Translations under genes and position numbers: made by a program
Notes under the pieces: model-generated
Databases searched by the model: none
What the model was told of the DNA's origin: nothing
Seen by the model: the letters and a program-made list of their open reading frames with translations, nothing else
Shown: positions 1 through 64,000 of the stretch, piece by piece
Position numbering within the stretch: position 1 is the stretch's first letter
How the letters are laid out: every line of letters starts with the position of its first letter
Assembly: GCA_022772735.1 (NCBI GenBank)
Contig: JALEZD010000009.1
Location: forward strand, 62,001-126,000
Length of the DNA stretch: 64,000 bases
DNA from: Erysipelotrichaceae bacterium
GTDB taxonomy: Bacteria > Bacillota_I > Bacilli_A > Erysipelotrichales > Erysipelotrichaceae
Direction of reading: 5' to 3'

Positions 1-356
1 GTGTTTATGCGACAGGTGAGGATTATCAAGTTCTTGCGATGGATCAAAAATATACTCAGTTGGTAGTAAATAAATATGGAAAAGGAAGAAGTATTTATTT
101 TGCAGGATTACCTTATACAGTTACAAACTGTAGATTGTTGCTTAAAGCACTTTATTATGTAAGTCAAAATGAAAATTTATTGAAGAAATATTTTGTAAGT
201 AATGTGTATACTGAAATTGCGGTATTTGAAGAAACAAGAAAAATCGCAGTAATAAATAATACTTATGATGTACAAAAAACAGACTTATATATTGAAAATG
301 AATTGGTTTCAACATTAGAATTAAAACCAATGGAAATGCGTTGGGTAGATTTTTAA
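1..356 (+). CDS. C-terminal end of probable 1,3-beta-galactosyl-N-acetylhexosamine phosphorylase (GH112), partial
   Basis: The reading frame is open from the left window edge (first complete codon at base 3) to the TAA at 354-356, so only about the last 118 residues are present. The visible part has the style of the C-terminal beta domain of GH112 phosphorylases: a GKGRSIYFAGLPYT segment, a run of leucines from a helix, a VINNT strand, and a final LELKPMEMRWVDF strand in which an energy-poor hydrophobic sheet closes the protein. GH112 enzymes phosphorolyse galacto-N-biose or lacto-N-biose from mucin or milk glycans in the cytoplasm. No catalytic residue lies in this fragment, so the family call rests on resemblance alone and another glycoside phosphorylase or hydrolase is possible. 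A clear terminator follows. Confidence 0.5.
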   Translation, partial: VYATGEDYQVLAMDQKYTQLVVNKYGKGRSIYFAGLPYTVTNCRLLLKALYYVSQNENLLKKYFVSNVYTEIAVFEETRKIAVINNTYDVQKTDLYIENELVSTLELKPMEMRWVDF

Positions 357-369
357 AAGTAATATAATT

Positions 370-407
370 GAGTGAATTTATACTAATACATAAAATTCAC
401 TCTTTTT
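370..407 (+). terminator. Rho-independent terminator after the GH112-like gene
   Basis: A perfect 10-bp stem (GAGTGAATTT at 370-379 pairing with AAATTCACTC at 393-402) is followed directly by five T residues. It separates the partial gene from the next transcription unit. Confidence 0.85.
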
Positions 408-475
408 AATGTTTAATTGATTATTTTTTATTAAGAGCTTGATATGTTTAAAAAGTTTTTTGTATATTTATATTA

Positions 476-484
476 TGATATAAT
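476..484 (+). promoter_or_regulatory. Extended -10 promoter of the polyprenyl-phosphate GlcNAc-1-P transferase gene
   Basis: The sequence TGATATAAT (476-484) is a perfect extended -10 element. No good -35 is seen. It lies 26 bases before the ATG at 511 and downstream of the previous terminator. Confidence 0.6.
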
Positions 485-510
485 TACAAATAGTATTGGA
501 GGTGACATTA

Positions 511-1605
511 ATGAACTTAGTTGAGGGTGCTTTTCCATTTTTTATAGTTCCATTATTAATGTCATTGGCATTTGTTCCAATTTGTAAAGTTATTGGTTTT
601 AAACTTGGAATATATGCATTAGAAAATTCTAGAACTGTCCATTCAGGTAAGATGGTTAGAATGGGTGGTATGGCAATATATTTAGCTTTTATTATTAGTA
701 TGGCAATTTTTATGAAAGCCGATAAAACTTTAAATGGTATATTATTAGGTGGTTTTGTAGTGTTTATTGGTGGATTAATAGATGATGTTTTTAATCTAAA
801 GGCTTTATATAAATTTATGTTTGAAATTGTTGGAACACTTATTACTGTTTTTTATGGAAATGTATTACTTACAAATATATTTTTGCCATTTGGAATAGTT
901 ATTACAAATCCAATAATTACATATACAATATCTATATTTTGGATAATAGGTATAACTAATGCAATAAACTTTATTGATGGTTTAGATGGTTTATCAAGTG
1001 GAGTATCACTTATTGTTACACTTACAATAGGATTGCTTGGTTTTTTTATGGGTAGACGAGATATTTGTATAATAGCACTTGTTTTATCTGGTAGTATACT
1101 TGGCTTTTTACCATATAACTTCCATCCTGCTTCAATATTTATGGGAGATTGTGGTGCCCTGTTTTTAGGGTTTACATTGGCTTCATTAAGCCTTTTAGGA
1201 TTTAAAACAACAACTATTATCACTTTAGGATTGCCAATATTAATATTATTTATTCCAATCTCTGATACAATTATTGCGATTATTAGAAGAAAATTGAGCA
1301 ATAAAAAAGTATATGAAGCTGATAGAGGACATTTACATCATGTATTAATGTTTAAATTAAATTTTGGTCATAGAAATACTGTTATAGCACTTTATGTTGT
1401 TGCAATATTGTTTGGTTGTGCAGCAATAATAAGTTATTTCAATACTTTTTATGGGACAATTGTTGTTGGTGCACTTTTGATATTATCTGAACTTTTTGTC
1501 GAAGCTACAGGAATGATTAATCCAAAATTCCATCCTTTGATTAGTACATTTAAAAAAATATTTCATATTAAAGAACAAAAAGCTGATAAGATTGAAAATT
1601 CTTAA
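511..1605 (+). CDS. Polyprenyl-phosphate N-acetylglucosaminyl-1-phosphate transferase (WecA/TagO family)
   Basis: This integral membrane enzyme moves GlcNAc-1-phosphate from UDP-GlcNAc to undecaprenyl phosphate, the first step of teichoic acid or other wall polymer synthesis. About ten hydrophobic segments are visible. The family signatures are present in order: the DD pair in GGLIDDVFNLKA, NFIDGLDGL, FMGDCGALFLGF, and the HLHHVLM histidine motif in the last cytoplasmic loop. The ATG at 511 is chosen because a GGAGG (498-502) lies 8 bases upstream; a TTG five codons earlier overlaps that site and is rejected. The product is 364 residues, normal for the family. It stands alone, with terminator-separated neighbours. 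MraY is less likely because the gene is outside a division cluster. Confidence 0.88.
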   Translation: MNLVEGAFPFFIVPLLMSLAFVPICKVIGFKLGIYALENSRTVHSGKMVRMGGMAIYLAFIISMAIFMKADKTLNGILLGGFVVFIGGLIDDVFNLKALYKFMFEIVGTLITVFYGNVLLTNIFLPFGIVITNPIITYTISIFWIIGITNAINFIDGLDGLSSGVSLIVTLTIGLLGFFMGRRDICIIALVLSGSILGFLPYNFHPASIFMGDCGALFLGFTLASLSLLGFKTTTIITLGLPILILFIPISDTIIAIIRRKLSNKKVYEADRGHLHHVLMFKLNFGHRNTVIALYVVAILFGCAAIISYFNTFYGTIVVGALLILSELFVEATGMINPKFHPLISTFKKIFHIKEQKADKIENS

Positions 1606-1618
1606 AAGCTTTTTTTAT

Positions 1619-1654
1619 TTGTATACTTACTTTTATTTGATGTATTATTAAAAT
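1619..1654 (+). promoter_or_regulatory. Probable promoter of a leaderless tilS transcript
   Basis: TTGTAT (1619-1624) and TATTAT (1643-1648) are separated by 18 bases. The expected start point, 6-7 bases after the -10, coincides with the A of the tilS ATG at 1655. No Shine-Dalgarno sequence is present in the 20 bases before the ATG, which agrees with a leaderless mRNA. Confidence 0.45.
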
Positions 1655-2866
1655 ATGAAGTTAGATAAAAGTAAAAAATATGTTTTTGCGGTTTCTGGTG
1701 GTCCAGATTCAATGGCATTATTAGATATGGGAGTCAAAGAAGGGTATACTTTTGTGGTGTGTCATGTTAACTATCATAAAAGGGATAACTCCTATTATGA
1801 AATGTTGGGAGTCCAAGAGTATTGTAAAAAAAATAATATTGATTGTTATGTCTTAAATGAAAGTTATAGTTATAAAGGGAATTTTCAATCTTTTGCGAGA
1901 AATTATAGATATGATTTTTTCATTAAAGTAGTTAATGAGAATAATTTAGATGGTATTGTTTGTGCACATCAAAAAGATGATTTAATTGAAACTTATTTAA
2001 TGCAAAAGGCTAAAAATTTAGATGTTAGCTACTTTGGTTTAAATTATGAAAGCAGTTATAAAGGTATAAAAGTATTTAGACCTCTTTTAGATTTTAGTAA
2101 AAAAGACTTGATAGAATATTGTAAAGCAAATAATGTTAGATATTTTATTGATGAATCAAATTTGAGTAAAGATTATACAAGAAATAAATTTAGGCATGAA
2201 GTTTTATCATGTATGTCTGAAGATGAAATGAATAATATTATAGAAGAAATAAAGAGTTTAAATGAAAAGAAAAAAAATATTTTTAATGTTGTTGTTAAGC
2301 TGATTGATAATAAATTGTTTGAAATAGAAAAATATAATAATTTAGATGTTGAAGAAAAATTTATGTTTTTAAGACTGTGGTTAAATAAACATGTTGGAAA
2401 TATGAAATATTCAAAAAAATTTCTAGAAGAGATGGATTTAATAATAAAAAGTAATAAAAATAGCGAATTAAAACTTGGTGATTATAAATTTGTTAAATCA
2501 TACAAAGTGTGTGAAATTGTGGGAATTACTGACAAAACATACAGTTTTGTTATAAAATCAAATTCACTAGTACAAAATGAATTTTTTAAAGTGTTAACTA
2601 ATGGAAGAAAAATTGATGGTATTAGTGTTAAGGATGATGAATGGCCTCTTACGATTAGAAATTATCAAGAAGGTGATAGTATTAAGCTAAGATTTGGCAC
2701 AAAAAAATTAAATAGATGGTTTATTGATAAAAAGATACCTGTACATATAAGGAAAACATGGCCAGTTGTATTAAATAATAAAAATGAAATAATAATGGTA
2801 CCTGGTATTGGTGCAGATATTTATCATTCCACTATAAAACCAACTATTTTTGTGGTAAAATGTTAG
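1655..2866 (+). CDS. tilS: tRNA(Ile)-lysidine synthase
   Basis: TilS ligates lysine to C34 of the AUA-reading tRNA-Ile so that it reads AUA rather than AUG. The PP-loop ATP-binding motif SGGPDS is at residues 14-19, followed by the typical CHVNYHKR segment and the AHQKDDLIETYLM motif near residue 110. At 403 residues it is short but within the family range. The C-terminal region (NYQEGDSIKLRFGTKKLNRWFIDKK) fits the TilS C-terminal domain, with the usual KKLNRWFIDKKIP segment. The gene begins the conserved Firmicutes string tilS-hpt-ftsH, with 19 bases to hpt. The ATG has no Shine-Dalgarno sequence and a -10 box lies immediately before it, so the message may be leaderless. Confidence 0.93.
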   Translation: MKLDKSKKYVFAVSGGPDSMALLDMGVKEGYTFVVCHVNYHKRDNSYYEMLGVQEYCKKNNIDCYVLNESYSYKGNFQSFARNYRYDFFIKVVNENNLDGIVCAHQKDDLIETYLMQKAKNLDVSYFGLNYESSYKGIKVFRPLLDFSKKDLIEYCKANNVRYFIDESNLSKDYTRNKFRHEVLSCMSEDEMNNIIEEIKSLNEKKKNIFNVVVKLIDNKLFEIEKYNNLDVEEKFMFLRLWLNKHVGNMKYSKKFLEEMDLIIKSNKNSELKLGDYKFVKSYKVCEIVGITDKTYSFVIKSNSLVQNEFFKVLTNGRKIDGISVKDDEWPLTIRNYQEGDSIKLRFGTKKLNRWFIDKKIPVHIRKTWPVVLNNKNEIIMVPGIGADIYHSTIKPTIFVVKC

Positions 2867-2885
2867 AATATTACGGAGGGATAGT

Positions 2886-3425
2886 ATGCATCCATTAATA
2901 AAAAAAGTGCTTGTTTCACAAGAAGAAATTCAAAGAAGAAGTGCCGAATTAGGCAGAATCATCGACAATGATTACTCAAACGGGAAGCCACCACTTTTGG
3001 TAGCTCTACTAAGAGGATCTGTTCCGTTTTTAGCTGAACTTATAAAACATATTACACTTGATATTGAATATGACTTTATGGATGTATCAAGTTATGAGGG
3101 AACACAATCTGTAGGTGATTTAAAAATCCTTAAAGATTTAGATACATCAATTCAAGGATTGGATATTTTACTTGTAGAGGATATTGTTGATACAGGAAAT
3201 ACAATTAATGTAGTAAAACAAATGTTGATGAATAAAGGGGCTAAATCTGTAAAAGTTGTTACTTTATTGGATAAACCTTCAAGAAGAACAGTTGATATAA
3301 GTGCTGAATATATAGGTTTTGAAATTGGAAATGAATTTGTAGTTGGATTTGGACTTGATTTTGACCAAAAATATAGGAATCTTCCATATGTAGGGGTATT
3401 AAAGGACGAGTGCTACAAAGTCTAG
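2886..3425 (+). CDS. hpt: Hypoxanthine (guanine) phosphoribosyltransferase
   Basis: This cytoplasmic purine-salvage enzyme converts hypoxanthine or guanine plus PRPP to IMP or GMP. The PRPP-binding loop LLVEDIVDTGNT is clear, as are the RGSVPFLAEL loop and the C-terminal YRNLPYVGVL segment. The length, 179 residues, is typical. A strong GGAGGG lies 7 bases before the ATG. It sits between tilS and ftsH as in Bacillus. The bases the three nucleoside hydrolases in this window would release are its substrates, so it is the likely downstream step of that locus. Confidence 0.95.
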   Translation: MHPLIKKVLVSQEEIQRRSAELGRIIDNDYSNGKPPLLVALLRGSVPFLAELIKHITLDIEYDFMDVSSYEGTQSVGDLKILKDLDTSIQGLDILLVEDIVDTGNTINVVKQMLMNKGAKSVKVVTLLDKPSRRTVDISAEYIGFEIGNEFVVGFGLDFDQKYRNLPYVGVLKDECYKV

Positions 3426-3435
3426 GAGAGTGAAG

Positions 3436-5301
3436 ATGGAAAAAAGAAAGGTATTAAATTTTTTACCTTACATGATTGTGGTGGTATTTTTACTTACGCT
3501 ATTTAATTTAAATGGTGCTGGTGCAAGTAAAAATATTTCTTATGATGAGTTACAAAAGGTTTTAAAAAGCGAAAAAGTTAATGAGTCTGTAATTACTGTT
3601 GGAAGTAATGTTGTTGAAGTTAAGGGTAGTTATGTAAATGATAAAAAGGTAACTGTTTTATTCAGCTCAAAAATTCCAAGTACAGAAGCACAAGTTGATG
3701 AAATAATTAGTTTGTTAGATGGTGCAAAAGTAAGTGTAGTAGATGCGAATGCATCAAATATTTGGTTTGATTTGTTAGGCTCAATATTACCATTTTTAAT
3801 CATAAGCGGATTTGTAGTGTTTATGTTTAATAGAATGGGAGGAGCTGGAGGCAACAATAAAGCATTTGAATTTGCGAAGTCTAAAGCTAGATTAGAAGGA
3901 AATATTAAAGTTAAATTTGATGATGTAGCTGGTGCTGATGAAGAAAAGCAGGAAATGGCAGAAATCATTGATTATTTAAAAAGTCCAAAGAAGTTTGCGA
4001 AAATGGGAGCTAGAATTCCTAAGGGAATATTGATGGTAGGTCCTCCAGGGACTGGGAAAACCCTTTTAGCAAAAGCAGTCGCTGGAGAAGCAGATGTACC
4101 ATTCTATAGTATATCTGGTTCTGACTTTGTTGAAATGTTTGTTGGTGTTGGTGCGAGTCGTGTTAGAGATATGTTTAAAAAAGCACAACAAACTGCACCA
4201 TGTATGATTTTTATTGATGAAATTGATGCAGTTGGAAGACAAAGAGGTGCTGGTTTTGGTGGTGGACACGATGAGCGTGAACAAACATTAAACCAAATGC
4301 TTGTTGAAATGGATGGTATAGGTGATAACAATGGGATTGTTGTGATAGCCGCAACAAATAGACCTGATGTTTTAGATCCAGCATTACTTCGTCCAGGGCG
4401 CTTTGATAGACAAATTACAGTTTCTCTTCCTGATAGAAAAGGAAGAAAAGAAATACTTCAAGTTCATGCAAGAAATAAATTTTTATCTAATGATGTAGAT
4501 TTAGATGCAATCGCCAAGCGTACACCAGGATTTTCAGGGGCTGATTTAGAAAATGTTTTAAATGAAGCTGCAATATTAGCTGTAAGAGAAAAATCTAATG
4601 TAATTACTTTGGCTAATTTAGATGAAGCAATTGACAGAGTAATGATGGGACCAGCTAAAAAATCTCGTAAATATGATGAAAAAACTAAAAAATTGGTTGC
4701 TTATCATGAAGCGGGACATGCGATTATTGGTTTATTCCTTGAAGATTCTACGATAGTACAAAAGGTTACAATTATTCCTCGAGGAATGGCTGGCGGCTAT
4801 AATTTGATGACTCCAAAAGATGAAAAAATGATGAATACTAAAAAGGATTTAGTATCTTCAATCACAGGTTTCATGGGTGGAAGATGTGCAGAGGAAATGT
4901 TTTTTGAGGACATAACCACTGGAGCTGTAAATGATATTGAGCGTGCTACTAACATTGCCAGAGATATGGTTACATTATATGGTATGAGTGATCTTGGACC
5001 AATTAAATATGATAGTGGAAACCAAAGTGTTTTCTTGGGTAGAGATTATAATTCACCAACAAATGTATCTGGTCAAATTGCATATGAAATTGATCAAGAA
5101 ATTCGTAAAATTATTGATGGTTGTTATAAACATGCAAGAGAAATTTTAGAAGAACATAGAGAAGAGTTAATTAAAATTGCAGAATCTCTTATTGAATATG
5201 AAACACTTACTTCTGAACAAATTGATAGACTTGTGAAGGGTGAATCAATTGAAGGTGATTTTGCAGGTAAAGTTGTTGAAACTTCTTCTATTGATGCTTA
5301 A
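3436..5301 (+). CDS. ftsH: ATP-dependent zinc metalloprotease FtsH
   Basis: FtsH is a membrane-anchored AAA+ hexamer that unfolds and degrades membrane and short-lived cytosolic proteins. Two membrane segments (about residues 9-27 and 111-133) flank an extracytoplasmic domain. These are followed by Walker A GPPGTGKT near residue 200, Walker [13 protein letters not shown], the second region of homology ([20 protein letters not shown]) and the zinc motif HEAGH near residue 430. The 621-residue length is normal. The ATG at 3436 is preferred to the in-frame GTG at 3430, because AGGAGAG (3424-3430), overlapping the hpt stop codon, is correctly spaced for it. It is probably translated from the tilS-hpt transcript. 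Confidence 0.97.
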
Positions 5302-5367
5302 AGTCATATATTAAATTTAAGTGTATCTGACATATCGGATACTAGATATGAAGATAAAAATTTCCAT

Positions 5368-5398
5368 AAAGACTACAGTTATATTTGTAGTCTTTTTT
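5368..5398 (+). terminator. Terminator after ftsH
   Basis: AAAGACTACA (5368-5377) pairs perfectly with TGTAGTCTTT (5386-5395), and the T run continues to 5398. A weaker second stem (GTATCTGA/TCGGATAC, 5323-5342, with one G-T pair) lies just upstream. Confidence 0.85.
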
Positions 5399-5476
5399 AT
5401 CGAATTATAAAAAGTATCTACAAACTATTAAATTTATAATAAATAATCTATAATTAAGCATGTAAGGTGAATAAAT

Positions 5477-7204
5477 ATGACATTATATTCAAAGTGGGGA
5501 GAAATATTAAATATAGATAGTCCATTACAAGAATATCCAAGACCGAATTTAATAAGAGATAGTTATGTAAATTTAAATGGAGTTTGGGAATATCAAATTA
5601 TTAGTGATGGAGAATCAATTTCTAATGATTGGAACAAAATTATTGTTCCTTTTGGTGTTGGCTCAAAGTTATCTACAGTTTCAAATATATTACAGCCTAC
5701 TCAAGAATTATGGTATAGAAAAAGGTTTGATTACAATAAAAAGAATAAAAAGACAATATTACATTTTGAAGCAGTTGATCAAGTATGTTGGGTGTACTTA
5801 AATGGAGTATATATAGGTGAGCATGAAGGTGGATATGATAAATTTTCTTTTGATGTCAGTGATATAATCAAAACTTCAAATGAATTAATTGTTAAAGTAA
5901 AAGATTATAGTGAAAAAGGAATATATTCATATGGCAAACAAAGACTAAAACCAAATGGGATATGGTATACCCCAATATCAGGTATATGGCAAACAGTTTG
6001 GTTAGAAGATGTTAGCTTAGATTATATTGAAGATGTTTTTTATCAGTGTGATTTTGATAATAAAAAATTAACAGTTTCACTTGTTGGGAATTTTAAACAA
6101 GCTGTAATTGTTATTAGTGAAAAGGGTAAAATAATAAAAAGAGATATTACGAGTGATAATATTGTTGAAATTGAATTTGAAGAAATACATCCATGGAGTA
6201 TTGAAGATCCTTTTCTTTATGATGTGTATATTGAAACAGAAGGAGATACTATCAAATCTTATTTTGGAATGAGAAAGGTATCTAGAATTATTGATGAAAA
6301 AGGAATTGCTCGTTTTGCGTTAAACAACAAAGCATTGTTTTTGAGTGGTGTTTTAGACCAAGGGTATACTTGTGATGGGATATATACATATCCAAGCGAT
6401 GAAGCAATGATTTTCGATATTTCTATGGCAAAAAAACTTGGTTTTAATATGATTAGAAAACATTTAAAGCAGGAAAATAGAAGGTTTTATTACTTATGTG
6501 ATAGAATGGGAATACTTGTTTTTCAAGATATGATTAATGGTGGAGGAGCAAGTAATTTAATATCATATAAACAAATCATTGGTATGCTTGGGTTTAAAAA
6601 AGATGATAGTAAATATAAGTTTTTTAAACGTGATGATGAAAATAGTAGAAAGATGTACTATAAAGAATTAAATGATATGGTTTTAACTCTTTATAATAAT
6701 CCATCTATTGTTTGTTGGACGTTATTTAATGAGGGTTGGGGACAATTTGATTCTAGAGAAGTAATAAATTTTGTGAATAAAATAGATGATTCAAGATTGA
6801 TAAATCATGCGAGTGGTTTTTTTGATCAGGGATTACAAGATTTCTATTGCAGGCATGTTTACTTTAAAAAAATTAACTTCAAAAAAGATAAGTTTAATAG
6901 AATAAATATTATTGGTGAATTTGGTGGATATTCATATTTTGTTAAGGAGCATAGTCAATTTGATAAAGGATATGGATACAAAAATTTTAAAAATGTTGAA
7001 ATGTTTAATAAAAAATTAATTGATGTTTACAGAAATGAAATATACCCATGTATTAAAGAAGGGTTGAGTGGATGTGTATTAACTCAACTGTATGATGTTG
7101 AAAAAGAGTGTAATGGTTTAATAACTTATGATAGAAAGGTTTTAAAGGTTGATGCAAAAAGAATAGCAGCAATTAATTTAAAACTTACAAAAGGAGTAAA
7201 ATAA
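5477..7204 (+). CDS. Glycoside hydrolase family 2 protein (beta-galactosidase/beta-glucuronidase type)
   Basis: A cytoplasmic GH2 enzyme of 575 residues with no signal peptide. The order is an N-terminal sugar-binding jelly-roll domain (about 1-180; LRLKPNGIWYTPISGIWQTVW-like segment), an immunoglobulin-like sandwich (about 180-270) and a TIM barrel. The acid/base glutamate is in WTLFNEGWGQ and the nucleophile candidate is in IIGEFGGYSY. Substrate specificity cannot be read from the sequence. It has its own Shine-Dalgarno (AAGGTGA), and its TAA overlaps the ATG of hslO by one base, so it is placed to be co-translated with the heat-shock gene hslO. That position, inside a conserved housekeeping string, is unusual. 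The nearby GH112-like fragment at the left edge suggests a shared glycan source. Confidence 0.85.
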   Translation: MTLYSKWGEILNIDSPLQEYPRPNLIRDSYVNLNGVWEYQIISDGESISNDWNKIIVPFGVGSKLSTVSNILQPTQELWYRKRFDYNKKNKKTILHFEAVDQVCWVYLNGVYIGEHEGGYDKFSFDVSDIIKTSNELIVKVKDYSEKGIYSYGKQRLKPNGIWYTPISGIWQTVWLEDVSLDYIEDVFYQCDFDNKKLTVSLVGNFKQAVIVISEKGKIIKRDITSDNIVEIEFEEIHPWSIEDPFLYDVYIETEGDTIKSYFGMRKVSRIIDEKGIARFALNNKALFLSGVLDQGYTCDGIYTYPSDEAMIFDISMAKKLGFNMIRKHLKQENRRFYYLCDRMGILVFQDMINGGGASNLISYKQIIGMLGFKKDDSKYKFFKRDDENSRKMYYKELNDMVLTLYNNPSIVCWTLFNEGWGQFDSREVINFVNKIDDSRLINHASGFFDQGLQDFYCRHVYFKKINFKKDKFNRINIIGEFGGYSYFVKEHSQFDKGYGYKNFKNVEMFNKKLIDVYRNEIYPCIKEGLSGCVLTQLYDVEKECNGLITYDRKVLKVDAKRIAAINLKLTKGVK

Positions 7205-8082
7205 TGAGTGAAATATTAATTGGTACAGCGTTTAATGATATGGTTAGAATTTATTGTGTTGATTCTACTGATATGATTGAAGATGTAAGAAAACAACATG
7301 ATTTATGGCCAACTGCAGCTGCTGCACTTGGAAGAGTAATAAATATCACTGCGATAATGGCAAGTATGCTTAAAAATGAAGATGAAAGAATTATTGTTCA
7401 AATTAATGGGGGAGGTCCTATTGGTACAATAATGGCTGAAGGAAAAGGAAACGGTGATGTAAAAGGTTTTGTAGGTGATAATGAAATATACTTAAAATAT
7501 GAAAGCACTGGAAAACTTGCGGTAGGACTTGCGGTTGGTAAAAATGGTTATTTAAGCGTAAGTAAAGACTTGGGTTTAAAAGATTTTTTTACAGGCAAAG
7601 TTGAATTACAGACTGGGGAAATTGGGGATGATTTTGCATATTATTTTGCACTGTCTGAACAAGTACCATCAGTTGTTTCTTTAGGTGTTTTAGTGGATGT
7701 TGATAATAGTATAAAAGCATCTGGAGGGCTTTTGATACAGTTGATGCCTGGTTGTAGTGAAGATGTTATTAGTGAGGTTGAAAAAATTGCAGGTGAATTA
7801 AAACCTATTTCAAGTCTTATAAATGAGGGATTAATTAGTGAAGATATAATATTTAAATATTTCCCTGATGCAAAAATATATTCTAAAAAACAAACTAGAC
7901 ATAAATGTGATTGTAGTAGAGATAGATTTAAAGGTGCTTTGACAACACTTAGCATTAATGATTTAAAGGAAATGATTGAAGAAGATCATGGTGCAGAGGT
8001 TAAATGTGAATTCTGTAATACAACATACAAATTTAATGAGGAAGAGCTAGAGTCTATTGTGAGGTTTAAACAAGATGTTTAA
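7204..8082 (+). CDS. hslO: Redox-regulated chaperone Hsp33
   Basis: Hsp33 is a cytoplasmic holdase that binds unfolding proteins under oxidative stress. The N-terminal fold is recognisable from RIYCVDSTDMIED, DERIIVQINGGGPIGTIMAE and the QTGEIGDDFAYYFALSEQVPS segment. The C-terminal zinc redox switch is intact: a CxC pair (KCDCSR) and a CxxC pair (CEFCNTTY). The length of 292 residues is standard. AAAAGGAG precedes the ATG; the start overlaps the GH2 stop by one base, and the 3' end overlaps dusB by 8 bases. This overlap suggests tight translational coupling across the three genes. Confidence 0.95.
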   Translation: MSEILIGTAFNDMVRIYCVDSTDMIEDVRKQHDLWPTAAAALGRVINITAIMASMLKNEDERIIVQINGGGPIGTIMAEGKGNGDVKGFVGDNEIYLKYESTGKLAVGLAVGKNGYLSVSKDLGLKDFFTGKVELQTGEIGDDFAYYFALSEQVPSVVSLGVLVDVDNSIKASGGLLIQLMPGCSEDVISEVEKIAGELKPISSLINEGLISEDIIFKYFPDAKIYSKKQTRHKCDCSRDRFKGALTTLSINDLKEMIEEDHGAEVKCEFCNTTYKFNEEELESIVRFKQDV

Positions 8083-9067
8083 GATTGGTGATATAGAGAT
8101 TAAAAATCCAATAATTATTGCGCCAATGGCTGGTGTAAGCAATAGTGCATTTAGATCAATTTGTTTTGAGTTTAATGCAGGGCTTGTATATTCTGAAATG
8201 ATTAGTGATAAAGCTATACATTTTAAAAGTAAAAAAACCTTTGATATGGTTAAAATGTTACCTCAGGAGCATCCTTTATCAATGCAGATATTTGGTTCGG
8301 ATATTGAAACTATGGTTGAAGCTGCAAGATATATTGATACACAAACTGATTGTGACATTATTGATATAAATATGGGGTGTCCAGTTAATAAGATTATAAA
8401 ATCTAATGCAGGTTCAGCTCTTTTAAGAGATATAGATAAGGCTGTTGAAATAGCTAAAGCAGTTGTTGAAAGTGTTTCAAAACCTGTAACAGCTAAAATA
8501 AGACTTGGTTGGACAAAGGATGAAATAAATTGTGTAGAGCTTGCGAAAAGATTAGAGTCTGTTGGGATAAAAATGATTGCAATTCATGGTAGAACTCGTG
8601 GACAAATGTATGAGGGTGAAGCAGATTATTCATGGATAAAAAAAGTTAAAGAATCAGTAAGTATTCCTGTTATAGCAAACGGAGATATTAAAAGTTTACA
8701 AAAGGCAATCGAAGTTCTTGAATACACTGGTTGTGATGGTGTAATGATTGGAAGGGGTGCTATAGGAAATCCTTTTTTAATAAAAGAACTTGTAAATTAT
8801 TTTGATAATAAAGAAATTACAAATGTTACTTATGAAGATAGAATTTTTATGGCACTAGACCATGCGAAAAGGCTTTGTAATCTAATTGGTGAAGAATATG
8901 CGATGAAGCAAATGCGTGGACTTGCGAGTTGGTATATTCAGGGTATGCCATATAGTGCAAGAATTAAAAATGAAACAAGTAGAATGGAAACATACAATGA
9001 TTTAGAAAAGTTGTATAAGGATTATTTAGAAGATATTAGAAAAAATCAAGAAAATAAGGATGAATAA
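8075..9067 (+). CDS. dusB: tRNA-dihydrouridine synthase B
   Basis: This FMN enzyme reduces uridine in the tRNA D-loop. The barrel motifs are visible: APMAGVSNSAFR at the N terminus, the catalytic-loop NMGCPVNKI with its conserved cysteine, AKIRLGW, HGRTRGQMYEGEADY, and the phosphate-binding VMIGRGAIGNPF. The length is 330 residues. The hslO-dusB order is common in Firmicutes. GTGAGG within the end of hslO acts as the ribosome binding site. The lysS gene that often follows is absent here; a regulatory region for a nucleoside locus begins instead. Confidence 0.94.
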   Translation: MFKIGDIEIKNPIIIAPMAGVSNSAFRSICFEFNAGLVYSEMISDKAIHFKSKKTFDMVKMLPQEHPLSMQIFGSDIETMVEAARYIDTQTDCDIIDINMGCPVNKIIKSNAGSALLRDIDKAVEIAKAVVESVSKPVTAKIRLGWTKDEINCVELAKRLESVGIKMIAIHGRTRGQMYEGEADYSWIKKVKESVSIPVIANGDIKSLQKAIEVLEYTGCDGVMIGRGAIGNPFLIKELVNYFDNKEITNVTYEDRIFMALDHAKRLCNLIGEEYAMKQMRGLASWYIQGMPYSARIKNETSRMETYNDLEKLYKDYLEDIRKNQENKDE

Positions 9068-9081
9068 TTCTTATTTTTTTA
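9051..9081 (+). terminator. Possible AT-rich terminator after dusB
   Basis: AAAATAAG (9051-9058) pairs with CTTATTTT (9070-9077) and is followed by a T run. The stem contains almost no GC and the dusB stop codon lies in the loop, so strength is uncertain. Confidence 0.45.
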
Positions 9082-9110
9082 TTTTCATAAAAATTTATAA
9101 AATGTAAAAT

Positions 9111-9150
9111 AAATATATGGAAATGTGTGGAAATGAATTTTCATATATTT
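9111..9150. promoter_or_regulatory. Inverted repeat upstream of the LacI-family gene
   Basis: Two 14-base arms, AAATATATGGAAAT (9111-9124) and ATTTTCATATATTT (9137-9150), are inverted with one mismatch. The core ATATGGAAAT recurs as an inverted pair upstream of the nucleoside hydrolase operon (11315-11325 and 11359-11369), so this may be a second regulator's site in both promoters. Confidence 0.4.
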
Positions 9151-9234
9151 ACCCATTTATTGTGTAAATTGTGAAATAATTATGGAAAATAGTTTATTTG
9201 TGTAAAAAAGTAAATGTTTTAAAAGGAGAAGGTA

Positions 9235-9275
9235 AGTGATAACATAATAATGTAAACGCTTACTAGAGGTGTTAT
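9235..9275. promoter_or_regulatory. LacI-type/cre-like operator block 1, before the regulator gene
   Basis: GTAAACGCTTAC (9252-9263) is a near-palindrome centred on CG, as in LacI-family operators. It also fits the cre consensus with one mismatch. It is nested in a wider GATAACA...TGTTAT inverted pair. Nearly the same 41 bases recur at 11414-11454. The site lies just before the ribosome binding site AGAGGTG, so it would give autoregulation if bound by the adjacent product. Confidence 0.7.
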
Positions 9276-10238
9276 ATGGCTACTATAATTGATGTTGCAA
9301 AACTAGCAAATGTTTCTGTATCTACAGTATCTCGTTGTATGAATAACAGCGGATATGTGAGTGATGAAACAGTTAAGAAAGTTAAGGAAGCAGCTGAAAA
9401 GTTAAATTATATTCCAAATATAGGAATGCGATTATTAAAATCAAATTATTCAAGGATTATTGCTTTGTTTATACCTACATTAAATAACTCGTTTTTTGTC
9501 GAACTTGCGACTTTTATCGATAGAGAATGTGTAGAAAGAGATTATAAACTTATTGTGTGTAATATTGATGGGAATATAAATAAAGAAGCTAGTTATCTTG
9601 ATATGATTGCGAGAATGAAAGTTGATGGAGTGATAATAGCGACAGGAACTTCAATTTCACTAAGGTTATCTAATATTCCGATTGTTATATTAGACAGATA
9701 CTCAAATTCAAATGAAAATGCTTTGTTTGTGAATACTGATAACTTAAGTGGAGCTATACAAGCCACAAAACATCTCATAGAAAATGGATGTAAAAATATA
9801 GCATTTGTTCAATCTATATATCAAAACTATTCTCAACTTACAAGATTAAAAGGTTTTAATCAAGTTGTGAAAGAACACAGGATTAATTCGGCAATTATGG
9901 TTTATGATGAAAAGTCTGAATTAGAAAATATGGATTTTTCAAATTTTGATGGAATATTTGCATGGAATGATGATTCAGCAATTCAATTAATGTTTTCGTT
10001 ATTAAAGAAGGGTTATAGGATACCAGAAGACATACAAATTGTAGGTTTTGATGATTTACCATTATCTAGTTTAGTTTATCCACAGCTAACAACAATTCAT
10101 CAAGATTTAAATGAACTATCTAAAAAAACTATTGGATTATTAATAGATAAGATTGAAAATAAAGTTGTTGAAAATAATAGGGTGGTATTACCTGCAAAAT
10201 TAATTGTAAGAAATACTACAAGGAGGAAAGATGAATAA
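9276..10238 (+). CDS. LacI-family transcriptional regulator (RbsR-like)
   Basis: A 320-residue repressor. The N-terminal helix-turn-helix and hinge helix are clear (IIDVAKLANVSVSTVSRCMN, then KVKEAAEKLNYIPN). The rest is a periplasmic-binding-protein-like effector domain with the usual RIIALFIPTLNNSFF and VGFDDLPLSSLVYPQLTTI segments. It overlaps the ribokinase gene by 8 bases, so ribose or a nucleoside breakdown product is the likely effector. Two nearly identical operator blocks, in front of itself and in front of the nucleoside hydrolase operon, point to autoregulation and control of the whole locus. CcpA is an alternative identity because the operators resemble cre sites, but genetic context favours a local ribose regulator. 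Confidence 0.88.
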   Translation: MATIIDVAKLANVSVSTVSRCMNNSGYVSDETVKKVKEAAEKLNYIPNIGMRLLKSNYSRIIALFIPTLNNSFFVELATFIDRECVERDYKLIVCNIDGNINKEASYLDMIARMKVDGVIIATGTSISLRLSNIPIVILDRYSNSNENALFVNTDNLSGAIQATKHLIENGCKNIAFVQSIYQNYSQLTRLKGFNQVVKEHRINSAIMVYDEKSELENMDFSNFDGIFAWNDDSAIQLMFSLLKKGYRIPEDIQIVGFDDLPLSSLVYPQLTTIHQDLNELSKKTIGLLIDKIENKVVENNRVVLPAKLIVRNTTRRKDE

Positions 10239-11142
10239 GATTTGTGTAATAGGAAGTTTAAATATTGATTTGACATGTAATGTAGAAAACTTGCCAAAAA
10301 AAGGAGAAACAATATTAGCTGATGATTTTGTAGTTAATTGTGGAGGTAAGGGTGCAAATCAAGCTTATGCAGCTGCGAAATTGAATGGTAATGTTGCGAT
10401 GCTTGGTTGTGTTGGAAATGATGAGTATGGAGACTTATTATTAAAAAATTTAAGTCAGGTTAATGTAGATGTTTCTAGAATAAAAAAAGTTCATGCAAAT
10501 ACAGGCACAGCATTTATAAACGTTGATAAAGATGGTCACAACAGTATCGTGGTTTCTCAAGGAGCTAACAAATATTGTTTACCTGAATACATTTTAGAAA
10601 ATTTAGATGTTATTAAGGAATCTAATTATATATTAGTTCAAATGGAAATACCGTTTGAAACTATAGAATTATTAAAAGATATTGCGATGCAGAATAATAT
10701 TAAATTTATTTTAAATCCTGCACCAATTCCGAAAGTTGTGAATAACACTTTATTTGATGGTACTTATTTATTAATTCCAAACGAAACAGAATTAAGTGGT
10801 ATTACATCAAGTGGTTTAGACTTAGATAAAAAGATAGAAGAAGTTCTAAATAAGGGTGTTGAAAATTTAATTGTTACATTAGGAGAGAGGGGGGCAATTT
10901 ACAAAAACAAGGATTTTAATGTACAAATAAAAGCTTTTAAAGTTGAAGCAATTGATACAGTTGCGGCTGGGGATTGTTTCTGTGGAGCCTTGACGGTTGC
11001 ACTAAGTGAAGGAAAAGATTTTGAAGATGCGATTAAATTTGCGAGTGCTTCATCAGGTATTGCCGTAACAAGACATGGTGCACAAGCATCTATACCTAGT
11101 AGAGAAGAAGTAGATAATTTTTTGAAAAATATGGAGGAATGA
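10231..11142 (+). CDS. rbsK: Ribokinase
   Basis: A PfkB-family sugar kinase of 303 residues that would phosphorylate ribose released by the nucleoside hydrolases to ribose-5-phosphate. The N-terminal substrate motif GGKGANQAYAAAKL and the C-terminal anion-hole/catalytic-base motif DTVAAGDCFCGAL are both present; the AAGD version is typical of true ribokinases. It is translationally coupled to the LacI-family gene (8-base overlap; GGAGG before the ATG). Its TGA overlaps the ATG of a tiny lipoprotein-signal reading frame. Other PfkB substrates cannot be excluded, but ribose fits the neighbours. Confidence 0.9.
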   Translation: MNKICVIGSLNIDLTCNVENLPKKGETILADDFVVNCGGKGANQAYAAAKLNGNVAMLGCVGNDEYGDLLLKNLSQVNVDVSRIKKVHANTGTAFINVDKDGHNSIVVSQGANKYCLPEYILENLDVIKESNYILVQMEIPFETIELLKDIAMQNNIKFILNPAPIPKVVNNTLFDGTYLLIPNETELSGITSSGLDLDKKIEEVLNKGVENLIVTLGERGAIYKNKDFNVQIKAFKVEAIDTVAAGDCFCGALTVALSEGKDFEDAIKFASASSGIAVTRHGAQASIPSREEVDNFLKNMEE

Positions 11143-11210
11143 AAAAAAAGTTTTTAAAAACAATAGCAAGTGTATTACTAGCTATAAGTCTAGTAGCTTG
11201 TTCAAAATGA
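11139..11210 (+). pseudogene. Orphan lipoprotein signal peptide (23 codons), remnant or micro-lipopeptide
   Basis: This frame encodes 23 residues: a KKK start, a hydrophobic core and a perfect lipobox ending LVACSK, then a TGA stop. The ATG overlaps the rbsK stop (ATGA), and GGAGG lies immediately upstream with unusually short spacing. The most economical reading is the leftover 5' end of a deleted substrate-binding lipoprotein gene that once followed rbsK. Alternatively, it could be a functional lipopeptide or peptide-signal precursor, as known for enterococcal pheromones cut from lipoprotein signal peptides. Nothing else downstream continues the frame. Confidence 0.6.
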
Positions 11211-11314
11211 TATTAAATTAAAATAAGTATTTTTTAAAAATATACAATCTTAATAACATAATAATTATTTTAAAAATTTTATATTTTTAAAATATATAAA
11301 AATATATGAAAACA

Positions 11315-11369
11315 AATTTCCATATTTTATCTAGATTAGGAAATAATATAAAAAGAATATATGGAAATT
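11315..11369. promoter_or_regulatory. Inverted AATTTCCATAT/ATATGGAAATT elements upstream of the nucleoside hydrolase operon
   Basis: AATTTCCATAT (11315-11325) and ATATGGAAATT (11359-11369) are perfect inverted 11-mers, and a related ATATATGAAAA lies just before. The same core flanks the promoter of the LacI-family gene (9111-9150). The 11211-11479 gap otherwise holds AT-rich DNA and the operator block at 11414. Confidence 0.4.
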
Positions 11370-11413
11370 CATTAAAAATTATTTTGATACAAATATTTTG
11401 AAAATTCACAAAT

Positions 11414-11454
11414 AGTGATAACATAAATAATGTAAACGCTTTCTATAGTGTTAT
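11414..11454. promoter_or_regulatory. LacI-type/cre-like operator block 2, before the nucleoside hydrolase operon
   Basis: GTAAACGCTTTC (11432-11443) with flanking GTGATAACA and GTGTTAT matches block 1 at 9235-9275 almost base for base, with one insertion, one compensating deletion and a few substitutions. It lies 26 bases before the ATG at 11480. Confidence 0.7.
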
Positions 11455-11479
11455 TTTTATTCTTAAAACAGGAGGAAAA

Positions 11480-12439
11480 ATGAATAAAGAAAAAATTATT
11501 TTAGAAATTGATCCTGGAATAGATGATTCATTAGCACTAATATCCACAATTAAATCAAACAAATACGATATATTAGGAATAAGTATTGTAAGTGGTAATG
11601 TTGATTCAACACAAGGATGCAAAAATGCATATAAAGTATTGGAATTATTAAATCATCAACATATACCAATATATAAAGGTGATGATTTGCCACTAAAAAT
11701 AAAATATACAGACGCAAGAGATACACATGGAAACGACGGTATTGGGGAAGTTTATTTTCCAGATAAACTACATATTCAAGAAAAACATGCTAAGGATTTT
11801 ATAATTGAAACTTTAGAAAAGTATCCTAATGAAGTTATAATATTTGCTTTAGGTCCACTTACTACTTTAGCTAAAATATCCTTAGAAAATAAAGAGATTT
11901 TAAAAAAGGCTAAACACATAAAAATTATGGGTGGTAGTGCAAGAGTTCATGGTAATTGTTCACCCGTTGCAGAATACAATTTCTGGGTTGATCCACATTC
12001 TGCAAAAATTGTATTTAATTTGGGATTGGAAAATATTACCTTATATCCATTAGATGTCACATATAAAATATTATTCACTCCAAATATGAGAGAAATGGTA
12101 AGACAGTTTGATACCGAATTATCAAAATTTGTGTATGACATAACAGGGTTTTATGTAGATTTTCACTGGAAACAAGAGAGGACTTTGGGTTGCATAATAA
12201 ATGATCCTTTAGTTATAGTAGATGATTTAAATAATATAGTTGAATTTGAAAATGCTGATATTGACATTGTTGAAGAAGGTGTTGCTAGAGGAGAATCTAT
12301 AGTAGATTTTAAACCAAGTGGCAAAGTAAAAGTTGCTCAAAAGGTAGATAATAGAAAATTTTTTGAATATTTTTTAAAAACTGTATTTAATGACCAAATT
12401 AACGATGTAGAGTTAATGTTTAAAAAGGAGATGATATAA
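11480..12439 (+). CDS. Inosine-uridine-preferring nucleoside hydrolase family protein (first copy)
   Basis: Enzymes of this family split the N-glycosidic bond of ribonucleosides to ribose and free base. The calcium-binding N-terminal motif is EIDPGIDDSLAL; the first position is Glu where the family normally has Asp. Other hallmarks are LGPLTTLAKI, IMGGSARVHGN, EYNFWVDPHSAKIV and a C-terminal CIINDPLVI with the last calcium-site Asp. The length is 319 residues. A strong AGGAGG precedes the ATG, and the next hydrolase begins at the very next base after the stop. It is the first gene of an operon with an ECF transporter. The exact nucleoside, including modified ones, cannot be read from the sequence. 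Confidence 0.88.
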   Translation: MNKEKIILEIDPGIDDSLALISTIKSNKYDILGISIVSGNVDSTQGCKNAYKVLELLNHQHIPIYKGDDLPLKIKYTDARDTHGNDGIGEVYFPDKLHIQEKHAKDFIIETLEKYPNEVIIFALGPLTTLAKISLENKEILKKAKHIKIMGGSARVHGNCSPVAEYNFWVDPHSAKIVFNLGLENITLYPLDVTYKILFTPNMREMVRQFDTELSKFVYDITGFYVDFHWKQERTLGCIINDPLVIVDDLNNIVEFENADIDIVEEGVARGESIVDFKPSGKVKVAQKVDNRKFFEYFLKTVFNDQINDVELMFKKEMI

Positions 12440-13435
12440 ATGGTTCTAAAAAAGATAATTATTGATACAGATCCAGGAATAGATGATGCCTTAGCCATAA
12501 TGTATGCAATGAAGCATCCAGAAATTGAAATTTTAGGTATTACAACAGTTGCAGGAAATAAAGGTTTAAAAACAACTACAAATAATGCTACAAAACTTTC
12601 AAAATACTTTGGATCAAAAGTAAAAGTATATAGAGGTGCACATGCTAAATTAGATGAAATTGATAAACCAGAAATAGATAGCAATTTAACCAAAGATATT
12701 CATGGGGTAGATGGCCTTGGGGGTGTTAATTTAGAAAAAGATGACAGTTTAATTCAAGAAAAATCTGCATATGATTTTATATTAGAAACAATAAACAAAT
12801 ATCCAAATGAGGTAGACATTGTTACTCTTGGACCTTTAACAAATCTGGCAGTTTGTATAGAAAAAGATTTAGAAACTATGAAAAAAGTAAAATCTATACA
12901 TAGTATGGGTGGAGGTGTATTTAGTGGAAATGTTTCACCTGTGGCTGAATTTAACTATTGGTTTGATGCAAAGTCTGTAGATATTGTTTATGGAAAACTT
13001 GGTGAATATGTTCCTATATATATGGTAGGTTTAGATGTTACAAGACAAGGTTTAATTGATTTTAATGATTTAAAATATATGGAACTTGTTGGAGGGGATT
13101 TAGGTAAATTAGTTAATGACCTGGTAAAAGACTATATTAACTCTTATTGGAAGAATAATAGAGTTTTTGGAATTGTAATACATGATTTAGTTGCGATGGT
13201 TGGATATGCAAATAATGAAATATACAAAAAAGTTTATAATGCAAATTTAAGATGTGTATATGACAGTGATGTTGCATATGGGCAATGCATAGTTGATTTG
13301 GTTGATAGTTGGAAATTACCAAAAAATGCGTATATACCAATGGAAATGGATTCAAAACTTTATAAGTATGAAATAAATAAAGTTTTATTTGGAGAATCAG
13401 AAGCTAAAGAGTATAGAAAAATTATAGGAGGATAA
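12440..13435 (+). CDS. Nucleoside hydrolase family protein (second copy)
   Basis: A 331-residue paralogue of the preceding gene with the canonical IIIDTDPGIDDALAI metal motif, GPLTNLAVCIE, SMGGGVFSGNVSPVAEFNYW and VIHDLVAMVGY. It starts on the base after the previous stop, with AAAGGAG inside the end of that gene, so the pair is almost certainly co-translated. The two copies have diverged considerably, suggesting different nucleoside preferences rather than recent duplication. The S component of an ECF transporter follows after a single base, which links the transported ligand to the hydrolase substrate. Confidence 0.9.
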   Translation: MVLKKIIIDTDPGIDDALAIMYAMKHPEIEILGITTVAGNKGLKTTTNNATKLSKYFGSKVKVYRGAHAKLDEIDKPEIDSNLTKDIHGVDGLGGVNLEKDDSLIQEKSAYDFILETINKYPNEVDIVTLGPLTNLAVCIEKDLETMKKVKSIHSMGGGVFSGNVSPVAEFNYWFDAKSVDIVYGKLGEYVPIYMVGLDVTRQGLIDFNDLKYMELVGGDLGKLVNDLVKDYINSYWKNNRVFGIVIHDLVAMVGYANNEIYKKVYNANLRCVYDSDVAYGQCIVDLVDSWKLPKNAYIPMEMDSKLYKYEINKVLFGESEAKEYRKIIGG

Positions 13436-13436
13436 T

Positions 13437-14039
13437 ATGAAAAAAAATCTATCAATTATAGCTATTCTACTAGTTCCAATAGGAGTTGCAATAAACTTTG
13501 TTGGGGGACAAATTGCAGGATTATTAAAACTGCCTGTATTTATTGATGTTATTGGAACAATATTAGTTAGTGCACTTGCAGGACCATGGTTAGGTGCTAT
13601 TACAGGTTTAATAACAAACCTTATACTAGGTATTACTGCTCCAACATTCATGCCATATGCAATCGTAAGTATTGCGATTGGTATTGTTGCAGGGTTTTGT
13701 GCTAAGAGAAAAACTTTTACTAGTTTTAAAGGTTTAGCAATTGCTTCAGTTGCTATATGGGCAATTACTCAAATTACTGCAATTCCAATTACTGTTTATG
13801 TTTTTGGAGGTGTAACAGGTAGTGGAACAAGTGTTATTACAGCATTTTTAGCTGCTGCAGGTCAAAGTTTATGGCAAGCTGTTTTCACAACATCACTTAT
13901 AACAGAAACAATTGATAAAGTGATTTCTGTTATTGTAGTTTATTACATAATCAAAGCTGTACCAACAAGAACACTACTACAATTTCCTTTAGGAAATATA
14001 TATGTAAAAGAAGATACAAATAAATCAAGTGATTGGTAG
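13437..14039 (+). CDS. ECF transporter substrate-binding (S) component
   Basis: A 200-residue membrane protein with about five or six hydrophobic segments and the short loops typical of ECF S components. The segment FIDVIGTILVSALAGPWLGA is a style seen in this superfamily. It is followed at once by T and two A components, so this is a complete group I-type ECF importer. S components bind one small ligand, usually a vitamin or precursor; here two nucleoside hydrolases precede it, so a nucleoside, base or modified nucleoside is the best guess. GGAGG precedes the ATG. Sequence alone does not assign the ligand. Confidence 0.78.
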   Translation: MKKNLSIIAILLVPIGVAINFVGGQIAGLLKLPVFIDVIGTILVSALAGPWLGAITGLITNLILGITAPTFMPYAIVSIAIGIVAGFCAKRKTFTSFKGLAIASVAIWAITQITAIPITVYVFGGVTGSGTSVITAFLAAAGQSLWQAVFTTSLITETIDKVISVIVVYYIIKAVPTRTLLQFPLGNIYVKEDTNKSSDW

Positions 14040-14059
14040 GCTAATAGCCTACCAATTTT
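14032..14059 (+). terminator. Strong hairpin between ECF S and T genes (partial terminator or processing site)
   Basis: ATTGGTAGGCT (14032-14042) pairs perfectly with AGCCTACCAAT (14046-14056) around a 3-base loop, and only three T follow. The S gene's TAG stop lies inside the stem. The weak T run suggests attenuation or mRNA processing that lowers T/A expression relative to S rather than full termination. Confidence 0.6.
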
Positions 14060-14068
14060 GGAGGAAAT

Positions 14069-14815
14069 ATGAAAAAAGGGTTAGTTTCAAGTATTTATCC
14101 AACTCACAAATTATTAATAGCGGTTTTAACTATAATATTATCAATAGTTTATGATTGGAAGTTTTCATACTTAGTTGTTTTGCCAGTATGCATATTATTA
14201 TCACTAATTGATGGTAAATTTATATCTTACATAAAAAAGGTAATTATTGGATTATTTTTATTTGTAGTATTTATATTTATGTTTAAGATAATTTTAGATA
14301 AAACAGGTACAAACATTTTAATTGATTTAGGTTTTATAAAAATAAGTGAAGGAGCAATTTTTGCAGGACTGAATCAAACTTCAGCGCTTGTAACACTAAT
14401 GGCAACTATGTTGTTGTTTTTTGAAACGACAGATATAGAAGATTTTATGATTTCATTACAAAGAATGAATGTAAGCCATGTAGTTACATATATTACATTA
14501 TCAACTTTACAACTTATTCCAGATATGGCTAAAAAGAGTAAAGTTATAATGCAAGCACAACAGGCAAGAGGCATTGAAACAGAAGGTTCATTGTTAAAAA
14601 GATTATCAGCATTTTTTCCTTCCATTGGTCCACTTATAATATCTTCTATAACTGATATTGAGGATAGATCAATAACTCTTGAAGTTAGAGCTTTTTCTTC
14701 AAACAATAAAAAAACAACACTTAATAATATATCAAAAGGGAAATATGCAAATGTTTTGGATGTTGCATCAATATTAATATTTTTGGTGTTGTTTGCATGG
14801 AGGTTTTTAGGATGA
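14069..14815 (+). CDS. ECF transporter transmembrane (T) component
   Basis: A 248-residue CbiQ/EcfT-type membrane protein with four or five hydrophobic segments. The two short coupling motifs that contact the ATPases are visible as QQARGIETEGS and EVRAFSS; T components typically carry ARG-type motifs at these places. GGAGG precedes the ATG by 7 bases, and its TGA overlaps the ATG of the first ATPase (ATGA). It belongs to the dedicated ECF operon rather than the universal ecfAA'T locus. Confidence 0.85.
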   Translation: MKKGLVSSIYPTHKLLIAVLTIILSIVYDWKFSYLVVLPVCILLSLIDGKFISYIKKVIIGLFLFVVFIFMFKIILDKTGTNILIDLGFIKISEGAIFAGLNQTSALVTLMATMLLFFETTDIEDFMISLQRMNVSHVVTYITLSTLQLIPDMAKKSKVIMQAQQARGIETEGSLLKRLSAFFPSIGPLIISSITDIEDRSITLEVRAFSSNNKKTTLNNISKGKYANVLDVASILIFLVLFAWRFLG

Positions 14816-15666
14816 ACACAATTTTAGAGGTTAAAAACTTAGGTTTTAAATATCAACTTGCTGATAAACCGATATTTAAAAATTTAAATTTTAAAGTTAA
14901 TAAAGGTGAATTTATTGGATTGGTTGGTAAAAATGGTGTTGGGAAAACAACATTATGTAATATTTTAAGAGGAATAATACCAGAATTTATTAAGGGAGAG
15001 ATTCGTGGTGATGTAATAATTGATGGAAAAAATTTGAATGAATATAGCAGAGGTGTTCTAGCAGAAAAAATAGGTTTTGTTTTTCAAAATCCTTTTATTC
15101 AGATTTCAGGGATAAAAAAGACAGTTTTTGATGAAATTGCTTTTGGTTTAGAAAATCTTGGAATTGAAAGAGATGAAATGATTGAAAGAACAAATAAAAT
15201 ATTAAAACAACTAAAAATAGAATATTTAAAAGATAAACACCCAACACAATTATCTGGTGGTCAAAGTCAAAGAGTTGCATTAGCGTCAGTTTTAGTTATG
15301 GAACCTGAAATCATTTTAGTGGATGAACCAACTTCGCAATTAGATCCAATTGGAACTGAGGAAGTTTTTGAAACACTTGGAATTTTAAAAGAACAAAACT
15401 GTACTGTTATTTTGGTAGAACATAAAATAGATTTAATATGTGAATATGCAGATAGAGTTATTGTGATGAATGATGGTGGAATCGTTATGGATGGTAAAAC
15501 AGATGATATTATGAGTAATCCAATAGTTGAAAATTATGGAGTACCAATGTCTAAAGTATCAAAGCTTGCATATTTATTAAGTAAACAAAATGATGTTGTT
15601 TTTGATAAAATTCCCACAAATGTTGATGAGGCAATTAATCAATTTAGAAAGGGTTTGAATTTATGA
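14812..15666 (+). CDS. ECF transporter ATPase component 1
   Basis: A 284-residue ABC ATPase with canonical motifs: Walker A GLVGKNGVGKTTL, Q-loop FQNPFIQ, signature LSGGQSQRVAL, Walker B IILVDEPTSQLD and the switch histidine in VEHKID. The ATG at 14812 is chosen because GGAGG (14799-14803) is 8 bases away; an in-frame ATG five codons earlier overlaps that site. The start overlaps the T gene stop by 4 bases and the end overlaps the second ATPase by 4 bases, implying balanced synthesis of the energising module. Confidence 0.9.
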   Translation: MNTILEVKNLGFKYQLADKPIFKNLNFKVNKGEFIGLVGKNGVGKTTLCNILRGIIPEFIKGEIRGDVIIDGKNLNEYSRGVLAEKIGFVFQNPFIQISGIKKTVFDEIAFGLENLGIERDEMIERTNKILKQLKIEYLKDKHPTQLSGGQSQRVALASVLVMEPEIILVDEPTSQLDPIGTEEVFETLGILKEQNCTVILVEHKIDLICEYADRVIVMNDGGIVMDGKTDDIMSNPIVENYGVPMSKVSKLAYLLSKQNDVVFDKIPTNVDEAINQFRKGLNL

Positions 15667-16460
15667 AAAGTATTGAATTGAAAAATGTTACTTTTGTATA
15701 CCCTAATGGATTCAGTGCTGTTGAAAATGTAAATATAAGTATTGAAAAAGGTGAAAAAGTTGCGATAATAGGACAAAATGGTGCTGGGAAAACAACAACA
15801 GTAAAGATGATGAATGGTTTACTTAGACCAAAAAGTGGAAGTGTTTTTGTTGATGAAGAAGATATAATCAACAAAACAACAGCTACAGTTTCAAAAAAAG
15901 TTGGATATGTTTTCCAAAATCCTGGTGATCAGCTTTTTAACTCTACTGTATATGATGAAATATCATATACTTTAAAACATGATAAAATGTCAGAAGATGA
16001 GATTAAAAAAAGAGTAGAATATGCTGCAAGGCTTTGCCATATTGATGATAAATTAAACATAAATCCATACGATTTACCATTCAGTATGAGAAAATTTGTA
16101 ACAATTGCAATAGTTATTGCGAATAATTGTGATGTAATTATTCTTGATGAACCAACTGCAGGACAAGATTTATTTGGGATCACTTGGTTAAAAGAAATAA
16201 TTGATGAATTACATAGTAACAATAAAACAGTAATTACTATTACACATGATATGGATTTTGTTATTGATAATTTTGAAAGAGTAATTGTAATGGCACATAA
16301 AAATGTTATTGGTGATGGTAAAGTTAATGAGATTTTTTGGGATTTTGAAACAATTGAAGATGCAGCAATTAAACAGCCAATTATTGCAGAAATAACAAAT
16401 AAGTTGGGAATAAAAGAAAAAATTGTTAAATTAGAAGATTTATTGGATTATTTAAAATGA
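15663..16460 (+). CDS. ECF transporter ATPase component 2 with degenerate signature motif
   Basis: A 265-residue ABC ATPase paired with the previous gene. Walker A (GQNGAGKTTTVKMMNG), Q-loop (FQNPGDQLF), Walker B (VIILDEPTAGQD) and the switch histidine (ITHDMD) are intact. The ABC signature that should read LSGGQ is replaced by LPFSMRKFVTIA. Because each ATP site uses the signature of the opposite subunit, this heterodimer would have one canonical and one altered site. Similar serine-arginine versions occur in the second domains of some ECF ATPases, so the change may be ancestral for this subtype. It overlaps both neighbours by 4 bases. Confidence 0.88.
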   Translation: MKSIELKNVTFVYPNGFSAVENVNISIEKGEKVAIIGQNGAGKTTTVKMMNGLLRPKSGSVFVDEEDIINKTTATVSKKVGYVFQNPGDQLFNSTVYDEISYTLKHDKMSEDEIKKRVEYAARLCHIDDKLNINPYDLPFSMRKFVTIAIVIANNCDVIILDEPTAGQDLFGITWLKEIIDELHSNNKTVITITHDMDFVIDNFERVIVMAHKNVIGDGKVNEIFWDFETIEDAAIKQPIIAEITNKLGIKEKIVKLEDLLDYLK

Positions 16461-17584
16461 TATTTACAATTATTGTATTGATACTTATTCAATTTATAAT
16501 AACTATTGAAATGTCAATGGTTATGCCTTTAGCACCAATTATTGCAAGCTCATATAATATTAATCCTTCCTATATTTCTATTTTAAATTTAGGTTATGCT
16601 TTATCTGGATTTTTATCACCGTTTTTTGGTTATAAGGCAGATAAATTTGGAATAAAAAAAATGATTATTTTGAGTATGTTATTGTTTTCAATAGGATGCT
16701 TTATTACTTCATTTAAAAACATGTATATGTATATTTTAGGAAGATTTATTCTTGGAATAGGATATTTTAATTTAATTAGTTTGGTTACAACATATACTAC
16801 AAAAATAGTATCAGAAAAAAAGCTAGGATTTGTATCAGGTATTTATAAAATTGCTTTTTCATTAGGTGCCTTTTTTGCTCCATTACTAACATTGCAAGTT
16901 ACAAAATTATATAGTTTCAATTTAATATATTTATTTTTAGCAGGTATTGGAATTTTTATTTCAATACTTACATATAACTTTAAAGATGTTACCAATAGTG
17001 GAGAGTTAATATCAGTTGAAGAAGTAAAATCATTACTTAAAGATAAAGTTGCAATTTTATATATGCTAGCAAATATATCTTTATCAATTCCCGCAGTTTA
17101 TTTTTATAATTTTACAAGTGTATATTTAAGTGATACAGGATATTCACAAGCTTATATTTCTAATATATATAGTTATACTGCATTTGGTTCAATTATTGGG
17201 GGACTAATTATTACATTTTTTAGTACTAAAATTGGTATGAAAAAACTTAGTTTAATTTCTACATTTTTCGCAGGGATTTCACTACTTGCATTTATTACAA
17301 CAAAACAGTGGTTATATATGGGATTAATGTTTGGGATTTGTTACGATACAATTTGGGGGTTATTTTATCCTGTTGGTTCAACTTTTTATGAAAACAAAGT
17401 TGCAACATTTCTTACTATATTAAGTTGTGTAACTTCACTTACAAATTCTTTTTCTAATCTTACTGGTCCAATCATATATAGCAGATTTGGATATAGCTAT
17501 CTAATATTTATATGTGCTATTGGTATGTTTGTGTGTACCTTATTAATGAAATGGTCATTTACCATTATTAAAAGAAAAAATTGA
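16457..17584 (+). CDS. Major facilitator superfamily transporter
   Basis: A 375-residue protein with about twelve hydrophobic segments. The MFS motif A is recognisable as GYKADKFGIKK between segments 2 and 3, and a central charged loop (residues about 175-195) separates the halves. Its ATG overlaps the end of the second ECF ATPase by 4 bases, so it is the last gene of the nucleoside hydrolase-ECF operon. It may export a base or take up a nucleoside, but the substrate cannot be inferred beyond context. Confidence 0.82.
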   Translation: MIFTIIVLILIQFIITIEMSMVMPLAPIIASSYNINPSYISILNLGYALSGFLSPFFGYKADKFGIKKMIILSMLLFSIGCFITSFKNMYMYILGRFILGIGYFNLISLVTTYTTKIVSEKKLGFVSGIYKIAFSLGAFFAPLLTLQVTKLYSFNLIYLFLAGIGIFISILTYNFKDVTNSGELISVEEVKSLLKDKVAILYMLANISLSIPAVYFYNFTSVYLSDTGYSQAYISNIYSYTAFGSIIGGLIITFFSTKIGMKKLSLISTFFAGISLLAFITTKQWLYMGLMFGICYDTIWGLFYPVGSTFYENKVATFLTILSCVTSLTNSFSNLTGPIIYSRFGYSYLIFICAIGMFVCTLLMKWSFTIIKRKN

Positions 17585-17587
17585 ATT

Positions 17588-17615
17588 GATAGTTAGCTTG
17601 ATTAACTATCTTTTT
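17588..17615 (+). terminator. Terminator after the MFS gene
   Basis: GATAGTTA (17588-17595) pairs with TAACTATC (17603-17610) and is followed by five T. It ends the nucleoside hydrolase-ECF operon. Confidence 0.8.
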
Positions 17616-17673
17616 ATATTAATATTTTTAATTATATGGACAAATCATATGTTAAAATTTATTTGGTGATTAT

Positions 17674-18939
17674 ATGAGAAATGAAATTATTGAAATAATT
17701 GATAAACAAAAAGATGAAATTATAAAATTTGGACAAGAATTATTTAGAAATCCTGAATTAGGTTATAAAGAATTTAAAACAAAAGAAATAATCAAAAACC
17801 TGTTACAAAAAAAAGGTATAGAAATTGAAGAAGAGTTTTTTGAAACAGGTTTTAAAGTTAGTGTAGGAAGTGGAGATTTACACATAGGACTTATTGCAGA
17901 ATTAGATGCTGTGCCAACACTTAATCATCCATTTTCTAACAAAATAGACAATGCAGCACACACATGTGGACATAGTAGTCAAGTTGTTATTATGACAAAT
18001 GCAATTATTGCATTAAAGAAAATTAGCGACAAATTAAAAGGCAAAGTTACATTGTTTTTTACACCTGCAGAAGAATATACAGATTTAGAGTATAGAAGAA
18101 AATTAATAGAAGAAGGAAAAATTAATTACATCGGCGGGAAAATAAATATGCTTACAAAAGGTGTTTTTGATGGTGTTGATATGTTTATTCATTTACATGC
18201 GATGGGAAATGAATATAAATATGGCTACAATTCTTCACTGGCAGGTTTTAAATATAAGAAAATAAAATTTATTGGAAAAGCATCACATGCAGGTGTATTA
18301 CCACATTTAGGAAATAATGCATTAAATATGTTTACTTTATTTAATAGTGCTTTAGGAATGCTTAGAGAAACATTTGAAGATGGGTATATGACTAGAGTAC
18401 ATGGAATACTTACTAAAGGTGGAGATACTATAAATAGTGTTCCAAGTGAAGTTATATATGAATGTTATATAAGATGTTTAGATTTTAATATTTTAGACAA
18501 AATTGATAAACAACTTGATATTAGTGCAAAATGCTGTGCAAATGCATTAAATGGTGATGTAAAAATTTATAATCAAAATGGATATTTACCATTTAATCCT
18601 AGCAAAAAACTAGGCGAGGTAATTTATAAAAATTTATTAAAGTTTGCGGATGAAAAAGAAATTTTAAAAGATGAAAAAAGTATTGCTGCTGGTGATGTTG
18701 GGGATGTTTCATGTTTTTTCCCAATGGTTCAGTTTGGATACAATGGATTTAAAGGATCAATTCATGGAGTTGATTTTGAAGTGTTTGATGAATACAAAGC
18801 TTATATTGAACCAAGCAAAATAGTTGTATTGTCAATATTAGATTTATTTGACGATTTAAGTCTTTTCAAAGATATAAAAGATTCATTCAAACCAACTTTA
18901 TCAACGGAAGAATATTTAGAGTATTTAAAGAAAGGATAA
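17674..18939 (+). CDS. M20-family amidohydrolase (peptidase M20D / aminobenzoyl-glutamate hydrolase type)
   Basis: A 421-residue cytoplasmic metallo-amidohydrolase. Visible features include the N-terminal HTH-like ELFRNPELGYKEF, the active-site strand LIAELDAVP, the metal motif HTCGHSSQ, FTPAEE with the catalytic glutamates, and the dimerisation-domain SHAGVLPHLGNNALN. This pattern fits the M20D group, which cleaves N-acyl amino acids or aminobenzoyl-glutamate. It begins a second operon in the nucleoside locus and is one base from the ADP-ribosylglycohydrolase-like gene. Its role there is unknown; removal of an aminoacyl or acyl group from a modified nucleoside is one speculative possibility. 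Confidence 0.82.
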   Translation: MRNEIIEIIDKQKDEIIKFGQELFRNPELGYKEFKTKEIIKNLLQKKGIEIEEEFFETGFKVSVGSGDLHIGLIAELDAVPTLNHPFSNKIDNAAHTCGHSSQVVIMTNAIIALKKISDKLKGKVTLFFTPAEEYTDLEYRRKLIEEGKINYIGGKINMLTKGVFDGVDMFIHLHAMGNEYKYGYNSSLAGFKYKKIKFIGKASHAGVLPHLGNNALNMFTLFNSALGMLRETFEDGYMTRVHGILTKGGDTINSVPSEVIYECYIRCLDFNILDKIDKQLDISAKCCANALNGDVKIYNQNGYLPFNPSKKLGEVIYKNLLKFADEKEILKDEKSIAAGDVGDVSCFFPMVQFGYNGFKGSIHGVDFEVFDEYKAYIEPSKIVVLSILDLFDDLSLFKDIKDSFKPTLSTEEYLEYLKKG

Positions 18940-18940
18940 T

Positions 18941-20983
18941 ATGGATTTTAAAACATACTACAAAAAAACATATGACGCATGGTTAGGGAAAATTGTAGGT
19001 ATTAGATTAGGTTCACCTATTGAAGCGTGGGAATATGAAGATATACTAAAAACATATAATGAAATTAATGATTATCCAGTAGATTATGGTATTTTTGCGG
19101 CAGATGATGACAGTAATGGACCAAGATTTTTTGTTGAGGCATTAAATGATGATGCAAGTGATAACCATTTAGAAAATATGGCAAATTCAATTTTGAATTA
19201 TGTTAGACAAGGGGATGGCTTTTTCTGGTGGGGAGGAATAGGTGTTTCTACAGAACATACAGCTTATGACAATTTAATGAAAAATATGAGCTATTTAAAA
19301 AGTGGTAAAGCTAGTGTTAATGGAGATGAGTTATCACAACAAATTGGTGGGCAAATATTTAGTGATTGTTGGGGATATGTTTCGATGGGTGATGCTAGTC
19401 TTGCAAGTAAACTTGCTTATGATATGGCAAGTATAACGCATGATAAAGAAGCGCTTGAAGGTGCAAAATTTATCGCTGCTGCAATTGCTAATGCATATGT
19501 TAAAGATAATGTTTATGAAGTGTTAAAAGAATCAAAAAAATATGTTGATAATAATAGTGAGTATTATAAAACAATTGAAGATATTGAAAATTATTATGTA
19601 AACAATAAAGATTATAAATCTTGTATAAAATATATTGTTGAAAACTATGCTTATGAAAAATATGGAGGAATTTGTCCTATTATATCAAATGCTGCACTTA
19701 TAATTATGTCTCTTTTATATGGCGAAAATGATTTTGATAAGACAATGTGTATTCTTGCAACTGCAGGATGGGATACGGATTGTAACTTAGGGAATGTTGG
19801 AAGTATTATGGGAGCATTAAAAGGTGTTAGTGAAAAATGGGCTAGACCAATTAATGATTTAATAATTTTTAGCAGTAGTATGGGAAGTTTAAATATTGAT
19901 ACAATAACTAATACGGCATACAGATTTGTGCAAATAGGATACAAACTTATAAACAAACATATTGATGATCTTAAAAGTGATAAATTTATTTTTTCCACAC
20001 AAGCATTTAATACTAGATCGAATAGATATAGCGAAACAAATTTAAAAAGTGAAGATGAAAAACTAAAAGTGATAATAAATAATGGATATGAAGGATATAG
20101 TGATGAAATATATAAAAAATCATATTATTTACCAAATGAAATTTATGATTTTAGATATGAACCAGTTTTATCGCCTACAGTGTATCCAAATGAAACAATA
20201 ACATTTAAAATATCAAATCCACTTGATTTAAATATTTCATTTAATATTTATGTAAAAGATGTAAAAGGTAATTATTATATTGGAGAAGCTTTTAATGTTG
20301 ATAAACAAATAAAAGATTTTAGTTATAAAATTCCTAAAGGTGATTTTACGGTTAGTGAATATGGTATAAAAGTTTTATACAAAAATAAAATAATTCGTTC
20401 ATATTTTTTAATACATGAAGTACATGTTAGTAAAGATTATGATTATGAAATTAATTTTTCAAAAGAAGAAAACTATGATTATGGATTAGATTTTATGTCT
20501 GTTAGACAATATGGAATTAGTCAAATTGTTAAAAGCTATGGGAATAGTTACATAGATAATGGATTAATTATTAATAATGGAATGGTAATATTTTCAGATG
20601 CTAAGGCAAGTGTTGAAACAATTAAGTTAGAGTTTGTAGCTAATAATGATATTGATTTTACTTTGTGTTTTAATGTTAAAGGTATTAACAGATATGAAGG
20701 TGTTAGAGTAAAAAAAGATTCATTATATTATGTGGAAAATATCAATAGAAATATAAATGAAACATTGATTAGTAAAATAAATTTAATAGCTGACCAAAAT
20801 AATGAAAAATTAATATTGAATATTAATGTGAAATATGGGAAGATAGTTTTGTTCAAAACAAGTATTGAAGAGTTAAAGTTTACACCTAAGAATACTTATG
20901 GTGCTATAGGAATTATCAACCATATAAATTCAGAATTAAAAGTGTTAAGTTGTAAACTTAAAGCAATTCAAGAAAAAGTTTAG
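18941..20983 (+). CDS. ADP-ribosylglycohydrolase-like protein with extra C-terminal domain
   Basis: Residues 1 to about 340 match the all-helical ADP-ribosylglycohydrolase fold. Acidic residues at 55-57 (AADDDSNG) and the C-terminal metal motif GWDTDCNLGNVGSIMGA (276-292) provide the magnesium-site aspartates. The remaining half (about 350-680) is beta-rich and resembles an Ig-like plus jelly-roll pair, not part of the classical enzyme. There is no signal peptide, so it is cytoplasmic. This family cleaves N- or O-glycosidic bonds of ADP-ribose. In this operon, between an amidohydrolase and a nucleoside ABC importer, it may hydrolyse an imported riboside instead. The AGGGAGG before the next gene shows the operon continues. 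Confidence 0.75.
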   Translation: MDFKTYYKKTYDAWLGKIVGIRLGSPIEAWEYEDILKTYNEINDYPVDYGIFAADDDSNGPRFFVEALNDDASDNHLENMANSILNYVRQGDGFFWWGGIGVSTEHTAYDNLMKNMSYLKSGKASVNGDELSQQIGGQIFSDCWGYVSMGDASLASKLAYDMASITHDKEALEGAKFIAAAIANAYVKDNVYEVLKESKKYVDNNSEYYKTIEDIENYYVNNKDYKSCIKYIVENYAYEKYGGICPIISNAALIIMSLLYGENDFDKTMCILATAGWDTDCNLGNVGSIMGALKGVSEKWARPINDLIIFSSSMGSLNIDTITNTAYRFVQIGYKLINKHIDDLKSDKFIFSTQAFNTRSNRYSETNLKSEDEKLKVIINNGYEGYSDEIYKKSYYLPNEIYDFRYEPVLSPTVYPNETITFKISNPLDLNISFNIYVKDVKGNYYIGEAFNVDKQIKDFSYKIPKGDFTVSEYGIKVLYKNKIIRSYFLIHEVHVSKDYDYEINFSKEENYDYGLDFMSVRQYGISQIVKSYGNSYIDNGLIINNGMVIFSDAKASVETIKLEFVANNDIDFTLCFNVKGINRYEGVRVKKDSLYYVENINRNINETLISKINLIADQNNEKLILNINVKYGKIVLFKTSIEELKFTPKNTYGAIGIINHINSELKVLSCKLKAIQEKV

Positions 20984-20992
20984 GGAGGAAAG

Positions 20993-22084
20993 ATGAAGAA
21001 ATTATTTAGCCTTTTGGCAACAGCTTTATTACTTGTTGGTTGTGCAGGAAATAAAACAGCAACAACTACAGAAACAAAAACTGAAACAACAGCAACAGAT
21101 GAAAAAGTGAAGGTGGCTTTATTACTTCCATACATCGGTGACCAATCTTATTTTGATGTTACTTACAATTCATTAAAACTAATTAATGAAAAATATGGTG
21201 ACAAAGTAGAAACTAAGTTAATTGAAATGGGTACTGATGAACCAGGATGGGCAAGTGCTAATATCCAAGCAGCAGAAGCTGGATACGATGTAATTATTTC
21301 TGGTAACTTCCAATATGAATCATATATGTTGGAACAAGCTGCAAATCATCCAGAAATTACTTATATTAACTTTGACTATTCAAACCCAGAAGCAAATAAA
21401 TTAGATAACGTATATGGTATTTCTTATAAAGCAGAAGATGCTGGATATTTAGCTGGGGTTGTTGCGGCTGTTAAATCTGAAACAGGTACAGTTGGAGCAA
21501 TCGGTGGTATGGAAATTAACGGTATCAAACAATTTATTGGTGGATTTATTCAAGGTGCTTTAGCTGTAAATCCAGAAGTTAAAGTTTTAACTGGATTTAT
21601 CGGTGACTTCCAAGATACAGGAAAAGCAAAAGAAATTGCATTAAATATGAATAAACAAGGTGCTGATGTTATTTATCATGCTGCTGGTGGAGCTGGAAAT
21701 GGTTTATTTGAAGCTGCTGCAGAAGCAGGATTCTATGCAATCGGTGTAGATACTGACCAATATGCAAGTTTATCAGAAAAGAAACCTGAGCTTGCAAATA
21801 CAATCGTTACTTCTACAACTAAAAACTGCGATATTACTATCTTCAAAGCAATTGAACAATATTTAGATGGTAAATTAGCAACAGGTACATTAGTATCAGT
21901 TGGTTATGCTGAAGATGGAATTGGTTTAGTTGAAAATGATCACTACAAAGAAGTATTAACTGCAGATGAACAAGCTGAAGTTACAAAATTTGCTGAACAA
22001 CTAAAAAATGGTGAAGTTAAAGTAATTAATGTTGCTGAAGATACAGACCAATGGGATGTTCTAGTAAAACAAGTTAGCAAGTAA
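20993..22084 (+). CDS. BMP-family nucleoside-binding lipoprotein
   Basis: A 363-residue substrate-binding lipoprotein of the basic membrane protein (BMP/PnrA/TmpC) family, which binds purine or pyrimidine nucleosides for ABC import. The signal peptide ends in a lipobox with the lipid cysteine at residue 17 (LLLVGC), followed by a threonine-rich linker. Family hallmarks are VALLLPYIGDQSYFD, the SGNFQYES loop, YAGDAG-like KAEDAGYLAGVVAAV and GAIGGMEINGIKQFIGGF. Codon choice is less AT-biased than in its neighbours (more ATC, AAC, TAC), as expected for an abundant protein. A strong terminator directly follows, which should raise its mRNA above that of the ATPase and permeases. Confidence 0.92.
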   Translation: MKKLFSLLATALLLVGCAGNKTATTTETKTETTATDEKVKVALLLPYIGDQSYFDVTYNSLKLINEKYGDKVETKLIEMGTDEPGWASANIQAAEAGYDVIISGNFQYESYMLEQAANHPEITYINFDYSNPEANKLDNVYGISYKAEDAGYLAGVVAAVKSETGTVGAIGGMEINGIKQFIGGFIQGALAVNPEVKVLTGFIGDFQDTGKAKEIALNMNKQGADVIYHAAGGAGNGLFEAAAEAGFYAIGVDTDQYASLSEKKPELANTIVTSTTKNCDITIFKAIEQYLDGKLATGTLVSVGYAEDGIGLVENDHYKEVLTADEQAEVTKFAEQLKNGEVKVINVAEDTDQWDVLVKQVSK

Positions 22085-22091
22085 TTAAAAG

Positions 22092-22116
22092 GCTCTATCA
22101 TTGATAGAGCTTTTTT
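22092..22116 (+). terminator. Intra-operon terminator after the binding lipoprotein gene
   Basis: GCTCTATCA (22092-22100) pairs with TGATAGAGC (22102-22110) around a tight loop and is followed by six T. It lies between the binding protein and the ATPase gene, a common way to make excess binding protein. Confidence 0.88.
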
Positions 22117-22132
22117 AGATAAGAGGGGTTAT

Positions 22133-23683
22133 ATGAGTGAAATAATTTTAAAACTTGAGAATATAACTAAAGTTTATCCAAATGGAGTTGTCGCAAATAA
22201 AAATATTAATGTTGAATTTGCAAAGGGTGAAATACATTCAATTGTTGGAGAAAATGGTGCTGGTAAAAGTACATTAATGAAGATAATTTTTGCCAATGAA
22301 AAACAAACAACTGGTAATATTTATTATAAAGGACAACTTATAAACTATAGTAGTTCTCTTGAGGCAATACATAATGGGATTGGAATGGTTTATCAACACT
22401 TTAAATTGATTCCATCTTTTACAGTTGCCCAAAATATAATATTGGGATCAGAACCTGTAAGTAACAAAATATTTTTAGATATGAAAAATAGTATATCTAA
22501 AACACAAGAAATAGCTTCAAAATATGGTTTTGATATTGATGTAAATCAGAAAGTAGAAAAACTAACTGTAAGTGCTAAACAAAAAGTAGAAATTTTAAAA
22601 ACATTATATAGGGATGCTAAGGTAATAATCTTAGATGAACCAACTGCTGTTTTAACACCACAAGAAACAGAAGCTTTATTTAATCAACTTTTAAACTTCA
22701 AAGAATTGGGATATACAATAATATTTATTTCTCATAAATTAAATGAAGTTAAACGAATAAGTGATAGAATTACAGTTATTTGTAATGGAGAAACAAAAGG
22801 GACTTTTAATGCAACAGATGTAAGTATTGATGAATTAACTGAATTAATTATTGGAAGAAAGCTAGAAAATTCTTTTGATGAACTTAGAAAAGAAGTAAAA
22901 GATGCAAAAAATGTTCTTGAAGTAAATAATTTAACATGCAAAGTTTTAGGAGTAAATAAAGTAGATAATGTAAATTTCCAAATAAAAGAGGGAGAAATTT
23001 TAGGTATTGCAGGTGTTCAAGGTAATGGACAGGAAGAGTTAATTAAAGCAATAACTGGAATGGCAAGTTCTACAAGTGGAAATGTAATTTTAAATTCTGT
23101 TGATATCACTAATATGAAAATAAAAGACAGAAGAAATAATGGATTATCATATGTGCCTGAAGATAGAATGATTGATGGTATTGCGGATAAAGCTACAATT
23201 AGTGAAAATATTATTTCTAGTTATTATGATAGAGATGATGTAAGCGGTAAGGTATTTATGAAAAATAAGAGTATTAAGGAAATATCTAAAAACCTTATTA
23301 AAAGATTTTCTATAAAAACAAAAGATGAAAATCAAAAAATTGAAAGTTTATCTGGTGGTAATATTCAAAAAGTAGTTGTAGCTAGAGAATGGAATACATC
23401 TTTCAAATTAATGGTTGCTGAACAACCAACTCGTGGTATTGATGTTGGTAGTGCAAGATACATTCATGAGCAATTAATTGAAATGAGAAATAATGGAAAA
23501 GCTATATTACTTGTTAGTGCTGATTTAAATGAAGTAATGTCTTTAAGCGATAGATTAATTGTAATGTATGATGGTAAAATTGTAGGTCATTTTAAAAACA
23601 TTAAAAATGTAAGTGAAAATGAACTTGGATTATACATGTTGGGAATTAAAAAACAAAGTGATGAGGAGTTAAAGGGGGCTTAA
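22133..23683 (+). CDS. ABC transporter ATP-binding protein, nucleoside (two fused ATPase domains)
   Basis: A 516-residue ATPase of the RbsA/NupO type with two domains. Domain 1 has Walker A VGENGAGKSTLM, signature-region LTVSAKQKVEILKTL and Walker B VIILDEPTAVLT. Domain 2 has the degenerate Walker A GVQGNGQEELI, the strong signature LSGGNIQKVVVARE and AEQPTRGIDVGS. The asymmetry is normal for this subfamily. It follows the binding lipoprotein and precedes two permease genes by one base, forming a complete importer. Confidence 0.93.
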   Translation: MSEIILKLENITKVYPNGVVANKNINVEFAKGEIHSIVGENGAGKSTLMKIIFANEKQTTGNIYYKGQLINYSSSLEAIHNGIGMVYQHFKLIPSFTVAQNIILGSEPVSNKIFLDMKNSISKTQEIASKYGFDIDVNQKVEKLTVSAKQKVEILKTLYRDAKVIILDEPTAVLTPQETEALFNQLLNFKELGYTIIFISHKLNEVKRISDRITVICNGETKGTFNATDVSIDELTELIIGRKLENSFDELRKEVKDAKNVLEVNNLTCKVLGVNKVDNVNFQIKEGEILGIAGVQGNGQEELIKAITGMASSTSGNVILNSVDITNMKIKDRRNNGLSYVPEDRMIDGIADKATISENIISSYYDRDDVSGKVFMKNKSIKEISKNLIKRFSIKTKDENQKIESLSGGNIQKVVVAREWNTSFKLMVAEQPTRGIDVGSARYIHEQLIEMRNNGKAILLVSADLNEVMSLSDRLIVMYDGKIVGHFKNIKNVSENELGLYMLGIKKQSDEELKGA

Positions 23684-23684
23684 T

Positions 23685-24773
23685 ATGAAATTTTTAAAAA
23701 ATATTAAATGGACTGATGAAAAGCCATTCTCTTTTCTTCAATTAGTTAGTTCTATTGCTGCAGCACTTTTTATCACATTATTAGTTTTATTCTTTGTTTC
23801 TGCAAATCCAATTGGAGATTTTATAAGCCTACTTACTTATCCTTTACAAGGTAAATTTTACTTTGGTTATGTTCTTGTTAAAATGGTTCCTTTAACATTT
23901 GCAGGACTAGCTACACTTTTATATTTTAAAACTGGATTTTTCAATTTAAGTACAGAAGGTATATTTTATATATGTGGAGTTGTATGTACTATTTTTGCAG
24001 TAAATACAAATTTTCAAACAGGTAACGGTTTTATTGATTCAGCAATTCCAATTTTAATTAGTGGGCTTGTTGGTGGATTAATTGCGCTTGGACCAGGACT
24101 TTTAAATGCAAAATATAAAACAGATGAATTAGTTATATCATTAATGTTAAATAGTATATTATTTGGTATAGGTTTTTATATTGTTAAAACTTTCCTTGCA
24201 GTTGAAGGTGTTTCGGGAAATGCTTCTGCACCATTTAGTGAAAGTTCAAAATTAGTTAATATAATTAGTGGTACACAAGTGCATAGTGGATTTATTTTGA
24301 TGATAATTGCAGTGGTTGCTATGTACATTCTTTTGTATAAAACAAAATTAGGTTACACAATAAGAATGGCAGGTTTTAATAAAAACTTTGCAAAATATTC
24401 AGGAATGAGTGCATTTACACTTTTAATAGCAGTTCACTTTCTTGCAGGATTTTTAGGTGGAGCAGGTAGTGCTATTGAGCTTTTAGGTATTTACAAAAGA
24501 TTTTCATGGGCAACTCTTCCGGGATTAGGGTTTACTGGGGCATTAATGGCAATGCTTGGGAAAAATCATCCTCTTGGAGTACTTGTTGCAGCATTTGGGA
24601 TTAGTTATTTAAGAGCTAGTGCACAATTATTAGCTAATAGTAATCCTGTAATAGATGTTAAGTTAATATCTGTTGTAGAAGTTATACTTACTTTATTGAT
24701 TTCTTCACAATACTTTTTAAGAGCATGGAGAAATAAGAGACTAATAAAGGAGGAAATTTCAAATGAACAATAA
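23685..24773 (+). CDS. ABC nucleoside transporter permease 1
   Basis: A 362-residue integral membrane protein of the BPD_transp_2 type with about eight to ten hydrophobic segments. Typical segments are MVPLTFAGLATLLYFKTGFF, NLSTEGIFYI and the coupling loop region around GFTGALMAMLGKNHPLGVL. The gene overlaps the second permease by 11 bases. Together with the fused ATPase and BMP lipoprotein it resembles the NupNOPQ/PnrABCDE class of nucleoside importers. Confidence 0.9.
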   Translation: MKFLKNIKWTDEKPFSFLQLVSSIAAALFITLLVLFFVSANPIGDFISLLTYPLQGKFYFGYVLVKMVPLTFAGLATLLYFKTGFFNLSTEGIFYICGVVCTIFAVNTNFQTGNGFIDSAIPILISGLVGGLIALGPGLLNAKYKTDELVISLMLNSILFGIGFYIVKTFLAVEGVSGNASAPFSESSKLVNIISGTQVHSGFILMIIAVVAMYILLYKTKLGYTIRMAGFNKNFAKYSGMSAFTLLIAVHFLAGFLGGAGSAIELLGIYKRFSWATLPGLGFTGALMAMLGKNHPLGVLVAAFGISYLRASAQLLANSNPVIDVKLISVVEVILTLLISSQYFLRAWRNKRLIKEEISNEQ

Positions 24774-25683
24774 TATTTTAAGTACATTTTTTAGTGTTAG
24801 TTTCTTATTTATTATAATAAGAGTTGGAGTACCTCTTGTTTATGCTTCATTAAGTGCTTATGTTGCAGATATCGCAGGTATTCCTAATATTGCGGTTGAA
24901 GGTTTAATGATTTTTGGAGCTCTTTTTGGGGTATACTTTAGTGCGTTATTTAATAGTTCTTGGTTAGGATTATTATGTGCTGTTATTTTAGGAGTTTTAT
25001 TTGCGCTTGTAATGTCATTTTTCACAATGAAAATGAAGGCAAATCCAATAATGGTTGGTATTGCGCTTAATCTATTCGCAAGTGATTTTAGTGTTTGGTT
25101 ATTGCTTTTATGGACTGGTTCAAAAGGAACAACTGGTAATTTGCCTTCTAAGGTATTACCAACTTGGGATATTCCATTTATAAAAGATATTCCAGTTATT
25201 GGACAAATAATATCAGGGCATTATTTTTTGACATATGTTTGTGTTTTAATTGTTATATTACTTTATATTTTAATTTACAAAACACCATTTGGACTTAGAA
25301 TGAAAGCTTGTGGATTGGATCAATCTACTGCAGAGTCTGTTGGTGTAAAAGTAAATAAAGTAAGATTAATCGCAATCATTATTTCTGCTATTCTAGCAAC
25401 ACTTGGAGGCGCATATTTATCTATGGGATATTTATCAATTTTCTCAAATAATATGACTGCTTCTCGTGGTTGGATGGGTGTTGCGGCTAGTGCTGTAGGA
25501 CAAGGAAATATGTTAATTGTTTTATTGACAACAGGATTATTCGCAATAGCACAAGGTGTTGTTAATGAATTGATTTTAACTAATTTACCAAGTGAACTTG
25601 TAAATACAATTCCATATATTTGCGTAACTATTGGATTAATTGTTCTTTCAATTAGAAAATATAACAAAGAAAAAAGAGGTTAA
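24763..25683 (+). CDS. ABC nucleoside transporter permease 2
   Basis: A 306-residue permease with eight or so hydrophobic segments, including IPNIAVEGLMIFGALFGVYF, MKANPIMVGIALNLFA and YLSIFSNNMTASRGWMGVAA, all usual in the second permease of BMP-dependent importers. AAAGGAGG before the ATG lies within the end of permease 1. The third nucleoside hydrolase starts one base after its stop, so import and cleavage are directly coupled. Confidence 0.9.
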   Translation: MNNNILSTFFSVSFLFIIIRVGVPLVYASLSAYVADIAGIPNIAVEGLMIFGALFGVYFSALFNSSWLGLLCAVILGVLFALVMSFFTMKMKANPIMVGIALNLFASDFSVWLLLLWTGSKGTTGNLPSKVLPTWDIPFIKDIPVIGQIISGHYFLTYVCVLIVILLYILIYKTPFGLRMKACGLDQSTAESVGVKVNKVRLIAIIISAILATLGGAYLSMGYLSIFSNNMTASRGWMGVAASAVGQGNMLIVLLTTGLFAIAQGVVNELILTNLPSELVNTIPYICVTIGLIVLSIRKYNKEKRG

Positions 25684-25684
25684 A

Positions 25685-26605
25685 GTGAGAAATATAATAT
25701 TTGATTGTGATCCTGGTCATGATGACATTATGGCAATATTTGCAGCACTTGCAAATCCTGAAGAATTTAATATTTTAGGTTTTACAACTGTTTGTGGAAA
25801 TCAAACAAGTGATAAAGTTACTAAAAACTTGTGTAGAGTATTATCTTATTTAGATAAGGATTATGTAGTTGTTGAAGGTGAGAAAAAACCACTTATCTAT
25901 AATCCGGAACCTCAACCATTAGCACATGGAGAAAGTGGACTTGATGGACCAATATTGCTTGATGGTAAAATTAGAAATAAAAATATTAATTATCTTGAGT
26001 TTCTTGAAAGTTGTTTATCTACAAAAACTACAATTATGGCTTTAGGACCACTTACAAATATTGCAAAACTTATTAGTGAAAAACCACATGTTATACCTAA
26101 CATTGAACAAATTGTAATAATGGGAGGCTCTATATATGGTGGCAATATTCTTGAAAAGTCAGAGTTTAATATATATGCTGATCCACATGCAGCGAAGATT
26201 GTATTTGATTCAGGTTTAGATATTGTACTTGCACCACTTGAAGTTTGTGATTATTGTAGTCTAAAGCATAATGTTATTGATCCATTTAAATCAAAAGGGT
26301 ATGTAAGTAATTTAACCTATGAAATTTTAGAGTTTTTTTCTAGATATTCTAAGGAAAGAAATAAAGATAAATCACCTATATTTGATTTAGCATGTACGAT
26401 GTATCTATTACATAAGGAAGCATTTGTTGGTAAAAACGCTTATGTAGATGTTGTACTAGAAGGTGAAAATAGAGGACAAACTATTATTAATTATTCAAGT
26501 GATGGAAATGTACTCGTGCTTGAAAGTGCAAACAATGAATTTTTACAAACAAAATTTATTGAGTATATTAATAGATTAGATTTAGAGTATAAAAATAATA
26601 GATAA
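25685..26605 (+). CDS. Ribonucleoside hydrolase (third nucleoside hydrolase)
   Basis: A 306-residue protein starting with GTG at 25685 behind AAAGAGG; longer in-frame starts inside the permease gene are rejected because they lack a ribosome binding site. The metal motif IIFDCDPGHDDIMAI has the DCDPGHDD form typical of RihA/RihB/RihC-type enzymes, followed by ALGPLTNIAKL, IVIMGGSIYGGN and EFNIYADPHAAKIV. The pyrimidine- or purine-type specificity is not decided by visible residues. It ends the ABC-transporter operon. Confidence 0.9.
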   Translation: MRNIIFDCDPGHDDIMAIFAALANPEEFNILGFTTVCGNQTSDKVTKNLCRVLSYLDKDYVVVEGEKKPLIYNPEPQPLAHGESGLDGPILLDGKIRNKNINYLEFLESCLSTKTTIMALGPLTNIAKLISEKPHVIPNIEQIVIMGGSIYGGNILEKSEFNIYADPHAAKIVFDSGLDIVLAPLEVCDYCSLKHNVIDPFKSKGYVSNLTYEILEFFSRYSKERNKDKSPIFDLACTMYLLHKEAFVGKNAYVDVVLEGENRGQTIINYSSDGNVLVLESANNEFLQTKFIEYINRLDLEYKNNR

Positions 26606-27128
26606 TATATAGCTAGTTAAATAGAGATGTATTGTTATTAGATAATGAGTATTTCTATATATTTTTATAAAATTGTGAAAATGGAATAGTAAAATAGGAC
26701 AATGCCAACTAGTGTGGATAAATAAAAAGCGAGTTTACAGTTAATATGACTAAAAATTCGTTTTTTTATGTGGTACATTAGAAATGATTTTATTTTAAAA
26801 GTACATCACTAAAAGAAGATTTATAACTATTACAAATATAACGATGTATTTCAAGATATACACGAGACTCTTTAAATGAATCATTAGGTAGATGAATATT
26901 CCTTTTATGATATTCAGTAGATTTAAATTGTTGTTCATAATAAAGATAATCGTCCTTTGTATGAACATGGAGCACCTGTTTTTATTATACAAAGAAAAAT
27001 TTTATTTTTTCAATGTCAGCTGGTATAGATGTTCTCATCCACACTAGTTGGTATTATTATTAAAATCTTTATGGTTATTTATTTCATTTTTTATTGTTTT
27101 CTAGTCTTTGTTTTTTTAACCTACAAAC
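26606..27128. other. Intergenic accessory DNA with an inverted-repeat element
   Basis: More than 500 bases without a convincing gene. They contain the 347-bp inverted-repeat element annotated separately, and a short minus-strand frame at 26790-26975 that I do not recognise and that may be a fragment of a lost protein. The remainder (26606-26704 and 27052-27128) is AT-rich with no clear signal. Confidence 0.6.
26705..27051. mobile_element. 347-bp element bounded by perfect 15-bp inverted repeats (MITE-like or IS remnant)
   Basis: CCAACTAGTGTGGAT (26705-26719) is inverted perfectly as ATCCACACTAGTTGG (27037-27051), and similarity extends a few bases beyond (19 of 21). The core CCAANTAGTGTGGA is the same motif found several times at the ends of the ISL3-family element at 55-56.6 kb. 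This suggests a small non-autonomous relative or a deleted copy. No transposase frame is present inside, and no clear target-site duplication is seen. Confidence 0.65.
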
Positions 27129-27162
27129 AAAAAAAGGCAATTTGCCCGTAGGGGTGCCTTTT
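27129..27162 (-). terminator. Terminator of the endolysin-holin operon
   Basis: Read on the minus strand, AAAAGGCA (27162-27155) pairs with TGCCTTTT (27139-27132), with a T-rich run following. It lies directly after the holin-like gene's stop codon. Confidence 0.75.
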
Positions 27163-27345
27163 CTATGTTATTTCTTTTTTTGTAGTACGATCTGTAAAAT
27201 AAAATGTCAATATCATGGTTACCATTGGTACAAATTCCTGTGATGATATTTTTCCTACAAACCATCCATATATTAATGCGAATACCATAACTAATGTAAC
27301 TATCGTTCTTACTTGTAAGAATTCTTTTAAATATATTTTCATCAT
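27163..27345 (-). CDS. Small holin-like membrane protein
   Basis: A 60-residue protein (two adjacent ATG codons; AGAGGAC upstream) with two hydrophobic segments (about residues 12-28 and 38-50) and a charged KKE tail. Its pattern, LQVRTIVTLVMVFALIYGWFVGKISSQEF then a FYF segment, is like small putative holins encoded beside endolysins in Firmicutes phages. It lies 64 bases downstream of the intact amidase on the same strand and is followed by a terminator. Holins make the membrane holes that release cytoplasmic endolysin. The assignment rests on size, topology and position. Confidence 0.6.
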   Translation of the reverse strand: MMKIYLKEFLQVRTIVTLVMVFALIYGWFVGKISSQEFVPMVTMILTFYFTDRTTKKEIT

Positions 27346-27409
27346 TTTATACGTCCTCTCTTTCTTATTTTTTGTGTTTTGCCTAGGAGCATAATAATGA
27401 AATATATTT

Positions 27410-27901
27410 TTATAATTGATTTAATTCATTAGAAATTATATCTAAGAATCTTTGCCAACCCATATCTAATGTTCTATGAGGACAGTATTTACCACTATAA
27501 TCTTGGTGTTTTGTAACTTTAGAAATATCCCAATTTCTTTCTTTTAATAACTCAGCAATTAGTTTAGCTGCATTTTGTTCGGCTTTAATAAATTTATGTA
27601 AGTCTTTATCTAATTTACTATAACAAATTTCAATTGATATTCCTTCTCTATTTCCTTTTCCTAATACACCATCTCCGGCGTTCCAAGTATTTCTATTTAA
27701 TGGTATTCCCTGTATTATTTCTTTATCATCTACTGCAAAGTGATATGAAACTTTATTATTGTTAGAAATCATATAATTTCTTTCTGAACTGGCTGAAGCA
27801 CTATTTGCAGTGTTATGCACCACTATTCTAGTAGGATTCATTAGATAAGGGCACTTTATACTATATTTACTAGGATACACCAATCGTTTTATAATATTCA
27901 T
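27410..27901 (-). CDS. N-acetylmuramoyl-L-alanine amidase (phage endolysin type), array unit 1, intact
   Basis: A 163-residue amidase_2/PGRP-family enzyme that cuts the lactyl-amide bond of peptidoglycan. The zinc ligands are visible as H29 (VVHNTA), H132 (KHQD) and C140 (KYCPHRT), with the catalytic lysine just before. It has no signal peptide, so it needs a holin or lysis for release; a holin-like gene follows on the same strand. The SH3 wall-binding repeats seen in the decayed copies of the array are absent here. AAAGGAG lies 13 bases from the ATG, a long spacing. It is transcribed divergently from the anchored protein at 28010 through a conserved palindrome-rich region. Confidence 0.85.
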   Translation of the reverse strand: MNIIKRLVYPSKYSIKCPYLMNPTRIVVHNTANSASASSERNYMISNNNKVSYHFAVDDKEIIQGIPLNRNTWNAGDGVLGKGNREGISIEICYSKLDKDLHKFIKAEQNAAKLIAELLKERNWDISKVTKHQDYSGKYCPHRTLDMGWQRFLDIISNELNQL

Positions 27902-28009
27902 ATCGTTTTCTATACTCCTTTCTTATATTTGGTTTGTATCGATACAATACTATTATCAAATACTTTGATTTGTTAGAAAACGACATGTTTTATTTAGGAG
28001 TATAAATTT
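27902..28009. promoter_or_regulatory. Palindrome-rich divergent control region, array copy 1
   Basis: Three nested palindromes lie between the divergent genes. TCGTTTTCTA (27903-27912) is inverted as TAGAAAACGA (27974-27983) and forms the outer pair. TTGTATCGATACAA (27934-27947) is a perfect palindrome, and ATCAAATACTTTGAT (27955-27969) is a perfect spaced palindrome. The same arrangement recurs at 29176-29280 and, damaged, at 29919 and 31395. Conservation of the palindromes across copies suggests a dedicated regulator. Confidence 0.7.
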
Positions 28010-28618
28010 ATGAAAAAAGTTGTATTTATTCTTATTGTTACAGTTATATTGTTTATATGTATTATTTTTTATGAGTATGAAAAAAATAAATATAATCCTT
28101 ATTCAAATTTTTCAAATTTTTCTACATATAAATATAAATGTAAGGATGATTTTACTGAATGTAAAGTATATACTTTTTATGATCAGTCTATCTATTTTGA
28201 AAAAAATCATTATACAACAAAAACAGAATTAATACCTTTTAACTCAGAAAATCTTTTTATAAAAAATCAAAAAGATTTTATATTAAAAACCTCTTATGAT
28301 GAAAAAATAATAGTAGAACAATTAAAATTTGAATATGATAAAAATTTAAATGGAACATATATATTTAATGATGAAACATATATATTTAATAATGGTTGTT
28401 ATTTAAGTAGTAATTTTGAAAATTATAAAAAATGCAATTTTATAGCACAAATGGATGAAAATATAATTGTATTAGATAATGCAATAATTTCTGAAATACC
28501 TATTTATGAATATAAATTTGATGACAATAATAACTTAATATTAAGTCCCGTTTACTATATGGAAAATTATATAGGACTAAAAAGAAAAATAACTTATAAA
28601 CTAAAAAGACAGAATTAA
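28010..28618 (+). CDS. Membrane-anchored extracellular protein, family A (array unit 1)
   Basis: A 202-residue protein that I do not recognise. Residues 5-24 form an uncleaved signal anchor, and the rest is hydrophilic and rich in Tyr, Asn and Lys, expected outside the membrane. Conserved features shared with its paralogue at 31518 are a YKCxxxxxECKxY cysteine pair, NLNGTYxxNDExYxFNNGC, IISEIPIYEYxFD and a C-terminal LKRQN. Four extracellular cysteines could form two disulfides. AGGAG lies 9 bases before the ATG. It is divergent from the intact amidase and convergent with the unit-2 endolysin remnant, with a perfect hairpin between. Confidence 0.75.
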   Translation: MKKVVFILIVTVILFICIIFYEYEKNKYNPYSNFSNFSTYKYKCKDDFTECKVYTFYDQSIYFEKNHYTTKTELIPFNSENLFIKNQKDFILKTSYDEKIIVEQLKFEYDKNLNGTYIFNDETYIFNNGCYLSSNFENYKKCNFIAQMDENIIVLDNAIISEIPIYEYKFDDNNNLILSPVYYMENYIGLKRKITYKLKRQN

Positions 28619-28632
28619 CCTGTCTTTTTAGT
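28600..28632. terminator. Bidirectional terminator between family A gene and unit-2 endolysin remnant
   Basis: ACTAAAAAGACAG (28600-28612) pairs perfectly over 13 bp with CTGTCTTTTTAGT (28620-28632). T runs on both strands allow it to stop both converging transcripts. The family A stop codon lies in the loop. Confidence 0.88.
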
Positions 28633-29175
28633 TTAATCGTTAGTAGGATACATTACAGCAGGGTCATGTTGAAAGTAACCATATACTCCATTATAAACTC
28701 CATAACACCATTGATAGCCATCTGATTGAACACTTTTTAAAAACTCTAATACTTTTATCTCAGAGCCATTAGGGGCAGTTATATTAACTTTTCCATTTAC
28801 AACACTAGTTCGTAATCTAGCTGCAGAACCAGTTAATTTCATTTTATAATTTCCTGAAGGTTTTCCTTCAATTATCATAATTCTCGGATCAAATTTAAAT
28901 GCTCCTTCAATTCCGTATCTCTTACCCCAAGCCCATCTATATCCATCTCCATCTTTCCAAGTATTTCTATCTAATGGTATTCATTGTATTATTTCTTTAT
29001 CATCTACTGCAAAGTGATATGAAACTTTATTATTGTTGGAAATCATATAATTTATTTCTGAACTTGCGGATACACTATTTGCAGTGTTATGTACAACTAT
29101 TCTGGTTGGTTTCATATTATATGGACACTTTATATAATATTTACCAGAATCTATGAATCGTTTTATAATATTCAT
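28633..29175 (-). pseudogene. Decayed amidase-SH3 endolysin, array unit 2
   Basis: One minus-strand frame runs from the amidase N terminus (MNIIKRFIDSGKYYIKCPYN, then VVHNTANS) to an SH3-like C terminus ending in DPAVMYPTND. It is broken by an in-frame TGA at 28983-28981, where the intact copy has GGG/GGA. About 75 residues of the amidase core, including the second histidine and the cysteine, are missing: the sequence jumps from RNTWKDGDG straight into an SH3-repeat end (GYRWAWGKRYG). The junction falls at a GDGY/SDGY-like microhomology. One complete and one partial SH3-like repeat remain, showing that the ancestral endolysin had at least two. Confidence 0.8.
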
Positions 29176-29280
29176 ATCGCTTTCTATACTCATTTCTTGT
29201 ATTTGGTTTGCATCGATACAACACCATTATCAAATACTTTGATTTGTTAGAAAACGACATGTTGTATTTAGGAGATATCT
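29176..29280. promoter_or_regulatory. Palindrome-rich divergent control region, array copy 2
   Basis: Copy of the control region at 27902. TCGCTTTCTA (29177-29186) with TAGAAAACGA (29248-29257), TTGCATCGATACAA (29208-29221, one mismatched pair), and a perfect ATCAAATACTTTGAT (29229-29243). Spacing is the same as in copy 1 even though the genes on either side differ or are broken. Confidence 0.65.
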
Positions 29281-29790
29281 ATGAAAAAAATTTTTTTATT
29301 TTTTATACCTGTAATATTAATTTTTTCTTGGTTATATTTTGATTATTTTAGATACAAAATTATTATTAATAAAAAAATGGGGAAACACTTTGCTATTGAT
29401 GTAGAAAATCAATGCTATATTAATTATGAGTATCAATGTAAAAATTTGGAATGTACAACCAAAGAAGGAGATGATTTTCCTTATTTTAATGCGTATTTTA
29501 TTAATTTGTTTGATGCTGTGAAATATGCAGAAAATAATTATAAAAAGTTTTATAATGAAATTCCAATACATTTGAAAAATAAGTATAACGACACATTTAA
29601 TAAAGTTTATTTAATTAATTCAATATGTAAAAAAAATTATGATGAACATATTTATGGATATGCAGTAACATTTGGAGGTTTTAACTTATATAATTTTTAT
29701 AATGAATATAAAGAATATAATATAGGGAAAGTAAAGTTATATACTTTTAAAGAGGTATTTAAAGATTTAAAAAACAAAAGCCATAAATAA
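29281..29790 (+). CDS. Membrane-anchored extracellular protein, family B (array unit 2)
   Basis: A 169-residue protein of unknown function. Residues 3-19 are a hydrophobic signal anchor (IFLFFIPVILIFSWLYF), and the rest is charged and aromatic. Four cysteines (CYINYEYQC, ECTTK, ICKKN) suggest extracellular disulfides. It does not resemble family A beyond size, topology and cysteine content, yet it occupies the same position behind the same control region. A decayed copy lies at 30773-31206. TTTAGGAG precedes the ATG and a long hairpin terminator follows. Confidence 0.7.
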   Translation: MKKIFLFFIPVILIFSWLYFDYFRYKIIINKKMGKHFAIDVENQCYINYEYQCKNLECTTKEGDDFPYFNAYFINLFDAVKYAENNYKKFYNEIPIHLKNKYNDTFNKVYLINSICKKNYDEHIYGYAVTFGGFNLYNFYNEYKEYNIGKVKLYTFKEVFKDLKNKSHK

Positions 29791-29807
29791 TATGGTTTTT
29801 GTTTTTT
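29769..29807. terminator. Terminator between family B gene and unit-3 SH3 remnant
   Basis: A 17-bp stem (29769-29785 with 29791-29807, one G-T pair) with T runs on both sides can serve both converging transcripts. Confidence 0.85.
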
Positions 29808-29917
29808 TTAGTCATTAGTAGGATACATTACCGCAGGATCATATTGAAAATATCCTCTTGTTCCATTATATTCACCATAACACCATTGATAACCATCTGA
29901 TTGAATACTTTTCAAAC
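29808..29917 (-). pseudogene. Endolysin SH3 C-terminal remnant, array unit 3
   Basis: Only the last 36 or so codons survive, reading SDGYQWCYGEYNG and ending DPAVMYPTND, nearly identical to the unit-2 end. The amidase part is deleted, and the sequence runs directly into a truncated copy of the control region at 29918. Confidence 0.75.
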
Positions 29918-29993
29918 ATTATCAAATATTTTGAATCGTAAGAAAACAACATGTTTTGTAGTATAATTAATCCAAATAATAGGAGTTTTTTTT
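29918..29993. promoter_or_regulatory. Truncated control region, array copy 3
   Basis: ATCAAATATTTTGA (29921-29934) and AGAAAACAACATG (29941 onward) match the right half of copies 1 and 2; the left half with the TATCGATA palindrome and the amidase start is deleted. A TATAAT follows at 29962-29967, and AGGAG precedes the lipoprotein ATG at 29994. Confidence 0.55.
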
Positions 29994-30596
29994 ATGAAAA
30001 CAATATTTTTATTATTAACATTTTTTATAATATTATCAGGATGTAAAAACGATGAAATAAAACAGAAAATTAATGATAATTCAGTACATATAAAAAATGA
30101 AACAGTTAAAGAATATTCAAGTGATAGTGAAACAACAATAATTCCTTTAGGTATTTTTCAGCATAATGATCCAGCTTTGATAGAAAACTATAAAAAAAAA
30201 TTTATCAATCATTTTATCTATATGCCTTCATCTATTTCAATTTCTACAGGGAAAAATATGGAATTAAAAAGAATATTTTTTAGCTATGAAACTGAATTGC
30301 TTTTTACGGATGAAGAATGGGAAGAATTTGTTAAACTACAAGAAAATCCAAAATCACATGGAACATTGTATTCTGCTGATTTAGTAAAGCTTAATAAAAA
30401 TGTTTATTCAGCTTCAAACTCACTTACAACTCCATCATTAAAGAGAAAATATATCCCTATAAATGATAAAATCGATTTTTATTTAATCATTTTAGAGGAT
30501 AAATATTATGTTGTTTTTGAAGAAATTGATATTAACAACTTAAAATTTTTAGAACAAGTCCCATGGATGGAAGTTCAAATAATAGAAAAAGCATAG
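29994..30596 (+). CDS. Lipoprotein of unknown function (array unit 3)
   Basis: A 200-residue lipoprotein: the signal peptide ends in the lipobox ILSGC with the lipid cysteine at residue 17, followed by an acidic, lysine-rich linker and a mixed alpha/beta domain that I do not recognise. It occupies the same slot behind the same control repeat as the family A and B proteins but is unrelated to them in sequence. Its outer-membrane-leaflet position suits an inhibitor or immunity function against a wall hydrolase, but nothing in the sequence proves that. AGGAG lies 8 bases before the ATG. Confidence 0.75.
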   Translation: MKTIFLLLTFFIILSGCKNDEIKQKINDNSVHIKNETVKEYSSDSETTIIPLGIFQHNDPALIENYKKKFINHFIYMPSSISISTGKNMELKRIFFSYETELLFTDEEWEEFVKLQENPKSHGTLYSADLVKLNKNVYSASNSLTTPSLKRKYIPINDKIDFYLIILEDKYYVVFEEIDINNLKFLEQVPWMEVQIIEKA

Positions 30597-30613
30597 ATGA
30601 TTTCTATGCTTTT
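30587..30613. terminator. Terminator between unit-3 lipoprotein and unit-4 SH3 remnant
   Basis: AAAAGCATAGA (30587-30597) pairs with TCTATGCTTTT (30603-30613). T runs on both strands allow it to act in both directions. Confidence 0.8.
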
Positions 30614-30730
30614 AATCATTTGTTGGATACATTACATTAGGATCATATTGAAAATAACCTTCATAATTTCCAAATTTCCCACGACACCATTGGTATCAAT
30701 CTGATTGAATACTTTTTCAAAACTCTATTA
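30612..30730 (-). pseudogene. Endolysin SH3 C-terminal remnant, array unit 4
   Basis: About 38 codons resemble the SH3 end of units 2 and 3 (YQWCRGKFGNYEGYFQYD then PNVMYPTND), but with an in-frame TGA where the others have GGT, and with no amidase part. Confidence 0.7.
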
Positions 30731-30772
30731 TTTTTTGTTATATAGTATGACTTATTTTATAGTGAGGAAAGC

Positions 30773-31206
30773 GTGAAAAAATATGTTTATTTTTTATACC
30801 TGTAATATTAATTTTTTCTTGGTTATATTTTGATTATTTCAGATACAAAATTATTTTTAATAAAAAAATGGGGAAATTTGTTATTGATGTATAAAATCAA
30901 TGTTATATTAACTATGAGTACTAACGTGAGTATTTAAAATGTACGATTGATACAGTTAGTTTACTTATTTTAATGCGTATTTTACTAATTTGTTTGATGT
31001 TGTAAAATATGCAGAAAATAATTACAAAAAGTTTTATAATGAAATTCCAATACATTTGAAAAATAAGTATAATGACACATTTAATAAAGTTTATTTAATT
31101 AATTCAATATTTAAAAAACTGTGATGAACATATTTGTGGATATGCAGTAACATTTGGAGAATTTAACTTATACAGTTTTTATAATGAATATAAAGACTTA
31201 CTATAA
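30773..31206 (+). pseudogene. Decayed copy of the family B anchored protein, array unit 4
   Basis: From a GTG at 30773 the DNA follows the gene at 29281 closely (for example the IPVILIFSWLYFDYF segment and the NNYKKFYNEIPIHLKNKYND segment). Several small deletions and stop codons break the frame, and the C terminus is lost after NEYK. The Shine-Dalgarno is GAGGAAAG. The control region upstream is barely recognisable. Confidence 0.8.
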
Positions 31207-31212
31207 AATTAA

Positions 31213-31255
31213 AAGGATTAACTACTGTACAATACAGAAATCAATCCTTATTTTA
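31213..31255 (+). terminator. Possible hairpin after the family B pseudogene
   Basis: AAGGATT (31213-31219) pairs with AATCCTT (31243-31249), with an inner CTGT/ACAG stem and a short T run. Weak. Confidence 0.4.
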
Positions 31256-31299
31256 TCATCCAACTTATTGGGTTCACTTTGTTTTATGTATTTTTATTT

Positions 31300-31394
31300 A
31301 ACGGTATTATGTACAACTATTCTGGTTGGTTCATATTATAATGACACTTTATATAATATTTACCAGAATCTATGAATTGTTTTATAATATTCAT
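31300..31394 (-). pseudogene. Endolysin amidase N-terminal remnant, array unit 5
   Basis: The first 25 or so codons of the amidase (MNIIKQFIDSGKYYIKC) are present from the ATG at 31394. A one-base deletion then shifts the frame, before the VVHNTA zinc motif. No SH3 part follows. Confidence 0.7.
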
Positions 31395-31517
31395 ATCGTT
31401 TTCTATACTTCTTTCTTATATTTGGTTAATACTATTATCAAATACTTTGAATTGTTAGAAAACGACATGATTAATAAATTTTTATTTACTATTTATTATA
31501 TTAATTTGAGGTATTTT
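31395..31517. promoter_or_regulatory. Divergent control region, array copy 5
   Basis: TCGTTTTCTA (31396-31405) and TAGAAAACGA (31456-31465) are kept exactly, and ATCAAATACTTTGA (31437-31450) is almost perfect. The TATCGATA palindrome is deleted, shortening the region. About 45 extra bases separate it from the next ATG. Confidence 0.6.
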
Positions 31518-32120
31518 ATGAAAAAGCTAATTTTTATTCTAATAATAATTATATCTGTATTCATTTTTTATAATATATATTATTACTTTAATCCTACAGA
31601 TAGACCTATTTTAAATTATTCTACTTTTGAATATAAATGTTCAAAAAATCAGTATGAATGTAAAATATATATATTAAATAGTCTTCAAGATATATATGTA
31701 TATAGTTATAAAGATAACAATTCAATTGAACGAAAATTTGGCACTGGTTTTTTTGTTAGTGATAAAAATATGTTTTATAAAAATAAAATAAAATTATATG
31801 ATGGCAATATTCTGATAAAAAAATTACAATTTAATTATGATCAAAATTTAAATGGAACTTATAAATATAACGATGAAATATATACATTTAATAATGGATG
31901 TATTACTTCCACCAATACTTTATCATCTCCACGTCCATGTACTTCTGTTTGGCAAATGGATAACAATATTTTTTCTATAATAGAACCAATAATATCGGAA
32001 ATTCCTATTTATGAGTATGAATTTGATAGTGAAAAAAATTTAATTTTGTACCCTCTAGCATCAAATTATATGTATATGGATAAAAGATTAAGCTATACAT
32101 TAAAAAGACAGAATTATTGA
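31518..32120 (+). CDS. Membrane-anchored extracellular protein, family A paralogue (array unit 5)
   Basis: The ATG at 31518 has TTGAGG 7 bases upstream and begins MKKLIFILIIIISVF, a signal anchor; upstream codons in the same frame come from the control region and are not coding. The product is 200 residues and is clearly paralogous to the protein at 28010: shared YKC...ECKIY, LNGTYKYNDEIYTFNNGC, ISEIPIYEYEFD and LKRQN. An extra CTS/PC cysteine replaces KKC. The pair brackets the array, suggesting tandem duplication of a unit. Function unknown. Confidence 0.75.
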   Translation: MKKLIFILIIIISVFIFYNIYYYFNPTDRPILNYSTFEYKCSKNQYECKIYILNSLQDIYVYSYKDNNSIERKFGTGFFVSDKNMFYKNKIKLYDGNILIKKLQFNYDQNLNGTYKYNDEIYTFNNGCITSTNTLSSPRPCTSVWQMDNNIFSIIEPIISEIPIYEYEFDSEKNLILYPLASNYMYMDKRLSYTLKRQNY

Positions 32121-32138
32121 TATATACGAAAAAATCTT

Positions 32139-32164
32139 AAACATATAGGAAAGTGTATGTTTTT
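32139..32164 (+). terminator. Probable terminator at the right end of the array
   Basis: AAACATA (32139-32145) pairs with TATGTTT (32156-32162), with T residues to 32164. The rest of 32165-32317 is AT-rich with nothing I can name. Confidence 0.5.
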
Positions 32165-32317
32165 GTGAGAAATACGGTATATTAAATGCTATATTACAAA
32201 GTAGTAACGTGTAAAGTCACAAAGTGTTTTAGAAATAATGATAAAAAATTCATAAATTTATAAAATGAATTTAAATGTAATAATCTTTCACCAACACCAA
32301 AGTTTAATAATATATTT

Positions 32318-32905
32318 CTATATATCAAAATTTTTTAAAATAAATGAGTTACCATCATATTCAATTTCATGTATTGAATTATTATGAATACTTTTATATT
32401 TTGAATATTCAGGATTAGTTTTAATAATTTCTCTTGATGGTATAAGATTTTCTAGTTGCAGAAATAATCTAATACAACCACCATGACTTACAACTGCAAT
32501 TGTTTCATCTTTATGTTTTAAATAACATTCTTTGAAGAAATTTTTTACACGATTAAAAACTTCAACTTCTGTTTCAACACCTTCATCTTTATTATTTTTT
32601 ATTGCTTCAAAATATTCATCAAATGAAAATCCTTCTAAATTCCCAAAGGCTCTTTCTTTTACTCTTTCATCAATTTTTATTTCAATATCTTTAAAGTTTG
32701 AACCTTCCAACATCAATTTACAAGTTTGTATTGCTCTAGAAAGAGGGCTAGCATATGCATGGGCAATATTAAATTTATTAAGCTTAATACCACTTTCTTT
32801 TGAAGTTTTAATGCCTGTATTATTTAAAGGAATATCCGTAGTTCCTTGTATTTTGTGATTTTTATTCCAATCAGTTTCACCATGTCTAATAAATAATATT
32901 TTCAT
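32318..32905 (-). CDS. Histidine phosphatase family protein (phosphoglycerate mutase-like)
   Basis: A 195-residue cytoplasmic phosphatase. The catalytic RHGET motif is at residues 7-11 (ILFIRHGETDWN), and the other conserved elements are SPLSRAIQTC, the acidic ERAFGNLEG and VVSHGGCIRL with the second histidine. The ATG at 32905 is chosen because AAAGGAG lies 7 bases upstream; ten further codons upstream have no such site. Likely a general sugar- or nucleotide-phosphate phosphatase; true mutase activity is unlikely at this length. Confidence 0.85.
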   Translation of the reverse strand: MKILFIRHGETDWNKNHKIQGTTDIPLNNTGIKTSKESGIKLNKFNIAHAYASPLSRAIQTCKLMLEGSNFKDIEIKIDERVKERAFGNLEGFSFDEYFEAIKNNKDEGVETEVEVFNRVKNFFKECYLKHKDETIAVVSHGGCIRLFLQLENLIPSREIIKTNPEYSKYKSIHNNSIHEIEYDGNSFILKNFDI

Positions 32906-32966
32906 AAAATCTCCTTTAGATAGATACTTTATCAAAAATACGAATGATTGTATAGTTAAATGAAAT

Positions 32967-33722
32967 TTATTTTTTGTAGTTTTTAGGAGTACATTTATAT
33001 TTATCTTTAAATACCTTATAAAAGTGATTTACATCATCATATCCAACTTCTTTGGATATAGTTTTAATTGAAAAATTTGTTTCACTAATATATTTTATTG
33101 CTTTTTCAAGTCTTATTTCTTTTAACATATCCTTAAAAGAAGTCTTCATGTATTTTTTAAAAAATTTTGAAAAATAGGCAGGGTGATATCCAAATGTTTT
33201 TGCGACTTCTTCTAATGTAATGTGTTTAGAGTTTTCATCAATATATTTTATAATTGAGCCTAATAAATGCTCTTTTAGCATTGATGATTCAATTTTTGAA
33301 AGTAAAGTTGTATGTTCTTTACCCAATTTTGCAAAAATAATATTTAGTAAATTTAGTATTATAAATTCTTCATCATTTTTAAAAGTTATTTCTATTAATT
33401 CTTGAATTTCTTTAGAATTAGACGTTTTGAAATATAGATATTCAGGACTTTTAGAATTTAAACTAAAAAAATCATATATTATCGGATAATTAGTAAAATT
33501 TTGCAAAAAATATTTTTTACAAAACTCATTTTTAAAACTATACAATTTTGCATCAATGTTAACTATTTCAATTTTTGGAGTTTTATATGTAAAAATAATA
33601 TCGTATTTTTTAGGATATATCATATCATTTCCGATTTTAAAGGCAGATGGGCTTGTCACTATTAAAAATTTATAATCAAAACTATCTAAATAAGAATCAG
33701 TATTAAATTCATTTATTATCAT
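32967..33722 (-). CDS. AraC-family transcriptional regulator
   Basis: A 251-residue regulator with an unrecognised N-terminal sensing domain (about 1-150) and a C-terminal double helix-turn-helix (about 155-251): ITLEEVAKTFGYHPAYFSKFFKK, then the second helix pair ending in DDVNHFYKVFKDKYKCTPKNYK, the typical AraC signature. It is divergent from the flavoreductase lipoprotein gene at 33828 with about 105 bases between, so it is the likely regulator of that gene. AGGTGA precedes the ATG. Confidence 0.88.
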   Translation of the reverse strand: MIINEFNTDSYLDSFDYKFLIVTSPSAFKIGNDMIYPKKYDIIFTYKTPKIEIVNIDAKLYSFKNEFCKKYFLQNFTNYPIIYDFFSLNSKSPEYLYFKTSNSKEIQELIEITFKNDEEFIILNLLNIIFAKLGKEHTTLLSKIESSMLKEHLLGSIIKYIDENSKHITLEEVAKTFGYHPAYFSKFFKKYMKTSFKDMLKEIRLEKAIKYISETNFSIKTISKEVGYDDVNHFYKVFKDKYKCTPKNYKK

Positions 33723-33827
33723 ATATTCACCTAAAATGTTAAAAAAACCATGTTAAATATACCAATAATACCTAATTTTGTAAACAAAAAAGGTATGATA
33801 AACTGTTCACATAATGGAGGGAAAGAT

Positions 33828-35684
33828 ATGAAAGGAATAAAAAAGATAGCTTCTATTATGTTTGTTTTTTTACTTTTAGCATCTGGATGCAGTAGTAAAA
33901 GTAATAGCGTTAGTGGAACATTCAGTGGAAGTTATAAAGGTTTTAGTGGAGATGTAAAGGCAGAAGTTGTATTAGAAAATTCAAAAATAAAATCAATTAC
34001 AACTGATGTAAGTAGTGAAACACCAATAATTGGGCAGGTTGCTGGACCACAAATGGCTGAAAAAATTGTTGAAGCACAAAGTATTGCGGTTGATACAATG
34101 GCAGGAGCAACAATAACTACAACAGCTGTAAAAGAGGCTGTAAAATTAGCACTTGAAAGTGCGAAAGTTAATTTAGCTGACTTTAGTAAGGAAGTTAGTA
34201 TTAATAGTGAATCAAAAGAAATTGAAGCAGATGTAGTAGTAGTTGGAACAGGTGGTGCAGGAACAGCATCAGCGCTTGTTGCAGCACAAGCTGGTAAAAA
34301 AGTTGTTGTGATTGAAAAAAACTCATTTGTAGGTGGTAATACCAAAATATCTCATGGTTTTTTTGCGATAGGAACTAAATGGCAAAAAGAAGCAGGAATA
34401 GATGTAAATGTTGATGAAGCTGTTAGACAATTATTAGAATTCAATGACTATTTATCTAATGGTCCTTTAACTCGAGCAATTGTTGAAAAATCAGCAGAAA
34501 CAGTAGAATGGATTGATTCATTAGGTATGAAAGTAAGTGTTCAAGAAGGCACTACTCAATTTGCACATGAGGGAGATAACTATAAAGCACAATCTTACCA
34601 TATTTATGACAATACAGAAGAAGGTTTCTCTAATTTATATAAAGAATTAGAAAACTTAGGAGTTGAAGTATATCTTCAAACAACTATGGAATCTTTAATA
34701 TTTGAAAACGGTGAAGTTAAAGGTGTTATTGCAAAGGCAAGTGATGGCTCAACATTAAAAGTTAATGCAAAGGCTACAATGGTTGCGACTGGTGGATACG
34801 GTGGAAATGAAGAAATGATTAAAGCCGTAAGCAATAATGCAAAATTAAATTTACTAGGTGTTCCAAATATGGGTGAGGGTTTAAATTCTATGATTGCAGT
34901 TGGTGCAACAGACATTGATTCTGCACCATTATTACATGCAGCAGAACTTGCAGCATCAGAAGTTACAACTTCAACATCTGATGAACATTTGGCAGGATAT
35001 TCAATGAGTCCAATTACACAATTATTAATGTCACCGCTTTTATGGGTTGATCCATCTGGGTCAAGATTTGTTAATGAAGATGTTGTTTATGATACTGCTT
35101 TTTGGGCAAATGCTGCATATTCAGTTGGAGGACAATATTATTTTGTTGTAGATAAAGCAACACTTGAAGCGTATACAAAAGGAAGTGAAATGTTGATTTC
35201 TGAGTCTGGTCCAGGTGCAAATATGGATAGTGGAGATTTTATTGCATTAGCTGAACAAGCTGTAGAAGCAAAAACTGCATTTAAAGGAGAAACAATTGAA
35301 GAATTAGCACAAAATGCAGGAATGGAAGTAGCTGATTTAGTTAATAGTGTTGAAAGATATAATAAAATGGTAGAAAATAAAAAAGATACTGATTATGCTA
35401 AATCTAGTAAATCATTAATGTATCCTGTTTCAGAAGGACCTTATTATGCATTTGATTGTAGAGCTGTATTCTTAGGTACAATTGGTGGAGTTAGAGTCAG
35501 TGAAAAACTTGAAGTTATTAATCAAGATGGTGAAGTAATAAAAGGGTTATACACTGGTGGTACAAATGCAGGAGGTTATTATCATGGAGAAGGTTACCCT
35601 CCATATGAAGGTTTAGCTTCTGGATTTACATGGACTTCAGGTAAAATTGCAGGAGAATCAATTGTTAAATATTTAGGTGAGTAG
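33828..35684 (+). CDS. FMN-binding, FAD-dependent reductase lipoprotein (flavoreductase 1)
   Basis: A 618-residue exported lipoprotein (lipobox LLASGC). An FMN-binding domain (about 30-115) has the covalent flavinylation motif DTMAGATITT. It is followed by a fumarate-reductase-type FAD domain with the dinucleotide motif VVVGTGGAGTASAL and the ADP-ribose glutamate in VIEKN. Such proteins accept electrons from the membrane through flavinylated carriers and reduce small organic acids outside the cell. The Frd-type HTMGG and ANRLGG motifs are absent; the C-terminal motif is GEGYPPYEGLASG, so fumarate is not the likely substrate. The ATG at 33828 has GGAGGG upstream. The divergent AraC gene is the likely regulator. 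Confidence 0.87.
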   Translation: MKGIKKIASIMFVFLLLASGCSSKSNSVSGTFSGSYKGFSGDVKAEVVLENSKIKSITTDVSSETPIIGQVAGPQMAEKIVEAQSIAVDTMAGATITTTAVKEAVKLALESAKVNLADFSKEVSINSESKEIEADVVVVGTGGAGTASALVAAQAGKKVVVIEKNSFVGGNTKISHGFFAIGTKWQKEAGIDVNVDEAVRQLLEFNDYLSNGPLTRAIVEKSAETVEWIDSLGMKVSVQEGTTQFAHEGDNYKAQSYHIYDNTEEGFSNLYKELENLGVEVYLQTTMESLIFENGEVKGVIAKASDGSTLKVNAKATMVATGGYGGNEEMIKAVSNNAKLNLLGVPNMGEGLNSMIAVGATDIDSAPLLHAAELAASEVTTSTSDEHLAGYSMSPITQLLMSPLLWVDPSGSRFVNEDVVYDTAFWANAAYSVGGQYYFVVDKATLEAYTKGSEMLISESGPGANMDSGDFIALAEQAVEAKTAFKGETIEELAQNAGMEVADLVNSVERYNKMVENKKDTDYAKSSKSLMYPVSEGPYYAFDCRAVFLGTIGGVRVSEKLEVINQDGEVIKGLYTGGTNAGGYYHGEGYPPYEGLASGFTWTSGKIAGESIVKYLGE

Positions 35685-35721
35685 TTTAATTAATTATATT
35701 TGTGTCTAGAAAGGATAATTC

Positions 35722-36189
35722 ATGGAGTATATTGAAATTATTAAAGAAAAAGATATACACGATTTACTTGAAATTGTTAAGGTGATTTGGAAAGAAGTAT
35801 TTACACCTATTATCGGAGAATCTCAAGTTAAATATATGCTTGAAACATATCAGTCTTTTGAAAATATAAAAGAAGAAATATCTGATGGGCATAAATATTT
35901 TATTTTAAAAGATAAAAACAGAACTATTGGTTATACAGCATATAAAGAATTTGAAGATAAAATTTATTTAAGTAAAATATACTTTTTTAAATCTGAAAGA
36001 GGTAAAGGTTATTTTAATCAAATATTAGATTATTACAATAAATTTAATAAAACAATTTATTTGAATGTAAATAAGAAAAATGAATTAGCTATTAAAGTTT
36101 ACCAAAGTAAAGGATTTAAAATTGTTAATGAACGATGTGTTGATATAAAAAATGGTTATTTTATGGATGACTACATATTAGAAAAATAA
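35722..36189 (+). CDS. GNAT-family N-acetyltransferase
   Basis: A 155-residue acetyltransferase. The acetyl-CoA loop is visible as SERGKGYFNQIL (motif A, normally RGxGxG), followed by LNVNKKNELAIKVYQSKGFKIV, the usual motif B ending. The glycine pattern is slightly reduced. AAAGGA precedes the ATG, 38 bases after the flavoreductase stop. Its acceptor (amine, antibiotic or ribosomal protein) cannot be judged. Confidence 0.82.
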   Translation: MEYIEIIKEKDIHDLLEIVKVIWKEVFTPIIGESQVKYMLETYQSFENIKEEISDGHKYFILKDKNRTIGYTAYKEFEDKIYLSKIYFFKSERGKGYFNQILDYYNKFNKTIYLNVNKKNELAIKVYQSKGFKIVNERCVDIKNGYFMDDYILEK

Positions 36190-36201
36190 ACAAATATAAA
36201 G

Positions 36202-36244
36202 CAGAGTAATTGATATAGAATATATATTTATAGCTCTGTTTTTT
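36202..36244 (+). terminator. Terminator repeat copy 1 (left side of the PTS cassette)
   Basis: CAGAG...CTCTG stem with an AT-rich inner helix and a T run. These 43 bases are identical to 40062-40104, on the other side of the PTS-GH4-RpiR cassette. Confidence 0.75.
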
Positions 36245-36250
36245 TATTTT

Positions 36251-36300
36251 GGTTTCAACAAATGGACTTTGGTCCTAAAGGGTTTCAAAACATTGTAACC
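36251..36300. promoter_or_regulatory. Candidate RpiR operator region of the PTS operon
   Basis: GGTTTCAA occurs twice as a direct repeat (36251-36258 and 36281-36288), 30 bp or about three helical turns apart, with the palindrome GGACTTTGGTCC (36264-36275) between. TTGTAACCGCTT (36293-36304) resembles half of a cre site. The region lies immediately upstream of the PTS gene. Confidence 0.5.
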
Positions 36301-36353
36301 GCTTTATTTTGATGATAGTCTTTTTTCAGATATATCTAATTAGGGAGGAAAAA

Positions 36354-37892
36354 ATGAAGGATAGAATTAATTTAGCAATGCAAAAGTTTTCTAGATCGGT
36401 TATTGTTCCAGTAAAACTTATGGCAGTTATGGGTTTGTTTTTGGCAGTTGCAGTTATTTTACAACTAGATTTTATGCCAGAAGCAATACGAACTATTGGT
36501 AATTTAATAAAAACTATGATGGATAGTATGTTAAATAATTTATCAATAATATTTTGTGTGGGGATTGCATCATCTTTGGCTAATAAGAAAAAAGTTGAAG
36601 CTGCATTAATATCTTTAGTGGTATTTTTATTCTTTTTAGCAGCAAATAATGCATGGCTTAATATTACAAATCAATTGGCAGAACCAGGTGCAATGGGACT
36701 TTATGGTACAGGACAAGGCATAGTTCTTGGGTTTCAAGTAGTTGATATGAATGTTTTTTTAGGAATGATACTTGGTTGTATAGTTTCTTTTGTACATAAT
36801 AAATATTCTGATAAAAAACTTGCAGATTTTTTAAGTATATATGGTGAATCAAGATTTTCATTTATGATTTTGATACCAACAGTTTTAATACTTGCGATAG
36901 CAATGTGTTATATTTGGCCAATAATTAATGCAGGTATTTCATCTCTTTCAGGGCTTATATTATCTGCAGGCTTACTTGGAGTATTTATATATTCATTTGG
37001 AAATAGATTTTTAATCCCAACGGGCTTACACCATTTATTGTGGATGCCATTTTGTTTTACTGCACTTGGCGGTACAGCTGAAATAAATGGGAAGATATAC
37101 AATGGTGCAGCAAACATTTTCTATGCTCAAATGGCAAATGCATCAACTATAACAGAGCTACACTCTTCACTTAGATTTGCGACATTTGGGTTTGTAAAAA
37201 TATTTGGAAGTGTTGCGGTTGCTTTAGCAATAATATATTGCGCAAAAAAAGAAAGAAAAGAAGAAGTTAAAGGAATGATTTTACCATCAGCTTTTGTTGC
37301 AACATTATCAGGTATCACAGAACCATTAGATTTCTTATTCTTATTTGCATCACCACTTTTATGGTTTGTGCATAGTATTTTAACTGCAATATCTGAAACA
37401 ATTCTTTGGGCAATAGGAGCAAGAACATACATGTTGTTTGGATTAATTGATTCAGTTGTTTCAAATCTACCGTTTAGTCCATCAATCACAAAGTTTTATT
37501 TAGTAATTATTGTCGGGCTTATTATGGGAGTGGTATGGTTTTTAGTCTTTGTTTATTTAATTAAAAAATTTAATTTACAAACTCCTGGTAGAGAAGAAAT
37601 ACAATCAGATGAAGTAAGGGTTAGTGATAATAAAGATGATTTTCAACAAAGAGATATTGAATTAACAATTTCTGGACTTGGTGGAAAAGAAAATATAGAA
37701 ACAATCACAAATTGTTTTACAAGATTAAGAATTACAGTTAAAAATTTGGAAAATGTAAACAAAGATATTTTAAAACAAATATCTAATCAAAAGGGAATTG
37801 TTGAAAATGGTAAAAATATTCAAATAATTATTGGTTTAAAAGTGCAGTCTTTTAAAGAAGCACTTTGTGAGTTTATTGATTGGAAGGAGTAA
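36354..37892 (+). CDS. PTS transporter subunit EIICB, alpha-glucoside type
   Basis: A 512-residue permease that imports and phosphorylates a glucoside. The EIIC part (about 1-410) has around ten membrane segments and the GITEPLDFLFLF substrate motif. The EIIB domain is at about 435-510 with the phosphocysteine in ITNCFTRLR. There is no EIIA domain, so it depends on a general EIIA-Glc encoded elsewhere. The following gene is a 6-phospho-alpha-glucosidase, which argues for maltose or a related alpha-glucoside rather than glucose. GGGAGG precedes the ATG at 36354; a frame extension of 15 codons upstream lacks a binding site. Confidence 0.88.
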   Translation: MKDRINLAMQKFSRSVIVPVKLMAVMGLFLAVAVILQLDFMPEAIRTIGNLIKTMMDSMLNNLSIIFCVGIASSLANKKKVEAALISLVVFLFFLAANNAWLNITNQLAEPGAMGLYGTGQGIVLGFQVVDMNVFLGMILGCIVSFVHNKYSDKKLADFLSIYGESRFSFMILIPTVLILAIAMCYIWPIINAGISSLSGLILSAGLLGVFIYSFGNRFLIPTGLHHLLWMPFCFTALGGTAEINGKIYNGAANIFYAQMANASTITELHSSLRFATFGFVKIFGSVAVALAIIYCAKKERKEEVKGMILPSAFVATLSGITEPLDFLFLFASPLLWFVHSILTAISETILWAIGARTYMLFGLIDSVVSNLPFSPSITKFYLVIIVGLIMGVVWFLVFVYLIKKFNLQTPGREEIQSDEVRVSDNKDDFQQRDIELTISGLGGKENIETITNCFTRLRITVKNLENVNKDILKQISNQKGIVENGKNIQIIIGLKVQSFKEALCEFIDWKE

Positions 37893-37895
37893 TAA

Positions 37896-39233
<1,338 letters not shown>

Positions 39234-39280
39234 ATAATGATATTATTATAGTTGTCCATTAATTGATATGAGGTGATTTG

Positions 39281-40069
39281 ATGCAGTTTACTGATTTAAT
39301 CAATGAACATTATGAGGAACTAAATGACTCTGAGATTTTTATGTGTAAAAAAGTCTTGGAAAATTTAGAAATTATTCCTAGTTTAAGTACCGTTGATTTT
39401 GCAAAGTTGTGTATGTCATCAAAATCTTCAGTAATTAGATTTTCGCAGAAATTAGGTTTCACAGGTTTTTCAGAATTAAGAAACTTTCTAAAGTGGCATG
39501 ATAAAGTGTCCATCTTGGATGAAGAGATAACATTTAAAAAACAAGCTATTGAAGACATTGAAAGACTTATTGAAATATTAAAAAGTACAGATTATAGTCT
39601 CATTTATAATGAACTTGACAAAGTTAATCAAATATATGTAATAACAACAGGGGTTACACAAAAAAATCAAGCTTATGAGCTACAGAGATTATTTTTGCTT
39701 ATAGGTAAACCCCTCCAAATTATTTTGGGCGATGGACAATCAAACGAATTTAGACGAATACTTGAAAGAATATCAGAAAAAGATGCAGTATTTGTATTAT
39801 CTTTGTCAGGTGAAAATAATAAACTTGAGGCAATTATTAACAGATTAAAATTAACTTCATGTAAGATAGTCTCTATAACAAGCTTACAGAATAATTGGTT
39901 ATCAAATAAATCTGATTTCAATTTATATGCAACAACAAGTAGAAGTCCAATACCAAAAGATTGGTGGCTACAAACTGCATCATCATTTTTTGTGTTAATT
40001 GAGGCGTTTGTATTTGGGTATGTTGACTATTTAAGAAATAATAAAATATCTAAACAAGAAACAGAGTAA
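39281..40069 (+). CDS. RpiR-family transcriptional regulator
   Basis: A 263-residue regulator with an N-terminal helix-turn-helix (TVDFAKLCMSSKSSVIRFSQ, then KLGFTGFSELRNFL) and a C-terminal sugar-phosphate isomerase (SIS) domain that senses sugar phosphates (VITTGVTQKNQAYELQR, VFVLSLSGEN). The ATG at 39281 is preferred to a TTG one codon earlier, because GAGGTGA is better spaced. It follows the GH4 gene by 47 bases and probably controls the PTS cassette through the GGTTTCAA repeats. Confidence 0.88.
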   Translation: MQFTDLINEHYEELNDSEIFMCKKVLENLEIIPSLSTVDFAKLCMSSKSSVIRFSQKLGFTGFSELRNFLKWHDKVSILDEEITFKKQAIEDIERLIEILKSTDYSLIYNELDKVNQIYVITTGVTQKNQAYELQRLFLLIGKPLQIILGDGQSNEFRRILERISEKDAVFVLSLSGENNKLEAIINRLKLTSCKIVSITSLQNNWLSNKSDFNLYATTSRSPIPKDWWLQTASSFFVLIEAFVFGYVDYLRNNKISKQETE

Positions 40070-40104
40070 TTGATATAGAATATATATTTATAGCTCTGTT
40101 TTTT
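40062..40104 (+). terminator. Terminator repeat copy 2 (right side of the PTS cassette)
   Basis: Identical in 43 of 43 bases to 36202-36244; it overlaps the RpiR stop codon by a few bases. Confidence 0.75.
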
Positions 40105-40143
40105 GTATTTTTAAATATTGTAAAGTTAATAATTAATATTAAA

Positions 40144-40152
40144 TGTTATAAT
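40144..40152 (+). promoter_or_regulatory. Extended -10 promoter of the cysS operon
   Basis: TGTTATAAT (40144-40152) is a perfect extended -10; GGAAGGA follows before the ATG at 40179. Confidence 0.6.
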
Positions 40153-40178
40153 TGTTTGTGGAAATGGAAGGAATTTCT

Positions 40179-41510
40179 ATGATAAGAGTTTATAATAGTA
40201 AAACATTAAAAATTGAAGAATTTAAGAGTATAAAACCTAATGAAGTTAATATGTATGTTTGTGGACCAACTGTATATAATCACGCACATATTGGTAATGC
40301 AAGACCGATAATTGTCTTTGATACATTAAGAAGGTTATTTGAAGCAGAAGGATATAAAGTTAAATTTGTTTCAAACTATACAGATGTTGATGACAAAATT
40401 ATAAAAAAAGCCATTGAAGAAAAGATCAGTGAAAAAGACATTACTAATAGATATATAGATGCTTATAAAAAAGTAAGATATGATTTAAATACTATTGAGC
40501 TAGATGCAACGCCAAAAGTTACAGAAACTATGGATGAAATAATAAAATTTATTGATTTGCTTGTAAAAAACGGGAATGCATATGTTATAGATGGTGATGT
40601 TTATTTTAGAGTTAAAAGCGTGAATGATTATGGATGTATTAGTAATCAAAAATTAGATGACTTACAAGCTGGCGCAAGAATTGAAGAAAATGATAAAAAA
40701 GAATCTCCTTTTGATTTTGCTTTATGGAAAAATACAAAAGATGGTATAAAGTGGAATAGTCCATGGGGAGAAGGTAGACCAGGGTGGCATACTGAGTGTG
40801 TTGTCATGATTGAAAATAATTTTCATGGAATGATTGATATACATGGTGGAGGAATAGATTTAAAGTTTCCTCACCATGAAAATGAAGTTGCACAAAGTAA
40901 TGCGATTTATCATAACCATATTGCAAATTACTGGATGCATAATGCAATGATAAATCTTAACGGTAATAAAATGAGTAAGTCACTAGGTAATGTTAGTTGG
41001 GCTAAAGATGTTATTGATAAACTTGGTGCAAATTTAGTTAGATGGTTAATGCTTAGTGTACATTATAGAAAAGAATTAAATTTTAGTGATGAGGCAGTTG
41101 AAACTTCAAGAAAAGAATTAGACAAGGTTTTACAAACATTAAAAAATGCAAGTATTAAGTTACAGTTAAATAGTTTTGAAAATACAGATTTTGATACTCA
41201 AAGTTACAGAGAGTTTTTAAATCAAATGGATGATGACTTAAACACTCCTAATGCTTATACGGTTATTTATGATACAGTAAAAAAACTTAATAATGCTTTA
41301 AGGGCAAAAGAGTTAAATCTAATAGAAATATCTAATTTACTTAATAGTGTGGAAAAAATGCTTAATGTTTTGGGGATAATTTTTACTAGAACTATATTAA
41401 ATGAAGACGATAAAATGTTGTTTAAAAACTGGGAAAACGCAAAGGCTAATAAAAATTTTGAAAGTGCAGATAAATTTAGGGGAGAATTAATTGAGAAAGG
41501 ATTAATTTAA
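40179..41510 (+). CDS. cysS: Cysteinyl-tRNA synthetase
   Basis: A 443-residue class I synthetase. The zinc-binding and HIGH region is YVCGPTVYNHAHIGNARP, the second zinc segment is WHTECVVMI with HGGGIDLKFPHHENE, and KMSKSLGN is the ATP loop. The ATG at 40179 has GGAAGGA 8 bases upstream; nine upstream in-frame codons overlap the promoter and are rejected. It begins the conserved operon cysS-mrnC-rlmB-sigma factor. Confidence 0.96.
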   Translation: MIRVYNSKTLKIEEFKSIKPNEVNMYVCGPTVYNHAHIGNARPIIVFDTLRRLFEAEGYKVKFVSNYTDVDDKIIKKAIEEKISEKDITNRYIDAYKKVRYDLNTIELDATPKVTETMDEIIKFIDLLVKNGNAYVIDGDVYFRVKSVNDYGCISNQKLDDLQAGARIEENDKKESPFDFALWKNTKDGIKWNSPWGEGRPGWHTECVVMIENNFHGMIDIHGGGIDLKFPHHENEVAQSNAIYHNHIANYWMHNAMINLNGNKMSKSLGNVSWAKDVIDKLGANLVRWLMLSVHYRKELNFSDEAVETSRKELDKVLQTLKNASIKLQLNSFENTDFDTQSYREFLNQMDDDLNTPNAYTVIYDTVKKLNNALRAKELNLIEISNLLNSVEKMLNVLGIIFTRTILNEDDKMLFKNWENAKANKNFESADKFRGELIEKGLI

Positions 41511-41894
41511 ATGAATACAAAAGAATTAAGTGGAGGAACCTTAGCATATCTTGGAGATGCAATATGGTCTTTATATGTAAGATCATATTTGATTGAGAAA
41601 GGGTTAAAAAAGCCAGATGATTTACAAAAGAAAAGTGTTGAATTTGTAAGCGCAAAAGCTCAAGCTGGTATATTTGTATCTCTACTTGAAAAAAACTTTT
41701 TTACAAATGATGAAATTGAAATTTATAAAAGAGGCAGAAATTATAAAAGTAACAGTAGCCCTAAAAATACAGACATACAAATATACAGAATTTCAACTGG
41801 ATTTGAAGCACTTATTGGGTATTGGTATGTGGAAAAAAATGAAGAGAGAATAAAACAACTTTGGGAAGTAGTTAAAACCATAATGGAGGTTTAA
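41511..41894 (+). CDS. mrnC: Mini-ribonuclease 3
   Basis: A 127-residue RNase III catalytic domain without a dsRNA-binding domain, which matures 23S rRNA ends. The signature is LAYLGDAIWSLYVRSYLIEKG and VSAKAQAGIF, then RNYKSNSSPKN, and the final FEALIGYWY. It starts directly after the cysS stop with AAAGGA inside cysS. The order cysS-mrnC-rlmB is conserved in Firmicutes. Confidence 0.95.
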   Translation: MNTKELSGGTLAYLGDAIWSLYVRSYLIEKGLKKPDDLQKKSVEFVSAKAQAGIFVSLLEKNFFTNDEIEIYKRGRNYKSNSSPKNTDIQIYRISTGFEALIGYWYVEKNEERIKQLWEVVKTIMEV

Positions 41895-41895
41895 T

Positions 41896-42612
41896 ATGTC
41901 ACAATATATATACGGGAAGAATATTGTAAAAAGACTTTTGCAAGATAACACAAAAATATATGAATTATATTTGTTAAATGATGATGAAGAAATAATTAAG
42001 CTAGCAAAAAAAAATAACATTAAAATAATAAGAACTGATAAAAAAACATTAAAAAATCTATGTAATAGTGAAAATCATCAAGGTGTTATTGCAAAGATTG
42101 ATGAGTATAAAACCGTAGGAATTGATGAAATTTTAAAAACTGTTGGTGAAAAAAACGGATTAATTGTTATTTTAGATGAGTTAGAAGATCCACATAATCT
42201 AGGTGCGATTTTAAGAAGTTGTGATGCAGTTGGTGTTGATGGTGTCGTAATTAAAAAACATGGTGCAGTTGGCTTAACACCAACAGTTGCAAAAGTTTCT
42301 GTAGGTGCTATAAATACAGTTAAAGTTGCAAGTGTTACCAATATTACAAATACAATTGAATATTTAAAAGAAAAAGGATATTGGATTGTTGGAACTGATA
42401 TGGATAATGCGGTTGATTATAGGTCACTTAAATATGATATGCCAATAGCCTTAGTTATTGGAAATGAAGGGAAAGGAATATCAAAACTTGTAAAAAAGCA
42501 TTGTGATTTTATGGTTAAATTGCCTATGGTAGGTAAAATTTCATCTTTAAATGCCTCTGTTGCAACTGGGGTTTTATTATACGAAATTTACAATAAAAGA
42601 TTCCCTTTATAA
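41896..42612 (+). CDS. rlmB: 23S rRNA 2'-O-methyltransferase RlmB (TrmH family)
   Basis: A 238-residue SPOUT-family methyltransferase with the N-terminal L30e-like substrate-binding domain (YIYGKNIVKRLL) and the knot motifs LDELEDPHNLGAILRSCDAVG, LVIGNEGKGIS and LNASVATGVLLYEI. GGAGG lies before the ATG, one base after mrnC. Its stop codon lies in a small hairpin that also covers the ribosome binding site of the following sigma-factor gene. Confidence 0.93.
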   Translation: MSQYIYGKNIVKRLLQDNTKIYELYLLNDDEEIIKLAKKNNIKIIRTDKKTLKNLCNSENHQGVIAKIDEYKTVGIDEILKTVGEKNGLIVILDELEDPHNLGAILRSCDAVGVDGVVIKKHGAVGLTPTVAKVSVGAINTVKVASVTNITNTIEYLKEKGYWIVGTDMDNAVDYRSLKYDMPIALVIGNEGKGISKLVKKHCDFMVKLPMVGKISSLNASVATGVLLYEIYNKRFPL

Positions 42613-42617
42613 AAGGG
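42603..42617 (+). promoter_or_regulatory. Small hairpin covering the sigma-factor ribosome binding site
   Basis: CCCTTT (42603-42608) pairs with AAAGGG (42612-42617), which is part of the AAAGGGG binding site for the ATG at 42626. The rlmB stop codon is at the loop border. Ribosomes finishing rlmB would open it, giving translational coupling. Confidence 0.5.
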
Positions 42618-42625
42618 GTGATTTT

Positions 42626-43228
42626 ATGGATAATGTGTATGAGCTAATTTATATGATTAAACAGAAAGATGATTATGCTTATACAGTATTGATTGAACAG
42701 TTTAGATATCTTTTTATGAAGATTATTAGTAATTTTACAGCTAGATTTCCATTTTTAAAGATGTACAAAGAAGATTTTTTACAAGAAGCATTTATATCAC
42801 TGTTTGAATCTATTGAATATTATAGAGATGATCAAAATGCACATATAAAAACTTTTATTCTAACTTGTATTTCCAGAAAAATAAAAACACTAATAAAGCA
42901 ACTATTCAATCAAAAAAACTACATTATGTGTAATACAGTTTCTTTAGATGACTTCGTTAGTGAAGATGGTGATTTATATTGCAATGATTTAATTGAAAGT
43001 AATGATATTATGAGTAATCCTGTATTTAATTATGAATATAATCATGTCGCAGAAAAGTTTATATCATATTACGATGATTTATCAACTGATGATAAAATTG
43101 CATTAAATTTGATGATTAATAAAGTTGGGTATGAAAAAGCTGCACAATATTTAAATTGTTCAGCTAAGGGTTATGATAATAAAATACAAAGAATAAGAAG
43201 AAACTTGAAGAAAGCTATTAGTTATTAA
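42626..43228 (+). CDS. Sigma-70-family RNA polymerase sigma factor (SigH-like position)
   Basis: A 200-residue protein. Sigma region 2 is recognisable as YKEDFLQEAFISLFESIEYY followed by HIKTFILTCISRKI, and region 4 as the KAAQYLNCSAKGYDNKIQRIRRNL helix pair. The position after rlmB is where sigH sits in bacilli, but the sequence is divergent and could serve another stress or competence regulon. The ATG at 42626 is chosen for AGGGGTG; the longer frame inside rlmB is rejected. Its last bases overlap those of the convergent lipoprotein gene by four. Confidence 0.8.
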   Translation: MDNVYELIYMIKQKDDYAYTVLIEQFRYLFMKIISNFTARFPFLKMYKEDFLQEAFISLFESIEYYRDDQNAHIKTFILTCISRKIKTLIKQLFNQKNYIMCNTVSLDDFVSEDGDLYCNDLIESNDIMSNPVFNYEYNHVAEKFISYYDDLSTDDKIALNLMINKVGYEKAAQYLNCSAKGYDNKIQRIRRNLKKAISY

Positions 43229-43704
43229 TCAACAAACTCAAGTGTTTGAAGATTATTATCTGAATCATAAGTTATTTTTACTTTCATACCAGGGACAAGT
43301 GGACCTTCTAGCATAATTTCTACATTGTTAGTGTTTATGTTTATTACTTGTCCTTTTTCATTTGTTATTACTAGAGTTTCAAATGATGAACCTTCTAAAA
43401 GTGTTGTGGTTATACTATAAATTTTTGATGCTTTATGTTGTAAAACAATTGATATAACATTTACTTCTGAACTATTTTGATTATATATAATTGAAACTTC
43501 ATCATCAACATCTAAATTAGTTGTATCAATGTCTTTAATTTGAAAATTTAATATTTCTCCATTTCTAGATATTGAAATATTGTTTTTATCAATTGATACT
43601 ATTTTTCCTGCAATATTATTAGTTTTAATATTATCTTGAAGAGTTTGTTTTTCCGTTTTTACACAAGCTGTTAGTAAAAATAATAAAATAAATAATTTTT
43701 TCAT
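43225..43704 (-). CDS. Small lipoprotein of unknown function
   Basis: A 159-residue lipoprotein with a short signal peptide and the lipobox FLLTAC. The mature part is beta-rich with repeated IVSIDKNNISISR- and VININTNNVEIMLEG-like strands, suggesting small barrels. The ATG at 43704 is preferred for its GGAGG at 7 bases; a TTG two codons upstream is rejected. It converges on the sigma-factor gene with a 4-base overlap of the 3' ends. No known family was recognised. Confidence 0.75.
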   Translation of the reverse strand: MKKLFILLFLLTACVKTEKQTLQDNIKTNNIAGKIVSIDKNNISISRNGEILNFQIKDIDTTNLDVDDEVSIIYNQNSSEVNVISIVLQHKASKIYSITTTLLEGSSFETLVITNEKGQVININTNNVEIMLEGPLVPGMKVKITYDSDNNLQTLEFVD

Positions 43705-43804
43705 ATACAACCTCCATATATATAATTTTAATTAGTTTGTGTGAAATTATCAAAAATAATGTAAAAACTATTAATTAAATAATAAATATTGTAAGATTAT
43801 ATAC

Positions 43805-45061
43805 ATGAAAAAGTTTATTAAAATATTTTTGATTTTGACATTATGTTTAATATATTTGTTGAGTGTTTTTAATGTTAAGGCTCAAGAAGAAACTGCAGAA
43901 TCTGCTGGTTTAGAAATATTTGCAGAATCAGCGATTTTAATAGATGCTAAAACAGGGAAAATACTTTATCAAAAAAATGCTAATGAAAAGATGTATCCAG
44001 CAAGTATTACAAAAATTTTAACGGTGTATTTATCTAGTATAAACTTAAAACCTGAATCTGTTTTGACTGCAAGTGATACAGCGATTTTCAATTTTGATAG
44101 AAGTTCCAGCCATATATGGCTTGATACAAAAGAAGAAGCAAGGGTTGTTGATTTACAACATGCAAGTCTTTTAGCCAGTGCGAATGATGCAAGTAATATG
44201 TTGGCAGAGGGTGTTTCTGGCACACAAGAAGCATTCGCAACACTTATGAATGAAACTGTAAGTGAATTAGGTTTAAGTAATACACATTTTACAAATGCGC
44301 ATGGATTGCCTGATGAAAATCATTATACAACTGCATATGATATGGCTATGATAACTAGAATGGCAATAAAAGATGAAAATTTTTTAAAAATATTTAGTAC
44401 TAAAACATACGAAATGCCTGCGACTAATAAACAAGCTAATCCTAGAATTTTTGCAAGTGGAAATGCAATGATAAAAAATGGTAAGTTTAATTATGAATTT
44501 GCGATTGGTGGAAAAATAGGTTGGACAGAACCTGCAGGGTATACAATGGTAACTTATGCAAGTAAGGATAATATGGATTTAATTGCAGTAGTTATGAAAG
44601 AAAGTGAAGCTGACAATAGATACATTGATACAAAAACTTTGTTTGAGTATGGATTTAATAATTATAAAACAGTGGTTATTAAAGGTAGTGAAATTGAATC
44701 AAAAACTGTTGAAATAAAAAAAGGTAATGATTTATGGGCAAAAGCAACCTTTGATATTAATGTAGATTTTAATATATTATTATCACAAAGTATGGATGAT
44801 AGTCTTGTAAAAGCAGAAGTTGAAATTAGAAATGAAGATGATCCAGAAAAAATTGAAGGGTACGTTGTTTTGAAAATAAATAATGAGGTTGTTGGTGAAC
44901 AAATAATGAATAAAAATTTAGAAATGTTCGATATAAGTTTTGAAGCAACAAAATTACCTATTATTGAAAGAATATTGGATTATTTAAGTATTGGATTTCT
45001 TGGTTTATTTTTCTTAAGAAGCTTTGTAATTTTTTTAAGAAAATTTGAGTTGCCTGAATAG
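43805..45061 (+). CDS. D-alanyl-D-alanine carboxypeptidase (DacA/PBP5 family)
   Basis: A 418-residue exported serine peptidase that trims D-Ala from peptidoglycan pentapeptides. A signal peptide (1-27, ending in VKAQ) is followed by the catalytic SITK (YPASITKILT) and SAN (LLASANDASN). The third motif reads KIG (FAIGGKIGWT) where KTG is normal. A C-terminal anchor (GFLGLFFLRSFVIFL) holds it to the membrane. The ATG has no Shine-Dalgarno sequence and may be leaderless, with a weak -10 (TAAGAT, 43792-43797) seven bases before it. It precedes a YvlD-like gene by 8 bases. Confidence 0.9.
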   Translation: MKKFIKIFLILTLCLIYLLSVFNVKAQEETAESAGLEIFAESAILIDAKTGKILYQKNANEKMYPASITKILTVYLSSINLKPESVLTASDTAIFNFDRSSSHIWLDTKEEARVVDLQHASLLASANDASNMLAEGVSGTQEAFATLMNETVSELGLSNTHFTNAHGLPDENHYTTAYDMAMITRMAIKDENFLKIFSTKTYEMPATNKQANPRIFASGNAMIKNGKFNYEFAIGGKIGWTEPAGYTMVTYASKDNMDLIAVVMKESEADNRYIDTKTLFEYGFNNYKTVVIKGSEIESKTVEIKKGNDLWAKATFDINVDFNILLSQSMDDSLVKAEVEIRNEDDPEKIEGYVVLKINNEVVGEQIMNKNLEMFDISFEATKLPIIERILDYLSIGFLGLFFLRSFVIFLRKFELPE

Positions 45062-45069
45062 GAGGGTTT

Positions 45070-45411
45070 ATGGGAATATCTGTTAGAATTATAAGTAATA
45101 TTATAACTTTATTTATTGTAGATTTACTGTTAAAAGGAATATATATTGATACAACTATGAGTTTAGTTTTAGTAGGTGTTGTATTAACTTTTTTGAATAT
45201 GTTTATAAAACCTTTTTTGGATTTGATATCTTTACCAATTACATTTTTAACATTAGGTTTATTTTCAATAATAATAAATGCGGCAGTATTAAGTGTTAGT
45301 TTTAATTTTATTGAAGGTGCATATATTGATGGATTTTTTAGTGCTATTATAGGTGCAATATTTTTTAGTATAGTTAACAGTTTCACTACTAAAATATTAA
45401 AAAAAGGATAA
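45070..45411 (+). CDS. Phage holin family 4-like (YvlD-type) membrane protein
   Basis: A 113-residue protein with four hydrophobic segments and the pattern NMFIKPFLDLISLPITFLTL typical of the YvlD/Mycobacterial-4-TMS holin superfamily. Despite the family name these proteins are mostly chromosomal and not tied to phage. AGGAGGG precedes the ATG. It converges on the next gene with no gap. Confidence 0.8.
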   Translation: MGISVRIISNIITLFIVDLLLKGIYIDTTMSLVLVGVVLTFLNMFIKPFLDLISLPITFLTLGLFSIIINAAVLSVSFNFIEGAYIDGFFSAIIGAIFFSIVNSFTTKILKKG

Positions 45412-45804
45412 TTATTTTTTTAAAATATCCTTAATGCTTGAATAATCTTCATTTGATAAAAGTTCTAAGTCAAAATTGAATACATCATTTTGTGTGGAAA
45501 TTTGTAAATTTTGCATTTTTCCTTTTCTATCTGTATAAAATTCAATTTCAACTTCTTTTCTATTAAATGTTTGTATAGTTTTTTTAAATCGTTTTATTAT
45601 TACATTTTTATCATCAATTATTATTGTTATATTGTCTCTATATAAATAATAGTATAGATAAATTGTTAAAATAATTATTGAAATAACAAAAGATATTAAT
45701 GGTTCTAAAAGTGCTAATGACAAAATAAATAAAGCAGTTATTCCTAAAAAACCAATTAATATTGATATAAAAAACTTAACTTTTGAGGGTTTAAAAGTAT
45801 ACAT
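45412..45804 (-). CDS. Two-segment membrane protein with a small cytoplasmic domain
   Basis: A 130-residue protein with two adjacent membrane segments (about residues 10-55) followed by a mixed beta domain (ITIIIDDKNVIIKRF, VEIEFYTDRKGKM) like those of bacterial PH-domain membrane proteins. I cannot assign a function. Its 3' end abuts that of the YvlD-like gene; an AT-only stem (45397-45423) may serve both. Confidence 0.65.
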   Translation of the reverse strand: MYTFKPSKVKFFISILIGFLGITALFILSLALLEPLISFVISIIILTIYLYYYLYRDNITIIIDDKNVIIKRFKKTIQTFNRKEVEIEFYTDRKGKMQNLQISTQNDVFNFDLELLSNEDYSSIKDILKK

Positions 45805-45892
45805 ATTTTTTCTCCAATAACATTATTTCACATAATTGTTCATTTGAGAATATTAATTATATTAGATATGATTTATGTAGTCGGAGGATTTA

Positions 45893-46315
45893 ATGAATAT
45901 AAATATTATTTACCAAACAAAAACAGGGCATACCGAAAAACTAGCAAAAGCATTAGGTGATGTTTTAAATGTTGAACCAATAAATATATGTGAACCACAT
46001 ATATTAAATGAAACAGATTTACTGTTTGTAGGAACAGGTATATATGGTGGGAAGCCTGATGAAGCACTTCTTGATTATTTATACAATTTACCAAATAATA
46101 AAATTAAAGGTGCAGCAATATTTTCAAGTTCAGCCAGCAAAAGTGATAATACAGAATTAATAGTAAATATTTTAAGGCAAAAAGGTATAGAAGTTTTAAA
46201 TAAAAGATTTCATTGTAGTGGACAATTTTTAATATTTAAATGGGGACACCCAGATAAAACAGATATAAAGAATATAAAAGAATTTGCAAGAATGGTTTTA
46301 AGTTTTATTGCGTAG
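45893..46315 (+). CDS. Flavodoxin-family protein
   Basis: A 140-residue protein with the FMN phosphate loop YQTKTGHTEKLAK at the N terminus, and the FVGTGIYGGKP and AIFSSSASKSD loops that flank the isoalloxazine ring. It is a soluble electron carrier or flavodoxin-like oxidoreductase. CGGAGG precedes the ATG. It lies about 100 bases before a flavoreductase lipoprotein gene that has its own promoter, so a functional link is possible but not shown. Confidence 0.85.
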   Translation: MNINIIYQTKTGHTEKLAKALGDVLNVEPINICEPHILNETDLLFVGTGIYGGKPDEALLDYLYNLPNNKIKGAAIFSSSASKSDNTELIVNILRQKGIEVLNKRFHCSGQFLIFKWGHPDKTDIKNIKEFARMVLSFIA

Positions 46316-46365
46316 TATTTTCTTTTAAAACATATACTAAATCTTTTCCTTGTTTAATTTTTCAC

Positions 46366-46394
46366 TTGAAAGGTTATATTGTGAATATTATAAT
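46366..46394 (+). promoter_or_regulatory. Strong sigma-A-type promoter of flavoreductase 2
   Basis: TTGAAA (46366-46371), a 17-base spacer and a perfect TATAAT (46389-46394). AAGGAGG follows at 46400. Confidence 0.85.
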
Positions 46395-46413
46395 TTACTA
46401 AGGAGGAAAAGAA

Positions 46414-48291
46414 ATGAAAAAAATAATTTTATTACTACTATCAACCTTTATGCTTTTTTCGTGTGCAAAAAAAGCTGAAGAATCAAAAAGTGTAAGCGGT
46501 GAGTTTACAGGAGAAAGTACAGGTTTTAATGGTCCAATTAAACTAAAAACTACTATTACAGACAACAAAATAGAAAAAATTGAATTTATTGAAAACTATG
46601 AATCATTTGGTGTACAACGTGCAATAAACATAATCACAAATGAAATAATTGAACAACAAAGTATTAATCTTGACGTGGTAACTGGTGCTACTTTTGCGAC
46701 AAGAGGAATATTAAGTGCAGTTGAAAAAAGTTTAACAGAAGCAGGATTAGACTTAGAAAAATATAATACAAAATATTCTAGAGGAGAATTGGATTCTCAA
46801 AAATATGAAGCTGATGTTGTTGTTATTGGGGCTGGTGGAGCTGGTATGAGTGCAGCAGTAACTGCAGCACAGAATGGTTCAAAAGTTATTGTTATTGAAA
46901 AATTAGGTATTACAGGAGGTAGTACAATTTTCTCTGGTGGGGCATATAATGCTGCTGATACTACAAGAGGTCAATTAACTGAAATGACTGATAAAAACAT
47001 TGCAGCTATTAATAAATTGCTTGAAAAAGAACCTAATGATGAATATGAGAAGAAATTACAAAGTGATGTTAAATCTCAACTTGAAAAACATATTAGTGAA
47101 GGAAATAAATGGCTTTTTGATTCAAAAGAATTACATGCCTTACAAACATATAGTGGAGGAGATTATCAAGGTAATCCAGAACTTATTGATGTGATGGTAA
47201 ATAATGCACTTGATGGCGTTGATTGGCTAGAAAGTGTTGGTGCAAAATGGGAAGAAAAACTTGGTTCAGCTACTGGTTCATTATGGCAAAGAAGTCATTA
47301 TGGAATAAAGGGTGAATTTCCAAATGGTGCGCCAGAAATATTACCTGCAGAAAAGTATATAGCTGAAAATGATAATATTGAACTTCATTTATATACTAAA
47401 GCTGTAAAACTTGTGGTTGAAGATGGAAAAATTGTTGGTGTTAAAGCTGATAATAAAGGGAAAGAGATTGAATATAGTACAAAATCTGTAGTTATTGCGA
47501 CAGGTGGATTTGGTGCTAATGTTGAAATGAGAGAAAAATATAACGAACAATGGGACAATTTAGGTGTAGGAATCGGTTGTTCAAATCAAAATCCTTCAGC
47601 ACAAGGAGAAGGTATAATTCTTGCAGAAGAAGTTGGTGCAAATCTTGTAGATATGGGGTTAATTCAATTACATCCTAATGGTGAAGTTGGTACAGGAATG
47701 ATGATGGGACAGCCACATACTTCTGGATTAAATAGAATATTTGTTAATAATAATGGTGACAGATTTGTAGCTGAAGATTCTAGAAGAGATGTTTTAGTTA
47801 ATGCAATATATGCTCAACCAGAAGGAAATATGTGGATAATTGCAGATGGAAACAGATATCCTGAAGGGGACGATTTAATTGCAAATTATGTTACTTTAAA
47901 TAAAACATTTAAAGCTGATACTGTTGAAGAACTTGCAAAAATGATAGGTGTAAATCCTGAAAACTTACAAGCGTCAATTGATGCATATAATGAAGTTGTT
48001 GATGGTAAAGAAGATGAATTTGGTTTAAAAACTTTTGATAAAAAGTTAGGTGTTGCACCATTCTATGCTGCAAAAAGAATACCAACTGTACATCATACAA
48101 TGGGAGGTATTCAAATAAACACTAATGCAGAAGTATTAAATACAAATGGTGAAGTAATTAAGGGTTTATATGCTGCTGGAGAAGTTACTGGCGATATACA
48201 TGGTGCAAACAGACTTGGTGGTAATGCAATTGTAGATATTGTTGTATTTGGTAGAATCGCAGGTCAAAGTGCTTCTGAATATTCAAAATAA
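46414..48291 (+). CDS. FMN-binding fumarate reductase-type lipoprotein (flavoreductase 2)
   Basis: A 625-residue exported lipoprotein (lipobox MLFSC). The FMN domain carries the flavinylation motif VVTGATFATR. The FAD domain has VVVIGAGGAGMSAAV and VIEKLG. The residues associated with fumarate-reductase catalysis are all visible: His in LHPNGE, Arg in NNGDRFVAEDSRRD, His in HHTMGG and Arg in GANRLGGNA. It therefore looks like a true extracellular fumarate, methacrylate or urocanate-type reductase used for electron disposal. It has a near-consensus promoter and a terminator of its own. Confidence 0.9.
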   Translation: MKKIILLLLSTFMLFSCAKKAEESKSVSGEFTGESTGFNGPIKLKTTITDNKIEKIEFIENYESFGVQRAINIITNEIIEQQSINLDVVTGATFATRGILSAVEKSLTEAGLDLEKYNTKYSRGELDSQKYEADVVVIGAGGAGMSAAVTAAQNGSKVIVIEKLGITGGSTIFSGGAYNAADTTRGQLTEMTDKNIAAINKLLEKEPNDEYEKKLQSDVKSQLEKHISEGNKWLFDSKELHALQTYSGGDYQGNPELIDVMVNNALDGVDWLESVGAKWEEKLGSATGSLWQRSHYGIKGEFPNGAPEILPAEKYIAENDNIELHLYTKAVKLVVEDGKIVGVKADNKGKEIEYSTKSVVIATGGFGANVEMREKYNEQWDNLGVGIGCSNQNPSAQGEGIILAEEVGANLVDMGLIQLHPNGEVGTGMMMGQPHTSGLNRIFVNNNGDRFVAEDSRRDVLVNAIYAQPEGNMWIIADGNRYPEGDDLIANYVTLNKTFKADTVEELAKMIGVNPENLQASIDAYNEVVDGKEDEFGLKTFDKKLGVAPFYAAKRIPTVHHTMGGIQINTNAEVLNTNGEVIKGLYAAGEVTGDIHGANRLGGNAIVDIVVFGRIAGQSASEYSK

Positions 48292-48328
48292 TTAAATTTA
48301 ATAGAATGTATTAAAAAAAACTTATTTG

Positions 48329-48372
48329 AAGTGAGCCAAAAAGTTGAATCAATTAATGGAGGCTCACTTTTA
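48329..48372 (+). terminator. Terminator after flavoreductase 2
   Basis: AAGTGAGCC (48329-48337) pairs with GGCTCACTT (48361-48369) and is followed by T residues; the loop is 23 bases. Confidence 0.8.
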
Positions 48373-48446
48373 ATGTAACTATTGTTTCCATTTGTGAAAA
48401 TATATGGTAAATAACTGATATAATGAATAGTAATATAATTTTTAGA

Positions 48447-48539
48447 ATGTATAAATTTATTGATGTGAATACTGTTACATCTTTTGTAACTTTTAAAACA
48501 AAATCAGAAAATGGAAGTAAATATCATTTAGTATTATAG
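48447..48539 (+). CDS. Possible small peptide (30 codons)
   Basis: An ATG-started frame of 30 codons (NTVTSFVTFKTKSENGSKYH core) lies downstream of a TATAAT-like box and upstream of the 128-residue gene. The Shine-Dalgarno is poor. It may be a fragment of a lost gene rather than a real peptide. Confidence 0.25.
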   Translation: MYKFIDVNTVTSFVTFKTKSENGSKYHLVL

Positions 48540-48587
48540 CTTATAGAATTTAATTAAATACATTATTAGAATATAGGAGAAGAAAAA

Positions 48588-48974
48588 ATGTTATTGATGA
48601 CAATAAAAGAAAATACAGGTTGGTTGTTATCGCAATGGAATTTAACATACTCTGTTGGTTGGGAACAAATATGTAAAGCGATTTATTTTATGTTTGATTA
48701 TTATGATAATACAGAAATTTTGGTAGATGAAAAGTTGATTGATTTATCTTCCAAAGAAGAAATTTTAAAGATTGATGAAGCAAGAAACATGACAATTAGA
48801 GGTATTTCAAAAATTATTAAAGCACCTTTAATGATAACCTTTTTTAATCAAACAAGTGTAGTTAATGTAAATGTTGCAAAAGTAAATGAAGAATTCAAAA
48901 CTGCAGATTATCAAAAGTTTAATTTCTCTATGTGTCAGTATATGGATAGTATTGAATTATCAATGTATAGATAA
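48588..48974 (+). CDS. Hypothetical protein, 128 residues
   Basis: Unrecognised cytoplasmic protein without signal or membrane segment. AGGAGAAG lies 6 bases before the ATG. A central mixed region (YDNTEILVDEKLIDLSSKEE, then MTIRGISKIIKAPLMITFF) suggests a small alpha/beta domain, and the last part has FNFSMCQYMDS. It stands at the edge of the accessory region with IS debris starting immediately after its stop. Confidence 0.55.
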   Translation: MLLMTIKENTGWLLSQWNLTYSVGWEQICKAIYFMFDYYDNTEILVDEKLIDLSSKEEILKIDEARNMTIRGISKIIKAPLMITFFNQTSVVNVNVAKVNEEFKTADYQKFNFSMCQYMDSIELSMYR

Positions 48975-49110
48975 TAGAAGGTATACAAACTAGTTGGTGT
49001 TATTCATCTTTTTGTAAGAGAGATATGCCAAAAAGGATATGACCTCTATGAGTTATATTTTGTCTCTTAAAAAAAGCTAACCTAATAAGTGCCCACATCA
49101 ATTAATATTC

Positions 49111-49144
49111 AAAAGAAAAACTGCACGGAAAATCATCCGTGCAG
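49111..49144 (-). terminator. GC-rich hairpin with minus-strand T run
   Basis: CTGCACGGA (49121-49129) pairs perfectly with TCCGTGCAG (49136-49144). On the minus strand it is followed by TTTTTCTTTT. Its GC content is far above the surroundings, suggesting foreign origin. Confidence 0.6.
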
Positions 49145-49401
49145 CTACTCCAGTTTTATAATGAAGAAATGGAAAAGAGACTCTCTGATTTTGGAATTAC
49201 CCAAATCTTGGCATATAATGTAATAAGATAGATAAAAGTTTAAAGTTAAATCACACATGAAAAGTTGGGATATAGATTTCATCCATTAATTAAGTAGAAT
49301 TAACTCTTTCATTTTTTAAACAGTAAGCTCTATATGCTTTTCATGCGTTCATTTTTCTATTACTTTCATAATTATTTTAACTAAAATATATTTTTTAATT
49401 T

Positions 49402-49448
49402 AAAAATAGTGTTATATTAGAATTTACCATCTAAATAACACTATTTTT
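49402..49448. terminator. Bidirectional hairpin downstream of the surface protein gene
   Basis: AAAAATAGTGTTAT (49402-49415) pairs perfectly over 14 bp with ATAACACTATTTTT (49435-49448). It is the probable terminator for the minus-strand gene ending at 49588. Confidence 0.75.
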
Positions 49449-49587
49449 GAATTACTTATTTTTACTTTTTCGTCTTTTTAAAGTGGAATTTAATTTTTCA
49501 TTTTAGTTTTTCTTAAAATTTTTCATTAAAAGAACAATAAACTAGTATTTAAAATGATTTTTGTATTGTGTTTTTATATTTTCAATG

Positions 49588-52500
49588 TTAATTAATAGAG
49601 TTTTTTCTAAAAATGTTCATTAACATTAAAGCTGATAATCCCATTGCCATTAAATAAATCCATATATTTTCCACATCAGATGTTACCGGTACACTATGCT
49701 GTACATTTTTTGGTGTATTATTAACCATAGTTGGCGGGATTGGTTTGAATATTGCATATAGGATTACATTTTTTTCTGTTTCCATAAATTTAAATACTTC
49801 ATTTGGAAGATAATCCGGATTGGCTGCATCTTTATCTAAACTCCACCCTACAAAAGCATAACCTTGCTTATATAGAGAATTATTTTCTTTAACAATAACA
49901 TTATCATCAGTACTAGTATATAAAGCGTTATCAACTGGAACATATCCACTACTTCCATTAGCATCGTAAATTACATTAGCATAGATTTTAATTTCGAATT
50001 CTTTTTCAATAATATCACCTAATGTATTAGAAGTTGATGCTTTTACTTTCTGAATACCAATCGCATTTCCAGTAACATCAATAGCAGTAATAACAGATAT
50101 ATCTTCATTTCCAGAGGTAACATCATAAGTTATTACTGGATTTAAATTATTAGGATTTTCACTTTCTGACTTAGTTTTTAATTTACTAGTATCTTTAACA
50201 TGCATTACAATATTTTCAACAGTCAACAAAGGTAATTTAGTTAATCCGCCACTAATATTTTCATTGCCGTTCATAGATAGTTTAGGTAAAATCAGTTTGT
50301 TGGTTTCTCTGTCAAAATCAGAATCATCAGTATTATCAAATATTCCTGTTCCCGTTTTCTGCTTTGTTAGTTTCACTCCATTATCTAAAACAATTTTAAT
50401 AAATTGTTTATCCTGGCCTATATAACTAGAAAAGCTAAATTGTCCATCTTCTTTAGTTTTAACTGTGCCAATTAAAGTATTAGGCTTTATAACATTGCCA
50501 TATTTATCACTAATGTCTGAATCAGGGCTATACAGATGCAAAGTAGTCCCTTTAGCTGGGTCATCAATATCATTAATACCGTTTTCATCATTATCCCAAA
50601 ATAATTTACCATTTAAAAGATAATTTTTATAAACATACTCTGCATAAATCAAATTACCTTCAGAAGTATTTTTTGGCTCACTGTTAGAAGAATCAAAGCT
50701 ATAAACTCCACCAACATAGGCTTTTCTTTCCTTTAAATCAGTTTTAAGCTCACTCTCTAAAGGCAATTCTATATTTAAAGCTTGATATTTTTCAAATATA
50801 TCTACCGTTGTTTTTACATATCTGTAATCTTTGAAGTCATCAGGATTAATAGTATTTCCATCAACAAAATCTACACCATCTTTGCTGTATTCAAATGTAA
50901 CATTACTATTTTTCAATGAGTTCTTTTTAATAGCTGCGGGTCCAGTCAAATACAAAGTTAAATCTGATTGTTTTTTTCCTGTTTTTAAAATATTATCTAC
51001 ATCTATATAATCATAATCAATAACCTCATCCCTGCTAGGTATTTTAATTATTGCTGTGTAGTTATAAACATCTTTTTCTGCCATTTTAATATTTAACTGA
51101 GCAGATAATTTGTCTCTTTCTTCTTCAAAAAAATTAACAGTGTTATTTTTATGGACATTTCCATCCTTAACGGGATATAGCTTCATACCAGTAATTCCAT
51201 TTCTAAGAACTTCAACAGTGTAATTACTCATATCTCCATACCATAATCTTTTTGTAGTATTATCATTATCACCTAATAAATTATACCGATCCTCTACTGC
51301 TCCATCAAATTGCTCTTTAACATATTCACCTGTTTCACTTCCATCATATTTATTTAATAATTCTGAATTATTAAAGTAAACATCTTTAAATGGATGATGC
51401 AATCCAACTGTTGCACCTTCCCAAGCATTTAAGGCAATCACAAAATGATTCTTTAATGTTGTAGAAGTTGCTAAAGATATCGAATTATTTTTTAAGGTTT
51501 TAGTTTTGTCTTTAGAATTTTTTATATTTAATTTTATCCATTTTTTACCGGCAATTTCAATTTCTTCAACATCATCCTCAGTCATGCCATGTTCCTGTAA
51601 TGATTGTTTAAATTCTGCATTAGTTTTATCTAGAATAAAGTCATTGTCTACTAACTCAATAAAAACCTGTTCTGGAACATCATAAGGCATAGTTTGGTAT
51701 GAACTGTTCATATAATCAGTGTTCGCATATGCCTTTAAATTAAAATCAACAGATGCGGTAAATGTATTTGATTGAATAACAGTAGGTTGTACATTTGCTG
51801 AAAAATTAGGACCATTTATTGTATAAACTTTGCTAGAAGAAATTATATAAGCAGGATAATTCCAAACATTTTCACCATAAAAGAAATTAGCTTTATTGTT
51901 AGGACATGAATCGCTGTGATTATACTGTGAATTAAAATACATTGTTGATCCTTCTCTATAAGCTCTAGAAAAAGTAACTAAGTCCTTATCATTAAGACTT
52001 TTAGATGTTGTGTATGCTTTAATATTTTTTAATAAATAGGTTAAATCATACATACCTGCTGATGAATTATCAGCATGACTACTTTTTTGTTCATATTTAA
52101 TAGTATCTTTAAAAACAAATTTACCATTATAGCTCATTGACAAGCTTAAAAACGATTCAGCATCTGATAACCCTAGCATATCTCGGGTCAATTCAGTATC
52201 ACCTGTCAACGTTCCAACCTGATAAGAAGCAGTTCTAGTAGCTTTAGTATTTTTATCTATAACTGTATAATCGAATTTCCAATCACTCATATTTTTAGTC
52301 ATAGTCATATTTCCAGAAAGCATAAAAGTTCCATCACTTATAGCAGAACCACCATATCCCTCTGTAACATTGTTTAATTTTATTTTTAAATCAATAACAG
52401 GATTTTCACTATAATTTTTTCCTGTACCTGAATTAACCTTTAAAAACAACTCTGGCACTAAAACAACTTCTGTATCATCAAGAGCTTTGACATTATACAT

Positions 52501-54690
52501 CTGATAACTAGTGCCGTAGGCATCCAGCCATGGGCATAAAAGTTCTCCATAGCTTAAATAAATATATTTATCAGGCTGATATACGGTACTAGCAAAGCTT
52601 TTACCATTTTCTTCTGTACTAGAAGTATACCCAATATGAAGTAAATCACCGTTCAATATTGGACTATTATCTTCATGAGTAGTGGTAACAGTGTAATCAA
52701 AACCAGATTGTACCCAATGACGTGCATGAATTTCACTCCAGTTAATTTTTACCTTACTAACCCTATCATTACCACTTAAATTACCAGAGAAATCTAAATT
52801 AACTGAATAATTACTAGCAACAGGTTTATTTAAAATTTCAGTAAATTCCTGAGTAGTTCCATCTTCTTTAGTAACTGTATATGTAATAGATTCCACTACT
52901 GCTTTATTACTGCTGCTTGCCCCGTGATTATATGGCTGCCATGCAGTAGGTCTAATTTCATAAGGAAAATTGTATTCTTCAGTAGGCTTGCCATTTATGG
53001 TCTTATATTCTGTATTGTTTGAAAAAACATCATAATTTTGCATTCGAACAAAATGAGCCTTAAAATATGTTCCTCCTGGAACATATTTTGCTACTGTAGT
53101 ATTACCGTTTAATTTGTAATCAGTTACAGGTCTCCAGATGAATGTGTCATTTAAAGTCTGCTTTAAGGTAGTAACCACTGAACCTTTATTAACAATAGAT
53201 ATTTTATCTCCACCAGCTTTTGTAGCGATTATTTCTGTATCAGAAGCGGTATATGTAGTATCAGGTTCTAAATCGCTGTTTATCTTCCAAAGAATTCTTG
53301 AACCATAAATGGTATGTTCTAGATAGTCATAATTACTGTTGTTATAAAAAGGCTTTTTAGGTTTAAATACATAATATGATCCTTTTCCATCATGATCATT
53401 ATGTCTTACATTATCAGTTGAAAAATAATTAGTAAGCTGATAATTTGCAGGTGCTTGAGGACCGGTATACATAGACCAATAGGCAGGTGTTGTAGTAATG
53501 CCTGCAAGTTCAAATCTTTCATCTGGAACATAAAATTTAATTTCATCAATTCTTAACAGCTCACTATTATCATTACTAACCGTAGGCACATTCAAATATA
53601 AATTATCTTGTCCTCCGCCTAGAGAGTTATTACCATATATGTTATCGTGCACTCCACTATTGGCATAGTTTGCAATAGAAGTGGTAGTATTTACATGTTC
53701 AGGTATTAATATGTTTGGATCATTATAATTACCCGGTTTCATCATGTAATTTGAATCAGTTGATATAACATCACCTTGTCCATTTTTAATGGTAATTTCA
53801 ACTGGACTTTCTTCCCAACCGTTACTAATAATTTCTTCACATTGCGTATTTGTTAAAGTAACATATTTTGTAGAAAATGCAGTCAAGTATTTCTGATTAG
53901 TTTGAGCATCAATCACAAAATTTAATGTTGTATTATATCCATTTCCATCCTTAACAAAAGAAGCCGATTTTATTTGAGTTGCTGTGTTTAAATCGTTTAC
54001 TATGTTATCATCAAATGCCATGCCGTATTTAGGTAATTTGATTGTTACAAAAATATCTCCTTTATCTCTATTATTCTGAAAAATTGATTCAGGAAATGTT
54101 AAATCAAAACTTTGAGCAGATTCTTTTACCAAGTTATATAAATATATACCATTATCAACTGTAAGACCATCTACACCAGTACTAGATATTTTCACTGATT
54201 CAGCTAATCCATCAGCAGTTCTTGCATATTTTAAAAAATCATCAATATTTTCCTCAGAGTCCATTAAACTATAAGGAACGGCTTCCTCAGGTAACGATTC
54301 AACAATACTATTAAGCTCTTCTTCAACTTGAGGTTCTTCCCCACTAATTCCGGCTTCATCAGTGATATAATTGGTTTCCTCAGAAGAATTATCTTTATTA
54401 GTTAGTTCATTATTCTCTAATTCTTCCAAAATAGCCTCTGATGAACCAATTTCTTTTGAGTCTTCAAACTCTTCTTTATCTGCATCATAATCTAGATTTT
54501 CTGATGTAATATTTTCATTGGCAAAAACTGTATCCTCATCATTGGTAACAGTTTCATTGTCTGCATTATCAGTAATTGATGAATTATATCTATCATCATT
54601 TGCAAATATACTATTATTATTTGCTGCACCTATTAAAATAAATAGTGCTAACAGCATACTAAATAGTGTTTTGACCAGCTTGTAATTCAT
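49588..54690 (-). CDS. Large modular surface protein with SdrD-B-like and InlB-repeat domains and an atypical sorting signal
   Basis: A 1700-residue exported protein. A signal peptide (1-30) precedes a strongly acidic low-complexity stretch (about 31-145). A long beta-rich region of unassigned adhesin-like domains (about 150-1350) follows. An SdrD B-like domain lies at about 1354-1475 (NGKLFWDNDENGINDIDD), an Ig-like module at about 1490-1570 and an InlB-type beta repeat at about 1571-1650 (GYAFVGWSLDKDAANPDY). The end is VPVTSD (1667-1672), a membrane segment and KN-type basic residues, like a sortase signal but without LPxTG. By eye its DNA is less AT-rich than the flanks, and IS elements border it, so recent acquisition is likely. 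It may be an adhesin or S-layer-like protein. Confidence 0.8.
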   Translation of the reverse strand: MNYKLVKTLFSMLLALFILIGAANNNSIFANDDRYNSSITDNADNETVTNDEDTVFANENITSENLDYDADKEEFEDSKEIGSSEAILEELENNELTNKDNSSEETNYITDEAGISGEEPQVEEELNSIVESLPEEAVPYSLMDSEENIDDFLKYARTADGLAESVKISSTGVDGLTVDNGIYLYNLVKESAQSFDLTFPESIFQNNRDKGDIFVTIKLPKYGMAFDDNIVNDLNTATQIKSASFVKDGNGYNTTLNFVIDAQTNQKYLTAFSTKYVTLTNTQCEEIISNGWEESPVEITIKNGQGDVISTDSNYMMKPGNYNDPNILIPEHVNTTTSIANYANSGVHDNIYGNNSLGGGQDNLYLNVPTVSNDNSELLRIDEIKFYVPDERFELAGITTTPAYWSMYTGPQAPANYQLTNYFSTDNVRHNDHDGKGSYYVFKPKKPFYNNSNYDYLEHTIYGSRILWKINSDLEPDTTYTASDTEIIATKAGGDKISIVNKGSVVTTLKQTLNDTFIWRPVTDYKLNGNTTVAKYVPGGTYFKAHFVRMQNYDVFSNNTEYKTINGKPTEEYNFPYEIRPTAWQPYNHGASSSNKAVVESITYTVTKEDGTTQEFTEILNKPVASNYSVNLDFSGNLSGNDRVSKVKINWSEIHARHWVQSGFDYTVTTTHEDNSPILNGDLLHIGYTSSTEENGKSFASTVYQPDKYIYLSYGELLCPWLDAYGTSYQMYNVKALDDTEVVLVPELFLKVNSGTGKNYSENPVIDLKIKLNNVTEGYGGSAISDGTFMLSGNMTMTKNMSDWKFDYTVIDKNTKATRTASYQVGTLTGDTELTRDMLGLSDAESFLSLSMSYNGKFVFKDTIKYEQKSSHADNSSAGMYDLTYLLKNIKAYTTSKSLNDKDLVTFSRAYREGSTMYFNSQYNHSDSCPNNKANFFYGENVWNYPAYIISSSKVYTINGPNFSANVQPTVIQSNTFTASVDFNLKAYANTDYMNSSYQTMPYDVPEQVFIELVDNDFILDKTNAEFKQSLQEHGMTEDDVEEIEIAGKKWIKLNIKNSKDKTKTLKNNSISLATSTTLKNHFVIALNAWEGATVGLHHPFKDVYFNNSELLNKYDGSETGEYVKEQFDGAVEDRYNLLGDNDNTTKRLWYGDMSNYTVEVLRNGITGMKLYPVKDGNVHKNNTVNFFEEERDKLSAQLNIKMAEKDVYNYTAIIKIPSRDEVIDYDYIDVDNILKTGKKQSDLTLYLTGPAAIKKNSLKNSNVTFEYSKDGVDFVDGNTINPDDFKDYRYVKTTVDIFEKYQALNIELPLESELKTDLKERKAYVGGVYSFDSSNSEPKNTSEGNLIYAEYVYKNYLLNGKLFWDNDENGINDIDDPAKGTTLHLYSPDSDISDKYGNVIKPNTLIGTVKTKEDGQFSFSSYIGQDKQFIKIVLDNGVKLTKQKTGTGIFDNTDDSDFDRETNKLILPKLSMNGNENISGGLTKLPLLTVENIVMHVKDTSKLKTKSESENPNNLNPVITYDVTSGNEDISVITAIDVTGNAIGIQKVKASTSNTLGDIIEKEFEIKIYANVIYDANGSSGYVPVDNALYTSTDDNVIVKENNSLYKQGYAFVGWSLDKDAANPDYLPNEVFKFMETEKNVILYAIFKPIPPTMVNNTPKNVQHSVPVTSDVENIWIYLMAMGLSALMLMNIFRKNSIN

Positions 54691-54776
54691 AAAAACATCT
54701 CCCCTTGAAAAATCAAACTTATTGTATCACCTAAATATATTTTTTAAAAGCTTATAAATATTTAATATTTTTGCTA
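54691..54776 (-). promoter_or_regulatory. Short upstream region of the surface protein gene
   Basis: AAGGGGAGATG precedes the start codon on the minus strand, and a GATACAAT -10-like box lies about 30 bases upstream. Only 86 bases separate the start from the IS relic, so promoter elements may extend into or derive from it. Confidence 0.4.
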
Positions 54777-54950
54777 TAAAACAGAAGAATTAATAATGGT
54801 ATAGCAGAAAGTTGACATAGCACTATTTCCTATCTTATTTACAACACAAGAGATATTATAAATCATGAAGACGAAGAAAAATAATTATGTATGTAATTAA
54901 TAAGGCTAAATTCAATCTATAATTTATTTTTATATTTTTAGGATTACATC
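54777..54950 (+). pseudogene. Decayed 3' end of an ISL3-family transposase
   Basis: This stretch follows 56266-56440 base by base with many substitutions and small indels: it preserves the start AAAACAGAAGAATTAATAAT and the AATTATGTATGTAATTAATAA segment. The corresponding protein part (RRINNSVAESQNN to MYVINKSGF in the intact copy) is full of stop codons here. It is the remnant of an older copy of the same element, lying in tandem with the intact one. Confidence 0.85.
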
Positions 54951-54951
54951 A

Positions 54952-54990
54952 AAAAAGCGACTAGACTTACTTTTCATCTAGTCGCTTTTT
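54952..54990. terminator. IS-associated bidirectional terminator
   Basis: AAAAAGCGACTAGA (54952-54965) pairs perfectly over 14 bp with TCTAGTCGCTTTTT (54977-54990). The intact element has a weaker version of the same hairpin at 56447-56475. It would block transcription between the IS and the surface protein gene. Confidence 0.85.
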
Positions 54991-55133
54991 ACTATATATC
55001 CACCAACTTCTGTGTTTGTGGACAGTCTACTTCAAATAGTGTGGATGTTAATCCACACTAAAATGATGGAGTTGTATACTACCTTCTTATACAATTTATG
55101 TGATGTAATCCATATTTTGTTAAGGAGGTTTTT

Positions 55134-56411
55134 TTGAATAATTTAAATAGATTTGTTTTAAATTCCCTCAACCTTAATATTTATGATATAGAAGATATTA
55201 AGTCTACTAAAAATAACGAGAACTATAATGTGGTAAATGTCACTTTAAAAAGAATTAAATGTTATTGCGTTTTTTGTGATGCTAATTGTATTGTTTCTAA
55301 TGGATTTTTCTCTAAAAAAATCATTAATTCTAGTGATCTGTTTTCTAATACTATAATCAATTTAAAAATCCCTAGGTTTTACTGTAAAAATTGTGGTAAG
55401 TCTTTTAGCACTACCCACTACATACATCCTAAATCTTCTAAATTTTCCTATAGAATTATTACTTCTGTTATGGAATTATTGAAACAACCCAATTTCACAT
55501 TCTCCAGTGTTTCTAAACTTCTTTCTATTTCAGAAAGTAGCGTAGTTAGAATCTTTGATAAATATACTCATATCCCTAGACTAACTTTTCCTGAAGCTAT
55601 TTGTATTGATGAAGTTTATACTAAAGTAAATAGTTTTGATTCTAAGTATTCTTGTGTGTTTTATGACTTTATTACTCATAAACTTATAGATATTACTCCA
55701 TCAAGAAGAAAAAATTTTCTACACTCTTATTTTCAATGCATACCTAAATCTGAATTGGATAATGTTAAATATGTTTGTATTGATATGTATGTACCTTATA
55801 AACAAATCTCTAAAATGTATTTTAAAAAAGCTGTCATATGCATAGATTCTTTCCATGTAATTAAAAATCTTAATGACAGCTTTTCTAATTTAAGAGTTAA
55901 AATAATGAAATCTTATCCTTCTAACTCTTATGAATATTATCTTTTAAAAAACTTTAAATTTCTACTTCTCAATCGAAATATTAATCTCGATAATGAAGGT
56001 AAATACAATCACAAACTTAAAAAAGTTATTAATTATAGACAGATTCTTAATATGACACTTTCTATTGATAATAGCTTGAGGTTAGCTTATGAACTTAAAG
56101 AATTATATACTTCTTTTAATATGTCTTGTAGATATGAAAATGCCTGCAATGATTTAGAGTCTATTATTGAGGCTTTTACTTTAGCTAATATTGAAGAATT
56201 TAATGATTTTTTAAATTCTCTTATTAACTGGAAACAGGAAATTATTAACTCTTTTATTATATATAAAAACAGAAGAATTAATAATAGTGTGGCTGAAAGT
56301 CAAAACAACACTATTGCCTCCCTCATTTACAATACAAGAGGTATTAGAAATCATGAAAGAAGAAGAAAAAGAATTATGTATGTAATTAATAAGTCTGGAT
56401 TTAATTTATAA
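55134..56411 (+). CDS. ISL3-family transposase
   Basis: A complete 425-residue transposase starting with TTG, placed 6 bases after AAGGAGG; no ATG is available nearby. The N-terminal zinc-binding domain has CYCVFCDANC and FYCKNCGKSF cysteine pairs, then a helix-turn-helix (SVSKLLSISESSVVRIFDKY). The catalytic DDE residues are in AICIDEVY, VCIDMYVPYK and NNSVAESQN. The protein ends RGIRNHERRRKRIMYV, usual for the family. There are no stops or frameshifts, so it is probably active. Confidence 0.93.
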   Translation: MNNLNRFVLNSLNLNIYDIEDIKSTKNNENYNVVNVTLKRIKCYCVFCDANCIVSNGFFSKKIINSSDLFSNTIINLKIPRFYCKNCGKSFSTTHYIHPKSSKFSYRIITSVMELLKQPNFTFSSVSKLLSISESSVVRIFDKYTHIPRLTFPEAICIDEVYTKVNSFDSKYSCVFYDFITHKLIDITPSRRKNFLHSYFQCIPKSELDNVKYVCIDMYVPYKQISKMYFKKAVICIDSFHVIKNLNDSFSNLRVKIMKSYPSNSYEYYLLKNFKFLLLNRNINLDNEGKYNHKLKKVINYRQILNMTLSIDNSLRLAYELKELYTSFNMSCRYENACNDLESIIEAFTLANIEEFNDFLNSLINWKQEIINSFIIYKNRRINNSVAESQNNTIASLIYNTRGIRNHERRRKRIMYVINKSGFNL

Positions 56412-56446
56412 TTTAGTTTTATATTTTTTGGATTACATCAAAAAAA

Positions 56447-56475
56447 GCGACTAGTTTCCTTTTTAATTTAGTCGC
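56447..56475. terminator. Hairpin at the 3' end of the intact ISL3 element
   Basis: GCGACTA (56447-56453) pairs with TAGTCGC (56469-56475) with A/T tracts on both sides. Weaker than the relic copy at 54952-54990. Confidence 0.55.
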
Positions 56476-56570
56476 AATTTTTATTTCTTATTTCCACACT
56501 TTTTTGGTGGAGTCATCTACACTATTTGATGGTCCTTTTTTTCATTTCCACACTATTTGGTGGAGTCCCT

Positions 56571-56598
56571 AAAAAAACCGCTCTTCCCATGCGGTCTT
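56571..56598 (-). terminator. Terminator of the secA-prfB operon
   Basis: On the minus strand ACCGC (56595-56591) pairs with GCGGT (56581-56577) and is followed by seven T. It lies about 85 bases after the prfB stop and right at the IS border. Confidence 0.75.
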
Positions 56599-56681
56599 TA
56601 AAGATATTTTACATTCCCTTTGCATCTTCATAATTAAGAGAAAATTAGTTTTTAAAAAGTTCATTTTTTTTTTAATTTTTT

Positions 56682-57780
56682 TTAAATTTGTTGTTTTAAA
56701 TAACTAAATATAAAATCATCAATATTTCCATCCATTACTGATTGAATATTAGTAACTTCATATCCAGTTCTAACATCTTTAACCATTGTATAAGGACAAA
56801 AAACATATGATCTTATTTGAGAACCCCATTCTATTGCTTTTTGTTCACCCTTTATTGCGTTTAACTTAGCTTCTTGTTCTTCAATTTGTTTTAAATAAAG
56901 TTTGCTTTTAAGCATATTCATAGCACGTTCTCTATTTTGTATTTGGCTTCTTTCTGTTTGACAAGAAACAACAATACCTGTCTGTTTGTGAAGGATTCTA
57001 ACAGCACTATCTGTCTTATTAACATGTTGTCCTCCCGCACCTGAAGCACGCATTGTTGTTATTTCTATATCTTTATCCTCAATAACAATTTCTATTTCAT
57101 CATTAAATTCTGGCATGATATCAACAGATGCAAAACTTGTATGTCTTCTTCCAGAAGAATCAAATGGTGAAATTCTTACTAGTCTATGTACCCCTCTTTC
57201 TGCTTTTAAATAACCATATGCCATAAAACCTTCGATTAATATACTTACAGATTTTATTCCTGCTTCTTCACCTTCTTGGAAATCTAAAACAGTTGTTTTA
57301 AAACCTCTTTTTTCTGCCCATCTTGAATACATTCTATATAACATTTCTGCCCAATCTTGTGACTCTGTTCCTCCAGCTCCTGGATGTAATTCTAAAATTG
57401 CATTACTTTTATCATAAGGTTGGCTAAGTAGTACTTTAATTTCAAATTCTTCAAAACTTTTGTTTAAAGCATTAAAATCCTCTTCAACCAATAACATCAA
57501 TTCCTCATCAAATGAATTTCTCATTTCATTTAATGATTCATCTAATTCTTTAAATCCATTTATTAATTTTTTGTACGATGAAATCAAATCTTTATTCAAA
57601 TTTGTTTCTTGAATAATCATTTGTGCCTTTTTAGGATTCCCCCAAAAGTTTTCACTTTCCATCAATTTTTCATTATCAGAAACTAGTTTTTCTCTTTTTG
57701 TTAAGTCAAAGAGAAGAGCCAAGTTGTACTAACTTGGCATTGTTTACATTAATAATTTGTTTTAATTCATATACTTCCAT
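56682..57780 (-). CDS. prfB: Peptide chain release factor 2, with programmed +1 frameshift
   Basis: RF2 releases peptides at UGA and UAA. The frame starts at ATG 57780 (GAGGAG at the end of secA), reads 24 codons to CTT TGA C, and must slip +1 to continue as DLTKREK; the full product is 365 residues. The intact downstream part has the anticodon-like SPF motif ([11 protein letters not shown]) and the catalytic GGQ ([11 protein letters not shown]). The TGA of codon 25 is at 57708-57706. Its presence and normal frameshift design show UGA is a stop here. The ATG overlaps the secA TAA by one base. The usual internal Shine-Dalgarno before the slip site is missing. Confidence 0.95.
57705..57711 (-). 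promoter_or_regulatory. prfB +1 frameshift site CTTTGAC
   Basis: The slippery CTT-TGA-C is conserved exactly, in the same place relative to the protein as in Bacillus and E. coli (GS-L before D). The AGGGGG stimulator normally 3 bases before the CTT is absent; the preceding bases read CTTGGCTCTT. Confidence 0.9.
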
Positions 57781-60128
57781 TATTTTTTCTCCTCTACAAC
57801 AATTCTTACATTCATGCAGAAAGAAACAATTTCAAAAGAAATTTGTTGCATCATATCTTCAAACATTTCATAACCTTCAGATACATATGCTTGTAAAGGA
57901 TTATTTTGTGCATAAGACCTCAAATGTATACCATCTCTTAGTTTACTCATTGTATCAATATGATTAACCCATGCTCTATCAATAATTCTTAAAACCATTG
58001 ATTTTTCTATACCTAAAACTTGTTGTTTAACTGGTTCTATTTTTTCTTCGTATTCATTCCAAGATTTTTCAATGAATATATTTACAATGTTTTCATAAGA
58101 CTCTAATTTCAAGCTACTTGGTTCAATTTCTTCTTTGAAACCCATTTTCTTTAAACTTTCAATTAATTCTTCAACATTTACAACTGGTTGTTTAGAAGTA
58201 AAATCTGTATTTCTATCAACAGCTTTTTTTATTACTCTTTCAAACATTCCTTTTACAATACTATGAACATCTTCGTTATCTAAGATAAAATTTCTTTGGT
58301 CATAAATTATTTCTCTTTGTTGTCTTAAAACATCATCATATTCAAGCAACGCTTTTCTACCATCAAAATTTACCCCTTCAACACGTTTTTGTGCAGAAGA
58401 AATTGCTTTAGAAATTGATTTAGATTCAATTGCTGTATCACCTAAAGATTTAAATATTCCTTCCATTCTTTCACTACCGAAACGAATCATCAAATCATCT
58501 TGAACTGATACATAAAATTGAGAATATCCAGGATCTCCTTGACGACCACTTCTTCCTCTTAGCTGATTATCAATACGGCGTGATTCATGTCTTTCACTAC
58601 CTAATACAGCAAGTCCTCCTAATTCTCTTACACCTTCTTGAAGTTTAATATCTGTTCCACGACCTGCCATATTTGTTGCGATTGTAACTGCATTAATTCT
58701 TCCTGCTTTTGCAATAATTTCAGCTTCTCGTTGGTGATTTTTTGCGTTTAAAACCTCATGTTTTATCTTTCTTGATTCAAGCATTTTACTTATCAATTCA
58801 GATGTTTCAACTGCAATTGTACCTACAAGAACCGGTTGACCTTTTTCATGTAGTTCAATAACTTTATTAACTAACGCTTCAAATTTAGCTTTTTTACTTC
58901 CGTATATTGCATCTGGCAAGTCAATTCTTGCGACTGGTCTATTTGTTGGAATTTCATATACTCTCATATTGTATATACTTAAAAATTCTTCTTCTTCAGT
59001 TTTTGCTGTACCAGTCATTCCTGCAAGTTTGTTGTATAATCTAAAGAAATTTTGGTATGTAATTGTTGCTAGTGTTGTAGTTTCTTGTTTAATACCAATT
59101 CCTTCTTTTGCTTCAATTGCTTGATGTAATCCATCAGAATATGCTCTACCTCTCATCATACGACCAGTGTTTTGGTCAACAATTACTATTTCATCATTTT
59201 CAGTATCAACTACATATTCAATGTCTTTCATCATAATGTAGTTTGCTTTCAAAGCTTGTTGGATGTGATGAAGTGTATTTGTATATTGTAGATTATATAA
59301 ATTATCAACTTTAAACGCCTTTTCTGCTTTAGAAACACCACTTTCAGTTAATTGTATTGTTCTACCTTTTACATCAATATCATAGTCTTCTTCATTTAAA
59401 CTTTTTACAAATCTATCTGCTTGTAAATATAAATTTGCTGTTTGTTTTTGTCCACCTGAAATAATTAATGGAGTTCTAGATTCATCAATTAGTATGCTGT
59501 CAACTTCATCAACTAATGCAAAGTTCAAACCTCTTAAAACTCTATCTTCAACTCTAGTGACCATATTGTCTCTTAAATAGTCAAATCCTACTTCAGCATT
59601 TGTTGTATATGTAATATCACATGCATAAGCAGCTCTTTTTTGTGCAGGTGTTAATTGGCGCAAGTTTAATCCTACAGTAAGTCCTAAAAATCTATGTATT
59701 TCTCCCATCCACTCAGAGTCTCTTTGAGCAAGATATTCGTTGACAGTAACTACATGGACACCTTTCCCATTTAATGCATTTAAATAAACTGCCATTACAG
59801 AAGTTAGAGTTTTTCCTTCTCCAGTTTTCATTTCAGCAATATCGCCACCTTGCATAACTGCAGCACCCATTAACTGAACAAAATATGGATATTCGTTAAT
59901 AACTCTATATGCAGCTTCCCTAATAGTTGCGAATGCTTCTACTAAGATATCATCAAGAGTTTCGCCATTCTTTAATCTCTCTTTAAATTCAACAGTTTTA
60001 GCCTTAAGCTCTTCATCACTCATATTTCTATATTGTTCACTTAAAGCTTCTACAGGTTTTACTTTTTTTTCTATTTCTTGGATACGTCTTTTATCAACAT
60101 TAAATAGTTTATCTAAAAAATTAGCCAT
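57780..60128 (-). CDS. secA: Preprotein translocase ATPase SecA
   Basis: The 782-residue motor drives proteins through SecYEG. Walker A is MKTGEGKTL near residue 100, DEVDSILIDESRTPLIISG is the Walker B region, and NMAGRGTDI and GRSGRQGDPG are helicase motifs of the second nucleotide domain. It ends shortly after the helical scaffold, without the C-terminal cysteine-rich zinc motif that binds SecB and lipids in most bacteria. GGAGGG precedes the ATG. prfB follows with a one-base overlap, the conserved Firmicutes order. Confidence 0.96.
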   Translation of the reverse strand: MANFLDKLFNVDKRRIQEIEKKVKPVEALSEQYRNMSDEELKAKTVEFKERLKNGETLDDILVEAFATIREAAYRVINEYPYFVQLMGAAVMQGGDIAEMKTGEGKTLTSVMAVYLNALNGKGVHVVTVNEYLAQRDSEWMGEIHRFLGLTVGLNLRQLTPAQKRAAYACDITYTTNAEVGFDYLRDNMVTRVEDRVLRGLNFALVDEVDSILIDESRTPLIISGGQKQTANLYLQADRFVKSLNEEDYDIDVKGRTIQLTESGVSKAEKAFKVDNLYNLQYTNTLHHIQQALKANYIMMKDIEYVVDTENDEIVIVDQNTGRMMRGRAYSDGLHQAIEAKEGIGIKQETTTLATITYQNFFRLYNKLAGMTGTAKTEEEEFLSIYNMRVYEIPTNRPVARIDLPDAIYGSKKAKFEALVNKVIELHEKGQPVLVGTIAVETSELISKMLESRKIKHEVLNAKNHQREAEIIAKAGRINAVTIATNMAGRGTDIKLQEGVRELGGLAVLGSERHESRRIDNQLRGRSGRQGDPGYSQFYVSVQDDLMIRFGSERMEGIFKSLGDTAIESKSISKAISSAQKRVEGVNFDGRKALLEYDDVLRQQREIIYDQRNFILDNEDVHSIVKGMFERVIKKAVDRNTDFTSKQPVVNVEELIESLKKMGFKEEIEPSSLKLESYENIVNIFIEKSWNEYEEKIEPVKQQVLGIEKSMVLRIIDRAWVNHIDTMSKLRDGIHLRSYAQNNPLQAYVSEGYEMFEDMMQQISFEIVSFCMNVRIVVEEKK

Positions 60129-60257
60129 AAGCCCTCCATTTTATACTATAAATACTGCTAAATTATAACTTTTATATGACAATAAAGCAAATTAACTATA
60201 TCTATAGTTATCTAAAAATCAATCCAACTATTTATTTTTATTAAAATAATAAATTTA

Positions 60258-60284
60258 CAAAAAAGATTCTCATATAGAGAATCC
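60258..60284 (-). terminator. Terminator of flavoreductase 3
   Basis: On the minus strand GGATTCTC (60284-60277) pairs with GAGAATCT (60271-60264, one G-T pair) and is followed by six T. Confidence 0.8.
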
Positions 60285-62108
60285 TTATTTAGTAGAAAGC
60301 GCAGCATTTTTTCCTGCTAATCTTCCTGAAGTCAATGCAAAACCTTGTGCAGCTCCACCATATGTAACATATGCTTTTTCAGAAGCAAATAATACACCCA
60401 TTGAATCATTACCTACAGCATATAAGTTTTTTATTGGACTTCCATCTTCTTTTAAAACATTATAGTTTTCATCAATATCTAGCCCACCAGTAGATGAATA
60501 TATGTATGCAGAACCTTTTATTACATATAATTTACCATCTGATTTTCCATGAATATCTGATAAATTCACTTTTATATTTAACTTTTCATTTAATTCTTCT
60601 ATAGAATTTGCTATAACAACATTTCCATATTTTTCACCAATAGTCAATATTTCTTCAATATTTTCAATTGGAGTATTTGGAGTATAAGTTCCTCCTTGTT
60701 TTAAGAATGTTGGCTCATTAAATGTTTTCATACCATTTATTTTGATTGAGTTTATTTCATCTTCATTATAGATTGTATAAAACATATTACCTGCCATCCA
60801 ACCGTTAAATGCCAGATTGTTCCCTGCCTTTTCATTAAATAATTCTCCATTTGAATCAATCAATACAGCAGAAGTATCTAATAATAAAGATGTTAAAATT
60901 GCCTTATAATCTGCAGAAACATCATCAGATCTTATTATATTCGCAACTTGTGCAATATGATCTTCAACAGCAACATCAGGATTAAACATTGTTCCACCAA
61001 CTGATTGTGCCATTTTAATTGTTGTTCCATCTGATTGTGTCATTGCATGAGTTTTCCATACATAGCCAGTATATTCCTTTGACATCTCAGGATTACCTAT
61101 ATACCCACCACCTGCAAGTATTACTGTTTTTCCAGTTATTTCATAAGTTGTTCCATCATAATACTTAGCTTTCACACCTGTAATATTTCCAGAATCATCT
61201 AAAATAAATTCCTCTGCATCAAGTTCAAGCATATATTCATTTTTTTCATTCAATTTTTTTGCTTGTTCCATAGAGTTTATATATGCACTGTCTTTATCAA
61301 TTCCTTCTTTATCTGTATAAATTGTCCATAATGGCCATGGATTAGGATTAAAAAATGTAAACATTTTATCTCCAAATTTAAAATCAAAGTTATTTTCTAA
61401 CCATTCCAATGTTTCACCAGATTCATTAACAAATTGACGAATCATCTCTTCTTTTGCATCTCCCTCAGTATATTCAATCCAATCTTTTATCACATCTTCA
61501 GGATTAACAAAATCTCCACCATTCAATTCAACTTGTCGTTTTGGATTTACCGCCATTGGACCTGCCGTCATAGCACCATTACCACCTAACTTTGCAGCTT
61601 TTTCAATACCAAAAACCGTTGCACCCTCATATGCTGCACTAATATACGAAGCTATACCTGATGCTCCAAGCCCAACAACAATTACATCATAACCCTCTTT
61701 TTTTACCACCTCTTGTGATTTGACAATCTCCTTATTCCATTGGCTTTCATCTCCACCATTAGAGTTGATTATTTCTTTAATTATTGTTTTTGCTGCCATA
61801 CTAGAAACTGTTGCCCCAGTTATATTATCAACAGCTAAAGATTGAGATCCAATTATTCTTGGAAATAATTTTTCTTCAACTGTTTTGTATACATTTTCAG
61901 TAGAACCTGAATTTAATGTTTCAATACTTACAATTTTATTATCCTTAAACGTAACCTTTAACTCCATCTCTTTTTCAACACTGTATGATTCGGATTTACC
62001 AACGTATGTCCCATCAATAACCTTTAAACTTTCAGAAGTATTATTATTTTTAGAACATGAAGTTATCATTAAAAATGAAACAACAATAATGTAAAATAAC
62101 TTTTTCAT
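60285..62108 (-). CDS. FMN-binding, FAD-dependent reductase lipoprotein (flavoreductase 3)
   Basis: A 607-residue exported lipoprotein (lipobox MITSC). The FMN domain has the flavinylation motif NITGATVSSM, and the FAD domain has VIVVGLGASGIASYI. The catalytic surroundings differ from both other copies: the HTMGG position reads SSTGGLDI and the C-terminal motif is VTYGGAAQGFALTSGR. This suggests a third substrate. The divergent MerR-type gene is its likely regulator, with overlapping promoters between them. GGGAGGG precedes the ATG. Confidence 0.87.
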   Translation of the reverse strand: MKKLFYIIVVSFLMITSCSKNNNTSESLKVIDGTYVGKSESYSVEKEMELKVTFKDNKIVSIETLNSGSTENVYKTVEEKLFPRIIGSQSLAVDNITGATVSSMAAKTIIKEIINSNGGDESQWNKEIVKSQEVVKKEGYDVIVVGLGASGIASYISAAYEGATVFGIEKAAKLGGNGAMTAGPMAVNPKRQVELNGGDFVNPEDVIKDWIEYTEGDAKEEMIRQFVNESGETLEWLENNFDFKFGDKMFTFFNPNPWPLWTIYTDKEGIDKDSAYINSMEQAKKLNEKNEYMLELDAEEFILDDSGNITGVKAKYYDGTTYEITGKTVILAGGGYIGNPEMSKEYTGYVWKTHAMTQSDGTTIKMAQSVGGTMFNPDVAVEDHIAQVANIIRSDDVSADYKAILTSLLLDTSAVLIDSNGELFNEKAGNNLAFNGWMAGNMFYTIYNEDEINSIKINGMKTFNEPTFLKQGGTYTPNTPIENIEEILTIGEKYGNVVIANSIEELNEKLNIKVNLSDIHGKSDGKLYVIKGSAYIYSSTGGLDIDENYNVLKEDGSPIKNLYAVGNDSMGVLFASEKAYVTYGGAAQGFALTSGRLAGKNAALSTK

Positions 62109-62153
62109 ATACCCTCCCTATTTGATATTTATTTCACTACTATACTATAAACC

Positions 62154-62175
62154 TTATAATTGTTATAATGTCAAT
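62154..62175 (+). promoter_or_regulatory. MerR promoter/operator giving a probably leaderless transcript
   Basis: TGTTATAAT (62161-62169) is a perfect extended -10. The expected start point 6-7 bases later is the A of the ATG at 62176, and no Shine-Dalgarno is present. TTATAATTGTTATAA (62154-62168) is a perfect inverted repeat overlapping the -10, a candidate MerR site shared with the divergent gene. Confidence 0.65.
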
Positions 62176-62937
62176 ATGAATATTAAAGAGGCTAGTATAG
62201 AAACAGGAGTATCATGTCAAATGATACGATTTTATGAAAAAAAGGGGATAATATCCCCAAAGAGAAATCCTAAGAATAATTACAGAAATTATACTTTTAA
62301 TGATTTATACATTATTGTTTTAACAAAGCAATACAATAATCTAGGTATGGATTTAGAAACGATAAGTAACTTTTTAAAAGATACCCATTCTAGTAAGGCA
62401 TATGAAAATATTGATAATTTTATTATAGAAATGGAAAAACAAATCAAGTTAATAAATAGTAGAATTGAATTCGCAAAAGATACTAGAAGAATTTTCAAAT
62501 TTATAAATGATAAAAATAAAATTGACATTATCAAAAGGAATAAAATGTATTTTATCCCTAAAACAAAACTACCTTTAGAAAAATATAGTCAACTTTTTGT
62601 GGTTGAAGGATATGGTAGAGCAGTGAATAGAATAAAGTTAGAAAAACTTAATAGTATTAAAATTCCAATTGATAGAGGACTATTATTAGATATAAAACCC
62701 TTTAATGAAAAAATATATTATGAGGAATATTCTAATATCATTATTTTCCGTAATTTTATAAACATTCCAAATTTTGAATCAGTAACAATGAATGATATAA
62801 AAAACTTCGAAAATACTGTAGATTTTAACGGTTATAAAATCATTGATGATATTTTTCTATTTCTTGTTTCAAAAATAAACAACGAAAAAAATTCTTATTC
62901 AATAGTATGCATAGAAGCAATTGTAAAAAAAGTATAA
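62176..62937 (+). CDS. MerR-family transcriptional regulator
   Basis: A 253-residue regulator. The N-terminal winged helix is IKEASIETGVSCQMIRFYEK followed by KGIISPKRNPKNNYRNYTFND, the MerR signature. A long dimerisation helix (about 75-115) follows, and then a C-terminal domain of about 130 residues of the effector-binding (GyrI-like) kind, by size and position. The ATG at 62176 is preferred to an upstream in-frame start because the promoter -10 ends just before it. It is divergent from flavoreductase 3. Confidence 0.85.
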   Translation: MNIKEASIETGVSCQMIRFYEKKGIISPKRNPKNNYRNYTFNDLYIIVLTKQYNNLGMDLETISNFLKDTHSSKAYENIDNFIIEMEKQIKLINSRIEFAKDTRRIFKFINDKNKIDIIKRNKMYFIPKTKLPLEKYSQLFVVEGYGRAVNRIKLEKLNSIKIPIDRGLLLDIKPFNEKIYYEEYSNIIIFRNFINIPNFESVTMNDIKNFENTVDFNGYKIIDDIFLFLVSKINNEKNSYSIVCIEAIVKKV

Positions 62938-62945
62938 ATTAAATA

Positions 62946-64000
62946 TTATTCAAAAACTATTTCACTCCATAAATTTTTAACTTTACAATAAACCTTATCA
63001 TTTATAATTGTTATGTAATCGTATATAAAAGGAACGATTGTTTCTCCTTTTTCATTTAATATACCATATTCAAAATATTCTGATTTTACAACAATTTTGC
63101 CATTACTACTTGTGACAATCTTTTCAAAAGGAATATTAAATTCAATAAGCTTTAATTCACTGTTATATAATTGTGAAGTATCTCCACCAACAATAACCAC
63201 ATCACCAAAACTATTTGACCAATAATAACTATCTAATTCAAGTGTTTCTCCTTTATAATTTATCAATCCCATATTTTTATTAAAAATTTCATCAATAATA
63301 ATACATCCATTTCCATCATCCGTGAATTTATCATATTCTATTATTTGATAAGGATAAACTTTATTATAATCATCAAACTTAACACTAACATCACACAATT
63401 TATTTTTTCCAAAATCACTATATTCATGTGTCATGAATTTATCATTTGCCTTTACAAGATTTCTATACTTGATTTTATTTTGTTCTTTTACAACCTTTAG
63501 TGCCAAACTGCCATCATTAATAAATTCCTCATCATGATTTTCTAACACTATTTCTCCATTATAAATATAAGGATATAAAAAATCATATTTACTTATTAAT
63601 TCCCCTTCTTTTGAAATAACAGCACTATATTCATTTCTTTTTGCCAAAAAAAGATTTTTATAGGGTTTACTCACAAAAAATGAATTATCAAAATATTCAT
63701 ATATCGGCTCCACAGAATCATAGTAATTTAAATTCTTTATTATATCTGTATCGCTCTCTACAACATCATATTTTTTACCAGACTTTATTATTTCTATGAT
63801 CTCATCAATAAACCCAGTATCAACTATTTCATTTTCTTTAAACTCTTTATAATAATTTAGTGCAATATTCTTTGTTTCATCAGTTAAATCTGGATAAGAA
63901 TATACTATTTCATCTTTATAAAAATCCACTGAATAACTAACATCCGAATTAGTAAATGACAAATAAACATTGCCAGATGAATCACCTTCCTCAAAACCAT
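62946..64000 (-). CDS. WG-repeat-like protein, partial at the window edge
   Basis: The minus-strand frame is open from the right window edge (5' part missing) to 62946, giving at least 350 residues. It has degenerate WG-type beta repeats, clearest in YGILNEKGETIVPFIYDYI near the C terminus and GLINYKGETLELDSYYW before it. Such repeats occur in secreted or periplasm-like proteins of unknown function. No signal peptide can be judged because the start is outside the window. It converges on the MerR gene with 8 bases between. Confidence 0.65.
   Translation of the reverse strand, partial: GFEEGDSSGNVYLSFTNSDVSYSVDFYKDEIVYSYPDLTDETKNIALNYYKEFKENEIVDTGFIDEIIEIIKSGKKYDVVESDTDIIKNLNYYDSVEPIYEYFDNSFFVSKPYKNLFLAKRNEYSAVISKEGELISKYDFLYPYIYNGEIVLENHDEEFINDGSLALKVVKEQNKIKYRNLVKANDKFMTHEYSDFGKNKLCDVSVKFDDYNKVYPYQIIEYDKFTDDGNGCIIIDEIFNKNMGLINYKGETLELDSYYWSNSFGDVVIVGGDTSQLYNSELKLIEFNIPFEKIVTSSNGKIVVKSEYFEYGILNEKGETIVPFIYDYITIINDKVYCKVKNLWSEIVFE

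Follow-up and report, generated by a model that had tools for sequence, protein, structure and literature searches.

We analysed a window of 64,000 nucleotides from an Erysipelotrichaceae bacterium. Between positions 27129 and 32164, the window holds five units, each composed of an endolysin piece on the minus strand and a gene for a small exported protein on the plus strand. A shared control region is at least partly kept in four of the five units, and units 1 and 2 are 88% identical over 300 nt. The tandem array claimed in an earlier note on this DNA was therefore found again, and it is larger than that note described. Terminators had been proposed between the converging units; they are clear at two of the four junctions (a terminator-like hairpin with a 17-pair stem at 28597–28635 between units 1 and 2, and another at 30587–30613 between units 3 and 4), but the remaining junctions have no clear hairpin. 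In all, five terminator-like sites were counted, whereas shuffling gives an expectation of 0.7. An Rfam search of the array region gave no match up to E 1. The ORFs at 20000–40000 outside the island resemble host metabolic and regulatory genes.

The endolysin of unit 1 (P0001, 27410–27901, minus strand) is 163 aa long and has an intact Amidase_2 domain with the Zn ligands and the catalytic Glu and Lys (PF01510, E = 2.2e-19; phrog_3088 amidase, E = 9e-70). When P0001 was aligned with solved prophage LambdaBa02-type amidases, the catalytic positions H29, E, H, K and C were found to be kept. The earlier note took this gene for an amidase-SH3 enzyme. The amidase is intact, but the domain stands alone, since the gene ends at 27410 without an SH3 domain; a C-terminal wall-binding domain is present only in the decayed units 2 to 4. 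On the same strand, 3′ of the amidase, lies a gene for a 60-aa holin-type membrane protein (P0007, 27163–27345; phrog_13256, of unknown function, E = 6.5e-12), which was missing from the earlier gene list. In a prophage of Anaerorhabdus furcosa, the gene directly 3′ of the amidase codes for a small membrane protein that is 48% identical to P0007, and further relatives were found in lysis regions of viral contigs. A small membrane protein encoded directly after an amidase, with relatives in such lysis regions, agrees in kind and setting with a holin. The dN/dS value was 0.14 between P0007 and the second holin copy of the genome and 0.21 for the amidase N-parts. Judged by sequence, both the amidase and the holin are phage-type.

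The endolysin pieces of units 2 to 5 are all on the minus strand. In unit 2 (28633–29175), an amidase N-part with 77% identity to P0001 over residues 1–88 is broken by one TGA at 28981–28983, and an SH3-type tail follows in frame, as expected of the nonsense-broken fusion that had been described. The two SH3 tails and the N-terminal stub reported for the other units were also seen. Unit 3 keeps only the tail at 29802–29931 (79% DNA identity; 86% over 35 aa), which abuts the half control region that this unit retains; unit 4 keeps only the tail at 30606–30735 (72% DNA identity; 65% over 40 aa); the tail repeats lie at 28627, 29802 and 30606. The amidase stub of unit 5 (31304–31394) shares DNA repeats of 93–96% identity with unit 2.

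As read previously, four of the five plus-strand genes are open (28010, 29281, 29994 and 31518), and the copy at 30773–31200 is broken. Family A consists of P0002 (28010–28618, 202 aa), with an N-terminal membrane helix and then a predicted beta-rich body, and the small anchored protein P0005 (31518–32120, 200 aa), which is 40–45% identical to P0002. Family B consists of the small anchored protein P0003 (29281–29790, 169 aa), for which no convincing relatives were found elsewhere, and the broken copy, which has 82–96% identical DNA blocks, several stops and no control region ahead. The family C lipoprotein P0004 (29994–30596, 200 aa, lipobox LSGC) has relatives in other Erysipelotrichaceae. 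Signal anchors or lipoboxes could be read in all small-protein translations, which are thus predicted to be exported or anchored. Within the window, the claim of three unrelated families holds, as no similarity was found past the signal peptide between A and B, A and C, or B and C; outside the window, however, there is a family D that may be distantly related to C. The profile score between the mature domains of C and D was 25.1, and the best of 30 column shuffles reached 17.2, which is suggestive of a relation in the mature part. When compared over their full length, C and D were related with a probability of 97%, but we discounted this because the signal peptide makes up part of the match. 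Most matches of the D profile do not extend past the signal peptide and linker and were rejected as relatives; the weak matches of P0002, P0003 and the further family A protein A3 in other genera were not accepted either. Solved-structure profile searches gave no real match for A and C, and the structure model of family C (pLDDT 59.5) had no PDB fold match at E 0.001. This model was set aside, as was that of family A (pLDDT 44), which has low confidence except for helix 2–27.

The phage-type amidase and holin, together with unit boundaries at lysis genes, would agree with an origin in successive prophages, with every unit left over from the lysis end of a separate prophage and the small proteins serving in superinfection exclusion or another form of lysogenic conversion. 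Exclusion proteins are commonly surface lipoproteins. However, integrase, structural, replication and other phage genes are absent from the island and its flanks (ORFs, 20000–40000), so that a prophage context is lacking, and none of the small proteins has a relative in the phage and viral collections searched, where relatives of exclusion lipoproteins would be expected. Those upstream opposite-strand ORFs of phage amidase loci that were read were also unlike the small proteins. We consider this origin unlikely.

The earlier note suggested that the small proteins are spare antidotes to the cognate amidase. In this case they would be immunity or inhibitor factors anchored outside the membrane, so that endolysin set free by lysing cells spares the producer or its siblings, and the array would be a store of orphan antidotes. 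The small genes are indeed divergent from lysins and a holin at several places and persist where the lysins decay, and their products are predicted to be exported, anchored, about 200 aa long and in paralogous series, as in TelC/TipC (PMC6193138). However, near-identical endolysin pieces adjoin the unrelated families A, B and C, family D is accompanied by a holin only with no hydrolase on its promoter, and the family C relatives in other genera and the one family A relative (Holdemania) lie in ordinary chromosomal contexts with no lysin alongside. A constant effector/immunity pairing of the TelC/TipC kind was therefore not seen. The small proteins matched no known immunity family, and no PADLOC model of known anti-phage defence was matched at E 0.05. 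Homologues mainly in phage virion or unrelated contexts had been named beforehand as speaking against the antidotes; the unrelated contexts were found for C and A, the phage ones were not. Because the partners of near-identical endolysin pieces are unrelated, the small proteins were not found in the phage collections searched, and relatives of C and A occur away from lysins, cognate immunity is not supported. We regard it as rather unlikely, and we think it likelier that the small proteins have some general function in the envelope or at the surface.

The control region lies between the divergent genes. In unit 1 it covers 27902–28009, with the palindrome TTGTATCGATACAA at 27934–27947 and the element GAAAACGACATGTTT at 27976–27990, and the region of unit 2 (29176–29280) is 93% identical to it. 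The earlier note had a conserved control region in every unit. This is right for units 1, 2 and 5 (31395–31517, palindrome deleted), but unit 3 keeps only the small-gene half (29912–29993, palindrome lost) and unit 4 has none. A 48-nt control repeat occurs at 27946, 29220, 29912 and 31428. The palindrome TGTATCGATACA persists where the lysin side persists, and GAAAACGACATGTTT is the mark of the small-gene side: the five copies that retain the start of a lysin-side gene match the palindrome core at 11–12 of 12 positions, and the four others at no more than 9. The pattern GAAAACRACATGTTT has five exact matches in 1.79 Mb, all ahead of small-protein genes. A one-mismatch control match at window position 7289 was rejected, as it lies within the coding stretch of another gene and has no wider control region. 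An 18-base control-like pattern had four matches in viral contigs, about the number estimated by chance, with no wider control-region similarity.

We searched the genome itself with the control region and obtained E-values from 2e-177 to 3e-7. One copy lies between lipoprotein D1 and a holin of 92% identity, again as a divergent pair; another is at the end of a different contig with lipoprotein D2; a 74%-identical copy is ahead of a 607-aa M23-like/NAGPA lysin; and one is ahead of a solitary family A gene (A3). The sister species has a copy in a lipoprotein/holin divergent pair with one stop. The M23-like lysin was not found in the phage collections searched, and for this reason we infer rather than observe its phage origin. 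M23 lysin-tail remnants beside D2 were suspected by eye, but tblastn gave no support. Small genes are open in eight of the nine places and lysin-side genes in only three; the asymmetric loss noticed in the window thus extends to the rest of the genome and to the sister species. In the D1/D2 pair the first ~250 nt are nearly identical and the following part is 60–85% identical, so that the leader is conserved and the body has diverged.

Could this be neutral debris? A phage lysis cassette that happened to lie next to an unrelated surface gene may have been duplicated in tandem again and again and then decayed, with the open small genes as younger copies. This would agree with the heavy decay, the AT-rich sequence and the family B copy that is already broken. 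Against this, conservation of the control region from one species to the other far exceeds that of synonymous sites: 67 of 82 aligned bases are the same (local score 73, maximum 32 in 500 shuffles), whereas holin synonymous sites between the two species differ at about 57%. The dN/dS values of 0.43–0.46 for D1/D2 (0.43) and A1/A2, and the repetition of the layout at separate places, also speak against debris, which we find improbable.

By our estimate, chances are about even that copies of a lysis cassette of prophage type, together with its divergent promoter, serve as expression sites for surface proteins that can be exchanged for one another. The cassette (an amidase or M23-like lysin, with a holin) would sit on the chromosome in one Erysipelotrichaceae genus, on one side of the divergent promoter region, and the other side would drive the gene for a small exported protein, either a lipoprotein or one anchored in the membrane. 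Blocks may then be duplicated in tandem by homologous recombination at the lysin and control repeats, as in the window and at the junction of contig 6 and contig 3, whose presumed join rests on an overlap of 36 bases. Each duplicated block would offer a spare site for expression, where the small gene is swapped or diversified directly behind the control region and leader, and the redundant lysin side would be lost. This is consistent with the limitation of control copies to these places, the recurrence of divergent pairs, the conservation of the control region between species, the palindrome core kept with a lysin-side gene start, and the phage-type amidase-holin order in A. furcosa. The D1/D2 mosaic, the dN/dS values of the holin copies, amidase N-parts and D1/D2, and the lack of small-protein matches in the phage and viral collections searched also agree with it. 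On the other side, duplication and decay might be neutral, and the solitary A3 copy is a control region without any lysin. Both sides may be expressed and co-regulated, and the small proteins may act at the surface. A stronger proposal is a chromosomal lysis system in which phage-derived lysins or a holin and interchangeable surface proteins share one divergent switch. A minority of cells would then lyse, their sisters would be spared by the proteins on their surface, and recombination would diversify these protectants while the control region and leader ahead of them stay fixed; this seems improbable to us. A conserved two-way control region here connects a lysis cassette with a varying set of surface proteins, both at several places in one genome and in a sister species. 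If both sides switch together, programmed lysis would be linked in a concrete and testable way to the protection or the variation of the surface in Erysipelotrichaceae; otherwise, this would still be a clear case in which a phage-type cassette has lent its control region to the expression of other genes.

TelC/TipC is a toxin and immunity system of the wall zone, in which the ~200-aa immunity proteins are anchored in the membrane by their N-terminus, carry a domain outside it and occur as paralogues in series (PMC6193138). The small proteins here resemble them, from sequence, in size, anchor and paralogous series; no sequence relation was found, and the array has no LXG/T7SS toxin and no constant pairing with one toxin. 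P0001 is like the PlyL and prophage LambdaBa02-type Amidase_2 endolysins, as its alignment with 2l47/1yb0 spans almost the full length and the catalytic residues are conserved. Unlike them, unit 1 has no C-terminal wall-binding domain, lies outside a prophage and has its control region in common with a surface-protein gene. The prophage lysis module of A. furcosa likewise has an amidase and then a holin-type gene, and the C-terminal part of its amidase has the QSDGxQxC motif of the SH3 tails in the window; it differs in lying after tail genes in one strand direction, and neither a divergent small protein nor a control region accompanies it. In the orphan-immunity islets of polymorphic toxin systems, the effector side is decayed and the small genes are retained. 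The array is similar with a lysin as the decayed side, but it lacks a polymorphic toxin, and the genes it retains come from families unrelated to one another. Many bacteria carry stand-alone phage lysis genes, often of obscure use. DLP12 in E. coli and the holin-like TcdE in C. difficile are chromosomal modules of this type, with phage-type lysis genes outside a working prophage. We know of no divergent pairing with exchangeable surface proteins in tandem arrays for such modules, which the present array resembles in retaining phage-type lysis genes without a working prophage.

We established the architecture of the array and its control region in a genome of 1.79 Mb and 27 contigs, where the window covers positions 62001-126000 of contig 3; the closest named family member found was Anaerorhabdus furcosa (Erysipelotrichaceae). 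Repeat comparison recovered the five units described in the earlier note (27129-32164), with lysin pieces on the minus strand and genes for small, predicted exported proteins on the plus strand. The leftmost, unit 1, has a holin and amidase, the divergent intergenic control region (27902-28009) and a family A gene (28010). Unit 2 has a broken amidase-SH3 fusion, a control region and a family B gene (29281); unit 3 an SH3 tail, half a control region and a family C lipoprotein gene (29994); unit 4 an SH3 tail and a decayed family B gene (30773-31200) without control region; and unit 5 an amidase stub, a control region and a family A gene (31518). A MITE-like element of about 350 bp (26704-27056), with CCAACTAGTGTGGAT terminal inverted repeats at both ends, abuts the array on the left; no second copy was found in the window or in the loci compared.

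The unit 1 amidase matches the catalytic positions of solved prophage amidases. It had been described as an amidase-SH3 enzyme; however, the protein stops after the catalytic domain. In unit 2 an SH3-type tail is in frame with the amidase part, which indicates that the two were formerly fused. The unit 1 amidase is followed by a gene for a 60-aa membrane protein, which we call a putative holin by gene context, because the tail-lysis region of an A. furcosa prophage closes with an amidase and this type of small membrane protein in the same order, and because its relatives adjoin other lysis genes in two viral contigs. A near-identical second copy lies elsewhere in the genome, and the dN/dS of 0.14, obtained from few changes, indicates purifying selection on the two copies.

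A genome search with the control region recovered its four copies in the array. Three more lie on contig 3, two of them within about the first kilobase and one 13 kb in, and contig 6 has a weaker match. The copy at contig 3:960-1036 lies between D1 (minus strand), a family D lipoprotein, and the second holin copy (plus strand). A second family D lipoprotein, D2, lies at the end of contig 6, and its last 36 upstream bases are identical to the start of contig 3. The two contigs therefore probably join, and D2-D1-holin would be a second tandem. A degenerate copy lies farther up contig 6, and the protein it faces (607 aa) has a Pfam NAGPA domain; its N-terminal part is M23-like, judged from weak profile matches and the presence of an HIH motif. 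Just upstream of this copy and lysin sits a 64-aa sigma-70 region 4-only protein (L132 8383-8577), a candidate regulator that weakly matches positive control sigma-like factor. The copy at contig 3:13126 precedes a third family A protein (A3), without lysin. In the sister species G001, a copy lies between a D-like lipoprotein and a holin with one stop codon; in this region (L131 10147-12225) the pair adjoins a serine-recombinase-like gene and an AbiEii/AbiEi-like pair, as judged by eye.

Decay falls mainly on the lysin side, as the earlier note had correctly observed. The small gene is open at eight of nine places (the five array units, D1, D2, A3 and G001). On the lysin side, with contig 6 added to the count, open genes remain only in unit 1, at D1 (the holin) and on contig 6 (the lysin).

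Between the two species, 67 of 82 control-region bases aligned identically (local score 73; the highest score from 500 dinucleotide shuffles was 32), even though about 57% of holin synonymous sites differ. Where a copy faces the start of a holin or lysin gene, as five do (units 1 and 2, D1, G001 and contig 6), the palindrome core TGTATCGATACA keeps 11-12 of its 12 positions; in the other four (units 3 and 5, A3 and D2), which have lost the lysin side or retain just a short stub of it, at most 9 are kept. The GAAAACGACATGTTT element is retained ahead of the small genes, and its pattern has five exact matches in the genome, every one ahead of a small-protein gene. This conservation by side suggests that the palindrome is a candidate operator for the lysin side, and that GAAAACGACATGTTT may serve the small genes as a promoter or leader element.

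All small proteins carry a predicted signal anchor or lipobox, and none had a convincing match in Pfam, PHROGs, NCBIfam or PADLOC. No member of any family was found in phage and viral collections, nor of family C in the plasmids searched. A chain of prophage remnants would account for the lysis genes, but it does not explain why no other phage gene lies in the island or its flanks, or why no viral relatives of the small proteins were found.

No relation was found between families A and B, or of either with C; families C and D may be distantly related. D1 (L008 273-923) and D2 (L132 11080-11775) are near-identical from the control end through the leader to the linker, after which they diverge sharply: the first ~250 nt are 96-100% identical and the body 60-88%, with a 50-nt island at 98%, and homology ends at the stop codon. 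Judged from this alignment, the pair is a recombination mosaic, and the pattern resembles that of gene conversion downstream of a constant leader. Relatives of family C occur in several other Erysipelotrichaceae genera, and family A has one, in Holdemania. In one genome (G112), the family C domain occurs twice in tandem in one protein (L220), and a second protein (L219) combines it with an additional C-terminal region. Three tandem lipoproteins in another genus (G025, L226 1397-3985) have a leader and a KKIDETKDWVY motif in common but differ in their bodies; they converge on a gene for a secreted amidase (4086-5387). Lipoproteins of other families thus form a second such series next to an amidase.

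If the small proteins acted as antidotes against the amidase, a given enzyme would be expected to keep one antidote family. However, near-identical endolysin pieces are paired with three unrelated families, family D is accompanied by a holin alone, and the expected lysin neighbours were missing when we read the contexts of A and C relatives in other genera. The antidote explanation is weakened by these results.

The reading that best fits the evidence is a duplicated prophage-type lysis cassette that would act as an expression site for exchangeable small envelope proteins. The starting point would be such a cassette with a divergent promoter region; duplication of this region would create the expression site, behind which small envelope proteins would be exchanged or diversified, and the surplus lysin side would decay. 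The enzymes themselves are typical representatives of known families. The array fails the pairing test of TipC-type immunity series (PMC6193138), although its layout is similar on one side to stand-alone lysis modules and on the other to the paralogous wall-zone immunity series of TipC.
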